DNA of 64,000 bases from Neopararhizobium haloflavum (lineage in GTDB: Bacteria > Pseudomonadota > Alphaproteobacteria > Rhizobiales > Rhizobiaceae). A program made the translations under genes and the position numbers. Of the stretch, positions 1-64,000 are shown piece after piece. Numbering within the stretch: the first letter of the stretch is position 1; every line of letters starts with the position of its first letter. The stretch spans positions 248,001 to 312,000 of the forward strand of contig NZ_NWUC01000003.1 in assembly GCF_002750855.1 (NCBI RefSeq), given 5' to 3'. The notes beneath the pieces are model-generated. The model was not told the origin of the DNA. It worked only from the letters and a program-made list of their open reading frames with translations, and searched no databases.

Positions 1-1
1 C

Positions 2-562
2 GGCATCGCGATCCTTGCGGCGCGGCGTGATTTCGTCGGCATGCTGAGAAGCCTCGCCGCCCGAACGAGCGACGAGGAGGGGCCATTCCCCCGCGCCGCG
101 GTCGCCCTGGCCGGATTCTTCGATGAGGAAGAACTGGCGCCGGCGGTCGACCTGGAGAACCGCTTCATGGACCTTCTCGGCGCAGAGCGGCGGCGCGACC
201 AGGCGGCCGGCCGCACGCTGACCGGGCCGCATCGCCAGGACCTGATCGTGCTTCACGAAGCCAAGGCGATGCCGGCAGCGTCGTCCTCGACGGGCGAACA
301 GAAGGCGCTGCTCACCGGTCTCATCCTCGCTCATGCGCGCCTTGTCCGGGAGATGACGGGCGCTGCGCCGATCCTGCTTCTGGACGAAATCGCCGCCCAT
401 CTCGACGCCGGACGCCGCGCGGCGCTTTTCGACCTCATCGACACGCTTGGCGGTCAGGCTTTCATGACGGGAACCGATGCGGCGATGTTTTCTGCCCTTG
501 AGGGCCGCGCACAATTCTTTAGCGTCACCGGTGGCAGCATAGCGGAGGCCGGCACGCCATGA
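2..562 (+). CDS. recF: RecF, DNA replication/repair protein, C-terminal part (5' end outside window)
   Basis: The reading frame is open from base 2, so the start lies upstream of the window; about 187 C-terminal residues are present. RecF is an SMC-like ATPase that binds gapped DNA and helps RecOR load RecA. Visible family features are the TGPHRQDL segment, the ABC-type signature region STGEQKALL and the Walker B stretch ILLLDEIAAHLD, followed by the D-loop. The stop overlaps the start of moeB by 4 bases (ATGA), so the two are probably co-transcribed. Confidence 0.95.
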   Translation, partial: GIAILAARRDFVGMLRSLAARTSDEEGPFPRAAVALAGFFDEEELAPAVDLENRFMDLLGAERRRDQAAGRTLTGPHRQDLIVLHEAKAMPAASSSTGEQKALLTGLILAHARLVREMTGAAPILLLDEIAAHLDAGRRAALFDLIDTLGGQAFMTGTDAAMFSALEGRAQFFSVTGGSIAEAGTP

Positions 563-1317
563 CCGATACCCCTACCCTTTCGCGTGAGGAAATCGAGCGC
601 TACGCCCGCCACATCGTGTTGCCCGAAGTCGGTGGCCCCGGCCAGCAGAAGCTGAAGGCGGCCCGTGCGCTCGTCGTCGGAGCGGGCGGGCTCGGAGCGC
701 CGGTTATCGCCTACCTCGCCGCGGCGGGCGTCGGCACGATCGGCATCGTCGATGATGATCATGTCTCGCTGTCCAACCTGCAGCGGCAGGTGATCCACGA
801 CACCAATCGCATCGGCATGGCAAAGACCGACAGCGCGGCGGCGGCGGCGCGTGCAATCAACCCGCACGCAACGGTGGTTGCGCATCAAACGCGCCTAGAT
901 GCTGCCAATGCGCCAGCGCTTTTCTCGGCCTATACGCTCGTGCTGGACGGTTCGGACAATTTCGCAACCCGCTACCTTTGCGCCGACATCGCTGCCAGCG
1001 TTCAACGGCCGCTCGTCACTGGCGCCGTCGGGCGTTTCGACGGGTCGCTGACCGTGCTCAAACCCTACGAGGTGGGCGATGACGGCAAGCCCAACCCCTC
1101 CTATCGCGACCTCTTTCCCGAGCCGCCGCCGGCAGGGCTCGTGCCCTCCTGCGCCGAGGCAGGCGTGATCGGCGCGCTGACCGGCGTCATCGGCACCCTG
1201 ATGGCGATGGAGGCGATCAAGCTCGTCACGGGGATCGGCGAGCCGCTTGTCGGCAGGCTGTTGCTTTATGATGGGCTAGCGGCACGTTTCGACGAGATGC
1301 GCTACCGGGCGGGCTGA
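559..1317 (+). CDS. moeB: MoeB/ThiF-family adenylyltransferase (E1-like)
   Basis: Encodes 252 aa of the E1-like superfamily that adenylates the C-terminal glycine of a small sulfur carrier (MoaD for molybdopterin, ThiS for thiamine). Seen: nucleotide-binding GAGGLG near residues 42-47, the NLQRQ segment with the arginine that contacts ATP, and the C-terminal PSCAEAGV loop. The zinc-binding CxxC of Escherichia coli MoeB is not present: the usual C-Y-R-C before LFPEPPP reads S-Y-R-D. Start ATG overlaps the recF stop. MoeB is the usual call for this recF neighbour in rhizobia; ThiF cannot be excluded. Confidence 0.88.
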   Translation: MTDTPTLSREEIERYARHIVLPEVGGPGQQKLKAARALVVGAGGLGAPVIAYLAAAGVGTIGIVDDDHVSLSNLQRQVIHDTNRIGMAKTDSAAAAARAINPHATVVAHQTRLDAANAPALFSAYTLVLDGSDNFATRYLCADIAASVQRPLVTGAVGRFDGSLTVLKPYEVGDDGKPNPSYRDLFPEPPPAGLVPSCAEAGVIGALTGVIGTLMAMEAIKLVTGIGEPLVGRLLLYDGLAARFDEMRYRAG

Positions 1318-1755
1318 TCAGCTGGCCTTTGCCAGAAAGTCCCGACCGGCAAAGGCAAGCACCATCTCGAGCATCATGCCGCCGTCAGCGTCGCCGATGC
1401 GGTTCTGCAGTGCCTGACGCGACAGTTCGAACACCGCCTGATCGTCCTTCAGCTTCGGGTCGAGGCGCTTGAAGCCCATTTGCCAATCGGAAAACGCGCG
1501 CGCTTCTGCCTGCAGCTCGGCCAGCACCATGAAGTTGCGATGGCGCTGATCCTTCCGGATCGTCTGGGCAAGCGACTGAACCACGTGACGCTCTCCTTCC
1601 AGGATCTGGATGAAGGTGCCATCGGCGTAAAGCAGCAGGCCGGTGACGTCCAGACGCGCATTGTTCGCCCGCGAGGCGGCCAGGATGGCGTCGATATCGG
1701 CCGGAAGCATCGGGCGGGTCGCGCCGGAGACATAGAGAAGTTGATAAGTGGACAT
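1318..1755 (-). CDS. BLUF-domain blue-light sensor protein (single domain)
   Basis: Encodes 145 aa. BLUF domains bind FAD and change hydrogen bonding around the flavin after blue-light absorption. All three key residues are present: Tyr8 in LLYVSGA, Asn32 in NNARLDVTG and Gln50 in GTFIQILEG; a Trp in FSDWQMGF sits near the usual switch position. There is no attached output domain, so it probably signals by protein contact. The start was placed at the ATG at 1755 because AGGGAGG lies just upstream; the frame stays open for 40 more codons that do not look like BLUF. The stop abuts the moeB stop (convergent). Confidence 0.9.
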   Translation of the reverse strand: MSTYQLLYVSGATRPMLPADIDAILAASRANNARLDVTGLLLYADGTFIQILEGERHVVQSLAQTIRKDQRHRNFMVLAELQAEARAFSDWQMGFKRLDPKLKDDQAVFELSRQALQNRIGDADGGMMLEMVLAFAGRDFLAKAS

Positions 1756-1910
1756 GGTGCCTCCCTGACGTTGCAAGCAAAGCCAGCATAGGGGCAAGTC
1801 GGTTGCAGAAGGGTGAATCCATCGTCCCGCGTGTCGCCATCGCCGCTCCAACCCTTGCTCTTGCACCCTCCGCATGGTCGAACTCGGTGCAGAAACAAGG
1901 GAGCGCCAGA

Positions 1911-2882
1911 ATGCAGACCTATGACCGTCAGCGCCGCGAGCGCTACGATGCGCAGACGAGCACCTATACCGTCATCCAGATCACCGACGAGGATCACGCA
2001 TCGCAGGTGCGCCTCGACGATGGCGAGACCTTCTTCCAGGCGCGCTTGCGCTACGACCGAGCCCACCGTCATGTCGATGAGAATGGCAAGGTCCGCTACA
2101 CCTTCGACATGATCCCGGACGACGAAGGCGGCGAGTTTCACGTCCATTCCAAGTTCGGCGAAGTCGACAACGAGACCTTCCGCGGCGGCGAGTTCTCCGA
2201 ACTGGTGCGTTGGGGACGCCACCTGATGACGTTCGATGACCGAACGGGGATCGTCGGCGAGATTCGTGGCGACAACAACATGATCATACCGCGCCAGATC
2301 CTCATGACGGGAGCCGGCGACGAGCGCCAGAAGGGGTTCAAGTGCGAATGGGCGACGCTCTTCGGCAACGAACTGATCGTCGGGTCCCACGGAAAGGTGC
2401 GTCACGAGGAATGGGTCAAGCGGCTCGATCCGGACGGCTTCAAGGTCGTCAGCGAGGATTGGGGGCCGCGATATCAGCGCATGCGTGACGCATGCGACGT
2501 CGGGCCCGAAGGCTACATGACCCACGAGGCCGCGGAATGGGACCCGCTGCAGGAGCGCTGGTACTTCTTCCCGCGCAAACTGTCCCTTGAGCCGTTCGAC
2601 GAACCCGTCGACGAGCGCGAAAAGGGCAACAACCGGCTGATCGTGGCCGACGCCGAATTCGAGCGTATCGACGTTCGAACCGTCGGAGAACCGACCCCAC
2701 AGCTCGGGCCGTCGTCGCTCAAGCTCGTCCCCGGCCGCCCCGACGAGTTCCTCTACATGAAGTCATTGGAGATCGGCGACCGGGTGGAAAGCTGGATCGG
2801 CGCGGCCGACGTCAATGGCAATCTCCTGGCGGAGGAAACCAAGCTCGGCGATTTCAAATGCGAGGGAATCGAGTTTCTTTAA
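1911..2882 (+). CDS. Apyrase-family nucleotidase, homologue of animal soluble calcium-activated nucleotidase (CANT1)
   Basis: Encodes 323 aa. The family (PF06079) folds as a five-bladed propeller that hydrolyses nucleoside di- and triphosphates with calcium. Motifs shared with CANT1: DDRTGIV (109-115), KGFKCEWA (141-148), THEAAEW (204-210) and a C-terminal KCEGIEF (316-322), including acidic residues that line the calcium site in the human enzyme. No signal peptide is visible from this start, unlike the secreted animal enzymes, so a cytoplasmic location is likely. Start at ATG 1911, preceded by AAGGGAG; the frame is open upstream to 1803 but that part has no similarity. Confidence 0.82.
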   Translation: MQTYDRQRRERYDAQTSTYTVIQITDEDHASQVRLDDGETFFQARLRYDRAHRHVDENGKVRYTFDMIPDDEGGEFHVHSKFGEVDNETFRGGEFSELVRWGRHLMTFDDRTGIVGEIRGDNNMIIPRQILMTGAGDERQKGFKCEWATLFGNELIVGSHGKVRHEEWVKRLDPDGFKVVSEDWGPRYQRMRDACDVGPEGYMTHEAAEWDPLQERWYFFPRKLSLEPFDEPVDEREKGNNRLIVADAEFERIDVRTVGEPTPQLGPSSLKLVPGRPDEFLYMKSLEIGDRVESWIGAADVNGNLLAEETKLGDFKCEGIEFL

Positions 2883-2943
2883 CCGTGGATCATGTGTCCG
2901 ATCGGCAAAACCGTGACTGACGAGCGAGCTTGGTGGAGCCGAT

Positions 2944-3636
2944 ATGCTCACAGAATTGGACCAGAACATCTGGAGCGTTGACGGGTCGCCAGTGTCTGCC
3001 GCCCTCGGTTTTTGCTATCCGACACGCATGGTCGTCATCCGTCTTTCGCAAGGCGGACTTTTCGTCTGGTCACCGGTGGCGCTGACGGAGGATTTGCATG
3101 CGCAGATCATGACGCTCGGTCCGGTCCGCCACTTGGTGGCGCCTAACGGGCTGCACGATACGTTCATCGCGGATTGGGCCCGCGTTTTCCCCGAAGCCCG
3201 GCTCTATGCAGCTCCCGGGCTCATCGAGCGGCGCAAGGATTTTTCCTTCGAGGAGGAGCTGTCGGATGTGGCGCCAGACGCGTGGAAAGGGGAGATCGAA
3301 CAAGTGGTGGTGCGTGGGAACGCCATTGCCACGGAGGTGATATTCTTCCACCGTTCCAGCGGAACGGTGCTCTTTACCGACCTCCTGCAGCAATTCCCGC
3401 GCGGGTGGTTCTCCGGCTGGCGCGCCATCGTGGCGCGGCTGGACCTCATGCTGGCTCCGGAGCCGGCCGTGCCGCGCAAGTTTCGCCTCGCATTCACGGA
3501 TCGCCGGAGCGCTCGCAGAGCAATCGAGGCAGTCCTCGCCTGGCCTGCGAAACGCGTGATGATGGCGCACGGAACACCGGTAACCGCAGACGCGCCGGCA
3601 TATTTGCGACGGGCCTTCAAATGGCTGACAGGGTGA
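2944..3636 (+). CDS. DUF4336 domain-containing protein
   Basis: Encodes 230 aa that match the DUF4336 pattern: an N-terminal NIWSVDG, an ALGFCYPTRMVVIRL strand with WSPV, a VAPNGLHDTFI loop and a C-terminal MMAHGTPV. The layout recalls a metallo-beta-lactamase fold in which the usual HxHxDH metal site is not obvious; the His in PNGLHD and in MMAHG could be remnants. No biochemical role is established. It lies 61 bases after the apyrase-like gene in the same direction. Convergent with lepA. Confidence 0.75.
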   Translation: MLTELDQNIWSVDGSPVSAALGFCYPTRMVVIRLSQGGLFVWSPVALTEDLHAQIMTLGPVRHLVAPNGLHDTFIADWARVFPEARLYAAPGLIERRKDFSFEEELSDVAPDAWKGEIEQVVVRGNAIATEVIFFHRSSGTVLFTDLLQQFPRGWFSGWRAIVARLDLMLAPEPAVPRKFRLAFTDRRSARRAIEAVLAWPAKRVMMAHGTPVTADAPAYLRRAFKWLTG

Positions 3637-3725
3637 CGACGAGACCTACCCGTTCGCCGGCATCCGCTGGTCGCGCCGCTACCGGCTTTGCGGCGTCCTG
3701 ACCACACGGCCAAGACGCATTGCCA

Positions 3726-5549
<1,824 letters not shown>

Positions 5550-5641
5550 GGCCCGGCCATATAGAGCCTTTCCGCCCCATACGGAAGCGCTGTCACGCAA
5601 GGCGCGGCGGAATGAAACGGTATTTGCATGTCTTGCGCGTT

Positions 5642-6949
5642 TCAGGCTCCGCGGCGGCGACGCCAGGCAGCGAGCGCGAGACCGAGGACGATGCCGACGC
5701 CGATCGCCACCGTCAGATCGACGAGCACGGTGATGAACAGCGTGAGGAGCAGCAGGGCCGTGTCCGCGCCGGGGCCGCGCAGGCGTTCGAAGAGATGCTG
5801 CGGCTCGGCCATGCCCCAGGCGGCGACGAGAAGGACGGCCGCAAGCGCCGGCAAGGCGAAGTGCGCAGCCAGCGGCGCGGCGATGAGAATGAAGGCGAGG
5901 ATGAAGGCGGCGTGGGCCATGCCCGCTACCGGCGTCTTGGCACCGGCGCGCACGTTGGTGGCAGTTCGGGCAAGCGCACCGGTGGCCGGAAGACCGGCAA
6001 AAAGCGCGGAGGCGGTGTTGGCGATCCCCTGTGCCACCAGTTCCGTGTCGGAGCGATGGGAAAAGCCTGTCATCCGGTCGGCGATCACCGCTGATAGCAG
6101 CGACTCCATACCGGCCAGAAACGCGATGACGAGGGCCCAGGGCAGCAGTTCGACAAGGCGGGCAACATCGAACTCGGGCAGGCCGGGAGCGCGAAAGGCG
6201 ATATCGAGACCGCCGAAGCGCGACCCGATGGTCGCGACATCGCCCGGGAGGAACGGCGCGATCGCCGAGGCCAGGACGACGGCGATGACAAAGCCGGGAA
6301 GCCGCGGCGCCAGGCGGCGCAGCACGAGAATGAGCGCCAGCGTGAAAAGGCCGATGGCGAGCGCGGCGGGCTCGACCGTCGGCAGCGAACGCATCAGGAC
6401 GGCTGTCTTTTGCAGAAAGTCCGCCGGCAGGCCGGCAGCGTCCATGCCCGAGAAGTCCGCGACCTGGCTGACCGCGATGATGATGGCGATGCCCAACGTG
6501 AAGCCGTGGATCACGCTGTCGGGCACGAGGGCGACGAGGCGACCGGCACGAAGGAAGCCGGCGGCGATGAGGATGGTCCCCGCCATGAAGGTGGCAATCA
6601 CAAGCCCGTCATAGCCATGGGCGGCGATGACCGAATAGACGACGACGATGAACGCGCCGGTTGGCCCGCCGATCTGGACGCGGCTGCCGCCGAATGCGGA
6701 GATGAGAAAACCCGCGATTACCGCCGTGAGCAGGCCGGCGCCCGGCTCGGCGCCGGAGGCGATGGCAATCGCAACGGCAAGCGGAATCGCCACGACCGCC
6801 ACCGTCAGCCCCGCCGAAAGATCCGCCATCAGGGCCGTCCGGTCATACCCTCTCAAGGTCGTCAGAACCTTGGGACGGAACGGACCTATGCCCGGTCCGC
6901 GACCCGCTCCATCATGATTCTTCATCCCGCCGTGCATCGCCGATCGCAT
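5642..6949 (-). CDS. SulP-family inorganic anion transporter lacking a STAS domain
   Basis: Encodes up to 435 aa with about 11-12 hydrophobic segments. The N-terminal [20 protein letters not shown] and the [12 protein letters not shown] element are SulP signatures. Members carry sulfate, bicarbonate or other anions. The protein ends right after the last membrane segment with AWRRRR, so the cytoplasmic STAS domain present in most SulP proteins is absent. The exact start is uncertain: ATGs at 6949, 6937 and 6925 lie within 24 bases and the only GGAG touches the first. Substrate not predictable. Confidence 0.85.
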
Positions 6950-7092
6950 CTCCGCCGGCGGTCCGCGCGCCGCCCCCGCCTGCTTCCTTCCGACGCGGGC
7001 GGCCCCCTGTCAATTGCACGGCCATTGGCCGATAGGCGCAGCCTTCCGTTCGATCTATCATCGGCGTTATCGGATCGACCAGGAGACCTCAA

Positions 7093-7896
7093 ATGGCGGA
7101 CCACGACGGGCATGGCGGACTCGACGCTGGCGAGATCGAGGATTTCATCGAGGACGGCTACGTCAGACTTGATGATGCGTTCGACCGTGAAACGGCCGAT
7201 GAGGCGCGTGCCATCCTGTGGCGCGATACGGGGTTCGATCCGCAGGATCGGTCAAGCTGGACCATGCCGGTCGTTCGCCTCGGCCATTATGACGCGCCGC
7301 CCTTTGCCCGTGCGGCCAACGCACCCCGCCTGCTCAGGGCGTTCGACCAGCTTGCGGGGCGCGGCCGGTGGAAGCCGCGCGGCGGCCTCGGAACATTCCC
7401 CATCCGGTTCCCTTCGCCCGACGATCCGGGGGACGCGGGCTGGCATATCGACGTCAGCTTCCGCGACGAGGACGACGATCCCGACGACTTCTTCGGCTGG
7501 CGGGCGAATGTCCATACCAAAGGGCGGGCATTGCTGATGCTGTTTCTCTTTTCCGATGTCGGCCACGACGATGCGCCGACACGCATCCGCGCCGGATCGC
7601 ACAAGGACATTGCACGACGGCTGGAGCACGCCGGGGAAGCAGGTCTGACGCTACGCGAGCTTGCGGCAGGCGGCTTCGCTGAAACCGCGCATCGCCGGGA
7701 GGTGCTGGCAACGGGCCCGGCAGGAACGGTCTATCTGTGCCATCCGTTCATCGTCCATGCCGCACAGCCGCATAGCGGCCGCAATCCGCGGTTCATGGCG
7801 CAGCCCCCGCTGGAACTGACCGAACCCTACCCGATCGATGGTCCGTCCAGTGGTGCGCCCGTGGAGGAGGCGATCCGGCGCGCATTGCGACGCTGA
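7093..7896 (+). CDS. Phytanoyl-CoA dioxygenase (PhyH)-family Fe(II)/2-oxoglutarate oxygenase
   Basis: Encodes 267 aa. PhyH enzymes hydroxylate a substrate with Fe(II), 2-oxoglutarate and oxygen. The metal site is visible: H118-x-D120 in GWHIDVSF, with a distal His in LCHPFIVHAAQPH (about 217-227) and an Arg in SGRNPRF for the 2-oxoglutarate carboxylate. AGGAG stands 7 bases before the ATG. It is the first of two same-strand genes with the MOT1-like transporter; no substrate is evident from context. Confidence 0.8.
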   Translation: MADHDGHGGLDAGEIEDFIEDGYVRLDDAFDRETADEARAILWRDTGFDPQDRSSWTMPVVRLGHYDAPPFARAANAPRLLRAFDQLAGRGRWKPRGGLGTFPIRFPSPDDPGDAGWHIDVSFRDEDDDPDDFFGWRANVHTKGRALLMLFLFSDVGHDDAPTRIRAGSHKDIARRLEHAGEAGLTLRELAAGGFAETAHRREVLATGPAGTVYLCHPFIVHAAQPHSGRNPRFMAQPPLELTEPYPIDGPSSGAPVEEAIRRALRR

Positions 7897-7962
7897 CCGG
7901 TACGCCCGCTGGACATCGCCATTCGCGCGATCCAGTATCGGTCCGGCGCAGGAGATACCACG

Positions 7963-9111
7963 TTGGCCGTCACGACACCCGGCAGGAACGGCGCACGCTT
8001 CCGGCTCGACATGAGCGAGATCAACGGCGCGCTCGGTGACCTCGGCACGCTGCTGCCGCTTCTCCTGGGCGCAGTGGCCGTTGGCGTTGTCGCGCCTCAG
8101 GCTGCTCTCGCCGGCTTCGGGCTTTGCTATATCGCCGTCGCCTTTATCTATCGCCTGCCCATTCCCGTGCAGCCGATGAAAGCCATCGCCGCTTTTGCGC
8201 TGACGGCCGCGGTGACGCCGAGCGAACTGGCACTTGCCGGCTTCCTGACGGGATTCGTGCTGCTTGTCCTCGGCCTGACGGGTTGGATCGAACGCTTGCG
8301 GCGGCTGGTGCCTCAGTCGATCATCGCAGGGCTGCAACTGGGCCTCGGCTTGTCTCTTGCCCTGCTCGCACTCAACCTGATGGGCACGTCGCCCTTGCTG
8401 GCCCTTATCGCGGCCGGCGCCATGCTGGTCGTCAGCGTGACGAGGCCCGCGGCTCCCGCCGTCCTCATACTCCTCGTCGTCGCCTGCAGCGGATCGGTGT
8501 TCGTCGGCACCGTCCCCGGCCAACCGGAAACGCACGCGTTTGCAGGGGCCATCGCGCTGCCGACGGCGGCCGAATGGGAACGGTCGCTGACACAACTCGT
8601 TCTTCCGCAACTCTCCCTGACCCTGACCAACGCGATCATCCTGACGGCACTGGTCGCCGGGGATTATTTCCAGGACCGCGCCAGGCATGTGACGCCGCGC
8701 CGGCTCTGCGTGACGAGTGGACTTGCCAACATCCTGCTTTGCCCGTTCGGGGCGATGCCGATGTGCCATGGCGCGGGAGGCCTTGCCGCGCATCACCGCT
8801 TTGGTGCCCGCAGCGGCGGCGCGCCGCTGGTGATCGGGGCTCTTCTCCTTACATTGGCTATCGTTCCGGGCGGCTCTCTTGTGCCTGCCTTGGTCCCCTC
8901 GGCCGTTCTCGGCGTCCTCATCGCCATTGCCGCGTTCGAGTTATCGGTCAGTCGACGGCTCCTGGACAGCCGTCCCTCATGCTGGCCTGTCATCGCCGCG
9001 ACGGCGCTCGCCACCTTTGCGTTCGATCCATTCATCGGGCTCCTCTTCGGTACGGGAGCCGAAATGCTGCGACTCATCCTTCTGCGAAGGTTCAGCGGTC
9101 AGCGCGGTTGA
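7963..9111 (+). CDS. MOT1-like sulfate/molybdate transporter
   Basis: Encodes 382 aa with about ten membrane segments. Two MOT1-family signatures are present: GDLGTLLPLLLGA near the N-terminus together with PIPVQPMKAIAA, and PMCHGAGGLAAHHRFGARSG in the second half, motifs of plant and bacterial molybdate carriers. Molybdate is the best guess, sulfate possible. The TTG start at 7963 is favoured by GGAG eight bases upstream; an ATG at 8011 is the alternative. Confidence 0.82.
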   Translation: MAVTTPGRNGARFRLDMSEINGALGDLGTLLPLLLGAVAVGVVAPQAALAGFGLCYIAVAFIYRLPIPVQPMKAIAAFALTAAVTPSELALAGFLTGFVLLVLGLTGWIERLRRLVPQSIIAGLQLGLGLSLALLALNLMGTSPLLALIAAGAMLVVSVTRPAAPAVLILLVVACSGSVFVGTVPGQPETHAFAGAIALPTAAEWERSLTQLVLPQLSLTLTNAIILTALVAGDYFQDRARHVTPRRLCVTSGLANILLCPFGAMPMCHGAGGLAAHHRFGARSGGAPLVIGALLLTLAIVPGGSLVPALVPSAVLGVLIAIAAFELSVSRRLLDSRPSCWPVIAATALATFAFDPFIGLLFGTGAEMLRLILLRRFSGQRG

Positions 9112-9406
9112 CCTCGCGCGCGCTTTTCGCCCAAGCGTCCGGCCGGTGAGCCAGTTGCACATCCCGGGCGCAACAATCGTATCCGATCTGATCCATTTTC
9201 TTGCGCCTTGCCCGCGACGCGCCCTGTTTCATTTTGGGGCAACCGGAAGACCGGGATCAAGCGTGCGCGCCACCAGCGCAATCATTGGATGAAATGTGAT
9301 CCGCTTTGCCATCGCTGTACACGCGATCACATCAAAGTGCTTTGAACATGCATCCATAATGCAGATCACTTCGGTTTTATATTTGGAAATCAGAGTTTAT
9401 TTTTCG

Positions 9407-9420
9407 TTGATGTGCGTCAA
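9407..9420 (+). promoter_or_regulatory. FNR/FixK-type box
   Basis: TTGAT-GTGC-GTCAA differs by one base from the TTGAT-N4-ATCAA consensus. It sits 68 bases before the start of the Crp/Fnr gene at 9488 in an AT-rich spacer, a usual place for oxygen-dependent activation or autoregulation by a FixK/FNR protein. Confidence 0.6.
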
Positions 9421-9487
9421 TTTTTGTATCTCATGGTCATGCCAAGGATTAAGTGTTAACGAGTTGCTGACGTGGAAGGGCACTCCA

Positions 9488-10225
9488 ATGCGTCTAATCG
9501 AGCAGGTCACCGGCGAAACATTCCGCTTCGACCCCGGTGTGGGAAGGATCACGGGATCGGCGTCGGCCGAAGCGGCCGCACGTGCTCCGGCGATCCGATC
9601 ATCCGGATTTCCAACACCACTGCATCGCCGCCGCATAGAATCGCTGAAGATGGGCCAAACCCTGTTTCTCGACGGCGATCCAGGCGATGATGTCTTCCAG
9701 ATCGTATCGGGCACGATCCGCTTCGTTTCCGTCCAGTTGGACGGGCGGCGCATGATCGCAGGTTTCGCCGTCGGCGGAGAAGCGTTCAGCATCTCCCATC
9801 GCGGCCACTATCTCTATACTGCCGAAGCGGCCTCGGACTGCCAGTTGCGGCGCATGACCCGCAGAGAACTCGCAGCCGACGGCACACGGGGTTTCATCGT
9901 CGATCGGCTGGAGCGCGAGGCGTGGGCCCTGCAAGGCGAAATGCTGCTCCTGCTGCACAAGGATTCCGATGAGAGCATCGGGCATTTCATTCTTCGCATG
10001 GCAGAGCGCCTCGCTCCCGGCATGGCCGAAGGCACCCGCTTTCGCCTCGATCTGTCGCGCGCCGATATCGCCGATTACCTTGGCCTGACAGTCGAAACGG
10101 TTTGTCGCGGCATTCGAAGGCTGCGGACGCAGGGAATTCTGCTGACGGAAGGCCCGCATCTCTTCGCGATCAGAAACCTGGCTGCCCTGCGCCGATGGGC
10201 CGGCGACGCGGAGAGCGGCATTTGA
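9488..10225 (+). CDS. Crp/Fnr-family transcriptional regulator (FixK-like, no Fe-S cysteines)
   Basis: Encodes 245 aa: cyclic-nucleotide-binding-like beta roll (about 45-150), a long dimer helix and a C-terminal winged helix-turn-helix with LSRADIADYLGLTVETVCRGIRRL. The N-terminal cysteine cluster that holds the [4Fe-4S] centre in FNR/FnrN is missing, so it does not sense oxygen as FNR does. In the recognition helix the usual E-x-x-S-R reads E-T-V-C-R. Start at ATG 9488 behind GGAAGGG; upstream codons in the same frame are cysteine- and hydrophobic-rich and not family-like. A FNR/FixK box precedes it and fixLJ follow. Confidence 0.85.
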   Translation: MRLIEQVTGETFRFDPGVGRITGSASAEAAARAPAIRSSGFPTPLHRRRIESLKMGQTLFLDGDPGDDVFQIVSGTIRFVSVQLDGRRMIAGFAVGGEAFSISHRGHYLYTAEAASDCQLRRMTRRELAADGTRGFIVDRLEREAWALQGEMLLLLHKDSDESIGHFILRMAERLAPGMAEGTRFRLDLSRADIADYLGLTVETVCRGIRRLRTQGILLTEGPHLFAIRNLAALRRWAGDAESGI

Positions 10226-10336
10226 ACCCCTTGTCGCGCGCGCAGTGCCATTGGTCTGCCGCCATGACAGTAACCGGCAGCGGTCGATCGCCATGAGCCC
10301 ATTTAGCAATCGCTTTCCACTTGGCGATGCTTTATA

Positions 10337-10370
10337 CTTTCAAAGCGAAAAACATTCCGGCTTTTGAAAG
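10337..10370. repeat. Inverted repeat before fixL
   Basis: CTTTCAAA (10337-10344) and TTTGAAAG (10363-10370) are perfect inverted copies around an 18-base loop, ending 12 bases before the fixL start codon. It could be an operator or an mRNA hairpin near the initiation region. Confidence 0.4.
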
Positions 10371-10382
10371 CCATCAGTAATT

Positions 10383-11903
10383 ATGGTTGGTGGGCAGGGC
10401 GTTTCTTCTTCTAAACCTTTTCGCTCGTTCTGGCTCGCGGGACGGCACCGCCCGCTTTATGGCCTGATGGTTGCCATCGCATCCGTCCTCACCGTTTTTC
10501 TCTTGCGCTACGCCTTGAGCGACGTTTTCGATGACGGGGCGCTCTTCCTCTTCTTCACGCCGACGATCCTTCTGGCGGCGATGTTCGGCGGGATCGGTCC
10601 AGGGCTCGCTGCGGTCGGGCTGTCGCTGATCATGGTCATGGTGCTGGAACAACTCGTTCTGAGCCGTGAGATCGGATTGCTTGACTTCATCGCCTTCCTG
10701 TCCGTCGGGATCGCGATCGCTTGGCTTGGCGAAGCCTTCTTGAGGGCTTCGATCGCCTCGACCACAAGCGCGGAAGCGCTGGAAGAACGCGAAGCGCAGT
10801 TGCGAACGATTCTGGAAACCGCCTTTGACGCCGCTGTCGTCATCAATGCCGAAGGCGTGATCATCTCATTCAATCCTGCGGCGGAGCGGCAATTCGGATA
10901 CCGTCTCGACGAGGTTCTCGGGCGCAACGTCAAATGTCTGATGCCGGAGCCCTATCACAGTGACCACGACCACTATCTCCGACGCTTCCTGGAGACCGGA
11001 GAACGGCGCATCATCGGCACGGACCGGATCGTCGTCGGCCAGAAAAAGGACGGCTCGACCTTTCCCATGAAGCTTGCTGTCGGTGAAACAAAGACAGAGA
11101 GCTGGCACTATTTCACCGGCTTCATCCGTGACCTGACGGAGCGAGAGGAGTCGGCGGCCCGCCTGGAGCAGGCCCATGGCGAGTTGGCGCGCCTTTCCCG
11201 CCTCAACGAGATGGGCGAGATGGCCTCGATGCTGGCCCATGAACTCAACCAGCCCCTGGCGGCGACGATCAACTATGTCCAGGGGTGCCGGATTCTCCTT
11301 CGCGACATCGACAATCCGAACGCCGAACGGGCGCGCGCGGCGATGGACGAAGCCTCACGCCAGGCGCTGAGGGCCGGCGACATCATTCGGCATCTGCGCG
11401 AATATGTGGTGCGCGGCGGCACACAGAAATTTCCCGAGAGTATGCACACCCTGATCGAGGGTGCGGCTGGATTGGCGCTTCTTGGTTCGCGCGACCAGGG
11501 CGTTCGAACGGAATTCCGTTACATGGCAAGCCATGACACGGTGATCGCCGATCGCGTGCAGATCCAGCAGGTGCTGATCAATCTGATGCGAAACGCCCTC
11601 GACGCGATGCGAGATACCACCCGCCGCGAGTTGATCGTGACGACACGCAACGACGGCGACATGCGCAACATCGTCGTCGACGTCGCCGATACCGGCACCG
11701 GCATCGCACCCGAGACCATCGAAAGACTGTTTCAACCGTTCGTCACGACAAAATCGAACGGAATCGGGATTGGATTGTCCATTTCGCGCCGGATCATTGG
11801 CATTCACAGTGGAACAATCTCGGTCTTCAATAATCAGGATGGCGGGGCCACCTTCCGTTTCATCCTGCCGACGCTGCAGCAAATGGGGGACAGCGATGGG
11901 TGA
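10383..11903 (+). CDS. fixL: FixL, heme-PAS oxygen-sensing histidine kinase
   Basis: Encodes 506 aa: four membrane segments (about 27-45, 57-70, 74-90, 100-118), a PAS domain (about 137-255), HisKA and HATPase. The heme-binding residues of Bradyrhizobium FixL are conserved: the proximal His corresponds to H195 in SDHDHYL, and the arginine that contacts bound oxygen corresponds to R215 in IGTDRIVVG. The phosphorylated His is H286 in LAHELNQPLAA; N404 in the N box and DTGTG at 436-440 complete the ATP site. Under low oxygen FixL phosphorylates FixJ. The reading frame overlaps fixJ by 8 bases. No clear ribosome-binding site precedes ATG 10383. Confidence 0.93.
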   Translation: MVGGQGVSSSKPFRSFWLAGRHRPLYGLMVAIASVLTVFLLRYALSDVFDDGALFLFFTPTILLAAMFGGIGPGLAAVGLSLIMVMVLEQLVLSREIGLLDFIAFLSVGIAIAWLGEAFLRASIASTTSAEALEEREAQLRTILETAFDAAVVINAEGVIISFNPAAERQFGYRLDEVLGRNVKCLMPEPYHSDHDHYLRRFLETGERRIIGTDRIVVGQKKDGSTFPMKLAVGETKTESWHYFTGFIRDLTEREESAARLEQAHGELARLSRLNEMGEMASMLAHELNQPLAATINYVQGCRILLRDIDNPNAERARAAMDEASRQALRAGDIIRHLREYVVRGGTQKFPESMHTLIEGAAGLALLGSRDQGVRTEFRYMASHDTVIADRVQIQQVLINLMRNALDAMRDTTRRELIVTTRNDGDMRNIVVDVADTGTGIAPETIERLFQPFVTTKSNGIGIGLSISRRIIGIHSGTISVFNNQDGGATFRFILPTLQQMGDSDG

Positions 11904-12537
11904 CTGGACCGTTCATATCGTCGATGACGACGCCGCCGTGCGCGACTCGCTGGCATTCATGCTCGCTGCCGCGGGCTTTGCGGTGCGGACCTATCCCAAC
12001 GGCTCGGAATTTCTTTCTGTCGCCCGATCCTTGCGCCACAGCTGTCTCTTGACCGATCTGCGCATGCCGGACATGTCCGGCGTCGAACTGATCCGACGGC
12101 TGAAAGCGGCCGATGCGGCACTGCCCGCGATCGTGATCACCGGCCATGGCGACGTTCCGATGGCTGTGGAAGCCATGAAGGTCGGCGCGTCCGACTTCAT
12201 CGAGAAGCCGTTCGACGATGCAGTGCTCCTGGAGGCCATTGCCAGGGCGACAGGCGAGCGCAATGCGCCGGCCGGCGATGGCGGCATAGCCGATGATATC
12301 GTCGCACGGCTCGACACGCTGACGCCGCGCGAAGTGGAGGTTTTCGAAGCCGTTGTCGGCGGACTGCCCAACAAGACGATCGCCCACGCACTCGACATCA
12401 GCCCCCGTACCGTGGAAGTGCACCGCGCCAATGTGATGACGAAGATGCAGGCCCGCAACCTGCCGGAGCTCGTGCGGCTTGCGTTGGCGGCCGGATATGA
12501 CATCACGTCGCCAGTGCGAAATCCGATAAACCGTTGA
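11896..12537 (+). CDS. fixJ: FixJ, response regulator (receiver plus LuxR-type HTH)
   Basis: Encodes 213 aa: receiver domain with acidic pair in IVDDDAAVRDS, phosphoacceptor D54 in LLTDLRMPDM, and the lysine in FIEKPF, then a linker and a LuxR-type HTH (LTPREVEVFEAVVGGLPNKTIA) in the last 65 residues. Partner of FixL; in rhizobia it activates fixK. Start ATG 11896 lies inside the last codons of fixL with GGGGGA upstream, which suggests translational coupling. Confidence 0.94.
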   Translation: MGDWTVHIVDDDAAVRDSLAFMLAAAGFAVRTYPNGSEFLSVARSLRHSCLLTDLRMPDMSGVELIRRLKAADAALPAIVITGHGDVPMAVEAMKVGASDFIEKPFDDAVLLEAIARATGERNAPAGDGGIADDIVARLDTLTPREVEVFEAVVGGLPNKTIAHALDISPRTVEVHRANVMTKMQARNLPELVRLALAAGYDITSPVRNPINR

Positions 12538-12574
12538 TTCATAGCAATGGTTCGAAGTCGGTGGGGAGCTAGAT

Positions 12575-12985
12575 TTGATCGAGGAGCCGGCTCGCTTTGG
12601 ATTCCGGCGATGGATCAGTCGCGTGTGCGTTACCGCCAGTATCGGGATCATTCTCGCCGTCGCCAACCCCGAGCTTCGGGAATCGATCGTCTTCATGTTG
12701 GGAACGGAGAGGCTGAGCGTCGCACCTTGCGACACAGCGGATGGCGCGCTGGAGGTTGCCAGTACGAGCGGCGGCATATGCTTCATCATCGACACCGACC
12801 CGATGCCACCAGACGAGGCAGTCGCCCGGTTGGTCTCCACGGGACTGCCTTTGATCTGGCTCGTCAATCGAGAGCATTCTCAGTCGCTTGAGAAGCAGCA
12901 CTTCGTTGAAAAACCGAAACTCGGCGAACGGCTGATGGCAGCGGTGCGCGATGCGATCGGCTGCAACGCGAAACAACCTACGTAA
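12575..12985 (+). CDS. Degenerate single-domain receiver protein, candidate FixT-like antikinase
   Basis: Encodes 136 aa with the receiver-domain pattern: hydrophobic strand IGIILAV, an Asp at the phosphoacceptor position (D73 in FIIDTDPMPPDE) and a lysine at 113 in FVEKPKL. The acidic pair that binds magnesium is replaced by Ala30-Asn31, so ordinary phosphotransfer is doubtful. No output domain. It uses TTG with GGGGAG upstream and lies between fixJ and fixK. Known: in Caulobacter, FixT is a single-domain receiver-like inhibitor of FixL encoded in the fixLJ-fixK locus. Assignment to that role is inference from fold and position. Confidence 0.6.
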   Translation: MIEEPARFGFRRWISRVCVTASIGIILAVANPELRESIVFMLGTERLSVAPCDTADGALEVASTSGGICFIIDTDPMPPDEAVARLVSTGLPLIWLVNREHSQSLEKQHFVEKPKLGERLMAAVRDAIGCNAKQPT

Positions 12986-13065
12986 TATCCCCTAAGCAGA
13001 GACCCCAATTTTGCCTTGCGTTGCAAGTTGCGACAATGGCGCTCGAAGGCTCAGGGGTCATGGTC

Positions 13066-13698
13066 ATGCTGTCGCTCTCGCTTCACACGCTCAACGAACG
13101 CCGTGGGATAACGCCCGGCTCGCCGCCGCATCGCGTGCGCCAGGCAGTCTTTCATCGCGCCAACTCGATGCTCTATCGGCCGGGCGACCGGACCGGAACA
13201 CTCTACGATATCGCATTCGGAACAGTGCGTACCTATCACATGATGAGCGATGGTCGCCGACAGATCAGCGGCTTTTATTTCGCTGGCGACGTTTTCGGGT
13301 TGGAGCCTCAGCCAAGGCACCGTCTGTTCGCAGAGACCGTTGAAGAATGCGCCATCAGGCCGTTCGACCAGCGAACGGAAGTGGCCGGCGCCGAGGCACT
13401 CTATGCGCTGGCGCAGGCTGACCTCGGCCGCCTTGGCGATCATCTCATGTTGCTTGGCCATGCCAACGCACTGGCGCGGATCAGTCGCTTCATGCTCGAT
13501 CTGGACAGCCGTCAGGGCCGAGACGGGTTGGTCACGCTTGGAATGCCGCGCGCCGACATCGCCGATTTCCTCGGATTGACGATCGAAACGGTATCACGGG
13601 TCTTCACGCGTCTCAGCGAGATGCGGCTGATTGCCCGCGACACCGCCCGTTCCATCGAGCTTCTGGATCGCGACGGGTTGGCGGCGCTCTGCGATTAG
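13066..13698 (+). CDS. fixK: FixK, Crp/Fnr-family regulator
   Basis: Encodes about 210 aa resembling Sinorhizobium FixK along the whole length: cyclic-nucleotide-like roll with GTVRTYHMMSDGRRQISGF, GDVFGLE, LFAETVEE, and the HTH PRADIADFLGLTIETVSRVFTRL, whose E-T-V-S-R recognition helix reads TTGAT-type half sites. FixK normally activates cbb3 oxidase and other microaerobic genes; none of these targets lies in the window. Start uncertain: ATG 13066 has AGGGG at 8 bases, ATG 13060 and ATG 13036 are possible. Convergent with the RraA-like gene, 19 bases apart. Confidence 0.85.
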   Translation: MLSLSLHTLNERRGITPGSPPHRVRQAVFHRANSMLYRPGDRTGTLYDIAFGTVRTYHMMSDGRRQISGFYFAGDVFGLEPQPRHRLFAETVEECAIRPFDQRTEVAGAEALYALAQADLGRLGDHLMLLGHANALARISRFMLDLDSRQGRDGLVTLGMPRADIADFLGLTIETVSRVFTRLSEMRLIARDTARSIELLDRDGLAALCD

Positions 13699-13717
13699 CG
13701 CCGGGGCGCCTGCGCGC

Positions 13718-14422
13718 CTATTGTCCGGACTTGTGCGCTTCGTAGCGCTTTTTCGTCTCTTCGTTCATGGGATAGAGGCCGGGCAGCGCAACGCCGCGGT
13801 CGATCTCCGTCATGATCCAGGCTTCCATCGCTTCCTGTTCCGGCGCTTCGGCAAGGACCTCTTCCAGCAGCCCGGCGGGGATGACGACCGCGCCGTCGTC
13901 ATCGACGACCACGATATCGCCCGGAATGACGGCGACGCCGCCGCAGCCGATCGTTTCCTGCCAGCCGACGAATGTCAGGCCCGCCACCGAGGGCGGCGCG
14001 GCGATGCCGCTGCTCCAGACGGCAAGTCCCGTCGACAGGACGCCGGCGGCATCGCGCACAACGCCGTCGGTGATGAGACCGGCAACGCCTTTTTTTGCCA
14101 TGCGGGCGCACAGGATGTCGCCGAAGATGCCCGCGTCGCTCACACCCATAGCATCGGCGACGACGATCGCGCCTTCCGGCATGGCCTCGATTGCCGCGCG
14201 CGTCGAGATGGGCGAGCCCCAGGACGCCGGCGTGGCAAGATCTTCGCGAGCCGGCACGAAGCGCAGGGTGAAGGCCGGACCGACGAGGCGCGGCTGGCCG
14301 GGGCGGAACGGCCGGGCGCCACGAATCCAGACATTGCGCAGCCCCTTCTTCAGAAGAACCGTGGTCAATGTCGCCGTGGATACGCCCTTCAGCGTGTCGA
14401 TCGCTTCGCTGGTCAATTCCAT
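13718..14422 (-). CDS. RraA-fold / 4-hydroxy-4-methyl-2-oxoglutarate aldolase family protein
   Basis: Encodes 234 aa. The family includes the class II HMG/CHA aldolases of protocatechuate 4,5-cleavage and the RNase E inhibitor RraA. The aldolase active-site pair of the Pseudomonas enzyme, Arg123-Asp124 in DGVVRD, falls at the same residue numbers here, and the G-D-x4-A-x3-G motif reads GDILCARMAKKG at 101-112. These residues favour lyase activity over the RraA function, but no aromatic-degradation genes stand nearby. Confidence 0.75.
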   Translation of the reverse strand: MELTSEAIDTLKGVSTATLTTVLLKKGLRNVWIRGARPFRPGQPRLVGPAFTLRFVPAREDLATPASWGSPISTRAAIEAMPEGAIVVADAMGVSDAGIFGDILCARMAKKGVAGLITDGVVRDAAGVLSTGLAVWSSGIAAPPSVAGLTFVGWQETIGCGGVAVIPGDIVVVDDDGAVVIPAGLLEEVLAEAPEQEAMEAWIMTEIDRGVALPGLYPMNEETKKRYEAHKSGQ

Positions 14423-14690
14423 GATGCCTGTTCCTTAAGAGGGGTCGTGCCGAAAAAGATGGGTGCCCGGCGCCGGGCGGCGGGACTATAGGATCGGGCG
14501 CGGCTGGCCGGCAAGATTTGCTCGCGGCAAAACTGGCGAAAGCCCATGGACGGCCGGGCGCGATGCCACGGCGGGCAACGGCGCCTGGTTGCCATCGTGG
14601 ACTTTCCGACATTTCGCGCTAATGCTTAACCCCACCCACAACGCGGCACAGACGGGCTCGGCGGCCGAGCCACTGTGGTTTGGAGGTCTC

Positions 14691-15002
14691 GTGGCAGACG
14701 TTTTTCCCCATGGCACCGTGCACAAAGCAGACGACGACCTTAAGGCGGCATTGCGATCGAGCCCGGACGTCTTCGCCCTGTGGAAAGGTCTGACACCGCT
14801 TGGGCGAAACGAATTCATCTGCTGGGTGGAGGATGCCAAGCGCCCCGCAACACGCGAGAAGCGCATCAGGCGGACATGCGAGGAACTCACGGAGGGCAAG
14901 AAGCGGCCCTGCTGCTGGGCGGGTTGCATTCACCGCACCGACAAATCCCCGAGCCGCTGGCAGCAAGCGGTTCTCATCGACGGCAAGCAAGAGCGTTCGT
15001 AA
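14691..15002 (+). CDS. YdeI/OmpD-associated (OmdA) family protein
   Basis: Encodes about 103 aa that match the bacteriocin-protection YdeI/OmdA domain (PF13376): WKGLTPLGRNEFICWVEDAK, then the basic RREKR-like stretch TREKRIRRTCEELTEGKKRP and CCWAGCIHR. The GTG at 14691 is preferred because GGAGGT stands immediately upstream; an in-frame ATG at 14622 has no such site. Function in most bacteria is unknown. Confidence 0.7.
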   Translation: MADVFPHGTVHKADDDLKAALRSSPDVFALWKGLTPLGRNEFICWVEDAKRPATREKRIRRTCEELTEGKKRPCCWAGCIHRTDKSPSRWQQAVLIDGKQERS

Positions 15003-15163
15003 GCGACGAGGGCGCATCCGCGTCATGCTTTTCGGCTGCATATCTCGATGATGGTGCATGCGTGCAAAATGCCGCTCGCACTGATCAACCAAAAAAATCA
15101 GATCGGCGTGTCGGAACCCGAACCGCTCCTGCGTCCTTGGGATGTCAATTGAGGAGACAGACC

Positions 15164-15547
15164 ATGAATGCACTCAACGACAAGTCATCCTCTGCCATCG
15201 TCGCGGTCAGTGACATTTCGCGCTCGAGGCAGTTCTACAGCGACGTTCTGGGCCTTGAGCTCAGCGAAGACGGAATGGAAGGCGTGCTGGTCTACAGGAC
15301 CGGGGCGACGCATCTCGTCGTCTATCCCTCGCAATTTGCCGGCACCAACAAGGCCAATGCCGTTGTCTGGGATTGCGGCAATGATCTCGACGCCATTGCT
15401 GCAAAGCTGCGCGACAAGGGCGTTGCGTTTCAGCGGTACGAAATGGAGGGCGTTTCCTATCGCGACGGCATCCACAATGCGGGCGGGTTCAAGATGGTCT
15501 GGTTCAAGGATCCCGACGGCAATCTGCTGCATCTGAACAGCGCCTGA
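15164..15547 (+). CDS. VOC-family (glyoxalase/bleomycin resistance fold) protein
   Basis: Encodes 127 aa forming one vicinal-oxygen-chelate domain: DISRSRQFYSDVLGLEL at the start, a central THLVVYPS strand and a C-terminal KMVWFKDPDGNLLHLNS with the Glu/His-type metal end position. GAGGAGAC lies 8 bases before ATG 15164. Substrate unknown. The GST gene follows 56 bases later in the same direction. Confidence 0.8.
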   Translation: MNALNDKSSSAIVAVSDISRSRQFYSDVLGLELSEDGMEGVLVYRTGATHLVVYPSQFAGTNKANAVVWDCGNDLDAIAAKLRDKGVAFQRYEMEGVSYRDGIHNAGGFKMVWFKDPDGNLLHLNSA

Positions 15548-15603
15548 GGGCACTGCCTTTTCCATCATGAACAGCACCAGCGCGACAGGAGCGAGACTCA
15601 GCG

Positions 15604-16260
15604 ATGCCTTCACCGATCATCATCTGGACGTTTGATTGGGTGCCCGGCGGGGATAGCGGCCCGCGCGGCTTTGTTCGCGACCTCAGATTGCGCTGGGCCT
15701 GCGAGGAGGCCGGCCTCGACTATGCGGTCCGTTCAGTGAACTTCGAGGATCGCGGACCAGCCCACCTTGCGCGTCAACCGTTCGGACAGGTGCCGTTCAT
15801 CGAAGATGGCGATATCATGATCTTCGAGAGCGGCGCGGCACTCTTGCACCTGGCGGAGCAGAGCGAGGCGCTGATGCCGCGCGATCGTGTCGGAGCGGCC
15901 GAGACGCTGCAGTGGGTGGTCGCCGCCTTGAACTCGATCGAGATGGTGAGTGTGCCCTGGTGGTTCGTCGGCATGTCGGAGCCGAAGAACAATCCGCTCG
16001 AAGGCTGGATGACATCGCGGCTCGTTCATCTCGAGGCGGTGCTCGCCGGGCGGGAATGGCTGGCCGGCGGCCGATTCACTGTCGCGGACCTTTTGATGGC
16101 GGACGTGCTGCGCGTTCCGAAGGTGCGCAAGTTCGGATCGTTTCCCGCGCTCCAGGGCTATGTCGACCGCGTATTGGCGCGACCCGCGTTCAAGAAGGCG
16201 AAAGCCGACCAGATCGCGCATTTTGCAGCTTCAGACAAACAGCGAGCGTCCATATCCTGA
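15604..16260 (+). CDS. Glutathione S-transferase family protein
   Basis: Encodes 218 aa with a thioredoxin-like N-terminal domain (RDLRLRWACEEAGLDYAVR, then QVPFIEDGDIMIFESGAALLHLAE, where the cis-Pro and Glu-Ser glutathione site are visible) and an all-helical C-terminal domain with FTVADLLMADVLR. The N-terminal extension PSPIIIWTFDWVPGGDSGPRG is unusual for the family. Activity on a specific electrophile cannot be told. Confidence 0.85.
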   Translation: MPSPIIIWTFDWVPGGDSGPRGFVRDLRLRWACEEAGLDYAVRSVNFEDRGPAHLARQPFGQVPFIEDGDIMIFESGAALLHLAEQSEALMPRDRVGAAETLQWVVAALNSIEMVSVPWWFVGMSEPKNNPLEGWMTSRLVHLEAVLAGREWLAGGRFTVADLLMADVLRVPKVRKFGSFPALQGYVDRVLARPAFKKAKADQIAHFAASDKQRASIS

Positions 16261-16470
16261 CCGTCGGCCCGACCCGGCCTCCCGCGCCGGTTTGTAAGGA
16301 TCGCGACGAACGACGCATTCCATCATAGGGCGATAGAGCGGGAGACCTTCAAGCCCTTCGGTTTCAGGCGGTCCGATTGACATGGAACTGTAATCAATTC
16401 GTCGCGTCGCCGTCATCGGCATCGTGAATAAGCCTGCGGGTATACCGTTCACACCCGCTGGAGGCTTTCC

Positions 16471-17418
16471 ATGAAAACGATAGTGACCGCGTTGTTGCTC
16501 AGCGCCGCGACCATGTTGCCGGCGCAGGCCCAGTTCGCCCTCGATTCCCGATTTGCAGACGAGGATGGCGACCTCATCGCCGACGTTCCGACCGATGAGG
16601 GTGAACATGTCGATCCCGACACGCTGATCTTCACCTACACGCCCGTGGAAGATCCTGCCGTCTATGCAGATGTCTGGCAGGGCTTCATGGATCATCTGGC
16701 CGAGGCCACCGGCAAGGACGTCGAGTTCTTCCCCGTCCAGTCGAATGCCGCACAGCTCGAAGCCATGCGCGCCGGCCGTCTGCACATTGCCGGCTTCAAC
16801 ACGGGATCAAACCCGATTGCCGTCGCCTGCGCCGGATTCCGCCCTTTCGCCATGATGGCCGCCAATGATGGATCGTTCGGCTACGAGATGGAAATCATCG
16901 TGCCGGCCGGCAGCGACGCGCAGGAAATCGAGGACCTGCGCGGCGGAGAAATCGCCTTCACTCAGGAAACCTCCAACTCCGGCTTCAAGGCGCCGTCGGC
17001 GATCCTTTCCTCCGAGTTCGACATGGTGGCGAATGAGGACTTCACCCCGGCCTTTTCGGGCTCGCACGACACCTCGATACTCGGCGTCGCCAATGGCGAC
17101 TATGAAGCAGCCGCCATCGCCAATTCGGTGATGACCCGCATGGTCGAGCGCGAAGTGGTCGATGCCGACCAGATCCGCTCGATCTATCAGTCCGCGACCT
17201 TCCCGACGACAGGCTACGGCACCGTCTACAACCTGACGCCGGACCTGCAGGAACAGATCCGCGAAGCCTTTTTCTCCTTCGATTGGGAAGGCTCCACGCT
17301 GGCCGAGGAGTTCAATGCTTCAGGAGAAGAGCAATTCATCGAGATCAGCTTCGAGGAAGACTGGGAAGTGATCCGCCAGATCGATGACGCGAACGGTGTT
17401 TCCTACACCTGCCAATAG
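16471..17418 (+). CDS. phnD: PhnD-type phosphonate/phosphate ABC transporter, periplasmic substrate-binding protein
   Basis: Encodes 315 aa with a signal peptide (MKTIVTALLLSAATMLPAQA). The mature protein has the family start IFTYTPVEDPAVYADVWQ, the AGRLHIAGFNTGSNPIAVACAG ligand loop and TQETSNSGFKAPSA, which corresponds to the T-S-x-S-G motif that holds the phosphonate group. GGAGG stands 9 bases before ATG. First gene of a four-gene transporter operon. Ligand may be a phosphonate, phosphite or a related anion. Confidence 0.9.
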   Translation: MKTIVTALLLSAATMLPAQAQFALDSRFADEDGDLIADVPTDEGEHVDPDTLIFTYTPVEDPAVYADVWQGFMDHLAEATGKDVEFFPVQSNAAQLEAMRAGRLHIAGFNTGSNPIAVACAGFRPFAMMAANDGSFGYEMEIIVPAGSDAQEIEDLRGGEIAFTQETSNSGFKAPSAILSSEFDMVANEDFTPAFSGSHDTSILGVANGDYEAAAIANSVMTRMVEREVVDADQIRSIYQSATFPTTGYGTVYNLTPDLQEQIREAFFSFDWEGSTLAEEFNASGEEQFIEISFEEDWEVIRQIDDANGVSYTCQ

Positions 17419-17496
17419 GCCTTTATCGACGATTTCGATGACCGGGCGGGGGTTCCATGCATCTCCGTCCGTTTCCCCTTCTTGACGGGAGCGCTC

Positions 17497-18336
17497 ATGC
17501 TGACAGTCCAGTCTCTCGAAAAACGCTACAAGACCGGCGACAGAGCACTGACCGGCGTATCCTTCCGTGTGCCGCGCGGCCAGGTGGTCGGCCTGATCGG
17601 ACCGTCGGGCGCCGGCAAGTCGTCGCTGATCCGCTGCATCAACAGGCTGATCGAGCCCACTGGCGGCAAGATAATGCTCAACGATACCGATCTGACGCGA
17701 CTGAACGGTGCGGCATTGCGCAAGGCGCGCCGCAGGATCGGCATGATCTTCCAGGAATATGCGCTCGTCGAACGCTTGACGGTGATGGAGAACGTCCTGT
17801 CGGGCCGGCTTGGCTATGTCTCGTTCTGGCGCTCTTTTTTTCGCCGCTTCCCGCAGACTGACGTGGACAAGGCCTTCGGCCTCATCGATCACGTCGGTCT
17901 ATCCGACCATGTCGACAAGCGCGCCGATGCGCTCTCGGGCGGGCAGCGCCAGCGCGTCGGCATCGCGAGGGCGCTCGAGCAGGACCCGGAACTGCTGCTC
18001 GTGGACGAGCCGACCGCCTCGCTGGATCCGAAAACATCGCGCCAGATCATGCGGCTGATCTGCGAAGTGTGCCGGGAGCGAGAGCTGCCCGCGATCATCA
18101 ACATCCACGATGTCGTTCTCGCCCAGATGTTCGTCGACCGGATCATCGGCCTTCGCGCCGGCGCGGTCGTATTCGACGGCCCGCCCGCCGATCTTTCCAG
18201 CGACGCGTTGACGCAAATCTACGGCGAGGAAGACTGGGCCGCGATGCGCAAGGAGAAGGAGGCGGACGCGAAAGATGCAGCCGATGCCGACGCCTTTGAG
18301 ACCGAGCGACTTGAACGGATGGCCGAACCGGCATGA
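17497..18336 (+). CDS. phnC: PhnC-type phosphonate ABC transporter ATP-binding protein
   Basis: Encodes 279 aa: Walker [11 protein letters not shown]-loop in [18 protein letters not shown], signature [16 protein letters not shown], Walker [13 protein letters not shown] and the H-loop in [10 protein letters not shown]. The last 30 residues form a charged acidic-basic tail ([20 protein letters not shown]) not usual for PhnC. ATG 17497 is preceded by GGGAG; the stop overlaps the first phnE start by 4 bases. Confidence 0.92.
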
Positions 18337-19148
18337 CCGCCCCGACCCGATCTTCGCCGGGGCGCACATGGCGCCGGCCCCCGGCTCTCATCAAGAGCCC
18401 GGCATGGCGCATCGTGATATATGGATGCGCAGCGGTCTATCTCGCCGCCGCGATGGGGTCCGTCGAACTCGACTGGGCGCGCATATCGCAGGGGCTGGAG
18501 CGCGGCGCACGCTTTGCCGAAGGGTTCCTCACGCCGAACTTCACCACCCGCTCGCGCGATATCTGGCAAGGTATGGTCGAGAGCATCACCATGACGGTCA
18601 CCGCAAGCGTGGTCGGGATCCTCATCTCTGTGCCGATCGGCATCGGTGCGGCGCGCAACATCGCGCCCTTTCCCATCCATTCGCTCTGCCGCGGCGTGAT
18701 CGCGATCTCGCGCGCGTTCCAGGAGATCGTCATCGCGATCGTGTTCGTCGCGATGTTCGGCTTCGGACCGTTCGCCGGCTTTCTCACGCTCTCCTTCGCC
18801 ACGATCGGCTTCATCTCCAAGCTGCTTGCCGACGACATAGAGGAGGTGGACGAGGCGCAGGCCGAGGCCATTCGCTCCACCGGCGCAGGCTGGTGGCAGA
18901 TCGTCAACTACGCCATCCAGCCACAGGTCATGCCCCGCCTCATCGGGCTGTCGCTCTACCGCGTCGACATCAATTTCCGCGAGAGTTCGGTGATCGGCAT
19001 CGTCGGTGCGGGCGGTATCGGCGCGACGCTCAATACGTCGATGGAGCGCTACGACTACGACACGGCCGGCGCGATCATCATCCTCATCATCGTCTTCGTC
19101 ATGCTGGCTGAATACAGTTCCAGCCACATTCGCAGATGGGCCCAGTAG
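18333..19148 (+). CDS. phnE: PhnE-type phosphonate ABC transporter permease (first copy)
   Basis: Encodes 271 aa with about six membrane segments and the permease EAA loop [19 protein letters not shown]. The segments [19 protein letters not shown] and [18 protein letters not shown] are typical PhnE elements. ATGA overlap with phnC; the second permease starts at the next base after the stop, so the three are translated as a block. Confidence 0.9.
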
Positions 19149-19964
19149 ATGCCGGTCGCGCCGCGCAACGGTCAACGCGTCTGGACCCGGCGCACCCACG
19201 CAGCCGAATGGACCGTCTGGGCGGGCTGGTTCGCCCTTGCCGTCCTTTTCGTGCTGTCCTGGCAGGTGATGAACGAGCGAACCATCTGGGCGTTCGTCCA
19301 GGATGCACCGCGTCAGGGCGCAGATCTTCTGTCCCGCGCCTGGCCGCCGCGCTGGGACTATGTGGACAATCTCTGGCGCCCGCTCTGGGACACGCTCAAC
19401 ATGGCGACGCTCGGCACCCTGCTCGGAACCGCGCTGGCCGTTCCGACCGCGTTTCTCGCCGCCCGCAACACGACGCCAAGCGCATTCCTTCTTCGACCGA
19501 TGGCGCTCTTCGTCATCGTTTCCTCACGCTCGATCAACTCGCTGATCTGGGCGCTGCTTCTGGTCGCGATCATCGGCCCCGGCATCCTCGCTGGGATCCT
19601 ATCGATCGCGCTGCGCTCGATCGGCTTCATCGGCAAGCTGCTCTATGAAGCGATCGAGGAGATAGACGAGACGCAGGTGGAGGCGGTGCGCGCCACCGGC
19701 GCCGGCCGCTCGCAGATCATCGATTATGCGATCGTGCCACAGATACTGCCGGCCTTCGCCGGCATGACGGTCTTCCGCTGGGACATCAATATCCGCGAAT
19801 CCACCATTCTCGGGCTCGTCGGCGCCGGCGGCATCGGGCTGCAATTGCAAAGTTCGCTCAACACACTTGCCTGGTCGCAGGTCTCGGTGATCTTCGCTCT
19901 GATCCTCGCGACCGTCATCGCCTCGGAATGGGTTTCCTCCAGGGTGCGGCGGGCGATCATATGA
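19149..19964 (+). CDS. phnE: PhnE-type phosphonate ABC transporter permease (second copy)
   Basis: Encodes 271 aa, diverged from the preceding permease but with the same core: RSINSLIWALLLVAIIGPG, the EAA loop EEIDETQVEAVRATGAGRS and INIRESTILGLVGAGGIG. The two permeases probably form a heterodimer in the membrane. Last gene of the operon; no C-P lyase, phosphonatase or phosphite dehydrogenase gene follows. Confidence 0.9.
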   Translation: MPVAPRNGQRVWTRRTHAAEWTVWAGWFALAVLFVLSWQVMNERTIWAFVQDAPRQGADLLSRAWPPRWDYVDNLWRPLWDTLNMATLGTLLGTALAVPTAFLAARNTTPSAFLLRPMALFVIVSSRSINSLIWALLLVAIIGPGILAGILSIALRSIGFIGKLLYEAIEEIDETQVEAVRATGAGRSQIIDYAIVPQILPAFAGMTVFRWDINIRESTILGLVGAGGIGLQLQSSLNTLAWSQVSVIFALILATVIASEWVSSRVRRAII

Positions 19965-20500
19965 CGATCACCGGAAAAAGCGCCAATGTTCCACCACCGC
20001 TGCCCGGACCCATCGTCCTTTCACTCACCAAGGTGGATCGCGCTGACTGCCTATCTCGACAACGCTAGCGAGCCAGCAATGGCGCGCGACAGCACGAGCG
20101 CTCGGCAGCGGGCGCGCGGATATCGCTGACCGGCTCTGTCTGTCGCGCGTTCGGCGCGACGGATGGACGTGCCTAGTCGCAAATGGAGCGGCAGATTTAT
20201 GGCATCCACCACTGGATTTCGGACAAGCATCTCGCCCGCCATCTGTCCGAGATTACATGGCGCTACAGGAGTGGGGACCGCAAATAGCCGTCTTCGCCGA
20301 CACAGAGGCAAAGGTGGTTGAGAATTACCGGGAGGCTATGGAGCGCTGGCGGGAGATCTTAGATCCGATCTATGCGTTAGGTCACACACGTATGGTCCCG
20401 ATGCAAGGCTGCTTAAGAGCAATCAGGCGGTGATGACAGCGAGCTTGAGCGGTGTGCTAAGGAATGAAAGACGCATAAGCCAGCTTGGAGAGGTTATCTT
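19965..20500. other. Gene-poor stretch after the phn operon
   Basis: 536 bases without an intact gene. It contains the transposase tail listed at 20180-20287; the remainder shows many stops in all frames and no recognisable motif. It looks like a decayed insertion site. Confidence 0.5.
20180..20287 (+). pseudogene. C-terminal remnant of an IS1595-family (ISXO2-like) transposase
   Basis: A 35-codon open stretch ends with TAG and reads ...RQIYGIHHWISDKHLARHL...WRY, which matches the end of ISXO2-like DDE transposases (pattern R-G-x-Y-G-x-x-H-H-x-S-x-K-H-L-x-R-Y). The first part of the gene and the terminal inverted repeats are not found, so this is a relic. Confidence 0.55.
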
Positions 20501-20728
20501 GTGGCTTCGAACATGGACCGATTGAAATCCGTTATTGCCTTATCCATTAGAAAGCGCTTGCGTGAAATCGCCGCGGTACCCTTGGCCTTATTGATATATT
20601 ATGGCTTCGCACTGAACCCGGAAGATTCATTATCTGCTGGCATTTTGTATTTTGCGGCACATTTGCTACCGATAATACTCGTAATTATAATAATAATTGA
20701 CGTTATCTGGGAGGTTAATAAAAATTGA
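20501..20728 (+). CDS. Small hypothetical membrane protein
   Basis: Encodes 75 aa with a basic N-terminus (KSVIALSIRKRLREI) and two hydrophobic segments, about 25-37 and 46-70, the second rich in Ile (ILVIIIIIDVIW). GTG start with a weak GAGAGG upstream. Base composition is clearly more AT-rich than in neighbouring genes, which suggests recent acquisition. Not recognised. Confidence 0.4.
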   Translation: MASNMDRLKSVIALSIRKRLREIAAVPLALLIYYGFALNPEDSLSAGILYFAAHLLPIILVIIIIIDVIWEVNKN

Positions 20729-21124
20729 GTTGGCGTCAATTTAACTGCTGGGATGTTTTCTGCAGCAACATGTCGGCAAGCACGACGCCGCAGACACCGA
20801 TTTGGCGCTCTTCAAGGCTACCGCCGGCTCAGCCGCAAATCCACAGCAGCTTCAATTTGCTTCAAATAGATGCGGCAGATTAGAATTCTGAAGTATCCAT
20901 GTTTCAGAATGGTTATTACAAATCACAATTGCACAGCGTGAAATGGCGGGCCGAAGCCGACGAAACGGAGAGCTACGCCTACGCCATAGCCCTCTAAAAT
21001 TGAGGCAAGAGCGAATGGCTACAACGGGGGTGGAAAGCAGCCATTTGCGAGACTGTTGGCCGATGGCAGCTTAGCGGGGCTGTTCGGGCTTTCGCCGCCG
21101 GCGCACCTGCCTAAAGCAGCAGGG
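20729..21124. other. Non-coding or decayed stretch
   Basis: 396 bases with no supportable gene. AT-rich in the first part and interrupted by stops in all frames; nothing recognised. It lies between two transposase relics and is probably remains of older insertions. Confidence 0.4.
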
Positions 21125-22135
21125 TCAATGCTCTCGAAGGGTGTCTCCGTCTGCCTCACCGGTGGATTGCTCGGTGTGCAGTGCCCGCGGGCGTGGTGTT
21201 CCGAAAGGCCGCCCTCCCTTCCAACTGAACAACACGTCCCGCAAGCTTAGCACGCGGACCTCCGGGTAGCGATGCTGATCGGATTGCACATAGCCTACCA
21301 GTGAGAAGGCGACCACGCCGCCTATTGTGTTGCCCAGACCCACCGGGAGCAGAAACCCCCAAACAGCAGCGCTCAGATCGATCCCGCTGCGGAAGTAGAC
21401 GAAGAACACTTCGCAGGTCGAAGAGATGATATGGTAGAGGCCCGTCGCAGTAATGGTGAAGAAGACGAAGTAGATGATCAGCACGCGCGAGATCGTGTCC
21501 CTTGCCGCGACGCTGAGCCAGACGAGACCGGCGACAAGCCAGCCAGCGAAAAATGCCTTGAAGAACACCGACCACCAGCCCGTCGCCAAGCTGTGCTCCA
21601 CCAAGATGGCCGCTGCGTCACCCCCGGCCTCGGAAACGACCCCGGCCTCGGCCAGAATGAAGGCGCCGCCAATGGCACCGAGTATGTTGGATACCAGCAC
21701 AATCGACCACAGCCTGAGCAGCAGTGGCAGGCTCGCCAACCTCGTCAGCACCAGCTTGACGGGCGGCAGCGTGTTCTCTGTAAAGAGTTGGTACCGCCCC
21801 AGCACGATATAGAGAAAGCCGATCGGGTAAAGCAGAGAAGCCAGGAACGGATTGTCCGGGAAGGCTGCCAATCCCGTGGCAAGGCCAAGAAATGTCAGGG
21901 TGATCGCGAAACCCGCGGTCAGGCCGCTGAAGAATAGTATTCGCGTTCTGTGCGCGATTTCTTCGTCGGCGCCCGCCAATAAGCGTTGGTGGATTTCCTC
22001 CCATGAGAACCGGTCGCCTGTCGCCCACCCGGCGGCAGGCGCACCCGATGCCGCGCTGTCGCGCTCACGCACTTCGATCGGTTGTTTCTCGGATCGTATC
22101 TTAAACGGGCGGTCGGAGTGTCGCGGATCGGTCAT
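21125..22135 (-). CDS. Formate/nitrite transporter (FNT/FocA) family protein
   Basis: Encodes 336 aa with an extended hydrophilic N-terminus (about 60 residues) followed by six membrane segments. The FNT element QLFTENTLPP, and the pore-region His in TGLYHIISS and TGWWSVFFKAFFAGWL, are visible. FNT proteins are pentameric channels for formate, nitrite, hydrosulfide or related weak acids. The long N- and C-terminal tails resemble the YfdC branch; substrate unknown. Confidence 0.8.
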   Translation of the reverse strand: MTDPRHSDRPFKIRSEKQPIEVRERDSAASGAPAAGWATGDRFSWEEIHQRLLAGADEEIAHRTRILFFSGLTAGFAITLTFLGLATGLAAFPDNPFLASLLYPIGFLYIVLGRYQLFTENTLPPVKLVLTRLASLPLLLRLWSIVLVSNILGAIGGAFILAEAGVVSEAGGDAAAILVEHSLATGWWSVFFKAFFAGWLVAGLVWLSVAARDTISRVLIIYFVFFTITATGLYHIISSTCEVFFVYFRSGIDLSAAVWGFLLPVGLGNTIGGVVAFSLVGYVQSDQHRYPEVRVLSLRDVLFSWKGGRPFGTPRPRALHTEQSTGEADGDTLREH

Positions 22136-22460
22136 AACCAGACATTATCAGCTTTCGCCGACGGTTCCACCGCTGCTGGCTGCCCAAAACCAGGACATTC
22201 GCTACTCTGCTCGGCGATCTCGGCGACAACCAGCTGTCAGGAGACGGCGCGCTCCCGGAGTTCTATCCGACGCATCGGCACGGCGACATCATTGCAGTCG
22301 AGGAAGAGGGGCACCGCCTGGTCGGGCCAGATCCGCCGAAACGGTCGTTTTTGTATTCCGTAGCGTCGGTAAGGAAGGACTGCCTCGAAGCAGACATTCG
22401 TTGCGAGCCCCATGAAGTGACGAATGCTGCACGATGGGCGAATGTCGATTACCGACCGCA
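22136..22460. other. Intergenic stretch without recognised content
   Basis: 325 bases between the FNT gene and the LysR gene, both on the minus strand. Short open frames exist on both strands but none has family-like sequence or a good ribosome-binding site. Probably decayed DNA plus the FNT promoter. Confidence 0.4.
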
Positions 22461-23333
22461 CTACGCCGGCGTGCGCGTCATCTCACGGATCAGATCATTT
22501 GTCTCTGGTCTCGTCGTTTGGTGCCGATATCGAAGGGCCAAAACAGTTCTTGATATTTCAAGGCCATCGATGGGTTTCGACACCAGGCCCATGTCCGAAG
22601 GAATAGCGGTGGCTGGCAGGATCACCGCACCTGACCCTTGCCGAGCAAGTTCAACTAACCAATCCACGCGATTTGACCGATAGGCCGCGTAGAGTTCGTG
22701 ACCATGATCCGCGCAGGCCCCATGCAAAGCATCCCGCATTTCGCAATTTGGTCGGTCAAGCATGTCAGTTTTAGCAAGAGTCGAAAGAGAAATCGCATCT
22801 AGTTCAGACAACGGATGCGACTTTGACACCACGACCTTGTAGTCCTCTTCATAGAGGTGGTCTATACGATAGAGGTCTTCACTGACCTTCTCTGCGGTCA
22901 CCACAACGTCAAATTCACCATCTCGCAACCCGGCAAGAAGCTCGGAGGATGATGCAACGATCAATTCGATTTCGGCTTGCGGCAATCTCTTACGAGTACG
23001 CTCCATAGCTGCCGAAATCCTGTTGTGGCCAATCGTTTCGCCGACACCGACAGAGATTGGAACCCGCTCCAAGCGCATATGACGGACCGCCTCTGCCTTA
23101 GCCTGTCGCGTCTCATCGTGAACCTTCTGCAACCTTGGCTGCATGAGTTTTCCGAGGGCCGTAAGCCTGCATCCCGCACGGTCCCTGACAAACAGGTTAC
23201 CTCCAAGCTCGTCTTCAAGTTTCTTGATCGCAGTCGTCAAGGAAGGTTGGGAGACGTTGGAGGCACTGGCTGCGTGGGAGAAGTTTCGGTGCTCGCAGAC
23301 AGCGAGAAAATACCTGATCTGGTTCATTTCCAT
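22461..23333 (-). CDS. LysR-family transcriptional regulator
   Basis: Encodes 290 aa: N-terminal winged HTH (NQIRYFLAVCEHRNFSHAASASNVSQPSLTTAIKKLEDELGG is the classical LysR arrangement, given here in part as residues 3-45) and a periplasmic-binding-protein-like effector domain. ATG 23333 is chosen because GGAG stands 9 bases upstream; GTG 23351 is possible. Divergent from the tandem ABM-like gene at 23494, its likely target. Confidence 0.88.
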   Translation of the reverse strand: MEMNQIRYFLAVCEHRNFSHAASASNVSQPSLTTAIKKLEDELGGNLFVRDRAGCRLTALGKLMQPRLQKVHDETRQAKAEAVRHMRLERVPISVGVGETIGHNRISAAMERTRKRLPQAEIELIVASSSELLAGLRDGEFDVVVTAEKVSEDLYRIDHLYEEDYKVVVSKSHPLSELDAISLSTLAKTDMLDRPNCEMRDALHGACADHGHELYAAYRSNRVDWLVELARQGSGAVILPATAIPSDMGLVSKPIDGLEISRTVLALRYRHQTTRPETNDLIREMTRTPA

Positions 23334-23380
23334 CGCCGCATTCTCCGTCACATCTCATTTCAGGCCATCAAAACAAGTTC

Positions 23381-23397
23381 GATAGTCCACGTCTATC
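23381..23397. promoter_or_regulatory. Candidate LysR operator in divergent spacer
   Basis: GATAG-TCCACGT-CTATC is a 5-base inverted repeat with a 7-base spacer, the LysR-box size, centred between the LysR gene and the ABM-like gene. Confidence 0.4.
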
Positions 23398-23493
23398 AAA
23401 GAATAGAATTTCGGAATTGGAGCCCGGCGCATCCGGCATGGGACAAGAGTGCATCGAAACCAAACACAATGCACTTCAAATCAGGGGACGACC

Positions 23494-24213
23494 ATGAAAA
23501 CGCGAATCCTCCAGACATTCGCCGCACTGGCTCTGATCACAACTTCTGCAACTGCACAGGACAACCCAATGGAAAATCACACTGCCAGCTACATCGCCAT
23601 GCCCGCCGCCGAAGGCCAGACCGGAGCCTTCGCGGAGTTTCTGGCTGGTGCCGCACCTATCGTGGGAGAAACAGAGCCGGGCACTGTACTTTGGTTTGCT
23701 CTGCAAGCCGACGATACGCTCGCAATCTTTGACATCTTCGCAGATGAAGAAGCACGCGACGCTCACTTCTCAGGAGCGGTTGCTGCGGCTTTGAACCAAA
23801 ACGCCGACACGTTGGTCGACGGAGGATGGGACGACGGTGTTGTCGCGAATATCAACAACTCCGATGTACTGTCGGCAAAAGCGCCGGTTGATCTCTACAC
23901 GGCAACGACCGCAACTTACATCAAGCTCGAAGCTGCTCCAGGTAAAGGCCCCGAATTGGCAGCCTTGCTGACCGCCGCCGGCCCCATCGTCGCAGATACC
24001 GAACCCAAGACATTGTTCTGGGCGGCGCTGCAGATTGACGAGAACAACTTCGCCATCTTCGACATTTTTGCCGACAACTCTGGCCGCGAAGCGCACTTTG
24101 CCGGACAAGTCGCCGGACTCCTGAATGAAAAGGCTTCAGAATTGGTCTCAGGCGGATGGGACGACGGTGTGGTGGCAAACGTTCACAATTTCGACATCCT
24201 CGCTACCAAGTAA
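23494..24213 (+). CDS. Exported protein with two tandem ABM-like (ferredoxin-fold) domains
   Basis: Encodes 239 aa: signal peptide (MKTRILQTFAALALITTSATA), then two copies of a domain of about 95 residues. Both copies contain the same markers: TA(S/T)YI, TEPGT/TEPKT before LWFALQ/FWAALQ, FAIFDIFAD and GGWDDGVVAN. Similar single domains occur in antibiotic-biosynthesis-monooxygenase-like (ABM) proteins, small stress or quinone-modifying enzymes. The duplication probably makes an intramolecular version of the usual dimer. ATG 23494 follows CAGGGGACG. A terminator follows at 24239. Confidence 0.7.
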   Translation: MKTRILQTFAALALITTSATAQDNPMENHTASYIAMPAAEGQTGAFAEFLAGAAPIVGETEPGTVLWFALQADDTLAIFDIFADEEARDAHFSGAVAAALNQNADTLVDGGWDDGVVANINNSDVLSAKAPVDLYTATTATYIKLEAAPGKGPELAALLTAAGPIVADTEPKTLFWAALQIDENNFAIFDIFADNSGREAHFAGQVAGLLNEKASELVSGGWDDGVVANVHNFDILATK

Positions 24214-24238
24214 TCTCTAGGTGACTTGAGAAAGAAGT

Positions 24239-24271
24239 GCCCGGTGAAACCCATCGGGCGCTTTGCTGTTT
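24239..24271 (+). terminator. Rho-independent terminator of the ABM-like gene
   Basis: GCCCGGTG and CATCGGGC pair over 8 bases (one G-T) around the loop AAACC, followed by a T-rich tail GCTTTGCTGTTT. It starts 26 bases after the stop codon. Confidence 0.65.
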
Positions 24272-24424
24272 GAATTTAGATTCACGCCAAAGCGGCCGTT
24301 CGAGTAACCGCAGCGAACTGGCGCTTTACCTGGTGTCCGAAAAACCGGCAGCAGGCCACATAAAGGAGATGAGTCAAGAGTCTGTGTGCTTTATTGATAG
24401 CTCTTTTCATCCCCAGCCTAACCG

Positions 24425-24517
24425 CTAGTAGAAATAGGTGAGCTGTAGCGTGGAAACAGCGGCATAGTTGGCTCTCTGCCACTTGGTGGTGATGCGGTAA
24501 TCGGCGGCAATATCGCA
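24425..24517 (-). pseudogene. C-terminal remnant of an IS5-like transposase
   Basis: On the minus strand 30 codons before a TAG read ...DYRITTKWQRANYAAVSTLQLT..., close to the usual end of IS5-group transposases (R-x-A-T-R-Y-x-K-x-A-x-x-Y, then a hydrophobic helix). No other part of the element was identified. Confidence 0.35.
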
Positions 24518-24831
24518 CTATAGAGGGCAATCGGCAGTGTCTGGCGGAGGAAGTATAACTGACGTCGAACCTTCTCCAACTTAGGGTGGAAATGGCAGCG
24601 TCAGACCCCCAAGCTTCTTTCGCAACATTTTCGAGGTTGGACATGAGACCACGCTGGTCGGTAATGCGCTCGGCGGGGATAGGATACTTTAGTCCGCGGG
24701 TCGTTCCCACTGATCCGGAATCAGTCGCTTTCGGAAAAAACTACGGTCCAAGATTCACATCTTTTGCCCACCGATGTCTACGGGGCCTCGACACCGCTCC
24801 TACCACGCCCGATTGCACAGGTAGGTATGCA

Positions 24832-24846
24832 ATGCGTCAAGCGCAT
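24832..24846. promoter_or_regulatory. LysR box ATGC-N7-GCAT before the carboxylase operon
   Basis: ATGC-GTCAAGC-GCAT has the T-N11-A form of a LysR recognition site. Its centre is 32.5 bp upstream of the centre of the palindrome at 24865 and about 105 bp before the first start codon. The same arrangement occurs before tctC. Confidence 0.6.
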
Positions 24847-24864
24847 AAGATGATGAAGTATTAT

Positions 24865-24878
24865 TATTTGACCAAATA
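24865..24878. promoter_or_regulatory. TATTTG-N2-CAAATA palindrome overlapping a -35 element
   Basis: TATTTG-AC-CAAATA is a perfect dyad that includes a TTGACC -35-like hexamer. Together with the next three bases (GAT) this 17-mer is an exact inverted copy of the one at 36800-36816. It fits the activation half of a LysR site pair. Confidence 0.65.
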
Positions 24879-24943
24879 GATATCACGACATCAGATTGGC
24901 GCCGATGGGGCTTTCGGCCCCCGCGTGATGTAGAGGAGCAGCT

Positions 24944-25165
24944 GTGGCGATTATCGAGATCAAGGCGGAAATCACGGGAAATGTCTGGACGATTCAGGTG
25001 CGGCCGGGTGACCAAATCGACGAGGACACGCCGATCCTGATCCTAGAATCGATGAAGATGGAAATTCCTATCGTAGCGACGGATGGCGGCAAGGTCGTGG
25101 ACATTCTCGTATCCGAGGGAGATACGGTCCAAGAAGGTGCGACCATCGCGCGGCTGGAGGTGTAA
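24944..25165 (+). CDS. Biotin carboxyl carrier protein (free-standing biotinyl domain)
   Basis: Encodes 73 aa, just one biotinyl domain. The biotinylation site is K38 in ESMKMEIP. The carrier moves carboxybiotin between the biotin carboxylase encoded next and a carboxyltransferase. GTG start with GAGGAG 6 bases upstream; one base separates its stop from the next start. Small detached carriers of this size occur in acyl-CoA carboxylases and decarboxylases of catabolic operons. Confidence 0.92.
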   Translation: MAIIEIKAEITGNVWTIQVRPGDQIDEDTPILILESMKMEIPIVATDGGKVVDILVSEGDTVQEGATIARLEV

Positions 25166-25166
25166 C

Positions 25167-26528
25167 GTGCGGCGCATCCTGATCGCCAATCGCGGGGAGA
25201 TTTCGCGTCGCATTACTCGCTCCGCGCACGAACTGGGCATCGAGACGGTGGCGGTCTATTCTGAAGCGGATCGGGAGGCGGCTCACGTTGTCGACGCCGA
25301 CCATGCCGTTGATGTCGGCCCCGCACCCGCGCGCCAAAGCTATCTCGATACCGACCGCATACTTGAGGCCGCCAGCCGGGCAAGCGCCGATGCAGTGCAT
25401 CCCGGATACGGCTTTCTGTCGGAGAACGCCGACTTCGCCGAGGCGGTGCTGCGACAAGGCTTGTGCTGGATCGGCCCCGCCCCCCACACGTTGCGCGCCA
25501 TGGGTGACAAGCAGCGAGCACGGGAAATCGCCGTCGCGGCCAACGTTCCTGTGGTTCCGGGCAGCGGTCGAATCGCCGAAGGCGAGCTGTCGCGGGCCGA
25601 GGCGGAAGCCGAGGCCGTCGGCTTTCCGCTTCTCGTGAAGGCCTCCGCCGGTGGCGGCGGCATTGGCATGCGCCGCGTTGACTCGATCGAAAAGCTGGTC
25701 GAATCCGTGAAGGCGACGCAGTCGATGGCTGCCAAATCCTTCGGTGACGGCACTGTCTTTCTCGAGCGCTATGTTCCGCGCGCCAGGCATGTCGAGATCC
25801 AGGTCTTCGGCTTTGGCGACGGGACCGCCGTTCATCTTTTCGAACGCGACTGCTCCCTGCAGCGGCGATTTCAAAAGATCATCGAGGAAGCGCCGGCCCC
25901 CGGCCTGTCGCGGGCCCGGCGTGCAGCGATGGCCGAAGCCGCGATCTCGCTCTGCCGCGCCACGCGCTATGCCGGAGCCGGGACGGTCGAATTCATCCTC
26001 GACGTCGAGAGTGAGGATTTCTTCTTCCTCGAGATGAACACCCGCATCCAGGTCGAGCATCCGGTCACGGAGATGATCACAGGCAGGGACCTCGTGGCGA
26101 TGCAGATTGACTTCGCGCGCGGGCGGCTCGCCGCCATGGAACAGCATGGGATATCCGCCGAGGGCCACGCTCTTGAATGTCGCCTCTACGCCGAGAACCC
26201 GGCAAAGATGTTCATGCCGTCGCCGGGGCGGCTGGAGCGCTTCGCGTTGCCCGCCGACTCCGCGACGGTGCGGGTGGATACCGGCTATCGCGCTGGTGAC
26301 ATGGTCACGCCATACTACGATCCGCTGCTGGCCAAGATCGTCGTCAAAGGCGCGGATCGCGAGCTGGCGTGTGCGACAGCTATCGAGGCGCTCGGTAAGG
26401 TGGACGTCGAGGGGGTCGCCACAAACCGCGACTTCCTGATCGCCTGCCTCCGCGACGACGCCTTTAGGAAAGGAGCAGTGCACACGGCCTTCATCGATAT
26501 GAACCACCAGCAGTTGCTGGCTGCGTAG
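25167..26528 (+). CDS. Biotin carboxylase subunit (AccC-like)
   Basis: Encodes 453 aa. ATP-grasp enzyme that carboxylates biotin with bicarbonate. Seen: N-terminal RRILIANRGEISRRI, HPGYGFLSENADFA, glycine-rich ATP loop KASAGGGGIGMR, ERDCSLQRRFQKIIEEAPAP and the EMNTRIQVEHPVTEM catalytic segment. Length is that of a separate subunit; no biotinyl domain is fused. GTG start 25167. Probably dedicated to the two carboxyltransferases of this island rather than fatty-acid synthesis. Confidence 0.93.
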   Translation: MRRILIANRGEISRRITRSAHELGIETVAVYSEADREAAHVVDADHAVDVGPAPARQSYLDTDRILEAASRASADAVHPGYGFLSENADFAEAVLRQGLCWIGPAPHTLRAMGDKQRAREIAVAANVPVVPGSGRIAEGELSRAEAEAEAVGFPLLVKASAGGGGIGMRRVDSIEKLVESVKATQSMAAKSFGDGTVFLERYVPRARHVEIQVFGFGDGTAVHLFERDCSLQRRFQKIIEEAPAPGLSRARRAAMAEAAISLCRATRYAGAGTVEFILDVESEDFFFLEMNTRIQVEHPVTEMITGRDLVAMQIDFARGRLAAMEQHGISAEGHALECRLYAENPAKMFMPSPGRLERFALPADSATVRVDTGYRAGDMVTPYYDPLLAKIVVKGADRELACATAIEALGKVDVEGVATNRDFLIACLRDDAFRKGAVHTAFIDMNHQQLLAA

Positions 26529-26542
26529 AAAAATAAGGCAAC

Positions 26543-26926
26543 ATGTCCCGCAGATCGGACAGGCTTCTCAACAATGCTATCGTCGCTCACCCAACCCGTC
26601 TGCGGACCTTCGAGCACATTGTGATCGTCCTGACGGGTACGATGCTGTTTGCCCTGAATGCACGGGACCAGGTCCCGATGTGGCCAGCGCCGACGACGAT
26701 GGAGACATTCGCCGTACTCATCATCGCCATCGTCTGCAGCGCACACCTCGCGGTCGTCACAGACGGGCTCCACCTGCTTCAGGGCGCCATCGACGTGCCG
26801 GTCTTTCCCGCAGGTGGTGTGCTCGTGAATACCGCAGGGCCGACAGCGGGCTATCTGTGGGGCTTTCTCGCCGTGACCGCGGTCGCCGGCACGCTGGCCG
26901 AACGCCGCATGACGCGCGCATTTTGA
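26543..26926 (+). CDS. BioY-like biotin transporter S component, shortened
   Basis: Encodes 127 aa. The middle matches BioY of ECF biotin transporters: VPMWPAPTTMETFAVLIIA, a central helix, GAIDVPVFPAGG and GPTAGYLWGFL. BioY proteins normally have about 180-200 residues and six membrane segments; here the frame stops after GTLAERRMTRAF, before the last helices. Position after the biotin carboxylase makes a biotin-supply role sensible. It may be a degraded copy or a short functional form. Confidence 0.65.
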   Translation: MSRRSDRLLNNAIVAHPTRLRTFEHIVIVLTGTMLFALNARDQVPMWPAPTTMETFAVLIIAIVCSAHLAVVTDGLHLLQGAIDVPVFPAGGVLVNTAGPTAGYLWGFLAVTAVAGTLAERRMTRAF

Positions 26927-26942
26927 CATCGGACATTCCCGC

Positions 26943-27983
26943 ATGCAGCTCGATCACCTATCGTCGGCGGGGAACGCATATCGCTCCGCTTCCAGGCTAA
27001 CACCGGGGTTCCTCATCTGTGCGACGGTGGCAGTTGCCGCTCAGTTCCTAGCCGACCATCACGGCGCGCCCGTTATGCTGCTCGCCCTGATGCTCGGTAT
27101 CGCCCTGCATTTCCTTTCGGATGTCGAACGTGCCTCGGCCGGTATCGAGTACACGGCGAGGCGGGTGCTGCGCATCGGTGTAGCGCTACTGGGGGCGCGC
27201 ATCACCCCAGAACTGATGGCCGGTATCGATGTCGCAGACATCGCCTTGGTGACGGCGGCGGTCGCGGCCGTTATCCTTTTCGCGCTGGCAGCGGCGTGGG
27301 CGCTGAATCGCGGATGGAGACTCGCAATCTTAACCGGCGGAGCCGTCGCGATATGTGGCGCTTCTGCAGCAATGGCCATTGCCGCGGTCCTGCCGAGTAA
27401 CGATCGTTCCGAGCGCAACCTTACATTCACCGTCATCGGCGTGACCGTGCTCTCGACCGTGGCGATGATCGTCTACCCGCTGATGTGTGCGGCATTGGGG
27501 CTCGATGACCGCACAGCTGGGGTCTTTATCGGCGGCACCATCCACGACGTGGCCCAGGTCGTCGGCGCCGGCTTCTCCGTTTCGGAAGAGACCGGCGAGA
27601 CTGCCACACTCGTTAAGATGTTGCGGGTTATCATGCTCGCGCCGACCGTGATCTGCCTGTCGCTCGTGTTTAGGGGCGGTGCGCCATCGGGTCGCCGCAG
27701 CGCAGGCCGGGCGCCGCTCGTCCCTCGTTTCGTGTTGGTCTTTATCTCCCTAGCGGCGCTCAATGCGAGCGGCCTGCTGCCGCGGCCGGTGGCGGAAGTT
27801 CTAGTCGCGCTGTCGGGATGGGCGCTGGTGCTCGGGATCGCGGCAATCGGCATGAAGACGTCGCTGAGTTCCCTATCCTCGGTCGGCACCACGGCGATCG
27901 TGCTCCTCGTGGCCGAAACCGTGTTCATGGCGGCAATTGTTCTTGGAGGCCTACTTCTGATCGGCCAAGGAAGTGCGCCTTAG
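26943..27983 (+). CDS. YeiH/UPF0324-family membrane protein (putative sulfate/sulfonate exporter family)
   Basis: Encodes 346 aa with about ten membrane segments. Family markers: MLLALMLGIALHF, VLRIGVALLGARI, ILTGGAVAICGASAAMAI and the central GGTIHDVAQVVGAGF. Members have been linked to export of sulfite or organosulfonates (TauZ-like). In this island it may export a by-product or an acid; that is inference. 16 bases after the BioY-like gene. Confidence 0.8.
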   Translation: MQLDHLSSAGNAYRSASRLTPGFLICATVAVAAQFLADHHGAPVMLLALMLGIALHFLSDVERASAGIEYTARRVLRIGVALLGARITPELMAGIDVADIALVTAAVAAVILFALAAAWALNRGWRLAILTGGAVAICGASAAMAIAAVLPSNDRSERNLTFTVIGVTVLSTVAMIVYPLMCAALGLDDRTAGVFIGGTIHDVAQVVGAGFSVSEETGETATLVKMLRVIMLAPTVICLSLVFRGGAPSGRRSAGRAPLVPRFVLVFISLAALNASGLLPRPVAEVLVALSGWALVLGIAAIGMKTSLSSLSSVGTTAIVLLVAETVFMAAIVLGGLLLIGQGSAP

Positions 27984-28020
27984 CTATAAGACTAATGCAT
28001 AGAATGATGATGCAATTATA

Positions 28021-28050
28021 TTCGACTGCATACATCCGAAAACCTATCCT
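28021..28050 (+). promoter_or_regulatory. Candidate internal promoter of the carboxyltransferase genes
   Basis: TTCGAC (28021-28026), an 18-base spacer and TATCCT (28045-28050) form a sigma-70-like pair 42 bases before the ATG at 28092. The preceding bases (GCATAGAATGATGATGCAATTATA) resemble the region upstream of the biotin carrier operator, and CTAT-N11-ATAG lies at 27984-28002. Confidence 0.35.
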
Positions 28051-28091
28051 TGTCGCTAGTCGGGATGAACCATCTTGAGCGGGGAGGAACC

Positions 28092-29627
28092 ATGAAATTC
28101 GTCGAGAAGATCGAGGAGCATGCCGAGCGAAAGCAGCGTGCCCTGTCGATGGGCGGGGAGGAGAAGCTCGCCAAGCGTCGCGAGAAGGGCATGCTCAATG
28201 CGCGCGAACGCGTCCACTACCTTCTTGATCCAGGTTCATTCGTGGAAAGCGGCCTGTTCAGCACCTCGATGCAGCCGAAGGATCGCGACCGCACTCCAGC
28301 CGACGGAAAGATCGTCGGTTTCGGCCGAATCGAATCGCGCCGGGTGGGCATCGTCTCCAATGACTTCACGGTGAAGGGCGCCTCCAGCAGCCCCGTCAAT
28401 TCTAACAAGATGGAGCACGTCAAGAAGGTCGGAGCCCGCAGTGGATTCCCCGTCGTCTTCCTCGGCGAATCCACCGGTGCGCGTATGCCCGACATCATGG
28501 GCGCTAAGGGCATCATCGGCGTCAACAACGACCCGCAGCAATATATGCGTTTGCGCACCAACCCGTGGGCAGCCGCGGTGCTAGGCCTCTCCTTCGGCTC
28601 GGCCACGTGGTATTCGGCAATGGCCGACTTCACGGTGATGAAGAAGGGCGCCTGCATGGCGGTATCCAGTCCACGTCTCGTGGCCCTCGCCACGCGCCAG
28701 GAGGTCGATTTCGAGGAACTGGGCGGATGGCGTCTGCACAGCGAGGTGACCGGTCTCGTCGACATGGTGGTCGACACGGACGAACAGGCACTCGATGCGA
28801 TCCGGAACTATCTTGGCTACCTACCCTCGCATGCCAACGAAGCACCGCCGCGGCACGAGGTGCCAAAAGGCTCTGACGAAGCCTGCGAAGGCATTCTCGA
28901 CCTGATCCCCGAAGCCAAGGGGCAGGTCTATGACGTGCGCAAGGTCATCGACCGCATCGTCGATCAAGGCTCGACCTTCGAACTAAAACCCAGATTCGGA
29001 AAGACGCTGGTCACCGCTCTCGCCCGCATCGACGGGCGCAGCGTCGGCATCATCGCCAACAATCCCTTCTTCAAGGGCGGGGCGATCGACGCGGATGCTT
29101 GCGACAAGGCAATTAGCCTACTGGTCCAGTGCGATTCCTACAATATCCCTGTCGTGTTCCTGGTCGACCAGCCGGGCTTCCTCATCGGCATCGAGGCCGA
29201 GCGGCGGCGCATGCCGGGCAAGGTTATGAACTGGCTCAACGCTTTGGCGCAGTGCACCGTCCCCAAGTTCTCCGTGATTATGCGCAAGAGCTACGGCCTT
29301 GCCGTGCGCAACATGGGGGGAAGCAACAACGCCAACGAAGTTGCTGCATGGTGGAGTGCAGAGGTCAGTTTCATGGACCCCCGTTCGGGCGTTGCCGTGG
29401 TGCACGGGATCTCGCCGGAGGACGACCCGGAGGCGCATGCGGCCCATCTAGAGGAGATGAGTCGCGACACCTCTGCCTACGATCTCGCCTCAATTAATGG
29501 CGCGCGCGCAGTCATCGATCCGAGAGAAACTCGCCAATATCTCAAGAACATGCTGGACGTCTATGAGGACAGCTATTCGGGAGGTGTCGGCCAGCATCAT
29601 CTGCGCAACTGGCCCACGGGCTTCTGA
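28092..29627 (+). CDS. Acyl-CoA carboxylase carboxyltransferase subunit (first copy)
   Basis: Encodes 511 aa of the propionyl-CoA carboxylase beta family, which moves the carboxyl group from carboxybiotin to an acyl-CoA. Both crotonase-fold halves are visible: an N-terminal half with LGESTGARMPDIMGAKG, and a C-terminal half with NNPFFKGGAIDADACDKA and LVDQPGFLIGIEAE. GGGGAGGAACC precedes ATG 28092. Only distantly similar to the second carboxyltransferase at 30854, so they are not a recent duplication. Confidence 0.9.
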   Translation: MKFVEKIEEHAERKQRALSMGGEEKLAKRREKGMLNARERVHYLLDPGSFVESGLFSTSMQPKDRDRTPADGKIVGFGRIESRRVGIVSNDFTVKGASSSPVNSNKMEHVKKVGARSGFPVVFLGESTGARMPDIMGAKGIIGVNNDPQQYMRLRTNPWAAAVLGLSFGSATWYSAMADFTVMKKGACMAVSSPRLVALATRQEVDFEELGGWRLHSEVTGLVDMVVDTDEQALDAIRNYLGYLPSHANEAPPRHEVPKGSDEACEGILDLIPEAKGQVYDVRKVIDRIVDQGSTFELKPRFGKTLVTALARIDGRSVGIIANNPFFKGGAIDADACDKAISLLVQCDSYNIPVVFLVDQPGFLIGIEAERRRMPGKVMNWLNALAQCTVPKFSVIMRKSYGLAVRNMGGSNNANEVAAWWSAEVSFMDPRSGVAVVHGISPEDDPEAHAAHLEEMSRDTSAYDLASINGARAVIDPRETRQYLKNMLDVYEDSYSGGVGQHHLRNWPTGF

Positions 29628-29652
29628 GCGCCGCCGAGAGGAGACCACGAAA

Positions 29653-30837
29653 ATGGACGCACGAACCCACGCGCCGGCGAGTGGCGAACACGACACACGG
29701 CCCTATCCCCTGGCAGGGGTCAAGGTGCTTGATTTCTCGCATGTGCTGTCCGGTCCGCACTGCACCATGCTGCTTGCCGATCTCGGCGCCGAAGTGGTGA
29801 AGGTCGAGCGACCCGGCACCGGCGACGAAAACCGCCGCATGCGCAGCTATGCGGGGCGCCAGCCCCACGACGAAGACTATTTCTATCCTATGAACCGCAA
29901 CAAGAAGAGCATTGAGGTCAATCTTAAAGACCCGGCCGACCGCGAGCGCGTCATCACGTTGATGAAGACCAGCGATGTCGTCGTCGAAAACTTCACCCCC
30001 GGCGCGATGAAGAAGCTCGGCCTCGACTACGAGAGCGCCAAGGTGGTGAACCCGCGGCTGGTCTATTGTTCAATATCGGGCTACGGGCAGACGGGACCAT
30101 ATCGCAACCGGAAGGCCTATGACTCCATCATCCAGGCATTCGCCGGCGTCATGTCAATCACCGGCGAAGCTGACGGACCGCCGCTGCGCAGCGGGCTCAT
30201 GTTCGCCGATTTGACCGGCGCCATGTATGCGCTCTCAGCAATTCTCGTTTCGCTCTACGCGCGCGAGCGCACCGGCCTCGGCAACTATATCGACCTCTCG
30301 ATGTCGGACGCGCTTTTGAGCCTCTACTCGACAAACGCGGCCGAATACATGGCTACCGGCAAGTCGCCCGGGCGCGCGGGATCGGAAAATCCAGGCCGCA
30401 GCCCGACCGGCAGCTATCTATGCGCCGACGACCGATACGTCCAGGTGATGGGTGGCAGCGACAGGCTGTGGCCCGGCTTCTGCGCCGCTGTCGGCCGACC
30501 GGATCTGGCAGAGGACGTGCGCTTTGCCAGCAACGAGGCGCGCATCGCCAACCGCAAGCAGTTGCGTGCGATCCTGACGCCCGTGTTCCGTAGCAAGCCA
30601 TCCGCCGAATGGGTTGAACAGATGAGCGTCCTCGGCCTGCCGATCGCACCTATCAACACACTGGCCGACGCGATGAACGATCCGCATTTCCAGCATCGCG
30701 AGATGGACCTGCGGCTTGAACATCCCCGATCGGGCGAGATACGCACCATCAACAATCCGTTCCGCTTCAGCACCTATGCAACGTGGCAGCACAAATCGCC
30801 GCCCCTTCTGGGCCAGCACAACGACGAATATCGATGA
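29653..30837 (+). CDS. CaiB/BaiF-family (class III) CoA-transferase
   Basis: Encodes 394 aa. Class III CoA-transferases move CoA between two carboxylic acids through an aspartyl-CoA thioester. Seen: LAGVKVLDFSHVLSGPHCTM with the dinucleotide-like site, ADLGAEVVKVERP, NRNKKSIEVNLKDP, SISGYGQTGPY and the catalytic aspartate D186 in GLMFADLTGAM. Placed between two carboxyltransferases, it probably makes the acyl-CoA that they carboxylate, or recycles CoA from the product. Confidence 0.92.
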   Translation: MDARTHAPASGEHDTRPYPLAGVKVLDFSHVLSGPHCTMLLADLGAEVVKVERPGTGDENRRMRSYAGRQPHDEDYFYPMNRNKKSIEVNLKDPADRERVITLMKTSDVVVENFTPGAMKKLGLDYESAKVVNPRLVYCSISGYGQTGPYRNRKAYDSIIQAFAGVMSITGEADGPPLRSGLMFADLTGAMYALSAILVSLYARERTGLGNYIDLSMSDALLSLYSTNAAEYMATGKSPGRAGSENPGRSPTGSYLCADDRYVQVMGGSDRLWPGFCAAVGRPDLAEDVRFASNEARIANRKQLRAILTPVFRSKPSAEWVEQMSVLGLPIAPINTLADAMNDPHFQHREMDLRLEHPRSGEIRTINNPFRFSTYATWQHKSPPLLGQHNDEYR

Positions 30838-30853
30838 CGCACGGGGTTTGACG

Positions 30854-32476
30854 ATGACGAAGGACAGCAGACCTGCAGCCGCCGGGCCGGTCGCGGCGAC
30901 GGACGAGGCGCTTTGCAGCGACTGGTCCGCCGAAATGAAGGAACTCGCGTTCCGCCGCGACAAGGCCATGGCCATGGGCGGCGAGGAGGCGATCGCCTTT
31001 CAGCATGATCGCGGCAAGAACACCATTCGCGAGCGCCTCGATGACCTGCTCGACGCAGGCACCTTCAGGGAACTGGGCACGCTTGCCGGCAAGGGAAGCT
31101 ACGGCGACGACGGGCGCCTCGTCGACTTCACTCCCTCCAACGCCGTCATCGGAACCGGACGTGTGGACCGTCGCAAGGTCGTCGTGTCGGGCGACGATTT
31201 CACCATCCGCGCGGGCTCTTCCGAAGCCACCGTCTCCGACAAATGGGTCTATGCTGAACGTCTGGCTCACGAGTACCGGATGCCGCTAGTGCGGCTCGTC
31301 GATACCGCCGGAGGCAGCATCAAGATCCTCGAACAGCAGCAGGCGACCAAGATACCCGGCTATGCGCGCTGGCCCTCCATATCGTTGCTAGGGCGGGTCC
31401 CGGTGGTCGGTATGGCACTGGGCGCCTGTGCCGGGCTGGGAGCGATCAAGGTCGGACTTTCTCACTTCTCGGTCATGCTGCGCGATACCGCCTTCGTGTT
31501 CGCCGGCGGACCCCCGGTGGTCAAACGAGGTCTCAACCAAGACGTGACCAAGGAGGAACTCGGCGGGGCCAGGGTCCACACCCGCAGCGGCGTGGTCAAC
31601 AACATGGCTAGGGATGAACAGGACGCCTTCGAGCAGGTCCGGCGCTTCCTGTCCTACATGCCGCGCAACGTCTGGGAAGTCCCCCCGCGCGTCGTGCCGG
31701 AGGATAGGGCCGACCGCGCCGAGGCGGCGCTCGACAGGCTCGTGCCCCGCGACCGGCGAAAGATCTACGCCGCACGCGACATCGTCCGGCTGGTCATGGA
31801 TACCGGCAGTGTCTTCGAGGTGGGCAAGCGCTTCGGCGGGTCCGTCGTCACCTGCTATGCTCGGCTCGACGGCCATTCCGTGGGCGTCATCTGCAACGAT
31901 CCGGCCGTGATGGGCGGGGCGTTGACGCATCAGGCGGCGCAGAAAATGGCCCGCTTCGTCGACACCTGCGACACGTTCCACCTGCCGATTGTCAACTTCG
32001 TTGACCAGCCCGGGGTCATGACCGGCCCCACTGCGGAGGCGGCCGGTACGCTCACCTCTGCCATCGGCCTTCTCGGCGCGATCGAGCAAGCATCAGTGCC
32101 CTGGTGCTCGATCATCGTGCGCCGCGCCTTCGGCGTCGGTGGTGGCGCGCACGGTCCCAAACACGGCCCCGACGGGCGCTCCCTCAACCATCGCTTTGCA
32201 TGGCCCTCCGCGCGCTGGGGCTCGATCCCGATCGAAGGCGGCGTCGCGGCCGCCTACAAGAAGGATATCGCAGCAGATGCTGATCCCGATACCCGGCGCA
32301 TGGAACTGGAGAGTTACTATCACGAGCTCTCCTCGCCGTTCCGGACGGCGGAGAAGTTCGGCATCGTTGACGTAATCCGGCCCGCGGAGACGCGTGCCAT
32401 CCTGTGCGACTGGATTGAGGACGCCTACGCTCTGACGACAACCCAACTCGGCCCCAAGCGGCGCACCATGCGTTGA
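30854..32476 (+). CDS. Acyl-CoA carboxylase carboxyltransferase subunit (second copy)
   Basis: Encodes 540 aa. N-terminal half with RLVDTAGGSIKILEQQQATK, VVGMALGACAGLGA and VFAGGPPVVKRGL; C-terminal half with CNDPAVMGGALTHQAAQKM, VDQPGVMTGPTAEAAG and RRAFGVGGGAHGP. The N-terminal extension of about 25 residues is longer than in the first copy. The pair may act on two substrates or form a mixed complex; the sequence does not decide. It ends at a 10-bp hairpin. Confidence 0.9.
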   Translation: MTKDSRPAAAGPVAATDEALCSDWSAEMKELAFRRDKAMAMGGEEAIAFQHDRGKNTIRERLDDLLDAGTFRELGTLAGKGSYGDDGRLVDFTPSNAVIGTGRVDRRKVVVSGDDFTIRAGSSEATVSDKWVYAERLAHEYRMPLVRLVDTAGGSIKILEQQQATKIPGYARWPSISLLGRVPVVGMALGACAGLGAIKVGLSHFSVMLRDTAFVFAGGPPVVKRGLNQDVTKEELGGARVHTRSGVVNNMARDEQDAFEQVRRFLSYMPRNVWEVPPRVVPEDRADRAEAALDRLVPRDRRKIYAARDIVRLVMDTGSVFEVGKRFGGSVVTCYARLDGHSVGVICNDPAVMGGALTHQAAQKMARFVDTCDTFHLPIVNFVDQPGVMTGPTAEAAGTLTSAIGLLGAIEQASVPWCSIIVRRAFGVGGGAHGPKHGPDGRSLNHRFAWPSARWGSIPIEGGVAAAYKKDIAADADPDTRRMELESYYHELSSPFRTAEKFGIVDVIRPAETRAILCDWIEDAYALTTTQLGPKRRTMR

Positions 32477-32482
32477 TGGCGC

Positions 32483-32512
32483 GCGGCCCGACACTACTAA
32501 TCGTCGGGCCGC
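32483..32512. terminator. Perfect 10-bp hairpin between convergent genes
   Basis: GCGGCCCGAC and GTCGGGCCGC pair perfectly around a 10-base loop that contains the MFS stop codon. No T tract follows on either strand, so termination would be inefficient or factor-assisted, but position between two convergent operons suits a bidirectional terminator. Confidence 0.5.
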
Positions 32513-33675
32513 AAAGGAGCGGCACTCTCGGCCTCGGCCGGCACCTTTAGCCTCGCCGCGCCGGCGACGAGCACCGCTCCTATTAAGAAGAAGATTCCAG
32601 AAACGCCGGCGAAGATCGACGCCCCGCCAATGGCGAGCGGGGTGACGAACTGGGTCAAACGGTTGCACGCAAGCCGGATGCCCAGGACCTCGCCGACCTT
32701 ATGGGGCGGCGACAAGTTGATCGTCCGCGTGATCGATAGCGGTTGACCCAACCCCAGGCCGAACCCCATGGCGATCGAGATCGCCGCGAGCGCAAGGGGG
32801 TCCCGGGTGAGCGGCAACAATAGGTAGCATACACCTGCGCCGATCACCGAGGTGATGATCACGAGGTTCTTGCCGAACCTAATGACCAGCGACACCATGA
32901 AGAAACGCATAATAACGCCGCCCACGTTGTGCATAGCCACTACTATGCCGATCCACGAAGCGGTCATCCCGGCCTGAACGGCGTAGAGCGGGAAATAGGC
33001 GACATACATGTCCTTGCCAATCAGGATAAGCGAGCTGACGAGGAAGGCGCGCGCCATGTACTTGTTGTAGCCGAAGACCCGCAACGGATTGTGCCCGGAT
33101 TTATCCGGTTCGCCATTCTGGGGCAAGGGTGTGGGGCGCATCCCCGCCATAAGGGGTAGGACGAGGGAGGCGGCGACGAGCGCCACGCCACCCAGGATTG
33201 CGAAGGTCGTCGCATAGCCAAGATGGTCGCCTCCAGGTCCTCCCAGAAGCGGTCCGGCCAGTGAGCCGAGCGCCACGCCCATGCTAAAAACGGCGACCGA
33301 ACGCTCGCGCGAAAGGCCGGGGGCGGCGCGGCCGGAGTGCTTCTGCGCGGCCAATATGAAAAGCGTGAAGCCGGTGCCTGCCACGAGCTGGGATAGATAG
33401 AGGCCGACGCGGCCGCCCAGCGCGAAAGGCAGGGCGAGCCCCAGCGCGGTGACGATCGCGCCTAGCAGCAGAGGCCGGACGACGCCGTGCCGGTCCATCC
33501 AGCTCCCCGCCACCGCAGCCGCCAGGAGCGGGATCATGGCGAACACCGCGACGAGCACACCGATCTCAGCCACGCCGATGCCGAGCTCGATTGCCAGCAG
33601 CGGCACCAGGGGGCGCGTACCCATCACGCCGGCGACCAGAAAGAAGGACGCCGTTGGCACAATGGGGAGCGACAT
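32497..33675 (-). CDS. MFS transporter
   Basis: Encodes 392 aa with twelve hydrophobic segments and the loop 2-3 motif GSWMDRHGVVRPLLLG typical of the major facilitator superfamily. The central loop is about 25 residues. Last gene of the tct transcript, 28 bases after tctA. ATG 33675 (MSLPIVPTASFF) gives a normal MFS length; no clear ribosome-binding site is seen, so coupling with tctA is likely. Substrate unknown, possibly efflux or uptake of the same acid. Confidence 0.8.
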   Translation of the reverse strand: MSLPIVPTASFFLVAGVMGTRPLVPLLAIELGIGVAEIGVLVAVFAMIPLLAAAVAGSWMDRHGVVRPLLLGAIVTALGLALPFALGGRVGLYLSQLVAGTGFTLFILAAQKHSGRAAPGLSRERSVAVFSMGVALGSLAGPLLGGPGGDHLGYATTFAILGGVALVAASLVLPLMAGMRPTPLPQNGEPDKSGHNPLRVFGYNKYMARAFLVSSLILIGKDMYVAYFPLYAVQAGMTASWIGIVVAMHNVGGVIMRFFMVSLVIRFGKNLVIITSVIGAGVCYLLLPLTRDPLALAAISIAMGFGLGLGQPLSITRTINLSPPHKVGEVLGIRLACNRLTQFVTPLAIGGASIFAGVSGIFFLIGAVLVAGAARLKVPAEAESAAPLRPDD

Positions 33676-33703
33676 TGCGAATGATGATTTCAACTGGCGG
33701 CTC

Positions 33704-35209
33704 TCAACTGCCTGCCGACGGCCGGGCAGTCTCTTGCGAGGATCTTCGAAGCCTACTCGCAATACCGAGCACAACGACGAGTGTGATGACCGCAAGGATC
33801 GCGATCGAATAGCCGCGCGTGATGAACATTGTGTAACTGCCGTCCGAGATCAACAGGGCCCGCCGCAGGCTTTCTTCGAGTATCGGGCTCAGGACGAAGG
33901 CCAGAATGAAGGCCGGCGCCGAGAAGTCGAGCTTGTTGAGAAGGAAGAAGGCGACGCCGAAGATCAACGCGACCCACAGATCGACATGGACATAGCTCGA
34001 GGCGTAGACGCCCACCATCGCCAGGATCATGACGATCGGCACCAGGATGTAATTCGGGACCACAAGCACGCGGGCGAAGAAGGGTGTCAGCAGCTTACCG
34101 ATCACGAACATGGCCAAGGTGGCGACTAGGAAACCATAGAAAATTCCGTTTACGAGCGCGGGGTTCGCAGTGAAGACGGTCGGTCCCGGCTGGATGCCGT
34201 GGATGATGAACGCACTCATAATGATGGCCGTCGAGGCCGATCCCGGTATGCCCAGCGTGATGACGGGAAGCATCGCGCCACCGACAGTTGCGTTATTGGC
34301 CGCTTCCGGGGCCGCGATGCCCTCGGGATTGCCGGTTCCGAAAGTTTCGGGCTTACGCGAGGTGTTGCGGGCCAAGCTGTAGGCGAACCAGGCCGAAGCC
34401 CCGGCCCCCATGCCGGGCAGGAAGCCGATGACTGAGCCGATGCCGGAGCCGATCCACATGGCGCGCAGAACGCGGCGCAGCTCCGCAATGTTAAGCCGTG
34501 TGCTGAGGCCACGCCTGTCTGTCACATATTTACGGTGCAGGTCCGTGCTGATCATGGAGAACATCTCGGCAAAAGCGAATATGCCAACCAAAACAGCCAC
34601 CAGATGGAGACCGTCGAACAGCAGGGGCGAGCCAAACGTATAACGGTGTGCGCTCGAAATCACGTCGATTCCGATCGTAGCTGTCATGAGGCCGAGAACC
34701 ACCGAAATCGAACTGCGCAGCACATCAACGGAGCTGAGGCCTGCCACGGCGACGAGGCCAAGAATCCCGATCAGGAAGAATTCTGGATCGCCGAGTTGAA
34801 GGGCAACGACCGATAGGGGGACCGACATGAATAGCAGCACTAGGCCGCCGAACAGGCCACCCACGGTCGATGCCGCGAGCGAATAGGCGAGGGCCTTGCC
34901 AGGTGAACTACGTTTGGCCAGGGCGTTGCCGTCGATGAGCGTCGCCGCAGCCGCCGGCGTCCCCGGGATTCCCAAGATGATCGATGAGATCGACCCGCCA
35001 TACTCAGCGCCTTGGTAAGCGGCGACAAGCATCAGGATCGCGGCGAGCGGTTCCATGCTGTATGTGAAGGGAAGCAGAAGAACTATCGCCACCGTCGCGC
35101 CAAGGCCAGGCAGCGCGCCGATGAGCAGGCCCACGAAGGTGCCGATCGCGATGCCGCTCAGATTCGAGAGCGAGAAGAGCCCGAGAAAGTCAAATTCGAA
35201 CAGCGTCAC
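33704..35209 (-). CDS. tctA: TctA-family large membrane subunit of a tripartite tricarboxylate transporter
   Basis: Encodes 501 aa with about twelve membrane segments. Both family repeats are visible: GLLIGALPGLGATVAIVLLLPFTY and GSVIGFLPGMGAGASAWFAYSLAR, along with ILGIPGTPAAAATLIDG and VITLGIPGSASTAIIMSAFI. TTT transporters carry carboxylic acids using an ion gradient and a periplasmic binding protein. Forms one transcript with tctC and tctB. Confidence 0.95.
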   Translation of the reverse strand: MTLFEFDFLGLFSLSNLSGIAIGTFVGLLIGALPGLGATVAIVLLLPFTYSMEPLAAILMLVAAYQGAEYGGSISSIILGIPGTPAAAATLIDGNALAKRSSPGKALAYSLAASTVGGLFGGLVLLFMSVPLSVVALQLGDPEFFLIGILGLVAVAGLSSVDVLRSSISVVLGLMTATIGIDVISSAHRYTFGSPLLFDGLHLVAVLVGIFAFAEMFSMISTDLHRKYVTDRRGLSTRLNIAELRRVLRAMWIGSGIGSVIGFLPGMGAGASAWFAYSLARNTSRKPETFGTGNPEGIAAPEAANNATVGGAMLPVITLGIPGSASTAIIMSAFIIHGIQPGPTVFTANPALVNGIFYGFLVATLAMFVIGKLLTPFFARVLVVPNYILVPIVMILAMVGVYASSYVHVDLWVALIFGVAFFLLNKLDFSAPAFILAFVLSPILEESLRRALLISDGSYTMFITRGYSIAILAVITLVVVLGIASRLRRSSQETARPSAGS

Positions 35210-35227
35210 GATCGTGTCCTTCGATAG

Positions 35228-35677
35228 TCAGAACCGAACCTGCATCACCAAGTCGAAGAGAAGGTAGATGCCGACGGTCAGAGCTGCGGTCGCGCCCACG
35301 TTGACAGCATGTCTCTTCCAACCGCCGGCCCGTGAGAACAGCGTCATCAGGATCAGACAAAGGGCAAATACGACAGGGTAGAAGATGGCACTCAAATATT
35401 GCCACGCGGCGATGAACAGGCCTGCGAGCACGACGCTCAGGGCGACGAGGCCAGCATTTGGAATTGTGACGACCCTCTCGTCGCTCGACCTCAGCGTCTT
35501 CAGGAAGGAGGCGGCACAAAGCACCAAGAGAAGCACGCCGAGGACCGTGGGAAAATAGGCGGGTCCGATGGCGTCCCGGGCCCTGGCATCAGTGAGGCCA
35601 ATGGCATGCCACAAATAGGCGATGCCGACGACGAACAGGATGCCTAGCGCGATATAGCTAGCCCGCTTGTAGGTCAT
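35228..35677 (-). CDS. tctB: TctB-family small membrane subunit of a tripartite tricarboxylate transporter
   Basis: Encodes 149 aa with four membrane segments; the GPAYFPTVLGVLLLVLCAASFL element is a TctB hallmark. ATG 35677 with GGAG upstream; a longer frame to 35734 lacks a good site. Small subunits are thought to support assembly with TctA. Lies 18 bases before tctA. Confidence 0.9.
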   Translation of the reverse strand: MTYKRASYIALGILFVVGIAYLWHAIGLTDARARDAIGPAYFPTVLGVLLLVLCAASFLKTLRSSDERVVTIPNAGLVALSVVLAGLFIAAWQYLSAIFYPVVFALCLILMTLFSRAGGWKRHAVNVGATAALTVGIYLLFDLVMQVRF

Positions 35678-35758
35678 CGGCGACACGCTCCTGTTTCGGC
35701 ACGCGAAAGACTTTCGCCGTCCCCGCGGCGCCACGCGACGGGGATGGCGAGAATGGCC

Positions 35759-36712
35759 TCAGTCGATGAGACCGGCACGGCGCAAAAGCTGACCGTTGTG
35801 CTCGAAGTCCTCCTTGAGGGTCTCGGCGAATTCCTCGGGTCCCTCATAGGCGATCTCGAAGGATTGGTTGGCAAGCGCCTCGACCACTTCCGGGTCCTCG
35901 AGCGCCTGGGTGAAGGCATCGTGCAGCACCTCCACGATTTCGGCGTCGACCCCCTTGGGCGCCACGATGCCGATGAAGGCGTCCTTGTGCGCCTCGTAGC
36001 CCGCGTCCCTAAGAGTCGGTATGTCGGGATGCATGCTGCTGCGCGTGCTGGAGAAATTGATGAGCGGACGGACCAAGCTGGGGTCGGCATTGCCTTGGAA
36101 CGTCGCCACGCCCCCTACATTGCCGCCGAGCACCGCCGCCATGGCGCGGCCCCCGCTATCATAGGGAATGGCCCTAGTCTCGATCTCGGCCGCTTCGTTA
36201 AGCACCGCCATGGCGAGATCGGATATGCTGCCATTGCCAGGAGTGGCATAAGTGAAAGCCCCCGGGTTCTCCTTCACGTGAGTTAGCCATTCGTCGAAAT
36301 CGGCCCATGGCGCATCGGCCTGGACCAGAAGCACCTGTGGGATGTCTACTAGGCGTACGATCGGCTCAAAGCTATCGTAGGAGTAGCTCGCGCCCTGGAA
36401 ATGTGGCTGGATGGTCACCGGACTGTTGGACGTGAGGCCGATCGTGTAGCCGTCGGCGGGCGCATTCTGGATCGCAGACATGCCCACCGTCGTGGAGCCG
36501 CCCGGGCGGTTGACCACCACGACATCGACCTGATTGGGCAGGTATTTCCCCAGCGCCGAGGCGAAGAGACGTGCCGAGGTATCGGTGCTGCCGCCCGGCG
36601 CGAAGGGTGTGATCATCTCAATGGTACCGCTGGGATAGTCCTGGGCGACAGTCGTGGAGACGCCCATACCCAGCACCAGCGGTACAATTAGCGAAAACAG
36701 GATCTTTCTCAT
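35759..36712 (-). CDS. tctC: TctC-family periplasmic substrate-binding protein
   Basis: Encodes 317 aa with a signal peptide cut near residue 23 (ends TTVAQ). Family loops: ITPFAPGGSTDTSARLFASAL, VNRPGGSTTVGM, TPGNGSISDLAMAVL, and APKGVDAEIVEVLHDAF. TctC/BugT proteins bind carboxylates by two water-bridged loops; ligands include citrate, terephthalate and amino acids, so the ligand here stays open. GGAGGAG precedes ATG 36712. First gene of the minus-strand operon. Confidence 0.94.
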   Translation of the reverse strand: MRKILFSLIVPLVLGMGVSTTVAQDYPSGTIEMITPFAPGGSTDTSARLFASALGKYLPNQVDVVVVNRPGGSTTVGMSAIQNAPADGYTIGLTSNSPVTIQPHFQGASYSYDSFEPIVRLVDIPQVLLVQADAPWADFDEWLTHVKENPGAFTYATPGNGSISDLAMAVLNEAAEIETRAIPYDSGGRAMAAVLGGNVGGVATFQGNADPSLVRPLINFSSTRSSMHPDIPTLRDAGYEAHKDAFIGIVAPKGVDAEIVEVLHDAFTQALEDPEVVEALANQSFEIAYEGPEEFAETLKEDFEHNGQLLRRAGLID

Positions 36713-36802
36713 TGAACTCCTCCAATTCCGGATTATTGCCGAGCCCGGCTCTCCTCCGCGCCCCCCCGTCGCCGGAGAATGGCAAGGATTGATGTACCGA
36801 TC

Positions 36803-36816
36803 TATTTGGTCAAATA
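36803..36816. promoter_or_regulatory. TATTTG-N2-CAAATA palindrome before tctC
   Basis: TATTTG-GT-CAAATA, 91 bases before the tctC start. On the minus strand it contains TTGACC, a -35-like hexamer. Bases 36800-36816 are an exact inverted copy of 24865-24881. Confidence 0.65.
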
Positions 36817-36834
36817 TTAAAATGACATCTAAAT

Positions 36835-36849
36835 ATGCGTTTGTTGCAT
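36835..36849. promoter_or_regulatory. LysR box ATGC-N7-GCAT between tctC and the LysR gene
   Basis: ATGC-GTTTGTT-GCAT, extended by one pair to TATGC...GCATA, is a T-N11-A LysR site. Its centre lies 32.5 bp from the centre of the 36803 palindrome, exactly as before the biotin carrier gene, and 66 bp before the LysR start, which allows autoregulation. Confidence 0.65.
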
Positions 36850-36907
36850 ACACTTGATAACCGACCGACTCGACGCTCGCATGTCGGAATAACCGCACGG
36901 ATGATGA

Positions 36908-37822
36908 ATGAGACTGAATCTGAAACAACTGGACGCTTTCCGCGCTGTGATGGTCACTGGTTCCACGTCCGATGCCGCCCTTATGCTGCACCTGTCCCAG
37001 CCGGCGGTCAGCCGATCGCTTCAGAACCTCGAGGAAGCGATCGACTATCAGCTCTTCATCCGCAAGAGCGGGCGGCTCTATCCGACTACTGAGGCCGAAA
37101 GGTTGTTCGCCGAACTTGACCAACTCTATTCCAGCTTTGACCACATTGCGCATGTTCTCAAGACAATCAGGCCCAGCGGCGATGGGCATTTGCGGATCGT
37201 TGCATCCACGCCCATGGCGCAACGTTTTCTGCCGGCAGTCTTTGCTCGTTTCCAAGCAAGTCGCCCGAACGCCAGCCTATCCCTGCGTGTGATTGTCAAG
37301 CGGGAAGCGGCCAAATGGCTGGAATCGCAGCAATTCGATCTCGCGCTCCTGACCATGCCGATCGAATATCCAGCCGCGTGCACCCAGCATGTCGCGACAG
37401 TGGATGCTGTTTGCATCCTGCCTCCGGCTCATCCCCTCACGGCCCGCAAGTTCGTCGACGCGACCGATCTTGCCGACGAGCATTTCATCTCGATCGTCCC
37501 GGGGACGACGCTTCGGGCCCGAATCGATCAGACGTTCACCAGCCTCGGCATCGACCGCAGTAAGTTGCTGCTGGAAACGCAGTCGGGAGCCTCGATCTGC
37601 CAGATGGTCGCCGCCGGACTAGGGGTGTCCGTGATCGACTCGCTGAACGCCGAAGCATTCCAGCATCTGGGTGTTGTGATACGCCCCTTTCGACCGCGGT
37701 TACATTTCGACTACGGACTTTTCGTGCCTATCCACCGCCAGCTTTCGAGCGAGGCGCGCGCGTTTCGTGATCTGCTCAGAGAGATGACCGAGCCGCTCGG
37801 AGGCCCGCGATCCTTCGGCTGA
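36908..37822 (+). CDS. LysR-family regulator, probable regulator of the acid-catabolic island
   Basis: Encodes 304 aa: HTH in the first 60 residues (LKQLDAFRAVMVTGSTSDAA, then LSQPAVSRSLQNLEEAI) and a substrate-binding domain with PSGDGHLRIVAS and VAAGLGVSVIDS. This branch resembles regulators of opine and carboxylate catabolism. Divergent from tctC with the LysR box between them; the same box occurs before the carboxylase operon 12 kb away. Confidence 0.88.
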   Translation: MRLNLKQLDAFRAVMVTGSTSDAALMLHLSQPAVSRSLQNLEEAIDYQLFIRKSGRLYPTTEAERLFAELDQLYSSFDHIAHVLKTIRPSGDGHLRIVASTPMAQRFLPAVFARFQASRPNASLSLRVIVKREAAKWLESQQFDLALLTMPIEYPAACTQHVATVDAVCILPPAHPLTARKFVDATDLADEHFISIVPGTTLRARIDQTFTSLGIDRSKLLLETQSGASICQMVAAGLGVSVIDSLNAEAFQHLGVVIRPFRPRLHFDYGLFVPIHRQLSSEARAFRDLLREMTEPLGGPRSFG

Positions 37823-37828
37823 GTCGCA

Positions 37829-37868
37829 GGGAACACATCGTGCAACCCGCGGCTGCCGCAGTGTTCCC
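37829..37868 (+). terminator. Candidate terminator after the LysR gene
   Basis: GGGAACAC and GTGTTCCC pair over 8 bases around a 24-base loop that contains a smaller GCGGC-T-GCCGC hairpin; GTTTGTG follows. It begins 7 bases after the stop codon. Confidence 0.4.
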
Positions 37869-38105
37869 GTTTGTGAGCCGAACAGTTGGCGACTTCGGTA
37901 AGTCAGTTCGAGAGATCGAACGCCTCAGCCAAACACGCGCGCAGCCAGAACCCGGCATCATCTAAGCTTGGCCATCAGACCCGAAGTTAGACACGATGAT
38001 GCAATTCCTGCGGTCGGTATCGACAAGTGCTGGCGCTGCCCCATTGCGAGACTTGTGATCATCATCGCTGCAATGCTTGTTCTTCGGGTGTAGATGCTAC
38101 TTTGA

Positions 38106-38909
38106 TTACCTGGCTGCCGCCATGACGCCTGCGCTCGACCGGCTGCGACTACGGCCACCGTCAACGACGATATCCGCCCCGGTGATGTAGGCGCCCGCAT
38201 CCGAGCAAAGGAAGACAGCAGCGTTTGCGATATCCGAGGTCTTGCCGAACTCTCCGAGCGGGATCGACGAGAGCTCTAGTTCTTTACGCCCAGAATCTTC
38301 ATAGAGTCGTTTCACGCCTTCAGTATCGCCGATGGGACCAGGCGCGATGGTGTTGCAGCGTATGCCGTCCTTGCCCCACTCGCAGCAGAGTGTCCGCATC
38401 AGCGACATGATACCGGCCTTCGCAGCGCCTGCATGGGCGCATCCCGGCCAGCCCTCAAGCGCTCGCGTCGTCGAGATCGCCAGGAACCGCCCGCCGAACT
38501 TCGATCCCTTAAGCGCCACATAGGCCGCCTTGGCGCAATGGAAGGTCCCGTTCAGGTCGATGTCGACAACTGTCTTCCATGCGTTGGCTGACATCTCCGC
38601 TGTGGGCACCACAAAATTGCCCGCCGCGTTGGCTACCACAATGTCCAGCGTGCCGTAAGTATCGATGGCTGCCTGCACCGCGCCGTCTATAGCCTCTGGG
38701 TCGCGCACGTCGGCTGCCACGGCTATTGCCTCGGCGCCCATGCCCTTCAGTTCGTTCACCGCCCCTTCCAACCGTTCCGCGTTCCGGCTCGTAAGTACAA
38801 GCCGCGCCCCCGTGCTAGCGAAGGCCTTGGCAATGCCAAATCCAATTCCGCTCCCGCCACCGGTTATAAGCGCCACACGCCCCGCCAGCGCGTCAGTCGT
38901 GAAGGTCAT
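38106..38909 (-). CDS. SDR-family oxidoreductase, 2,4-dienoyl-CoA reductase (DECR) type
   Basis: Encodes 267 aa. NAD(P)-binding GGGSGIG at 17-23, NAAGNF at 94-99. The catalytic Tyr of ordinary SDRs is absent: the Y-x3-K position reads A160-x3-K164 in AHAGAAKAG. DECR-type enzymes also lack that Tyr and have the same NAAGNF and APGPIGDTEGVKRL elements, so reduction of a 2,4-dienoyl-CoA or a related unsaturated acyl-CoA is likely. A 14-bp palindrome lies upstream. Its place next to the island suggests the pathway passes through an unsaturated CoA ester. Confidence 0.85.
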   Translation of the reverse strand: MTFTTDALAGRVALITGGGSGIGFGIAKAFASTGARLVLTSRNAERLEGAVNELKGMGAEAIAVAADVRDPEAIDGAVQAAIDTYGTLDIVVANAAGNFVVPTAEMSANAWKTVVDIDLNGTFHCAKAAYVALKGSKFGGRFLAISTTRALEGWPGCAHAGAAKAGIMSLMRTLCCEWGKDGIRCNTIAPGPIGDTEGVKRLYEDSGRKELELSSIPLGEFGKTSDIANAAVFLCSDAGAYITGADIVVDGGRSRSRSSAGVMAAAR

Positions 38910-38968
38910 GTCGTTACTCCCAATTGCTTATATCCACGCAGAACCGTGCGGTATTCTGCTAGCCTCTA

Positions 38969-38982
38969 CTTACAGTTGTAAG
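38969..38982. promoter_or_regulatory. CTTACA-N2-TGTAAG palindrome before the SDR gene
   Basis: A perfect 6+6 dyad with a 2-base spacer, 59 bases before the SDR start. Same geometry as the TATTTG palindromes but different sequence; probably the site of another regulator. Confidence 0.45.
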
Positions 38983-39060
38983 ACGAATGCCAATCCACAT
39001 TGTTGTCCAACCCACTCATGCAACTTGGCATGTAGGTTGGGATCGGGACAAGAATTGTTC

Positions 39061-39213
39061 TCAGCAACACGCAGCCCTGATCACCAAGGAGAGCAATGCT
39101 GGGAACGGCGGCGCAAGATTCCGCTTCGCGCCTTCCTCCGCCGCCCGGGTCAGGATCGCTTCGAACTCGGCGTCGGGCATGCGGACGAAGCCGTCGGATT
39201 GGCGTGTTGTCAT
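39061..39213 (-). pseudogene. DUF6127-like phage protein, truncated at prophage edge
   Basis: Starts at ATG 39213 behind GGAGGGAGGATCCC. The first 31 codons (TTRQSDGFVRMPDAEFEAI..., to EEGAKR at 39121) match DUF6127 proteins that usually follow DUF2793 in such phages and continue with a C-terminal membrane helix. After codon 31 the sequence changes to unrelated residues and stops after 50 codons. The join near 39,120 is best read as the prophage/host junction or a deletion end. Confidence 0.6.
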
Positions 39214-39232
39214 GGGATCCTCCCTCCACCGC

Positions 39233-40309
39233 TCAACCAATCTTGCAGCCCCAGAAGGACGTGTGGTCGGCCGCGAAGTAGCCGTCCGCGACTCGGAAAT
39301 ATCCCTGCAGCTCTACGGTATCGCCCGCGGTGAGCGGGACCATGGTCTGCAGCCAGATCGCGGTGGCGAGCGAGACGTGGGTGGCGGAGATTTCGCCGAG
39401 GGAGCCACGGATTTCGGTGGTGCCGTTCAGCACCAGCCGTCCCCGCATGCGCGCGGTCGTGCTGGCGTTCACCTTGTAGAGGAGCGTCCCGCCGAAGAGG
39501 TAGGTGCCGTCCACCGGCGCCACGAAGTGGTTGTTCGCGGCGTCGAACACCCCCTGATCGTTGTAGTCGGTGTTGTTCAGGCCGATCTTGGTCCAGGTGC
39601 CGACGCCGACATAGTTGTCGTAGTTCGTGTACGCCTTGAAGCGCGGCAGCCGGGGCTGATCGACGATGCCGTTCGCGTTGTCGATGCTCAGCCCGTCGAA
39701 GAAGGTGCTGCCGTCGGCCGAGACTGCGAGGCGGAAGCGGTCCGAGCCGAACAGCCCCACCAGCGCCTTGGTCACGAAGCCAGTCTGGAGGGTCAGACCG
39801 AGATCGTCACCCGCAGCCTCCTTGTTCATGGTGTAGAAGAGATCGCCGGTCCCGCCCTCGGCGACGGTCTTCGCCGTCCAGAGTGCGGCGTTCAGCTTGG
39901 CCGAGAACGGGTTCGAGGCATCCGCTGTCGTGCCGACACCCAGTAGCGCCATGTTCTGCAGCGCCGTGGGCGTCGTTCCGATCCAGCCGGCGCCATCATA
40001 GACCAGCAGCAGGCCCTCATCCTCGACCCATGCCCGCCAACCAGTCCGTGGCGGCAGGCGCAGCCATGCGCCCTCGGTCCAGAGCGCGACGTTCAGGTCC
40101 CAGCCCGCCCAGTCGCCAGTCGCGCCCGAGGCGACAATATAGCGGTCACCGTCGATGTGACTCCCGGGCGGTGCCGTCAGGTCGCGGTCGAGGACGGAGA
40201 GCTGGACGAGCCCGTCGAGGAGCCGCAGCGCTTCATTGTGGGTGACGTGCTTCTGTGCCTGCGCCGCCAGGATATAGGGCAGCAACAGATGGGTCGTGGC
40301 GTCGGACAT
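39233..40309 (-). CDS. DUF2793 protein with C-terminal C1q-like domain (tail fibre/tip)
   Basis: Encodes 358 aa. The N-terminal part (about 1-120) is the DUF2793 domain, with LLLPYILAAQAQKHVTHNEAL and LVLDR-like LSVLDRDLTAPP. The last 130 residues look like a C1q/TNF-type jelly roll: FKAYTNYDNYVG, FDAANNHFVAPVDGTYLF, GDTVELQGYFRVADG. Such modules often end phage fibres and bind receptors. ATG 40309 was preferred over the upstream non-conserved extension. Confidence 0.8.
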   Translation of the reverse strand: MSDATTHLLLPYILAAQAQKHVTHNEALRLLDGLVQLSVLDRDLTAPPGSHIDGDRYIVASGATGDWAGWDLNVALWTEGAWLRLPPRTGWRAWVEDEGLLLVYDGAGWIGTTPTALQNMALLGVGTTADASNPFSAKLNAALWTAKTVAEGGTGDLFYTMNKEAAGDDLGLTLQTGFVTKALVGLFGSDRFRLAVSADGSTFFDGLSIDNANGIVDQPRLPRFKAYTNYDNYVGVGTWTKIGLNNTDYNDQGVFDAANNHFVAPVDGTYLFGGTLLYKVNASTTARMRGRLVLNGTTEIRGSLGEISATHVSLATAIWLQTMVPLTAGDTVELQGYFRVADGYFAADHTSFWGCKIG

Positions 40310-40319
40310 GGAATGACCT

Positions 40320-43300
40320 TCAGAACGTGAGCGTGACTGTTTTCGGCCCGCCCCGCCCGACGAGAGCGGAGAGCTGGAAGATGCGGATGTCGAGTGTGTC
40401 GCCGGCGGCGAGCGGCGCACCCCAGTCGACGGTCTGGTCTGCGTCGGTGTAGACGGCGCTGGTGGTGGCGGTGCTCAGCACCCGCTTCACAATGGCGCCG
40501 TCGAGGATCTCGACCTCATAGGCTTCGAGCTCTTCCCCAAGCGGTACCTCCAGCCCGCCCCAACTGTCCGCCGCGAGCGCGCGGGACCGGCGGGTCCAGC
40601 GGATCGTCAGATCGCCGGGCGTACGTGGCGTGCGCCACGGCTGCTCGACATGGGCGACGGAGAACGGCCGCAGTCCCGCGCCCGAGGGGGAAAAGGTCTG
40701 CGCCACATAGGTCTCGTCGCTAACCGGACGGCTCGATGGTCCGATGCGCCAGTTCCACGGGAGCCCAAGATCGGCTTCGGCGATGGGCAGCGACCCCAGC
40801 GCGGTGTCCAGAACCACCACCCGCGCGCCTGCGGGCGCGGGATTGCTCACCGCGTCCTCGGTGCCGCGCTGGCCACGGAGGAGACGGGTCAAGCGATACC
40901 GGCCGGGCGCAAGCAGCTCGGCTGCACTCGCCTGCACGATCTCCCAGGAACCGTGCGAGGTCTCGATGGCGAGCGCATTGGCCCCGCCGAACAGCTTGAG
41001 GTCGGTGACGCTTTCCAGAGTGCCGGTAAGCAGATCGACCACCAGCGCATTGCCGAGATCGAATCGCGATGTGGGGCCTGCGTAGAAATCCGAGACGAGC
41101 TTGCCGATGCGAGCGCGGCTGCCGAACGTGGTCAGCAGCTCGAAACCATCAGTCGAGGGGCTGCGAAACACCGCGATCTCACCAGGCCAGGGGACGGCGT
41201 GCGCTGCAATGAGGGGCCGGTGCGCGGGCTGGCCCTCGGTCAGCTGCGGCAGCTCCATCAGCACCGCCTCGGGCGCGCCGAAGACGACGGCCTGCGAGAC
41301 AGCTGAGGAACGCGGCGCGCCGGACGGCAAGTCATAGGCCTCTCGATCCTGGCGAATTGCCTCGATGCCGCGTGCCCCTGCATCGGCAATGGAGACGAGC
41401 CGCAGATCGACCAACCGCCCGTCATGATTGAGCATCACCACATCGGCCGGATCGAGTGCCAAGCGCGAGGGCGGCAATCGAAACGCTGCCGTCTCGCGCC
41501 CGACCCACGCCTCCATCAGCGCGCGGCGGCAGCGGTGCTCGGCCTCCTCTGGCGGCACCGCCATCGGGAAGGTCTCGGAGGCGATGCGCGTCGTATCGAC
41601 AGTGATACGCCGGGCCTCGACGAGGGCAGCGTCGTAATCCTCGTCGGCTCGGGCAATCTGCCACTTCAGAGCCTGCGGCAGTTCAGTCTCCTGTCCGCGT
41701 GTGAGTTCCAGCACGTCGCCCTCGCGGGCGGCGACCAGATCGTCGGGCTCGAGGGTGGCGACGGATGCCCTGCCGCGCATGACAAAGCGGATGACGCCTT
41801 CGGTCTCCACAGCGTCGAAGCTAAAGTGACGCGACAATGTGGTGATCGAGGCGCGCGGGCTTTCGAGTGCCGTGATTGCGTAACCCTCGACCGCACCCCA
41901 AAGCCCGGAGACGTCAATCCTCGCCCCGGGCATGCCGGAGCGCAGGCAGAGATGCCGGACCAGCGCCGCGAGCGATACTGCACCGAGCCGTCCGGTCAGC
42001 CAGTGCCCGAGCCGCCAGTTCGCACCGTCGGACCACACGTTGGTCAGCGCTGGAAAGAACGGATAGGGCCGCGCATCCCAGGTCCAAGCGGCGCATTCAG
42101 GCATATGCACCATCCGGTCGCCATAGACCGCGGATACCGGGTTGTTCGCCGGGTTGCCCCACCAGAGATATGTCGCCTCGAGATAGGCGCGCTGGATGGC
42201 GTCATCGCGCCAACCGCGGGAAAAATACGGCAGTGCGTTTTCCGATGATTTCGGGTCGGGAAAGACATTCGGCTGGTTGCTGCCGCGATCGACGGCCGGA
42301 CAGCCGATCTCGGTAAATCGGATCGGTTTTGATTGCGGCGCCCATGCCGTCGGCGTGCCGCTCTCCACCTCACCCAGGCGCTCGTAGTGGAGGTTCGACC
42401 ACCAGGCGTGAAGATCCTTGTAGCGGAAAACCCATGGCTTGCCGGCGGCTCCGTCCGTGATCGGGGAGCGGACCTGCGCGGCACGGTCTGCGGCGCTGGC
42501 ATAGAACCAGTCGAAGCCTTCGCCGCCCGCGATGTTTGCCTGCAAATAGGCCCGATCGTAGATCGCGGGCCAGCCCTCGGCAGCGTCGCGATGCTCGAAC
42601 CCGTCGCGCCAGTCCGACAGCGGCATGTAGTTGTCGATCCCGACAAAATCGATGTTGCCGTCCGCCCAGAGCGGATCGAGATGAAAGAATACGTCGCCGG
42701 AACCATCGCCCGGCTGGTGCCCGAAATATTCCGCCCAGTCGGCAGCGTAGCTGATCTTTGTCGCCCGGCCGAGGATGCTGCGCACGTCGGCGGCAAGATC
42801 GCGGAAGGCTTCGACCGCCGGATAGCTGCTGGCATCCGAGCGGACCGTTGTAAGTCCACCCATCTCGGTGCCGATAAGGAAGGCGTCAACGCCGCCTGCG
42901 GCCGCGCATAGATGGGCGTAGTGCAACACCATGCGTCGCAGACCCCAATCGCCAGGCCCGCCGGTAAAGGCTACGCTCTCGCCGGAAACCGAGAAGTCGG
43001 ACGGGCTGACACTGCCAAAGAAGGCCGAGACCTGCTGAGCAGCGGAGATCAACTTGTCGACCGTTCCGGCATAGCCTGCGGCCGGCGAACAGGTGATCCG
43101 GCCGCGCCAGGGATAGACGGACTGTCCCACCTCCCCGGCATTATCGGAATATGGGTCCGCCAGCGTATTGCCGGGCGACACATCCATCAGGATGAACGGA
43201 TAGAAGGTGACGCGAAAGCCGCGCGCCTTCATCTCTCTTATCGCCTGCACGACCGCGAAATCTGACGGCGTACCGCCATAGACGGGTCGATCCTCGCCAT

Positions 43301-44279
43301 CCACGCTGACGACATGCGCGTCTTCGCGCCCGACGCCATTGACGATCCACGGCTTCGGAAGTGTCGTCTTGTCTGCGACTTCGACACCGGGACGCAGAAC
43401 GCATTCGCCGGCGCGGAGGTCGTTGCCGAACCAGGAGACAACAAGGCTGACGCTCTTGACGTTCGGTGCCATCGCCTGCAGCCGGTCGAGCGCCACCACC
43501 ATGTCGGGAATGTCGGCGCGCGCATTGACGTTCTCGAAATATTGCCCACCGCCCTCCTCCTTGCGGATGGGTTCGGTGGCGTAGATGAACTCGCCCGATG
43601 CAGGGATGATGGTGACCGCTTCGATCAGCCCTTCCAGCGTGTCTGGATCGCTCAGAGGACGGAACACTTCGAACGAGAGCTGCGGCAGGCGGTTGCCGAA
43701 TTTGCCAAGGCCAAGATCCTCGAAGACGACATAGGCCGTGCCACGATACGCGGGTGTCTTCGCAGTACCCATCTTCGCCGCGATAAATGGATCGGGCGAC
43801 TGTGTATCATCGCCCCGATACCAGCGCCAGGTGATGCCGGTTGGATCGAGTAGTTTGCCGTCTGCCCAGATGCGGCCGATGCCGGTGATCGGACCCTCGC
43901 AAAGTGCCACGGCGAAGCTGGCATAGTAGAGATACTCGGTGGTTTCGATGCCGCCACTGTCCTTTCCACCGCCTTGCGTGGTCGTCTCGGTCTCTTCGCG
44001 GAAGTCCGTCGCCCATATGATGTTTCCGCCCAACCGCATCCGACCGTAGAGCCGCGGGATCACCGCGCCTTCTGTGGCAGAGGTGATGCGGAGCGTGTCG
44101 AGTCGCGCGCCCTCGATGCGCTGCGTCGGCGTGAGCGACGAGATGAGCCAGCTGTCAACTGCCGATCCGATAGTGGAACCGATGACGCCGCCAATGGTCG
44201 CGGCGCCGACGCCAAGGATCGCGCCGCCAATCCCGCCGCCAATGGCGGCGCCGGCTGCGCCGAGAATGAGAGTGGTCAT
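40320..44279 (-). CDS. GTA gp15-like baseplate/host-specificity megaprotein
   Basis: Encodes 1319 aa. N-terminal hydrophobic glycine-rich stretch, then the GTA TIM-barrel-like domain (about 430-750: FLIGTEMGGLTTVRS, SYAADWAEYFGHQ, FVGIDNYMPLSDWRDG, IRFTEIGCPAVD) and the phage-tail_3 region (about 800-970), ending with a fibronectin-like segment. In Rhodobacter GTA this protein forms the tail hub/fibre that penetrates the cell wall. The TIM barrel carries glycoside-hydrolase-like motifs. Confidence 0.93.
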   Translation of the reverse strand: MTTLILGAAGAAIGGGIGGAILGVGAATIGGVIGSTIGSAVDSWLISSLTPTQRIEGARLDTLRITSATEGAVIPRLYGRMRLGGNIIWATDFREETETTTQGGGKDSGGIETTEYLYYASFAVALCEGPITGIGRIWADGKLLDPTGITWRWYRGDDTQSPDPFIAAKMGTAKTPAYRGTAYVVFEDLGLGKFGNRLPQLSFEVFRPLSDPDTLEGLIEAVTIIPASGEFIYATEPIRKEEGGGQYFENVNARADIPDMVVALDRLQAMAPNVKSVSLVVSWFGNDLRAGECVLRPGVEVADKTTLPKPWIVNGVGREDAHVVSVDGEDRPVYGGTPSDFAVVQAIREMKARGFRVTFYPFILMDVSPGNTLADPYSDNAGEVGQSVYPWRGRITCSPAAGYAGTVDKLISAAQQVSAFFGSVSPSDFSVSGESVAFTGGPGDWGLRRMVLHYAHLCAAAGGVDAFLIGTEMGGLTTVRSDASSYPAVEAFRDLAADVRSILGRATKISYAADWAEYFGHQPGDGSGDVFFHLDPLWADGNIDFVGIDNYMPLSDWRDGFEHRDAAEGWPAIYDRAYLQANIAGGEGFDWFYASAADRAAQVRSPITDGAAGKPWVFRYKDLHAWWSNLHYERLGEVESGTPTAWAPQSKPIRFTEIGCPAVDRGSNQPNVFPDPKSSENALPYFSRGWRDDAIQRAYLEATYLWWGNPANNPVSAVYGDRMVHMPECAAWTWDARPYPFFPALTNVWSDGANWRLGHWLTGRLGAVSLAALVRHLCLRSGMPGARIDVSGLWGAVEGYAITALESPRASITTLSRHFSFDAVETEGVIRFVMRGRASVATLEPDDLVAAREGDVLELTRGQETELPQALKWQIARADEDYDAALVEARRITVDTTRIASETFPMAVPPEEAEHRCRRALMEAWVGRETAAFRLPPSRLALDPADVVMLNHDGRLVDLRLVSIADAGARGIEAIRQDREAYDLPSGAPRSSAVSQAVVFGAPEAVLMELPQLTEGQPAHRPLIAAHAVPWPGEIAVFRSPSTDGFELLTTFGSRARIGKLVSDFYAGPTSRFDLGNALVVDLLTGTLESVTDLKLFGGANALAIETSHGSWEIVQASAAELLAPGRYRLTRLLRGQRGTEDAVSNPAPAGARVVVLDTALGSLPIAEADLGLPWNWRIGPSSRPVSDETYVAQTFSPSGAGLRPFSVAHVEQPWRTPRTPGDLTIRWTRRSRALAADSWGGLEVPLGEELEAYEVEILDGAIVKRVLSTATTSAVYTDADQTVDWGAPLAAGDTLDIRIFQLSALVGRGGPKTVTLTF

Positions 44280-44288
44280 GGTTGGGGC

Positions 44289-44723
44289 TCAGCGTTGCGG
44301 AAACAGGAAGGCAAAGGCGATGCGCCGCCGCCACGCTTCGCTCAAGGGCTGCTCGATCACGCCGAGCCGACCATAGGCGTGGATAAAGGTGACGGTGCTG
44401 GTGATGAGCCCGACATGTTTGGCGATGGCGCGTGGCTTCATCCGAAAAAGGACCAAGGCGCCGGGGCTGGCCGCCGCGGGCTCTATCTCGATCATTAGCC
44501 GGCGCGCGCCTTCGGCCAGTACCTCGCATGGGCCCGTCTCGCCCCAGTCGCGGCTATAGGGCGGCATCGGAAACGGCTCCGGACCCACCACTTCCCGCCA
44601 GATCCCCCGGGCGAGACCGAGGCAGTCGCAGCCGACACCTTTGAGGCTCGCCTGATCGTGGTAGGGCGTGCCCAGCCATGAGCGCGCAACCGCGATGATG
44701 CAGTCAGAATTGGCGGTTCTCAC
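44289..44723 (-). CDS. GTA gp14-like NlpC/P60 cell-wall peptidase
   Basis: Encodes about 144 aa. Catalytic Cys34 in GCDCLGLARG and His103 in AKHVGLI; preceded by SWLGTPYHDQASLKG. This phage NlpC type sits in the tail tip and cuts peptide cross-bridges during DNA entry. The GTG at 44723 gives the normal family length. In GTA clusters gp13 and gp14 are adjacent; here a foreign gene separates them and the native start region may have been altered. Confidence 0.88.
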   Translation of the reverse strand: MRTANSDCIIAVARSWLGTPYHDQASLKGVGCDCLGLARGIWREVVGPEPFPMPPYSRDWGETGPCEVLAEGARRLMIEIEPAAASPGALVLFRMKPRAIAKHVGLITSTVTFIHAYGRLGVIEQPLSEAWRRRIAFAFLFPQR

Positions 44724-44775
44724 AGCAGTTCGGGGTGCGCCAAAATCTTGTAATGATGTTCGATTGTGGAACTCC

Positions 44776-45354
44776 CTATCCGCCTCCCTGGACGAAAGCT
44801 GCCGCTTCACGGCCGAGCTTGCCGGCGGATCGTTTTGTTTCGTAGCGAGAGAAATGTCCTGCACTTACAAATTTCCACGGGCCCTTGAGGACCTCAACGG
44901 CAGCAGTCGCAGTCTTTCCGTGTGCAACGACCACCTCCGGCATGATGGTCTCGAGCAGAAAGTGGAACGGCGCGATTTCTCGCCGGGAGGGATGGAGGGT
45001 CTGCATGTCTGCACTGTCGGCCGAGAAAATGTTCGTCTCCAGTATGCGAACAGGGCTGGCTCCCTCGACAAAGGATTCGATGCGAAGGCGCGTCGGACTG
45101 ATCGCAAGCCGCCGTGTTTTTCCCGGCTTTGGCACTGAGCGGGTGGCGGCGTAGGATCGCAACCATTCCTGCTTGTCGAAGCCATATCCGGGTCGCCAGA
45201 AGTGCCAAAAATCGTTTGCCAGTTCTGTTGCCGGGTTGAAGCCAACCAGAAATATCTTGCAGTCGAGAGGCGAGCCTTCGCACACAAATGGTCGAAGGTC
45301 AGTCGGCCTCCCGATCATGTCGGCAAGCTTATTCTCAAATTGGTCAAGCTTCAC
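44776..45354 (-). CDS. Uracil-DNA-glycosylase-superfamily-like protein (cargo gene)
   Basis: Encodes 192 aa. Elements that resemble the UDG fold: IFLVGFNPATE (motif A position, residues about 34-44), VRILETNIFSAD in the middle and EVVVAHGKTATAA near the C-terminus, comparable to the H-containing motif B region. The catalytic Asp or Glu after the first motif is not certain. GTG start with GGAGG 6 bases upstream. It is inserted between the gp13 and gp14 homologues and is more AT-rich than both. Could be a DNA-base-targeting defence or counter-defence enzyme; the family assignment is by eye. Confidence 0.5.
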   Translation of the reverse strand: MKLDQFENKLADMIGRPTDLRPFVCEGSPLDCKIFLVGFNPATELANDFWHFWRPGYGFDKQEWLRSYAATRSVPKPGKTRRLAISPTRLRIESFVEGASPVRILETNIFSADSADMQTLHPSRREIAPFHFLLETIMPEVVVAHGKTATAAVEVLKGPWKFVSAGHFSRYETKRSAGKLGREAAAFVQGGG

Positions 45355-45467
45355 ATCGATCCTCCAGGCACAGCCGGATGCAGGTTAAAAGCCGACACTT
45401 GGACAAGTAAACAGCTGAGCGGAAGCAACTGACCAAACCCATACAAAGCGCTCGCAATCAACAATCG

Positions 45468-46352
45468 TCACAAAATCGCCCCCTCGTGCCCGCCGTCCTT
45501 CGTCGCGTAGCGGAGAACTGCGTCCTGGCCGGGGATATGCGGGAAGCCGCGGAAGTTGGCGGTGTTGGCAAATTTCATTCCGCAGGTCTCGATGCGCTTG
45601 TCGCAGCCGGCGCGAATTGTGAAACCGTCACCCTCGCCGACTGCGCGCACCGGCGCCTCGAGCAGCGTCAGCACCGCGATGCCATCCGTGACACCGTGGC
45701 CCAGCACTTCGGTGCGCCGCCCTGCGTTCGCGCCGCTCGTCCACTTAAGCGTGCCGAAGGTGAACCAGCCGGAGGCATATCCGTCGAGCCCCGAGGCGGT
45801 GAAGGCACGGTCTCGCAGGAGATCGATGACGGCGCCCGTGCCCTTGAAGGCCGGGGCCTCGAGATCGACGCCGCAGCGCCCATCGCCGAGTGCAGCGTCA
45901 CAGCTTGCCTGGAAGGTTCGGCCGACTGTTTGGCCGAGGACATGCGCAAGCGAGCGTACCTCTGCGACGAAAGCCAGCCGCCCGCGCCGGATCTGTCCGA
46001 TCGCGCCGCGCCGCATCAGCACGCGTTGCGAGACGTCCGCCCAGTTCACCCGCCAGACCTCTATCTCAGCGTTGTCCCAACGGCCATCAAGGATGTCGGT
46101 TTCGGTGATCCGGTCGGAAGTCAGCACGCCCTCGGCGTCCTGCGCATCGACCGACAGGTCCGATCCCGAACGCACTTCAGAGGCTGTCAGCCCGCTCTCG
46201 GGCTCGAAGTCCGTGCCATCAAAGCCGAGCGTCCGGTCGTGGTCGGTGAAGCCGAAAGTTATGCCATCGGCACGCATGATCCGCCAGCACCAGGCGAGCG
46301 TCGTCGTGCCCTCGTCGAGATGGGCCTGCAAGTGTGGAGAGAGCAATTTCAT
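45468..46352 (-). CDS. GTA gp13-like tail protein (DUF2163)
   Basis: Encodes 294 aa with DUF2163 markers: AWCWRIMRADGITFGFTDHDR near the start, FQASCDAALGDGRCGVDL with paired Cys, and the C-terminal CDKRIETCGMKFANTANFRGFPHIPG. The cysteines bind an iron-sulfur cluster in the GTA tail hub. The lysis genes lie just upstream, an insertion relative to GTA order gp12-gp13. Confidence 0.93.
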   Translation of the reverse strand: MKLLSPHLQAHLDEGTTTLAWCWRIMRADGITFGFTDHDRTLGFDGTDFEPESGLTASEVRSGSDLSVDAQDAEGVLTSDRITETDILDGRWDNAEIEVWRVNWADVSQRVLMRRGAIGQIRRGRLAFVAEVRSLAHVLGQTVGRTFQASCDAALGDGRCGVDLEAPAFKGTGAVIDLLRDRAFTASGLDGYASGWFTFGTLKWTSGANAGRRTEVLGHGVTDGIAVLTLLEAPVRAVGEGDGFTIRAGCDKRIETCGMKFANTANFRGFPHIPGQDAVLRYATKDGGHEGAIL

Positions 46353-46368
46353 AAACTATCACCGACGA

Positions 46369-46893
46369 TCATCCTCGCCCCGCAAATTGGTTGAGCGCCT
46401 GTTTGACCGTGTGCCCGCCCATATAGAGGCCCATGAACCAGGCGGTCAGCGTCATCATCGTGGAAAGGTCGATGTCTGCCGCAATGTCTGAGCCGATCGC
46501 GGCATCTAAGGTCGGCACCAGGACCAGCCGGAAGAGAAAGAGGAAGCCGAGGAACCACATCCAGGCCGGCCGCCAAGCCCATGTCCACCAGCTCTCACTC
46601 CTGCCCAATTCGGCCAGCATCAGCCTGTTGGCTTCACGCTGCTGCTCGACCCATGCAGCCACAAGCTGGGGTGTCTCCGCCTCGGCCGCGGCGACGGCAA
46701 TCTCCAGATCTTCAGCGGGCAGCGATGGAAGATCATCGGGGGCAACACCGGCCTTCTTGGCAATGGTGTCGATGATCATGCCGCCCATCTCACCGGCCAT
46801 GCCGCCAACACGGGTTTCGAGAAGCTGCCTCACGATCGGCGCGCCGACTTTCGCGGCGACCTCAATCAACATGGATGCAAGGACGGGGCTCAC
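46369..46893 (-). CDS. 3TM-type holin (GTA-release holin family)
   Basis: Encodes 174 aa with an N-terminal amphipathic region, an acidic middle (PSLPAEDLEIAVAAAEAE) and C-terminal membrane segments (about 103-120 and 144-160), including WRPAWMWFLGFLFLFRL, a hallmark of the holin_3TM family (PF11351). Holins open the inner membrane for the endolysin. Overlaps the GH108 gene by 4 bases. Confidence 0.8.
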   Translation of the reverse strand: MSPVLASMLIEVAAKVGAPIVRQLLETRVGGMAGEMGGMIIDTIAKKAGVAPDDLPSLPAEDLEIAVAAAEAETPQLVAAWVEQQREANRLMLAELGRSESWWTWAWRPAWMWFLGFLFLFRLVLVPTLDAAIGSDIAADIDLSTMMTLTAWFMGLYMGGHTVKQALNQFAGRG

Positions 46894-47639
46894 AGCATGA
46901 TCCTTTCCGCCTCGGCGGCATAGGCTGACGCGCGCTGCTTATGGACGATCGCTCGAACGATGAGAATGAAGACAAGGAACGCGCCGGCGGCGACGATCAC
47001 GCTGAGGACCCAGCCAGCGATCTGGTCGGCGTGCTGCGGATTGATCAGCACATCACCGCCACCCGCCGTCGTCGTGGCGCCGGATGCACCGGCACCCGCG
47101 GCCTGATTGCTTGCCTTGGATTTGGCGGCTTTGGCTTGCTTCACCAGTTCCTCGCGCGCCGTCTGCCGCCCGGTCGACTTCGCCAGCGCCCAGGCAACGC
47201 CCTTGGCCTCGATGTTTGCGACCCGGCGTGACCACCCCCTGCCGAAAGTCTTCCAGATGGCGAGCGAGCGCATGAAGCCGAGGCGCTTGGCGCAGAGCTT
47301 TTGCACCGTCTCATGATCCGGCCCGCCGATCGCGCTCATCAACCATTTGCGAGCGCGAGAGGGCCCGGAATTCACACCGGCATCAAAGGTGGCAAGATCG
47401 ACGCCGGCAGCGAGCCGGTCGCCGCCAACCGTATCCCAGTACCCAGTGCGATAGATCCGTGCCACATCCTCCTGCGGAATGTTGCGCAGCTGCGTTCGCG
47501 TCGCGTTCGGCCGGTAGCGGCGATAGGTGGCGAGCGTGATGCCTTTCATGGTGGCACCGCCCGGGTCGGAGGGATGGTCCGCCCAGCCGCCTTCGTAGCC
47601 CAGCGTCACCGCCAGGCAGTTTTCAAAGTTTCCATGCAT
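46890..47639 (-). CDS. GH108-family endolysin with C-terminal membrane segment
   Basis: Encodes 249 aa. Catalytic Glu16 in YEGGWADHPSDPGGATMKGIT and FDAGVNSGPSRARKWL are typical of glycosyl hydrolase family 108 muramidases, with the peptidoglycan-binding part following. After a Gly/Ala-rich linker (about 190) there is a C-terminal membrane helix (about 210-230, VLSVIVAAGAFLVFILIV), unusual for endolysins and suggesting membrane tethering before holin triggering. Confidence 0.88.
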   Translation of the reverse strand: MHGNFENCLAVTLGYEGGWADHPSDPGGATMKGITLATYRRYRPNATRTQLRNIPQEDVARIYRTGYWDTVGGDRLAAGVDLATFDAGVNSGPSRARKWLMSAIGGPDHETVQKLCAKRLGFMRSLAIWKTFGRGWSRRVANIEAKGVAWALAKSTGRQTAREELVKQAKAAKSKASNQAAGAGASGATTTAGGGDVLINPQHADQIAGWVLSVIVAAGAFLVFILIVRAIVHKQRASAYAAEAERIML

Positions 47640-47642
47640 GGA

Positions 47643-47774
47643 TCACCTCAAGGAAAGAGCGAGCAGGATGATGAGCGCCGCGACGACGCCGACACGCAGT
47701 CGATGAGCGAAGGTCTCAAGCGGATCGGGGCTGTCGCGACGAAGTTGGCGGGCAAGATGCAGAAGCTCACGCAT
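47643..47774 (-). CDS. Small phage protein with one membrane segment
   Basis: Encodes 43 aa: a charged N-terminus (RELLHLARQLRRDSPDPLETFAHRLR) and a C-terminal hydrophobic helix VGVVAALIILLALSLR. It starts within the last codons of the upstream holin-like gene, so is translated with it. Possibly an accessory lysis protein; not recognised. Confidence 0.45.
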   Translation of the reverse strand: MRELLHLARQLRRDSPDPLETFAHRLRVGVVAALIILLALSLR

Positions 47775-48129
47775 TGCCCCCATCTCCCTCGGCGCCTCCT
47801 CTTCCTCCTTTGAGCCGCGCGAGCGCGACTTCGATGAAGGCAGGGCCAAAGACGCCGACGAGATAGGCGGCCGAGCCTGCAGCGCTCCCGGCGGGGATTG
47901 TTTCGGGCGGCAAGCCCAACCAAAAGGTGACGAGCGCCATCGAAAGGCTTCCCATGCCGGCGGCGATCAACCCGCCGAGAAGGATGTGACGCAGCGCATC
48001 GCGCAGACGCATCCTCGTCGTCAGCGCGTTCGTGGCACCGCCGAGCGCACCCCAGGCCGCGAGGATCACCGCCGTCGATGCGGCAAGCTCGCGCAGCACG
48101 GCCGCAACGAAACCTTGGTCATCGTTCAT
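47767..48129 (-). CDS. Holin-like membrane protein
   Basis: Encodes 120 aa with three hydrophobic segments (about 14-33, 46-68, 82-104) and a charged Gly-rich tail. Size, topology and place next to the endolysin suggest a holin. Overlaps the DUF2460 gene by 4 bases upstream and the small 43-aa gene downstream. Confidence 0.65.
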   Translation of the reverse strand: MNDDQGFVAAVLRELAASTAVILAAWGALGGATNALTTRMRLRDALRHILLGGLIAAGMGSLSMALVTFWLGLPPETIPAGSAAGSAAYLVGVFGPAFIEVALARLKGGRGGAEGDGGNA

Positions 48130-48752
48130 CGTCGGATCTCCACGAGCGGGATGGAGGTGATCGAGCCGAGCCGCTCGAGATCGAGCGTCACGTCGAGCTT
48201 GTCAGTGTCGAAGCGGACGGGAACGTCAAACTCGAAGCATGCAGTTATGGCGACGCCAGCACCCGGCGCGGCGGTGAAGGTGACGACGCCGGTCGTGGTG
48301 TCGGCGGACCAACCGGAGGGCTGTTCAACTCCCGACAGGGCAATGCGGACCGTCTCAGTCACAGGCTTTGCGATCGTCCGGCTCCACGACTGGCCACCCG
48401 AGGTGTAGCGCTTCACCAATTGAAAGGCGGTCGTCGTGCCATCGCCATTGCCAATCCCTTGATCGGTTGGCTCCGGTATCTGCGACGGTGGACAGGATTT
48501 GTAGTCGGCCCAGTCCTTGAACCGGAAGCCAAACAATCTGCCGTTGCGCGCCTCAAAGAAGGCGACCACCGCGGCAAGATCGTCGACGCGGCGGATGCCA
48601 TAGGCGACATCATAGCGACGACGGCTGTTCGCCCAGCTGGCATTGCGTTCTTCATTGCCGCTCGCCAGCTCGACAATCTGGGTGCGCCGTTCCGGCCCGC
48701 CGCGCGCGCCGCGGCTGACGTCGTCCGGAAACCGAACCTCGTGGAAGGCCAT
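48126..48752 (-). CDS. GTA gp12-like distal tail protein (DUF2460)
   Basis: Encodes 208 aa. DUF2460 markers: FHEVRFPDDVSRGARGGPER, FFEARNGRLFGFRFKDWADYKS, GNGDGTTTAFQLVKRY and VRFDTDKLDVTLD. In GTA this protein forms the distal tail ring between tail tube and hub. Directly downstream of the tape measure gene. Confidence 0.93.
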   Translation of the reverse strand: MAFHEVRFPDDVSRGARGGPERRTQIVELASGNEERNASWANSRRRYDVAYGIRRVDDLAAVVAFFEARNGRLFGFRFKDWADYKSCPPSQIPEPTDQGIGNGDGTTTAFQLVKRYTSGGQSWSRTIAKPVTETVRIALSGVEQPSGWSADTTTGVVTFTAAPGAGVAITACFEFDVPVRFDTDKLDVTLDLERLGSITSIPLVEIRR

Positions 48753-48794
48753 AGCGTATCTCTTGTGAATTCGTGACTGTGATCGAAGGTGAGC

Positions 48795-51002
48795 TCAGAG
48801 CCCACGCCGGCCGAGCGACACGGCACGGGCGATGTCAGCCGCGACCTGCGTGCGAGACTGGCGGAAGCTTTCCGCGTCACGGGTCATGATGGTGATGTTG
48901 ACAGCCGGCGTGCTACTCGCCGTGCCATAGTCTCTCGTCTCACGCCGAGAAAGCACACGCTCACCGCGTTGCAGGATCGCCGGCACCTCGTCATGGCGGA
49001 GCCCGACCGAGCCGCCAGAATGCATCCGCGGCGCCCCGGCAAAGGCCAATGTCGGCACCATGCGCGCTGTGCCATCGCGGCCGGCAATGCCACCTGAATG
49101 CATTGTGACGGCACGCAGGCTCGCCCAAGGATCAGCCATACCGCCGAAAATACCACTGACCGCATTGGAGAGCGGAGCGAGGATGAAACGCCGTGCGGCG
49201 AGCTTGGCAAGATCGGCAATCAGCGAGGTGACGAGATCACGGACCTTCAGCTTGCCGGACTTGACGAAGTCGGCGACGGCATTTTCGGCACCTTGGAAAG
49301 CACCGACCAGGCTCTTGCCGATATCGTCGCCGACAGCACGTGCCCTGCCAGCATAATTGGAAAGCGCCGCTGTGACCGCCTGCCAGCCGGTAGCAGCAGC
49401 CTCGGACGTCGGCTTTGCAGCCTCGGCGGCTGCCTTCGTGGCAGTCCCCGCACCCGTTGCGGCGCTGCCAGCATCTCCAAGGGCCGTTTCGAACCGCTCG
49501 GTAGCCCGCGTCGCCTCAGTGAGCGCATCTGCACCGATATCATTGCCGCCACGCATCGCATCGCGCAGCGCCTGCATCGCCGGACCGACACCGTCGAAGG
49601 CGGAGGCGCGCGTGGCAATCGCCTGCCGGCGGAATACCTCGGCCGAGGCGCCGGCATTGCTGGCCGCATGACCGAGCCTCGAGGCATAGGATTGTGCCCC
49701 GAACCAGTCGACCCGCGCATCCGCGCCGATCGTCTGCGCCACCGCGTTGAAGGTCGGCCCGATCTGCCCGAGGAAGTCTGCCCACTTGCGGGAGAGGAAT
49801 GACATTAGTCGCAGCCAGATCGATTCCACCTCTGCGCGCAGCGCCCGGAAGTCGTCGGCGAAGGATCCGGCCGAGGCCTTGATGCCGTTCCAGACGGCCT
49901 TCGCCACGCCGCCCATCAGTTGGAATGCATTGCCCAACCCACCGGCACCGCGAACCAACTGACCGAATTGGTAGATCAGCTCGCCGACACCAATGATCAG
50001 CGCACCGATGCCGGTGCGGATGAGAGCGCCGCGCAGGAGAACGAGTGCCGTGGCAAGACCGCGGACGGAGAACGCTGCCGCTGCGAAGCCTGCCACCCAA
50101 CGCCCGGTGAGATAAGCGACAAAGGTTGCAGCATAGGTGGCGAGCCGATCGAGATTGTCGATCAGCCCATGAAACGCGCTGTGCAGCATCCCGCCTGAGG
50201 AGGAAAGTCGAATGAAGGCATTGGACAGCCTGATCATCGCAGGCGCCAATGCCGCACCGATCTGGTTGCGCATGCCCTCGAACACCTGGCCGACACCGAT
50301 CAGAGCGATCTGTGCCCGGCGCATCGTCTCGATGGTACTGGCATCCATCACTGCGCCGAGATCGCTGGCACGGGCTCCGAGCCGCTGCATCTCCGCCCCG
50401 CCATTACGAAGAAGCGGCAGCAATCGGGTGACGTCGCTGGCCATGGCTTCGAGATAAAAGGTCATCTCCTGCTGGGAGAGACCGGCTCTCTCTAGACTAT
50501 CCACGAAGAGCTTCAGGGCTTCCGGGCCGGAAAGCCGGGCGAACTGATCGGCGGTGACACCGACCTTCGGCGCAACATTCTCGAAAAAGTCCGCCATCGG
50601 ACCGCCGCCGGTTTGCAGAAAGTCGCCCACACGGTCATTGACGTCCTTCAAAACGTCAGCAAGCTTTTCCTCCTCGATGCCGACAGAACGGGCAGCCCCA
50701 GCCCAGCGTTGGAACGCCTCCGGTGTGGCATTTGCCACCTGCGCGAGCTCACGGGTTTCGGCGGCAGCCTGGATCGTTGCCCTGGCGATTGCCCCCATGG
50801 CCGGAATAGCGGCCGCGGCAGCCGCGCTCATCGCGACCGTGATCCCACGTGCAAAACCAGCAAGCCGCTTATTCGCTGCCTCCATCTCGCGGGAGAGCCG
50901 TCCGAAGCCCCGTGTTCCGGCTTCACCAACTCCTTCCAGTTCGGCGCGCACCTGCCGTCCGCCGACCGCGGCTAGCCGGACACTAACGCGCTTTTCGGCC
51001 AT
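48795..51002 (-). CDS. Phage tail tape measure protein
   Basis: Encodes 735 aa. Long, mostly helical and Ala-rich, with hydrophobic stretches in the middle (for example ALIRTGIGALIIGVGELIYQF) and a C-terminal part close to lambda H-type proteins (MHSGGIAGRDGTARMVP, GLRHDEVPAILQRGERVLSRRE). It sets tail length and is ejected ahead of DNA. The spacing from the chaperone gene is broken by the VapBC insert. Confidence 0.92.
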   Translation of the reverse strand: MAEKRVSVRLAAVGGRQVRAELEGVGEAGTRGFGRLSREMEAANKRLAGFARGITVAMSAAAAAAIPAMGAIARATIQAAAETRELAQVANATPEAFQRWAGAARSVGIEEEKLADVLKDVNDRVGDFLQTGGGPMADFFENVAPKVGVTADQFARLSGPEALKLFVDSLERAGLSQQEMTFYLEAMASDVTRLLPLLRNGGAEMQRLGARASDLGAVMDASTIETMRRAQIALIGVGQVFEGMRNQIGAALAPAMIRLSNAFIRLSSSGGMLHSAFHGLIDNLDRLATYAATFVAYLTGRWVAGFAAAAFSVRGLATALVLLRGALIRTGIGALIIGVGELIYQFGQLVRGAGGLGNAFQLMGGVAKAVWNGIKASAGSFADDFRALRAEVESIWLRLMSFLSRKWADFLGQIGPTFNAVAQTIGADARVDWFGAQSYASRLGHAASNAGASAEVFRRQAIATRASAFDGVGPAMQALRDAMRGGNDIGADALTEATRATERFETALGDAGSAATGAGTATKAAAEAAKPTSEAAATGWQAVTAALSNYAGRARAVGDDIGKSLVGAFQGAENAVADFVKSGKLKVRDLVTSLIADLAKLAARRFILAPLSNAVSGIFGGMADPWASLRAVTMHSGGIAGRDGTARMVPTLAFAGAPRMHSGGSVGLRHDEVPAILQRGERVLSRRETRDYGTASSTPAVNITIMTRDAESFRQSRTQVAADIARAVSLGRRGL

Positions 51003-51065
51003 TGGCAGGCTCCTTGCTTTCGCCGCATCCGCGTCTTACGTTTCCGCTATCGATCAAACGAGCGT

Positions 51066-51284
51066 ATGACCATGGCCGAGACCGCAACTCTGTCCTCGAA
51101 GTTCCAGATCTCGATTCCCAAGGCGATCCGGGCCGCGCAGCAATGGGAGGCCGGGCTGACCTTCGCCTTCATCCCGAAGGGCACGGGCGTCCTGCTGGTG
51201 CCAGTGCCGAAGCGGGAGGCGCTGAAAGGCCTGGCACGAGGGGCATCGCCCAAAGACTATCGCGACCGCTCGGACCGGTTCTGA
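51066..51284 (+). CDS. vapB: VapB-type antitoxin (AbrB/SpoVT-like)
   Basis: Encodes 72 aa with an AbrB-like swapped-hairpin N-terminus (ATLSSKFQISIPKAIRAAQQW) and a C-terminal toxin-binding tail (KDYRDRSDRF). Lies on the plus strand within a minus-strand tail operon. Its stop overlaps the toxin start (TGATG). ATG 51066; ATG 51072 is an alternative. Confidence 0.88.
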   Translation: MTMAETATLSSKFQISIPKAIRAAQQWEAGLTFAFIPKGTGVLLVPVPKREALKGLARGASPKDYRDRSDRF

Positions 51285-51664
51285 TGATCCTCGTCGACAC
51301 GTCGGCGTGGATCGAATGGCTCATCGACTCGCCAACAGGCGAGAAGCTGTCCAGGCAGTTGCCAGAACAGGCTGAGTGGCTCGTCCCGACCATGGTCCAG
51401 CTGGAGCTGGCGAAATGGCTGACCCGCGAGGTCGGCGAGGACAAGGCGGATCAGGTCATCGCCTTCACGCAGGTCTGCACTGTTGTGCCTCTGGACACCG
51501 AGATCGCGGTGGCGGCGGCGGAGGCCTGCCGCGAGCACAAGCTTGCGACCGCCGACGCGATCATATTCGCAACAGCTCGCGCACAAGGCGCGACACTCCT
51601 GACCTGCGACGCACATTTCGAAGAACTTCCCGCCGTCACCTATATTGAGAAGATCAAGGCCTGA
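51284..51664 (+). CDS. vapC: VapC-type PIN-domain ribonuclease toxin
   Basis: Encodes 126 aa. The acidic residues of the PIN active site are present: D5 in ILVDTSAWIEW, Glu in QLELAKWL, Asp in TADAIIFATA and Asp in LLTCDAHFEEL. VapC toxins cut tRNA or rRNA when the antitoxin is lost. The 3' end overlaps the end of the frameshifted tail chaperone reading frame on the other strand by 11 bases. Confidence 0.92.
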   Translation: MILVDTSAWIEWLIDSPTGEKLSRQLPEQAEWLVPTMVQLELAKWLTREVGEDKADQVIAFTQVCTVVPLDTEIAVAAAEACREHKLATADAIIFATARAQGATLLTCDAHFEELPAVTYIEKIKA

Positions 51665-52013
51665 CATCCGAAACGCCTTTCGCCGCCAGTTCCTCGTTCA
51701 GCTTCCGGACCATCACCGCCTCGATCTCTGGCAGCAGTTCGGCCATGGCGAGCGGCAGCACACCGAGCGCATCACCGAGTGCCAGCGCCGCCGACATGTC
51801 CCAGCCGATCACCGCGCCGGGCAACACGCGCAGCTGGCCGCCGAGACGGCCGACCAGGTCCCAGACCTGCCAGCCTTCATGCGTCAGAGGCCGGTTCAGC
51901 CGCGCTGGGCAGTCCGGGCAGGCTTGCTCGCGGCCCTTGTAGGATGGGCAGGCTTGGCAGTACCGCTCGCCCCCGCCGAAGGACCATTCGGCGAGAGCGC
52001 AGAGGCGTTTTTT
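51654..52013 (-). CDS. -1 frameshift extension of the tail assembly chaperone (T-like part)
   Basis: After the slippery site at 52007-52013 the -1 frame stays open to a TGA at 51654. It reads about 117 residues: ALAEWSFGGGERYCQACPSY, then ACPDCPARLN, a tryptophan-rich stretch WQVWDLVGRLGGQLRVLPGAV, and a helical end LPEIEAVMVRKLNEELAAKG. The two CxxC pairs look like a zinc knuckle. No plausible independent start was found. By analogy with lambda gpG-GT this is made as a fusion with the upstream chaperone. Confidence 0.7.
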   Translation of the reverse strand, partial: KKRLCALAEWSFGGGERYCQACPSYKGREQACPDCPARLNRPLTHEGWQVWDLVGRLGGQLRVLPGAVIGWDMSAALALGDALGVLPLAMAELLPEIEAVMVRKLNEELAAKGVSDVRP

Positions 52014-52351
52014 TCCTGTTCGAGCAGCAGACCCTTCGAAACGTAGCTCAGCTGGAAGGCTTCGAAGATCGGCCAGACATCGAGCAACGCGTCGATGGCC
52101 TCGGGGCTGGGGTCGATGGAATTGCCGTCGGCATCGCCGATGCCCTCCCAGGCGAGCACCGCCCGACGCGCCAGCGCCTTGGCGAAGACCACCGCGCGCT
52201 CCTCGTCGGAGGCCTCCTCGGGCACGGCCTCGACGGCCGGGGCGCTGCGTGTCGCCACCATCAGCGCGGTGGTCAGCGGGCGAAGCTGCACCCGAACGCC
52301 GGGGGCGAGGTCATGCCAGCGTGGCGCGTTGGTCAGGTCGAGCGTGAGCAT
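51896..52351 (-). CDS. Tail assembly chaperone (gpG-like)
   Basis: Encodes 151 aa in the zero frame. Position between tail tube and tape measure and the A AAA AAC heptamer in codons 113-115 identify it as the short form of a frameshifted chaperone pair. After the slip site the zero-frame tail is low-complexity (ALSPNGPSAGASGTAKPAHP), as in lambda gpG, where the zero-frame end is dispensable. The start overlaps the tail tube stop. Confidence 0.8.
   Translation of the reverse strand: MLTLDLTNAPRWHDLAPGVRVQLRPLTTALMVATRSAPAVEAVPEEASDEERAVVFAKALARRAVLAWEGIGDADGNSIDPSPEAIDALLDVWPIFEAFQLSYVSKGLLLEQEKNASALSPNGPSAGASGTAKPAHPTRAASKPARTAQRG
52007..52013 (-). promoter_or_regulatory. Programmed -1 ribosomal frameshift site
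   Basis: On the minus strand the bases are A AAA AAC, in exact X-XXY-YYZ phase with codons 113-115 of the chaperone. A run of seven A in GC-rich DNA is exceptional here. GC-rich sequence follows and could form a stimulatory structure. Confidence 0.75.
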
Positions 52352-53292
52352 CAGTATTCCTCAATGTCGTTGATCAGGGTTGCGGTGCACATCCGGCCGA
52401 CCACGCTGTCGCGGGCGGCCTGCCAGTCGAAGGTGGCCTGCACGCCCTGCGGACCGGAGATCTCGATCCGGGGTCGCGGCAGGTAGACGGCGTGCACGGT
52501 GAAGGTGAAGCTCTCGCCGGACGGCAGGAGGTAGGCGAAGTCCATCTCGCAGGCCTCGCCGTTGATCGCCTGCGTCACGAGCGTCTGGTCGGCGAAGCGC
52601 ACCTCGATCCGGCCGGTCAGCGCCGCGATAGACGGGTCGGCCCCGTCGATGCGGCCGTCCGAGCGGATGGTTTCGATCCGGTCGAGGTTGTTGGCATAGG
52701 TGATATCTGCCGAGACGACATTGCCGAGCGCCGTCCCGTTCCGGGTGATCGCCCCGTTGAAATGACCAAACCGCTTCAACTCTAGCGTGGCCGGTGTACC
52801 CGCGCTCGTCGTGGTTCCGACCGTCTCGCCCTGCGCGACCAGCCGCGCGGTTGCCGTCAGCAGGCCCGAGCGCTGCATCTGCCAGGTCAGCTGGTCGAGC
52901 ACGCAGCCCGGGTACATCGCATAGCGCGGCACCTCCGGCATACCGGTCTCGATCGACATCGAGGGCAGCGTCCAGGACCCTGAGTGGAACTCGTGGCTGT
53001 ACGGGGCCTCGACGCCTGTGGTCGTTGGCGCGCCGAAGGCCGCCTTCAGCCAGAAGCCTAAGCCTGAAGCATCGAGCGGCACGACGACATCGCCATCGGC
53101 CGTGACCGTGTCCTTGATCGGCGCCAGCGGATCGCGGCCGTAGCCGAGAAGCTCGGAGTTCAAGAGCGGCTGCTCGGCACCGAGCGAGGTGGTGGCGAAG
53201 GGCATGCGGGTGAAGCCGCTCGCGGGCGGCGTTCCATAGGTCGTCTCGAACGCAAGTGCCATCAGCGCCCGCGCCCCCTGGGCTCGTGCCAT
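52351..53292 (-). CDS. Phage tail tube protein
   Basis: Encodes 313 aa. A beta-rich protein with FETTYGTPPASGFTRMPF at the start and a conserved order of strands, PHE-like EFHSGSWTLPSMSIE and VLDQLTWQMQRSGLLTATA; typical of the long-tailed-phage tail tube family found next to the frameshifted chaperones. It polymerises into the tail tube. Confidence 0.85.
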   Translation of the reverse strand: MARAQGARALMALAFETTYGTPPASGFTRMPFATTSLGAEQPLLNSELLGYGRDPLAPIKDTVTADGDVVVPLDASGLGFWLKAAFGAPTTTGVEAPYSHEFHSGSWTLPSMSIETGMPEVPRYAMYPGCVLDQLTWQMQRSGLLTATARLVAQGETVGTTTSAGTPATLELKRFGHFNGAITRNGTALGNVVSADITYANNLDRIETIRSDGRIDGADPSIAALTGRIEVRFADQTLVTQAINGEACEMDFAYLLPSGESFTFTVHAVYLPRPRIEISGPQGVQATFDWQAARDSVVGRMCTATLINDIEEY

Positions 53293-53316
53293 GGTGTTCT
53301 CCTCGGCTTGTCGTGG

Positions 53317-53736
53317 TCAGGCCAATTGGTCGGCCGTGGAATAGTGCAGCACCACCGGGACCACTGCGGCCTTCAGGCTCGCCGCGCCCTCGATCGGCAG
53401 ATCGACCGCGCGCGGGGCTCCGGCCTCGACCCAGTCGCAGAGGCCGCCCAGCGTCCGGTCGGCGGCAAGCGCCGCGGCGATTCTGGCGGTCAACGTGTCG
53501 AAGGCGGCGTCACGATCGGTGCCCTGCACAACTGCCTCGATCTCGGCGCGGTGCTGGTAGTGGTACCGCAAGGGCGACAGCGTAACCTCCGGTTCTCCGG
53601 GCTCGCCGTCGCGCAGGATCAGCAGGCCCTCGGCTGGCACGCGCTCGGGCAGCCCCTCGCCGCGGAGCGCGGTGGCGGGCAGCGCCGAGAGCCGCGCGTG
53701 CAGCGCGGCGAGGATGGTTTCGCGTGAGGTAGGCAT
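53317..53736 (-). CDS. Tail completion/terminator-like phage protein
   Basis: Encodes 139 aa. The arrangement MPTSRETILAALHARLSAL at the start, HRAEIEAVVQG in the middle and a final VVLHYSTAD strand resembles small alpha/beta tail terminator proteins (lambda gpU fold), often annotated as acyl-CoA transferase in error. It precedes the tail tube gene, the usual place. Confidence 0.65.
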   Translation of the reverse strand: MPTSRETILAALHARLSALPATALRGEGLPERVPAEGLLILRDGEPGEPEVTLSPLRYHYQHRAEIEAVVQGTDRDAAFDTLTARIAAALAADRTLGGLCDWVEAGAPRAVDLPIEGAASLKAAVVPVVLHYSTADQLA

Positions 53737-53838
53737 CAGGAGTCAGGCGCAGGTGGGCGAACCGTGCAACTTGCACTTAATCCGGTTGAATGTTGAACAT
53801 CCGAATGAAATGCAAAAACGAAAGATCGGAGCATATTT

Positions 53839-54486
53839 TTGACCAAGAAGCCTGAAAGCGTTTCTGCCCTCGATGAGTTCGGCCGTATCCGTCTCTCAAA
53901 GTCGTTCTTCATGCGCGAGTTCCTCTATAGCGAGGTTGCAAACCTCCACGGTATCCCGAACCTCCCCGAGGATCCTACCCTTGCCGTGGCCGTCGGCAAG
54001 CGCCTCTGCGAAGAGCTTCTCGAACCGCTTCATGCTACTTTTGGAAAGGTCGTGATCCGATCAGCGTTCCGGTCTAGTGAGGTGAACGGTTTCTGCAACC
54101 AACAACAGCGCGCAAAAAAGAAAGGCTATAGTTGTGCATCGAACGAAGCTAATTTCGCTGGTCATATCTGGGATCGAAGAGACGCCGATGGCTTCAGTGG
54201 TGCAACGGCTTGCATTGTCATCCCTTGGTTCGCCGACCGCTACGATAAGGGCGAGGATTGGCGCGCGCTTGCATGGTGGATACATGACCATTTGCCATAC
54301 TCGAGCCTGTACTTTTTCCCGCGCATGGCTGCATTCAATATCTCATGGCATGAAAACCCCGAACGACGGATCAATAGTTACGCTGAACCAAGGGGCTGCC
54401 TGACCAAACCCGGAATGCCGAACCATGAAGGGAATCACCAGGAGTGGTATCATGGCTTCCCGGAACCCGCAGATTCATCGACTTAA
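53839..54486 (+). CDS. Peptidase M15-like protein (cargo gene, opposite strand)
   Basis: Encodes 215 aa. The N-terminal half resembles M15-type D-Ala-D-Ala carboxypeptidases: SFFMREFLYSE, LLEPLHATFGKVVIRSAFRS and SSEVN. The zinc site H-x(6)-D would be GHIWDRRDADG with a later His in ISWHE; the usual H-x-x-G-x-A-x-D is not exact, so activity is uncertain. TTG start with GGAG 8 bases upstream. It lies on the plus strand between minus-strand tail genes, is more AT-rich and overlaps the DUF6441 end by 4 bases. Alternatives: a defence or superinfection-exclusion gene. Confidence 0.5.
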   Translation: MTKKPESVSALDEFGRIRLSKSFFMREFLYSEVANLHGIPNLPEDPTLAVAVGKRLCEELLEPLHATFGKVVIRSAFRSSEVNGFCNQQQRAKKKGYSCASNEANFAGHIWDRRDADGFSGATACIVIPWFADRYDKGEDWRALAWWIHDHLPYSSLYFFPRMAAFNISWHENPERRINSYAEPRGCLTKPGMPNHEGNHQEWYHGFPEPADSST

Positions 54487-55121
54487 AATTGCCCCTCCAC
54501 CCAATTCGCCACAACCACTCCCGGCACCCTGTCGAGCGCACGCTCGGCGTCCCATTCGAGATCCAGCCGCTTGGGCAGCTTGACCTGCGGCACCAGCAGG
54601 AAGATCGGTGCGGTGACCTTGCCACGCCCGGTCTTCGAGCGCGACACCACCGCCTGACCTTTCCTGTTCAGCCGTCCCTCCGCCACCAGGAGGCTCGGCC
54701 CCGTGCGGCGATAGACGAAGCGCAGGCGCAACCCGCGGCGGCGCTCCCACTCACCGGGCGTGATCCTTCTGCCTCGCAGGGATTTGCCTGCGGCGGGCAG
54801 CGGAATCGCCAGCCAGAACCCGTCTTTCGAGCGGATCAGCGGGCCGGCATCATGCGCGCCCACGATGACCGGCGCCTTCGACCAGACCAGCGCTGCCGCG
54901 TCCAGGCTTTCGCCCGACCTCGGGAAGTTCTGGCTTCGGATCGAATTGGCGAGCCGTGTGCCGAGCCCCGCACCGGTGATCTGCAGCCGCCACGCGGTCT
55001 TCAGCCCGGTCCCGGCCTCGCGCATGGCAGCGGTGACGGCGCGTTCGCCCGCAGCGATCTCGGCCTGCATCATCGCGACGATGTCAGGATCGATGTCGAG
55101 CTTCAGCTTCATCGCGGTCAC
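54483..55121 (-). CDS. DUF6441 phage protein (minor tail/head-tail)
   Basis: Encodes 212 aa. Matches DUF6441: helical N-terminus (IAAGERAVTAAMREAGTGL), RLANSIRSQNFP, PLIRSKDGFWLAIPLPAAGK and APIFLLVPQVKLPKRLDL. Its place after the head-tail connector suggests a role like HK97 gp10. Overlaps the connector gene by 4 bases. Confidence 0.7.
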   Translation of the reverse strand: MTAMKLKLDIDPDIVAMMQAEIAAGERAVTAAMREAGTGLKTAWRLQITGAGLGTRLANSIRSQNFPRSGESLDAAALVWSKAPVIVGAHDAGPLIRSKDGFWLAIPLPAAGKSLRGRRITPGEWERRRGLRLRFVYRRTGPSLLVAEGRLNRKGQAVVSRSKTGRGKVTAPIFLLVPQVKLPKRLDLEWDAERALDRVPGVVVANWVEGQF

Positions 55122-55429
55122 GCCGGGCGCAGATCGACGGTCCAGACCAGTCGTTCGCGGTCGCGGACGGGCTCGCCCTGGATGAGGAAGGCATCGCCGT
55201 CGATTTCCAAGCGATCGCCGGGACGCGGGTTCGCCACCTCGGCCACACGCAGATCGATCCGGGTGGTCTCGGACCAGAGCCGGGCATCGCCGAAGTCCGA
55301 TATGACGTCAGCGCGCCGGGCGACGGCACGAACCAGCATGGGCGCGCCGCCATCGGCGATGTAGACCGCGTCCCGGCCGATGTTCGGATCGGCGAAGAGC
55401 GCGCCGACGGCGGCCGCGAAGGCAGCCAT
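55118..55429 (-). CDS. Head-tail connector/stopper protein
   Basis: Encodes 103 aa, a small beta-rich protein (GRDAVYIADGGAPMLVRA, RPGDRLEIDGDAFLIQGEPVRD) like the stopper proteins that close the portal after packaging. Start overlaps the stop of the DUF2190 gene by one base. Confidence 0.65.
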   Translation of the reverse strand: MAAFAAAVGALFADPNIGRDAVYIADGGAPMLVRAVARRADVISDFGDARLWSETTRIDLRVAEVANPRPGDRLEIDGDAFLIQGEPVRDRERLVWTVDLRPA

Positions 55430-55764
55430 CAGAAGCTGCCGTTGAGCCGCACCCGGCCGTGGGTATCACCGGCCCCACCCGCGACTGCCTCAATGGCGAC
55501 GCCGATCAGCGTGTTCGAGGTGGCCACGTTGGTGGTGCGCTTGTTGGTGTCGTCCCAATAGATTTTCGCGCCGGCCGTCCAGGCCTGCGAGCCGATCTTG
55601 GTGATGTCGAACACGCCGACGAGTGCTGCCTCGACGGGCTCGCCAAGGGTGGCGCCTCCGGTGGCGATGCCGAAGATGGAGCCGACGAGCAGCCCATCGC
55701 CCGAAGCGACGGCGTAGGGGGCGGTCAGGGTGATGGTGTTGCCGGGCTGGACGTGGTTTTTCAT
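55429..55764 (-). CDS. DUF2190 capsid decoration/fibre protein
   Basis: Encodes 111 aa with DUF2190 features: NHVQPGNTITLTAPYAVASGDGLLVGSIFGIA, PVEAALVGVFDITK and KIYWDDTNKRTTN. Such proteins commonly sit next to the capsid gene and decorate the head. ATG 55764 with AGGAAAG upstream. Separated from the capsid gene by the DUF6884/GIY-YIG insert. Confidence 0.82.
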   Translation of the reverse strand: MKNHVQPGNTITLTAPYAVASGDGLLVGSIFGIATGGATLGEPVEAALVGVFDITKIGSQAWTAGAKIYWDDTNKRTTNVATSNTLIGVAIEAVAGGAGDTHGRVRLNGSF

Positions 55765-55779
55765 GACAAAAAATCTTTC

Positions 55780-55812
55780 CTCAAAAGAGAAAGGGCGGCC
55801 GTTTGGCCGCCC
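55780..55812 (-). terminator. Rho-independent terminator after the GIY-YIG cassette
   Basis: On the minus strand GGGCGGCC-AAAC-GGCCGCCC is a perfect 8-bp stem followed by TTTCTCTTTT. It starts 27 bases after the GIY-YIG stop and would also stop read-through into DUF2190 unless the phage antiterminates. Confidence 0.8.
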
Positions 55813-55838
55813 AAGATCTGCATTTTTTATGTTTGGGC

Positions 55839-56540
55839 TTAGTGTGCCGGCATACGCCTGACCAAGTCTTCGAAAAGATCCAAGAATCCCGGATCGTACG
55901 TCTCTTCGACGTGGTTGTTGTTCCATAGGCCAGATCGGCGAACCCTTTCTCGTCCGCTATGGTTTCCAAGCCATCCGGCGCTGGGCCGATCTTGCGTCGA
56001 GTCTCTAACGCTACTCAGAAGGGCAATGCTGTTCCGTTCGATGATAGCGCGCGCGCTATCAGGACCTGGTTTGTCCGGAACGTCCAGGAACAGCAGGTTC
56101 ATTTTACCGAGGTATTCACTCACCCTCACCTCATGCTCTCGCTCGTGATCGCGCAGATCTCGCGTGGCCGATGAACCTCGCCCCCAGCTCTCGACGCTTG
56201 GCAATCCGGCTGCGTTTAAAAGAGCCTCCCCGACCAACAACCTGAAGATTGAGCCACGATGATTTCCACCAATGGGATTGCTGGTGCCACGGTGTTGGCC
56301 GAGCCTCTTCCAGAGCGTCGTGCGTGATCTGGATATGAGCCCATGCGTGCCAACCCGCACCACACGTTGTTGCGACGAAGAAGTTTCCCGGGGTTCATCG
56401 GGCTCGAAGAAGAAATAAACCCCCCGCTGGGGCCAGGGCATCCGCCCGTGACAATCACCTAATCGTAGCCGTCCGCCGATTTTGGCTTCGAGTTCATCGA
56501 GCAAGGCATAGAACGCGTTGAGGTCAGAGAGCAGCGGCAT
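55839..56540 (-). CDS. GIY-YIG-like nuclease-fold protein (cargo gene)
   Basis: Encodes 233 aa. The GIY part is RGVYFFFEPDEPRE (about 36-49), the YIG part is VVRVGTHGL (about 60-68), followed by TLWKRLGQHRG with the catalytic Arg position and GNHRGSIFRLLVGEAL. Length is greater than a bare GIY-YIG domain; the C-terminal 120 residues are not recognised. Start overlaps the DUF6884 end by 17 bases, so the two are made together. Probably a nuclease acting with the DUF6884 protein; inference. Confidence 0.65.
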   Translation of the reverse strand: MPLLSDLNAFYALLDELEAKIGGRLRLGDCHGRMPWPQRGVYFFFEPDEPRETSSSQQRVVRVGTHGLISRSRTTLWKRLGQHRGTSNPIGGNHRGSIFRLLVGEALLNAAGLPSVESWGRGSSATRDLRDHEREHEVRVSEYLGKMNLLFLDVPDKPGPDSARAIIERNSIALLSSVRDSTQDRPSAGWLGNHSGRERVRRSGLWNNNHVEETYDPGFLDLFEDLVRRMPAH

Positions 56541-56946
56541 GGTGCAGCCAGCTCAGCTGTCGGCCAATTGTCAGTCCATCCATCGGCACGGTCACCTTCG
56601 TAAAACGCTCGCGTAGATATGGCATAAGGTTCTCGCGATAGCGGTTGCCAGCCATCACAACGACTTCGCCAACCTCGGGGATGGTCTCCTCCATCTGCTC
56701 CTGCACTTGCTGCGCCCATGCGCGCCGGTCAGCAACTGACATGGTGTTCAGGGTGCGCTCGTATGGCTCGATCACGCGGTCGGGGGCGAGCAGTCCGTGC
56801 TCCGCCGACAAAATGAACCATGGGTCACCACTGGCTTCTACAAGTACACGGGCCTTCACGAACCACGCCGAAGTGTAGAGGTTTGCCGCCAGTGTTGCTC
56901 TCGACCTCTTCCCTGCTACGCAGGACACAAGAATAACGCGACTCAT
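56524..56946 (-). CDS. DUF6884 protein (cargo gene)
   Basis: Encodes 140 aa with DUF6884 markers: VILVSCVAGKRSR at the start, LYTSAWFVKARVLVEASGDPW, ILSAEHGLLAPDRVIEPYE and a C-terminal VVVMAGNRYRENL. The Cys in SCVAGK and the AEHGLL segment are the most conserved and probably catalytic or ligand-binding. No known function. ATG 56946. First gene of a two-gene unit inserted between the capsid and DUF2190 genes, less GC-rich than its neighbours. Confidence 0.65.
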   Translation of the reverse strand: MSRVILVSCVAGKRSRATLAANLYTSAWFVKARVLVEASGDPWFILSAEHGLLAPDRVIEPYERTLNTMSVADRRAWAQQVQEQMEETIPEVGEVVVMAGNRYRENLMPYLRERFTKVTVPMDGLTIGRQLSWLHHAAAL

Positions 56947-57020
56947 TACGATGCCTCTGAATGATTCCCCTCGGAAGTCTAGGTTATGAGCCCGCAATTG
57001 AGAAGAAACCCCTTTGCGCC

Positions 57021-59099
57021 TTACGCACCGGGGTTCTTGTATAGGCCGCGCCAGTCGATGGCCTTGGCGCCGAAGTCGAGGCGACACTTGATCTCCACAC
57101 CGTCGACGTCGAAGCCGTTGCGAGTCTCGATATAGGCCCCCTGCTGGCCCTCGAGATAGGCGTACTCGATGGTGTCGATTTGGTTCGGGCTCGCGACCAG
57201 ATACCAGGCGGTCTCGCTGGCGGCGTCGAGGCGCGGCTCGCTGATCGGCGCCAGCGTCCGGATCGACTGCGGCACGACGCTGGCGGTCGCTGCGGGCACG
57301 AGGTTCTGGGCCACCAGTTGCTCGGCCTTTAGTTCCAGCGAGGCTGGTACGATGAGAAAGGCGGGCCGAACGTTCAGCACCGACTTCTTGTCGAGGCCGG
57401 TCTGCTTGGCCATCGCCGCCCGCGCCGCGCCCACCGCATCCACCGCAAGCGCCGCGCCGGTGCCCGCGAGGTTTTTATGTGTGGTGTGGAACAGCGCATT
57501 GCCGTCGGCCATGGCCGGATTGGCGGTGATGATGCCCCAGACGACGTCTGACTCCAGCTGGGCGATGGAGTTGCCATACATCGCCGGGATCCGGGTGAAC
57601 GCGTCGAGATCGTCGTTGATCAGCGTCTGGCGGGTGATCGCGACCACGCGGCCATAGGTCTTGACCTTGTAGCTCTCCTTGCTCTCGCCGAGCGTCCCAC
57701 GCTTGAACTCGCCGCTCTCGCCGACCTCGAGCAGCTGCGGGGCCTCGCCGAGCTGCACCCGGTGCATCGCCTTGAAGTCGGTGGCAAGCACCTGACGGCA
57801 AAACAGCATGAACGTGCGGGGATAGGCCTCGTAGGCCTGCCGCAGGGTCCTGTTGGTGACCGCCGAGAGGATCTCGGGGAAGTCCGAGCTCGAATGCAGG
57901 GCCCGCGTCGCCACCTCGTCGCGCGACAGGCCGCGTGTGTTCACCCCGGCATTGCCGAGGCTTTCGCGGGCCAGTTCCAGCAGCGTCATGCCGCGATACT
58001 GGCGCGCGGCATCCTCCAGCTGGAACAGCGTCGGGCTGTAGCGGTGCAGCAGCGCATTCGCCACGGCGTCGCGGCGGGTGACACGCTCATCCCGGCCGCC
58101 GAGCGGGACGGAGACATGGGGGAATGTCCGGGTCTCGTCCGATTTCGCGGCGACCTGGTCGAGGATCAGGCGGCGGGTCTCGTCGACGCCGACGCCGCGC
58201 TTGACCAGATCCTCGGCGAAGCCGCGCTCGAGATTCAGCCGCCCGGCCAGATCGTAGATGGTGGAGACGCGATCGCGCTCCGCCTCGCGGGCGAGGGTGG
58301 CGACAGCCTCGGTGTCGGGCGCGGGAGTTGCTTGCGTCGTCGGCTGGCTGCGCGTCTCACTTGCGTGGACCGTCGGTTCGCTGGCCGCGACCTTCGGGTC
58401 GGGCGCAGCCGCTTTCGGCTCGGTCATAATGGCGTCCTCGGTTTCAACCGGCTCGGTCGGCTGGGTGGTGGCGGGGGTTGCGGCGTTGCGCGCCGGGGTC
58501 TGGGTCTTGTCCGTCATCGGGATCGGTCCTTTCGTGCTTGAAGGGGCGTCCCGGCGGTGAAGGACGCAGTCGTGAAGGGGATGCTGGGCGCGGAAACCGG
58601 CGGCGGGGTCTGCTCCGACCGCGACGGCGGAGACCTCGAACGGCGTCCAGTCCACCGCCCGCCAGAGCTCCCGCCCGCCGTCTGGCTTCGAGATGTCGAA
58701 GCGATGGACCTGGTAGCCGATGGAGACCGCGCGGATGTGCCCGGCCTGGATGTCGCGCCAGATCGACTCGACATCGGCGCGCTCGCTGATGCGGACCTGC
58801 GCGAAGCCGCGACCGTTCTCGATCCGGGCCGAGCCGGGCACGACCGAGCCGATCACCGCGTCGAGCGTGTCGAGCTCATGCACCTTCAGAAAGGGTGCGC
58901 CCGCGTTCAGACGGTCGAGCCGTACATGGGCCGGGTCGAGGCTCAGTTCCTCTTCATAGGGCTCACCAAAAAAGGTGGCGCGGCGGATGCGGGCCCCGGC
59001 TGACCAAATGACCTCGACGGTCCGGCTGTCGGCGTCGGCTGTGTTCGGCGCAAGCTCCGCTGACCGACGCATGGCCGGCAGTTCGATCATCGTGTCCAT
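57021..59099 (-). CDS. Prohead protease / major capsid protein fusion
   Basis: Encodes 692 aa. Residues about 1-185 form an HK97-type prohead protease with the catalytic His in FLKVHELDTLDAVIG and Ser in RAVSIGYQVHRFD. A low-complexity Thr/Pro/Ala-rich linker (about 190-265) and a coiled scaffold-like region follow, then the capsid domain (about 400-692; TFMLFCRQVLATDFKAM, NPAMADGNALFHTTHKNL, RPAFLIVPASLELKAEQLV). Fusion of protease and capsid is known in this phage group; the protease probably releases the mature capsid protein. Confidence 0.9.
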   Translation of the reverse strand: MDTMIELPAMRRSAELAPNTADADSRTVEVIWSAGARIRRATFFGEPYEEELSLDPAHVRLDRLNAGAPFLKVHELDTLDAVIGSVVPGSARIENGRGFAQVRISERADVESIWRDIQAGHIRAVSIGYQVHRFDISKPDGGRELWRAVDWTPFEVSAVAVGADPAAGFRAQHPLHDCVLHRRDAPSSTKGPIPMTDKTQTPARNAATPATTQPTEPVETEDAIMTEPKAAAPDPKVAASEPTVHASETRSQPTTQATPAPDTEAVATLAREAERDRVSTIYDLAGRLNLERGFAEDLVKRGVGVDETRRLILDQVAAKSDETRTFPHVSVPLGGRDERVTRRDAVANALLHRYSPTLFQLEDAARQYRGMTLLELARESLGNAGVNTRGLSRDEVATRALHSSSDFPEILSAVTNRTLRQAYEAYPRTFMLFCRQVLATDFKAMHRVQLGEAPQLLEVGESGEFKRGTLGESKESYKVKTYGRVVAITRQTLINDDLDAFTRIPAMYGNSIAQLESDVVWGIITANPAMADGNALFHTTHKNLAGTGAALAVDAVGAARAAMAKQTGLDKKSVLNVRPAFLIVPASLELKAEQLVAQNLVPAATASVVPQSIRTLAPISEPRLDAASETAWYLVASPNQIDTIEYAYLEGQQGAYIETRNGFDVDGVEIKCRLDFGAKAIDWRGLYKNPGA

Positions 59100-59104
59100 G
59101 AAGG

Positions 59105-60670
59105 TCAGTCCTGTTGGTCGGGCTGCGCCGGATCAGTTTCATCCGCGTCGGCGGCCGGGTCGTCGGCGGTGGTGTCGTCGGCATCCGGTTCACCGGCCGG
59201 ATCGCTGGTCTGCGCGCTGCCGGTTTTCGTCACTCGACGCGGATCGCTGTCGAGCACCAGCCCCAGCTCGTCGAGCCTGGCATTGGTCGCGGCGATCTCG
59301 GCCAGCACCGCGTCCGGGTTGTGGCCCTGCCGGGCGATGGCCTGCGCCAAGGTCATGGTGCCGGAGCGGATCGCCAGCAAATCGGCCATGGCGTCCTTGT
59401 AGGGATCGACGGCGTCGAACTTCGGCGGCGACCATTCCACCGGCACCTCCGGTGTCGGGATCTGGCCCGCTGCCCATGCACTTTCCGTGAACCAGCGCCA
59501 CACGGGCTGACACAACATCGGGATGAACAGCTGCCACTGCACGGCGTCGATCTGGCGGCGGAATTCGACCAGTCCCGCCCGGATCGAGGAATAGTTGACC
59601 TGGCTGAGGTCCCCGGTCAGCAACTCATAGGGCACCCGGAATCCGGCCGAGATGGTGTGCAGGTTTGCCCGCTTGTATTCAGCGTAGCCCCCGGTGGCGG
59701 CCGGCTGGTTGAAGCGGATGTCCTTGCCGCCGCGGGCATAGGCGATCAGCCCCGGCTCGAACTGCTCGACGCGGTTGCCATCGGCATCGACCACGGCGGG
59801 GGCGATGCCCTGTTGCGCCTCGTCATCGCCGAAGACGATGGCGGTGACACAGGCTTCGGTCTTCTTGCGGACCAGTTCCGCCACCTCGTAATCGTCGAGA
59901 TCGCGCAGGCTGCGGATCACCGGCGCGCCCCAAGGGACGCCGCGCGCCTGCGTGCGCTGTTTTTCATAGACATGGGCGATGTCGGACGCGGAGACCGGGC
60001 GGCTGTCGAAGCCGCCACGCAGCGCCCCATGCGCGTCGCCAGGGTGTTCGGCATGCAGCCAATAGGCGCGGCGCTTGCCCAAGGCATCGAACTCGATCCC
60101 CTGCACAATGCGCGTGGCCCCGGTGGTGCTGGTCCTGGTGGCGTCGAGGAAATCGGCCTCCAGCACCTGCACCTGCAACTGCAGCGGCACCGGCAGACCG
60201 TCGCTTGCCCGCCGCAATCTCCGGCGCACCAGCACCTCGCCCGCTTCGACCATCTCGCGGCAGATCAGCGTCTGCAGACCATAAAAGTCGAGCTGGCCGT
60301 CGGCATCGCACTCCGCTGTCCAGCGTTCAAACAGGGCATCGACGCGGCGATCCAGCGCCTCATCGCCACTCGCGGCGCGCGGCATGATGCCGGCGCCGAT
60401 GATGTTGTTCACCAGCACCGCGACGGCCTTCGCCGCATGGGGGTTGTTGCGCACCAGATCACGCATCCGGTCGCGCAGCAGCGCCCCGGCCATGCCGATC
60501 TCGCTGTCGGCGGAGGATGCCGGCGCGCGCCAGCCTTCCGTCCGTCGCCCGCGCGCAGCGCCGTCGTAGCCCCGCGTCAGCGTCTCGAACGCCTGACGGG
60601 CCATCACGCGGCGAGCGGCCATGCGCGGGGCCACCGATGCGATGGCGTGGTCCATCCAGTTCGCGGGCAT
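59105..60670 (-). CDS. Phage portal protein (lambda family)
   Basis: Encodes 521 aa. Matches the lambda gpB portal family: RDLVRNNPHAAKAVAVLVNNIIG, RREMV-like ICREMVEAGEVLVRR, VYEKQRTQARGVPWGAPVI, LTGDLSQVNYSSIRAGLVEFRR. The C-terminal 40 residues are Asp/Ala-rich and disordered. Twelve copies form the DNA entry ring. Start overlaps the stop of the preceding small gene. Confidence 0.95.
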   Translation of the reverse strand: MPANWMDHAIASVAPRMAARRVMARQAFETLTRGYDGAARGRRTEGWRAPASSADSEIGMAGALLRDRMRDLVRNNPHAAKAVAVLVNNIIGAGIMPRAASGDEALDRRVDALFERWTAECDADGQLDFYGLQTLICREMVEAGEVLVRRRLRRASDGLPVPLQLQVQVLEADFLDATRTSTTGATRIVQGIEFDALGKRRAYWLHAEHPGDAHGALRGGFDSRPVSASDIAHVYEKQRTQARGVPWGAPVIRSLRDLDDYEVAELVRKKTEACVTAIVFGDDEAQQGIAPAVVDADGNRVEQFEPGLIAYARGGKDIRFNQPAATGGYAEYKRANLHTISAGFRVPYELLTGDLSQVNYSSIRAGLVEFRRQIDAVQWQLFIPMLCQPVWRWFTESAWAAGQIPTPEVPVEWSPPKFDAVDPYKDAMADLLAIRSGTMTLAQAIARQGHNPDAVLAEIAATNARLDELGLVLDSDPRRVTKTGSAQTSDPAGEPDADDTTADDPAADADETDPAQPDQQD

Positions 60671-60879
60671 CAGCGGTCCCCGCGCGAAAAGCCCGCCAGC
60701 CCGGCGACCGGCAGCAGTCGACCGACACCCGCGATGGCCCGCTCGATGGTGCGGATGCGGGCGAGTAGATCCTCGGCCGAGCCGTAGTCGACGGATTTTC
60801 CGTCATAGCTGACCCGGGTCGTGCCGCTGGCATAGGCCCGGCGCAGCGCCGAGAGCTCGGTTTCCGTCCAGTCCGTCAT
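60670..60879 (-). CDS. gpW-like head-tail joining protein
   Basis: Encodes 69 aa, with WTETELSALRRAYASGTTRVSYDGKSVDY and AEDLLARIRTIERAI, matching the phage head-tail joining gpW family that docks on the portal. Located between terminase and portal, as in lambda. Confidence 0.85.
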   Translation of the reverse strand: MTDWTETELSALRRAYASGTTRVSYDGKSVDYGSAEDLLARIRTIERAIAGVGRLLPVAGLAGFSRGDR

Positions 60880-60922
60880 TGCTGCTTTCCTTGCCGGGCC
60901 TCGTGGCCGTCACGCCACCGGC

Positions 60923-62929
60923 CTAAAACCACCCCTCCCGCCGCCCGAGCCAGTCGGAACGGCGCTTGCCCTGCGGGGCCTGTCCCTGCCGGTTGATCTG
61001 CCCGGCGGGATCGCTGTCGGTCAGCACCGCCCCGAGCTGATCCTCGAGGTCGCGCCATTTCTCGTCCGGCCAGCGATCCGCGCCCGCGATCCAGGCGGCG
61101 GCGCGGGCATAGACCCGGCAATCCAGCGCCTCGTTGCGCTCGCGGAGCTTCTGCCATTCCAGCCGGGCGAAGCCACGTTTCGTGCGCACCGTCACCAGTT
61201 GCTCGGCCACGAACTGCTTCAGCCATTCATTCTCGACCCAATGCGGCAGGTGGATCGAACCGGGCGGGAACGCCGCCCCGTCGGCCATGTCCTCCTCGGT
61301 CGGGCGCGCCAGCCGCAGGAAGCGGTAGGTTTCGGCCTTGAAGGTCGAGACCGCCACCGTCCAGAGCCGCGCCCCGCGCCGCAGGCGGCGGCCGCCTTCG
61401 GTCGCGTCCACGAAGGTCGGGCCCGACACCGGGCTCGAGCGGTTGAACCCCTCGACACCTTTCACCGGCGCCACCTGCGCGAAGCCCACCTGGCGCGACC
61501 AGGCATAGACCGCCGGGGCCTCGTAGCCGGTGTCGATGGCGAGACGCGCGATCCGAAGATGCGCGCCGCCTTCATGCGGCCACGATCGATCCAGCAGCGC
61601 GGTTAGGTCGGACCATGCGTCGTGGCGATCCGGCCCGCCTTCGATGACGACGTGATCGACGAGCCAGCTTTCCAGCGAGCGCCCCCAGGCCCAGACATCG
61701 ACCTCGATCCGGTCCTTCTGCACGTCGGCCCCAGCGGTCAGGAACAACCCGCCCGCGGGCACAGTGCCGGATGTCCAGCGCTCGCGCCGGTCGTAAAGCC
61801 GCTGCCAGTCCGGGGCTTCGCCGCTCTCGACCCATGTCTCGCCCAGGATCGTATTGCGGAACGCCTTGATCGCCTCGTCCGACCCTTGGGCCGCCTCCCA
61901 GCCGCGGGCGATGCGCGGCCAGCTGAGCCAGCCCACCGGCGAATAGAGCGCCGAGAGGTGGTAGCCGACCGTGGTCGGATCGGCGGCGATGGCCGTCGCC
62001 CGCCATTCGCCGCCCTCCAGCATCGCCGTCTTGTGGTGTTCGGCGATGGGCTGCTCGCAGCCTTCGCAGATGTATTCCGCCGTCTCCGGCTTGCCCTTCT
62101 GCCAGCGCAGCCGGTCGAACTTCAGCCACTGCATTGCCCCGCAATGCGCGCACGGCACGAAGTACCGCCGCTGGTCGCTCGCCTCGTATTCGCGCTCGAT
62201 CCGGCTCAGCCCCCGGATCGTCGGGGTCGAGACCAGCAGCACCTTGCGCCGATGCGCGAAGGTCAGCGACCGGGCTTCGGCCAGCGTGACCGGATCGCCT
62301 TCCTCGTCAGCGGACGCCGGATAGGCGTCGACCTCGTCGAGAAAGATGTAGCGCGCCGGGGTCGAGCGCAGGCCGACGGCCGAGTTGGCCCCGGTCATGA
62401 TCAGGATCCCGCCCGCGAATTCCTTGGACAGCATGGTGTTGCCTGCGTCGCGGGACCGCGCGGGCTTCACCCGCTCGCGCAGCTCAGGGCTTTCGTCGAT
62501 CAGCGGGTAGATGCGCTGGCGCGAGTTGCGTTTCGCCAGTTCCACGGTCGGCTGGACGGCCAGCATTGGCCCCGGCGCCTGGTGGATGGCGAACCCGATC
62601 CAGTTGTTCCCCGCCTCGGTCGCGCCGACCTGCGCCGCCTTCATGAACACGATCCGTTGCGCCGGATCGCCGGGCGAGAGCCGATCCATGATCTCGCGCA
62701 TGTAGGGCGTGCGCATCGTGCGGTATCGCCCCGGCTCGGCCGAGGCGCGGCCCGAGAGCATCCGGTGCCGGTCCGCCCATTCCGAGACGGTCAGGTCCGG
62801 GTCGGGCCGCAGCCCGCTGCCCCAGGCGCGCAGGATCTCGCCCGCGCCGTCGAAGTCCGTCAGGCCATCGCCGCTCTCACCGGAAGTCGGGCCGGACCTC
62901 GGCGAGTTCGTCGAGGTGGGCGCGTACAT
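60923..62929 (-). CDS. Terminase large subunit (lambda gpA family)
   Basis: Encodes up to 668 aa. ATPase part with KAAQVGATEAGNNWIG, an adenine-binding region, Walker B IFLDEVDAYPASADEEGD and LLVSTPTI; a zinc-finger CAHCGAM...CEGCEQ; the nuclease part has LTAGADVQKDRIEVDVWAWG and LAIDTGYEAPAVYAW. It cuts and packages DNA. The first residues overlap the small subunit by 53 bases, so a later start is possible. Confidence 0.95.
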   Translation of the reverse strand: MYAPTSTNSPRSGPTSGESGDGLTDFDGAGEILRAWGSGLRPDPDLTVSEWADRHRMLSGRASAEPGRYRTMRTPYMREIMDRLSPGDPAQRIVFMKAAQVGATEAGNNWIGFAIHQAPGPMLAVQPTVELAKRNSRQRIYPLIDESPELRERVKPARSRDAGNTMLSKEFAGGILIMTGANSAVGLRSTPARYIFLDEVDAYPASADEEGDPVTLAEARSLTFAHRRKVLLVSTPTIRGLSRIEREYEASDQRRYFVPCAHCGAMQWLKFDRLRWQKGKPETAEYICEGCEQPIAEHHKTAMLEGGEWRATAIAADPTTVGYHLSALYSPVGWLSWPRIARGWEAAQGSDEAIKAFRNTILGETWVESGEAPDWQRLYDRRERWTSGTVPAGGLFLTAGADVQKDRIEVDVWAWGRSLESWLVDHVVIEGGPDRHDAWSDLTALLDRSWPHEGGAHLRIARLAIDTGYEAPAVYAWSRQVGFAQVAPVKGVEGFNRSSPVSGPTFVDATEGGRRLRRGARLWTVAVSTFKAETYRFLRLARPTEEDMADGAAFPPGSIHLPHWVENEWLKQFVAEQLVTVRTKRGFARLEWQKLRERNEALDCRVYARAAAWIAGADRWPDEKWRDLEDQLGAVLTDSDPAGQINRQGQAPQGKRRSDWLGRREGWF

Positions 62930-63437
62930 GTTTTTCCAGGACCTTCTGCATCGCGGCAGGCTCGACGCCCAGATCGGCCGCCATCAGCGCCGCCGCGCGC
63001 GCAGGCCAGTTCACCCATGAATCCCTTTCCTCCCGCGCCAGCCGGAACACCAGCGTGAGCGCGCGGGCCCGCTCGACCAGTTCCCCCTTCAGCCTCTGGA
63101 GCCGGATGCGCCGCTCCTGCGCCTTCAGAACCTCGTTGGCGGTCTTGGCCTGCAGGAAGGTCGTGCCACCGCCCACTGGCGGGACGGCCAGTCCCTGTTC
63201 GCGGAGCGTGTCGCCAACTGCAGCGACCGCCGCCTCGGGGACCGGCTTCAGCTTTGGCGCGGGCGCCTTCCTCGTCTTGGACGGGTCAGTCGTCTCGGCA
63301 CGCCGGGCGTCGCTGGCGGCCGCATTGATGCTGCCGTCGGGATTGAGAACCAGCCGCTCGGCGGTCTTTGCCTTCTGGATTGCGCCTCGCGACAGCCCGA
63401 CGTGCGCGGCGTACTGGCGCTCGCTCATGCCCTGCAT
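62877..63437 (-). CDS. Terminase small subunit-like DNA-binding protein
   Basis: Encodes 186 aa: N-terminal HTH (SERQYAAHVGLSRGAIQKAKTAERL), a Pro/Ala-rich linker and a long charged helix region (AQERRIRLQRLKGELVERA, REERDSWVNWPARAAALMA). This arrangement is typical of the Nu1-type small terminase partner of gpA-family enzymes. It recognises the packaging site. Confidence 0.8.
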   Translation of the reverse strand: MQGMSERQYAAHVGLSRGAIQKAKTAERLVLNPDGSINAAASDARRAETTDPSKTRKAPAPKLKPVPEAAVAAVGDTLREQGLAVPPVGGGTTFLQAKTANEVLKAQERRIRLQRLKGELVERARALTLVFRLAREERDSWVNWPARAAALMAADLGVEPAAMQKVLEKHVRAHLDELAEVRPDFR

Positions 63438-63462
63438 TAACGGCCCAGATTATCATTTAGAA

Positions 63463-63648
63463 TCATTTGCTTATCAAATTTGCAGGCGTCGCGACCGGAG
63501 CGAACGTCCCCATCTTCAGGTTTTGCGCCAGCATCGTGTGCAGCCCGAAGACTGGGAAGATGAGGATCTGCGTCACGACCGCGACGCCGTAGCCGACAAT
63601 CACGTTGGCGACGGACTCGACCAGAGACATGAGGCGTGACTGCTTCAT
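63463..63648 (-). CDS. DUF7220-like small membrane protein
   Basis: Encodes 61 aa with two hydrophobic segments (VESVANVIVGYGVAVVTQIL and IFPVFGLHTMLAQNL) typical of DUF7220 phage proteins. In relatives the chain continues after AQNLKMG with a further helix; here it ends with FAPVATPANLISK, so the 3' part may be altered. Starts within the methyltransferase stop (ATGA). Confidence 0.6.
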   Translation of the reverse strand: MKQSRLMSLVESVANVIVGYGVAVVTQILIFPVFGLHTMLAQNLKMGTFAPVATPANLISK

Positions 63649-64000
63649 GCGGCGGACTTGCGCATTCGCGCGGGTTCGGGGGCTGCGTCCTTTGCCGAGG
63701 CATCGGCCGGGGCTTCGGCATCGTCGCCCAGCCGCTCGGTCCTCACCTGCGCGAAGGTCCGACCGTCACCGTCGAGGATCGCGTCGCGGCCGGTCTCGGC
63801 CTGCCAGCGCTCCACGGCGACATCGACGTAAGCCGGGCTGATTTCCATCGCGAAGACGCGGCGGCCGTTGGCTTCGCCCGCTATGATTTGCGAGCCGGAG
63901 CCAGAGAATGGCTCGTAGCAAAGCCCACCGCGCGCAACATGCTGGCGCATCGGGATGCCGAAGGCGTCGAGCGGTTTCGGCGTCGGGTGGTCGGGCCGGT
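63645..64000 (-). CDS. DNA methyltransferase, C-terminal part (5' end outside window)
   Basis: 118 codons are present; the frame is open to the window end. It reads HPTPKPLDAFGIPMRQHV, then the SAM-binding motif I YEPFSGSGSQIIAGE and EISPAYVDVAVERWQ, typical of N4/N6 DNA methyltransferases of phages that often carry a ParB-like N-terminus. The last 40 residues are Asp/Ala-rich. It probably protects phage DNA from host restriction. Confidence 0.88.
   Translation of the reverse strand, partial: RPDHPTPKPLDAFGIPMRQHVARGGLCYEPFSGSGSQIIAGEANGRRVFAMEISPAYVDVAVERWQAETGRDAILDGDGRTFAQVRTERLGDDAEAPADASAKDAAPEPARMRKSAA

Follow-up and report, generated by a model that had tools for sequence, protein, structure and literature searches.

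In the accessible parts of the paper that describes both systems, the OxyR operator of oxyS carries inverted repeats at -66, -44 and -35, i.e. the later two lie 22 and 31 bp past the first, and the OccR operator of occQ in Agrobacterium carries repeats at -64 and -33, 31 bp apart, with a weaker third between them (PMC5002191). BenM and CatM of Acinetobacter use an ATAC-N7-GTAT recognition site at benA and catB and a site 2 beside a -35-like TTGAAC, with an effector driving the shift between sites, according to the available text of another study (PMC6628147). For aromatic-pathway LysR regulons of Betaproteobacteria, comparative genomics describes, in the portion of the article at hand, a divergent lysR and an odd T-N11-A palindrome before the target operons (PMC6449761). 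LysR circuits that couple uptake with the matching breakdown are a well-supported, ordinary type of control. A literature search for this cluster gave no paper combining four of the five subjects tripartite tricarboxylate transporter, LysR, acyl-CoA carboxylase, CoA transferase and BioY.

Here we analyse the window, a 64,000-nucleotide stretch of the Neopararhizobium haloflavum genome, in which the LysR encoded at 36908-37822 very probably (probability about 0.86) activates the tctCBA, biotin-carrier and carboxyltransferase/CoA-transferase operons through three operators predicted from sequence. As in the OccR and OxyR operators, insofar as the accessible text describes them (PMC5002191), three repeats are present in this clade, spaced 21 and 32.5 bp past the recognition box; unlike theirs, the half-sites are ATGC/ATAA-N7-GCAT, three separate promoters would share one regulator, and only two of them have a well-formed third repeat. 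The BenM/CatM comparison, which covers sites 1 and 2, gives the same order of a recognition site followed by a second site beside the -35 (PMC6628147, available text), but the sequences differ and the effector shift is here a proposal. Divergent lysR and T-N11-A palindrome before targets are shared with the aromatic regulons (PMC6449761, portion at hand), whereas the pathway here comprises a biotin-dependent carboxylase, a CoA-transferase of family III and a TctCBA-type transporter.

Predicted operators and neighbouring genes

The original prediction placed an ATGC-N7-GCAT box and a TATTTG-N2-CAAATA dyad before both the biotin-carrier gene and tctC, and their sequences, coordinates and order are confirmed at both promoters (Table 1). 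The spacing is equal, as claimed, an 18-nt gap setting the centres 32.5 bp apart; 17 bases around the dyad, TATTTGACCAAATAGAT, are indeed identical between the copies, and the TTGACC hexamer reported to overlap the dyad sits inside it. An ungapped alignment of the two stretches gives 43/69 identical bases, distributed as 29/32 in the elements, 9/18 in the spacer and 5/19 downstream. Because the identical bases are concentrated in the elements rather than in spacer or flank, and because all three promoters have counterparts in the relative WD3A24, a recent duplication of one promoter is unlikely.

Counted from the centre of the recognition box, the -35-like hexamer begins 29 bp downstream, which would place that centre near -64. 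Transcription starts at about 24904, 28058 and 36777 are predicted from the positions of box and -35. Two features come in addition to those noticed earlier: the second AT-N11-AT box between recognition box and dyad, and a third, degenerate operator copy at 27986-28035, before carboxyltransferase 1. The -10 hexamers are weak at the core sites (2-4 of 6), that of the biotin-carrier promoter being CAGATT (spacer 18, 3/6). The LysR gene said to adjoin one of the copies is the divergent neighbour of tctC, and its product has PF00126 (helix-turn-helix) and PF03466 (substrate-binding domain), both above the cut-off.

Table 1. Predicted operator elements and genes of the window
Feature	Position	Strand	Remark
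Second LysR gene	22464-23351	-	about 1.5 kb before biotin-carrier promoter
Recognition box ATGCGTCAAGCGCAT, biotin-carrier operon	24832-24846	+	AT-N11-AT, T-N11-A
Second AT-N11-AT box ATGAAGTATTATTAT	24853-24867	+	21 bp past recognition box; proposed activation box
Dyad TATTTGACCAAATA, biotin-carrier copy	24865-24878	+	proposed third inverted repeat overlapping -35
-35-like TTGACC, biotin-carrier promoter	24868-24873	+	5/6
Biotin carboxyl carrier protein	24944-25165	+	73 aa, opens its operon
Biotin carboxylase	25167-26528	+	
Recognition box ATAAGACTAATGCAT, third operator	27986-28000	+	2 nt past end of yeiH-like gene
Second AT-N11-AT box ATGATGCAATTATAT, third operator	28007-28021	+	
Degenerate dyad TATTCGACTGCATA, third operator	28019-28032	+	
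-35-like TCGACT, third operator	28022-28027	+	
-10-like TATCCT, third operator	28045-28050	+	spacer 17
Carboxyltransferase 1	28092-29627	+	mmdA type
CoA-transferase family III	to 30837		after carboxyltransferase 1
Carboxyltransferase 2	to 32476		after CoA-transferase
MFS gene	to 32497	-	Pfam MFS_1; after tctA
tctB and tctA	to 33704	-	Pfam TctB, TctA; after tctC
tctC, solute-binding protein	35759-36712	-	Pfam TctC
-10-like AATCCT, tctC promoter	36790-36785	-	spacer 17
-35-like TTGACC, tctC promoter	36813-36808	-	inside dyad
Dyad TATTTGACCAAATA, tctC copy	36803-36816	-	
Second AT-N11-AT box ATGTCATTTTAATAT, tctC promoter	36814-36828	-	
Recognition box ATGCAACAAACGCAT before tctC	36835-36849	-	
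LysR-type regulator	36908-37822	+	304 aa; proposed activator at all three promoters

Rarity of the paired element

By itself, the ATGC-N7-GCAT box is unremarkable, with 2 occurrences in the window against 2.22 expected from shuffles. The dyad at two mismatches or fewer has two places in the window, both exact, against 0.32 expected, and at least two such looser matches arose in 5/100 window shuffles. Across the whole 4.17-Mb genome the exact dyad is confined to the two places in the window; allowing one mismatch adds two further places, and the backward-read control yields no fewer (three per strand). The paired pattern of box and dyad occurs at exactly two places in the genome, at none in the backward-read control, and in 0/394 other genomes of the family sample. 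We reject a chance origin of the pair on its genome-wide uniqueness, its absence from the family sample and the shuffle tests.

The genome-wide search with both elements at fixed spacing thus left unrelated promoters without the pair (two strict places, three by model), as the original prediction expected. A model built from five sites outside the window matched exactly three places in the window's genome, with E between 9e-5 and 2.3e-4 (E <= 10), and the best E among the candidates scored in 26 chosen control genomes was 0.136, 150 first-look candidates being scored in each of the four genomes that had more. One operator is common to all three promoters and lies at no other place of the genome (E <= 10). 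A wide regulon in this genome is rejected, only three operator places having been found. The model from the three window sites missed the G578 site and gave only weak matches at two WD3A24 sites (E 0.061 and 1.5); in 23 control genomes it gave at least nine matches (E 0.26-4.3), in two genomes, some of them outscoring the weakest WD3A24 site, with 150 first-look candidates scored in the one genome that had more. Model R1 is circular, save for its absence of further matches in the genome.

Regulator and operator in relatives

Rhodobacteraceae bacterium WD3A24, with a LysR 66% identical to LysR 36908-37822, is the one relative with all three promoters in the samples searched, and it has counterparts of all three operators at orthologous places. 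At its tctC promoter the pair is kept nearly letter for letter, AATCCTTGC of the tctC operator being identical; at its biotin-carrier promoter the pair is degenerate with unchanged spacing, and the stricter pattern matches the WD3A24 tctC copy only. The one relative found to keep both operons therefore keeps the pair at both. In G491 (LysR 44-46% identical), the operator is flanked by lysR and by a homologue of carboxyltransferase 1 (57%), and in G578 it lies beside a divergent lysR, before a TauD-family gene; a divergent lysR adjoins one operator in all of these genomes and in the window.

The sites in these three genomes were chosen by visual inspection combined with a model of the two window copies, a selection that the shuffle tests allow for. 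In 4/4 regions of the three genomes, the top match of this model fell on the promoter and strand expected, and 0, 1, 0 and 0 of 300 shuffles reached its scores; with 3000 shuffles of six regions including the third site, 0-5 did so region-wide and 0-13 in the local 100 bp, the ends of the G578 region differing slightly between the two tests. In 8/8 regions, two of them being the training copies, a gap of 18 was optimal among 6-30. T-N11-A is present in all eight core sites, which were partly selected for it, with 2-7 of 7 complementary pairs, and the second AT-N11-AT box is complete at offset 21 in seven of the eight, a figure that spacer shuffles reach in 1/20000. The dyad centred 32.5 bp past the box is fully paired (6/6) in two core sites and has 3-5 of 6 pairs in the remaining ones.

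The palindrome is perfect at two promoters and a second LysR gene lies near the 24832 copy, which could also point to a different binder, either this second LysR or a separate factor on TATTTG-N2-CAAATA. We consider this very unlikely: the second LysR shares just 19% identity with LysR 36908-37822, no operator lies in the region upstream of its gene (best score -3.6), 6/8 core sites have an imperfect dyad, and the operator adjoins a homologue of LysR 36908-37822 in WD3A24, G491 and G578. Reading through the translated ORFs of the WD3A24 contig, five proteins of which were profiled, we noticed no other regulator.

Beyond these relatives, close homologues of the regulator are scarce in the samples of genomes that our searches covered. 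Matches at 1e-65 were limited to the own genome among 395 family genomes and among 289 of the class, and to G491 itself in a sample of its family (1/8); at 1e-70, 3/397 genomes of the order sample matched, own included. Three other genomes of the genus gave no match at 1e-40, a close LysR was present at 1/23 genome_contigs loci, and all 460 matching plasmid records fell below 60% identity. For 29 of the 44 non-own match places in the family, we scored the surrounding DNA, extrapolating lysR starts from the alignments. The box followed by 18 nt and TATTTG(AC), TATTTGAC, stands beside 14/29 homologues, pointing to the divergent side and located between 3 nt inside lysR and 37 nt upstream of its estimated start; at most 16/500 shuffles equalled these scores, the opposite strand gave 1/29, and the other 15/29 loci had no clear site. 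At an equal threshold, the two-window-copy model passes only 7/29. The best gap among 10-26 was 18 in 12/14 sites (23 in L019, 26 in L021). Several sites are near-copies, L015/L024, L017/L021 and L033/L035 looking related, and since all 14 were chosen by score, AT-N11-AT there is partly selection. They keep the left half of the dyad and the -35 (TATTTG matches average 5.0 of 6, TTGAC exact in 8/14) and not the right half; the second AT-N11-AT box at offset 21 is present in 0/14, so that its role would be clade-specific, or the 7/8 above partly reflects shared ancestry.

That the -35 side is conserved more widely than any other part, and that the DNA upstream is rich in A+T (local G+C 0.39-0.49), would also fit a regulator-free element, a mere shared sigma-70 -35/-10 promoter. 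This reading is highly improbable, given that box and -35 at fixed distance beat local shuffles of equal composition, that the layout points towards the divergent side of lysR genes and that the element has only three places in the genome.

Proposed mechanism and meaning of the regulon

The original prediction read box and dyad as recognition and activation sites of a LysR activator. The layout does fit published operators; the dyad itself is unlikely to be the activation site, because wider relatives keep only its left half and the -35. Judging from the sequence, the second AT-N11-AT box is probably the better activation-site candidate, and the dyad may, by analogy, occupy the place of the -35-overlapping third inverted repeat in OccR/OxyR-type operators.

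We infer that LysR 36908-37822 binds the operators before tctC, before the biotin-carrier and biotin-carboxylase genes, and before carboxyltransferase 1, CoA-transferase and carboxyltransferase 2. Each would be a compact LysR promoter in which an AT-N11-AT recognition box, its centre at about -64, is followed by another such box at about -43 that directly abuts the -35; two of the promoters also have a perfect dyad spanning the -35. In the absence of inducer, a LysR tetramer would occupy recognition box and dyad and cover the -35; with inducer, the tetramer would move to the recognition box plus the second box, freeing the -35 and helping RNA polymerase. The putative inducer would be the transported acid or a derivative such as its CoA form.

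As the dyad covers the -35 at two promoters, the same LysR might own the sites and yet repress the three operons, the inducer merely releasing them. Weak -10 hexamers and a recognition box near -64 are typical of activator-dependent promoters in the LysR family. The promoters predicted here would suit that class, as far as the accessible parts of two papers define it (PMC11602165, PMC4730206), and we regard pure repression as unlikely.

Activation of the three operons by LysR 36908-37822 agrees with the original proposal that transport and catabolism form one regulon, and extends it to the third operator, before carboxyltransferase 1. It is conceivable, though rather doubtful, that in WD3A24 at least the regulon joins acid uptake, the biotin-dependent carboxylase pathway and the biotin transporter bioY under one catabolic inducer, and that control in the window's genome is graded, tight at the perfect dyads (uptake, biotin-carrier) and leaky at the degenerate one (carboxyltransferase).

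A motif noticed by eye has in this way become a defined regulon of three promoters, for which a regulator is proposed and a class of inducer can be tested. The regulon helps to assign the substrate of an uncharacterised carboxylase/CoA-transferase pathway, and the fixed layout of AT-N11-AT, 18 nt and TATTTGAC is useful for predicting the targets of related LysR genes of the family.

Paired operator in the window and in a relative

Read in the orientation of their target operons, the copies before the biotin-carrier gene and before tctC both carry ATGC-N7-GCAT, 18 nt and TATTTGACCAAATAGAT. The sequences and their alignment bore out the original prediction of the same elements at the same spacing in both, with 43 of 69 bases identical without gaps (29/32 in the elements, 9/18 in the spacer, 5/19 beyond). 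In the window, the box alone is at chance level (2 observed, 2.22 expected) and the dyad with at most two mismatches occurs twice against 0.32 expected (at least two in 5 of 100 shuffles). Across the 4.17-Mb genome, the exact dyad is found at two places, both in the window, and one-mismatch dyads show no excess over the control level. The genome-wide search found the paired pattern at exactly the two window copies (backward-read control, 0), not at many unrelated promoters, and none of 394 other genomes in a sample of the family carries it.

A protein scan with the LysR encoded beside tctC identified a single close relative, in Rhodobacteraceae bacterium WD3A24 (66% identity; 1 of 23 loci, L037), whose contig L063 has the same cluster as the window. 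Its first strand encodes, in order, biotin carrier, biotin carboxylase, BioY, 3-hydroxyacyl-CoA dehydrogenase, enoyl-CoA hydratase, carboxyltransferase 1, CoA-transferase, carboxyltransferase 2, thiolase and a nitronate-monooxygenase-family gene, followed on the opposite strand by MFS, TctA, TctB and TctC, then lysR. The gap between tctC and lysR contains ATGCGCTAAGCGCAT, 18 nt and TATTTGACCATATAG. Genes seem to have been exchanged in the window operon, a YeiH-family gene standing in place of the dehydrogenase/hydratase pair. The window's two carboxyl-transferase-domain proteins, different from each other, have a single biotin carrier and a single biotin carboxylase between them, and could form two carboxylases or one transcarboxylase.

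An order-wide LysR search returned 3 of 397 genomes, own genome included. The LysR proteins of genomes G491 and G578 are more distant than that of WD3A24 (44-46% identity); lysR is divergent from a carboxyltransferase-1 homologue (57%), then biotin carrier, in G491 and from a TauD-family gene in G578. Three other genomes of the window genus (G024, G125, G194) gave no LysR match at 1e-40, and the cluster may therefore reflect recent gain or patchy loss.

Features of the window cluster and the WD3A24 counterpart of the third operator
Feature	Location	Strand	Details
Other LysR gene	22464-23351		precedes cluster
Gene divergent from it	23449-24213		weak ABM-domain match, below cut-off
Biotin-carrier operator	24832-24878	+	
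BioY	26543-26926		shortened, 127 aa, profile positions 1-74 of 140; full length, 193 aa, at same place in WD3A24
YeiH-family membrane protein gene	26943-27983		dehydrogenase and hydratase there in WD3A24
Third operator	27986	+	ATAAGACTAATGCAT, 18 nt, TATTCGACTGCATACAT; between yeiH-like gene (end 27983) and carboxyltransferase 1 (ATG 28092)
Carboxyl-transferase-domain protein	28092-29627		
Carboxyl-transferase-domain protein	30851-32476		~30% alike to 28092-29627 by cross-hits
tctC operator	36849-36803	-	
LysR gene, proposed regulator	36908-37822	+	divergent from tctC
Region past cluster	40323-46352		two of profiled genes are gene-transfer-agent/phage-tail genes: GTA TIM-barrel with Rcc01698-like end; baseplate hub
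WD3A24 third operator	L063:6029		orthologous place, upstream of carboxyltransferase 1 at 6255

Matrix searches and a third operator

A weight matrix of 25 columns, trained on the two window copies alone with the gap held at 18, was scored on the relevant intergenic gaps. Its top match fell at the expected place and strand for WD3A24 tctC, WD3A24 biotin carrier, G491 and G578, and was reached by 0, 1, 0 and 0 of 300 shuffles, respectively; both WD3A24 promoters keep the operator, the biotin-carrier one in degenerate form, as the conservation check on the original prediction had asked. Over the window, the same matrix ranked 27986 third (score 19.2; next place 14.9). Among 3000 shuffles, region-wide and within a local 100 bp, the match was reached by 4 and 1 for this third site, 5 and 11 for the WD3A24 third site, 1 and 13 for WD3A24 biotin carrier, 0 and 4 for G491, 0 and 1 for G578, and 0 and 0 for WD3A24 tctC. 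A gap of 18 was the best of 6-30 in all eight regions, two of which, the window copies, are the training set.

Matrices also recovered the sites across groups: that of the five non-window sites (three in WD3A24, one each in G491 and G578) scored the window sites 32.8, 32.8 and 31.6 (next place 12.3), and that of the three window sites scored the WD3A24 sites 29.4, 25.0 and 18.7 (next place on the contig 10.9). As a genome-wide model, the five non-window sites returned exactly the three window operators in the own genome (E 9.2e-5, 1.4e-4 and 2.3e-4) and four matches in 26 other genomes (best E 0.136). The reverse test was weaker: the model of three window sites recovered WD3A24 tctC (E 9.5e-5), G491 (0.022) and the remaining pair of WD3A24 sites (0.061 and 1.5), did not recover G578, and returned nine hits among 23 control genomes, all in two of them (best E 0.259). 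It found nothing in G108, though the lysR homologue there has the best wider site (L019). A model of all eight sites, run on the four genomes, returned 3, 3, 1 and 1 places at E <= 10 and no further ones.

Operator grammar and the proposed regulon

The eight sites align without gaps. AT is invariant at columns 1-2 and 14-15, the recognition box, and at 22-23, and is present at 35-36 in seven sites, which completes another AT-N11-AT box, offset by exactly 21 bp from the first; 1 of 20000 spacer shuffles matched this, a figure that overstates independence because the sites are related. Directly after the second box, columns 37-42 form a -35-like hexamer: TTGACC in four sites, and TCGACT, TCGATC or TGGAAT in the others. 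With spacers of 15-19 tried, the best -10 (2-4 of 6 matches) lies at 17 in six sites (AATCCT twice, TATCCT, TATTGC, TATGAA, AAAAAT) and at 18 in two; AATCCTTGC precedes both tctC genes in the same letters. This placement would put the centres of the two boxes near -64 (recognition box) and -43 (second box).

The dyad is perfect in two of the eight sites (3-5 of 6 pairs in the remainder). We searched the same layout, in the correct orientation and with the eight-site matrix, beside 29 family LysR homologues (29.8-37.5% identity), 7 of which pass with the two-copy matrix. Fourteen have a divergent-strand site whose score no more than 16 of 500 shuffles attain (other strand, 1/29); relative to the estimated start of lysR, the sites range from 3 nt within the gene to 37 nt upstream. 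These sites match TATTTG at a mean of 5.0 of 6 and the right half CAAATA at just 2.0, and none has a second box at offset 21. These sequences suggest that the conserved, older grammar consists of the recognition box, 18 nt and TATTTG(AC), that is, a box at fixed distance from the -35, the full dyad and second box being apparent features of the window clade. The equal spacing of the predicted two-part layout is then what this LysR subfamily ordinarily shows.

The 21 and 32.5 bp spacings fit published layouts: a recognition site near -65 plus two sites for activation, with the -35 freed by an inducer-driven shift (PMC11602165, PMC4730206), OxyR inverted repeats at -66/-44/-35 and OccR repeats at -64/-33 with one more between (PMC5002191), and a second BenM site adjoining a TTGAAC -35 (PMC6628147). 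The other LysR gene near the sites, at 22464-23351, is an unlikely regulator of them: its product is 19% identical to the LysR beside tctC and its own upstream region is without the operator. The LysR beside tctC would activate the operator-bearing operons, its candidate inducer being the transported acid or the CoA form of that acid. The proposal of a single regulon stands after both refutation checks, genome-wide search and conservation in a relative, and is widened to three promoters, which are well supported as a local regulon with a putative LysR regulator.
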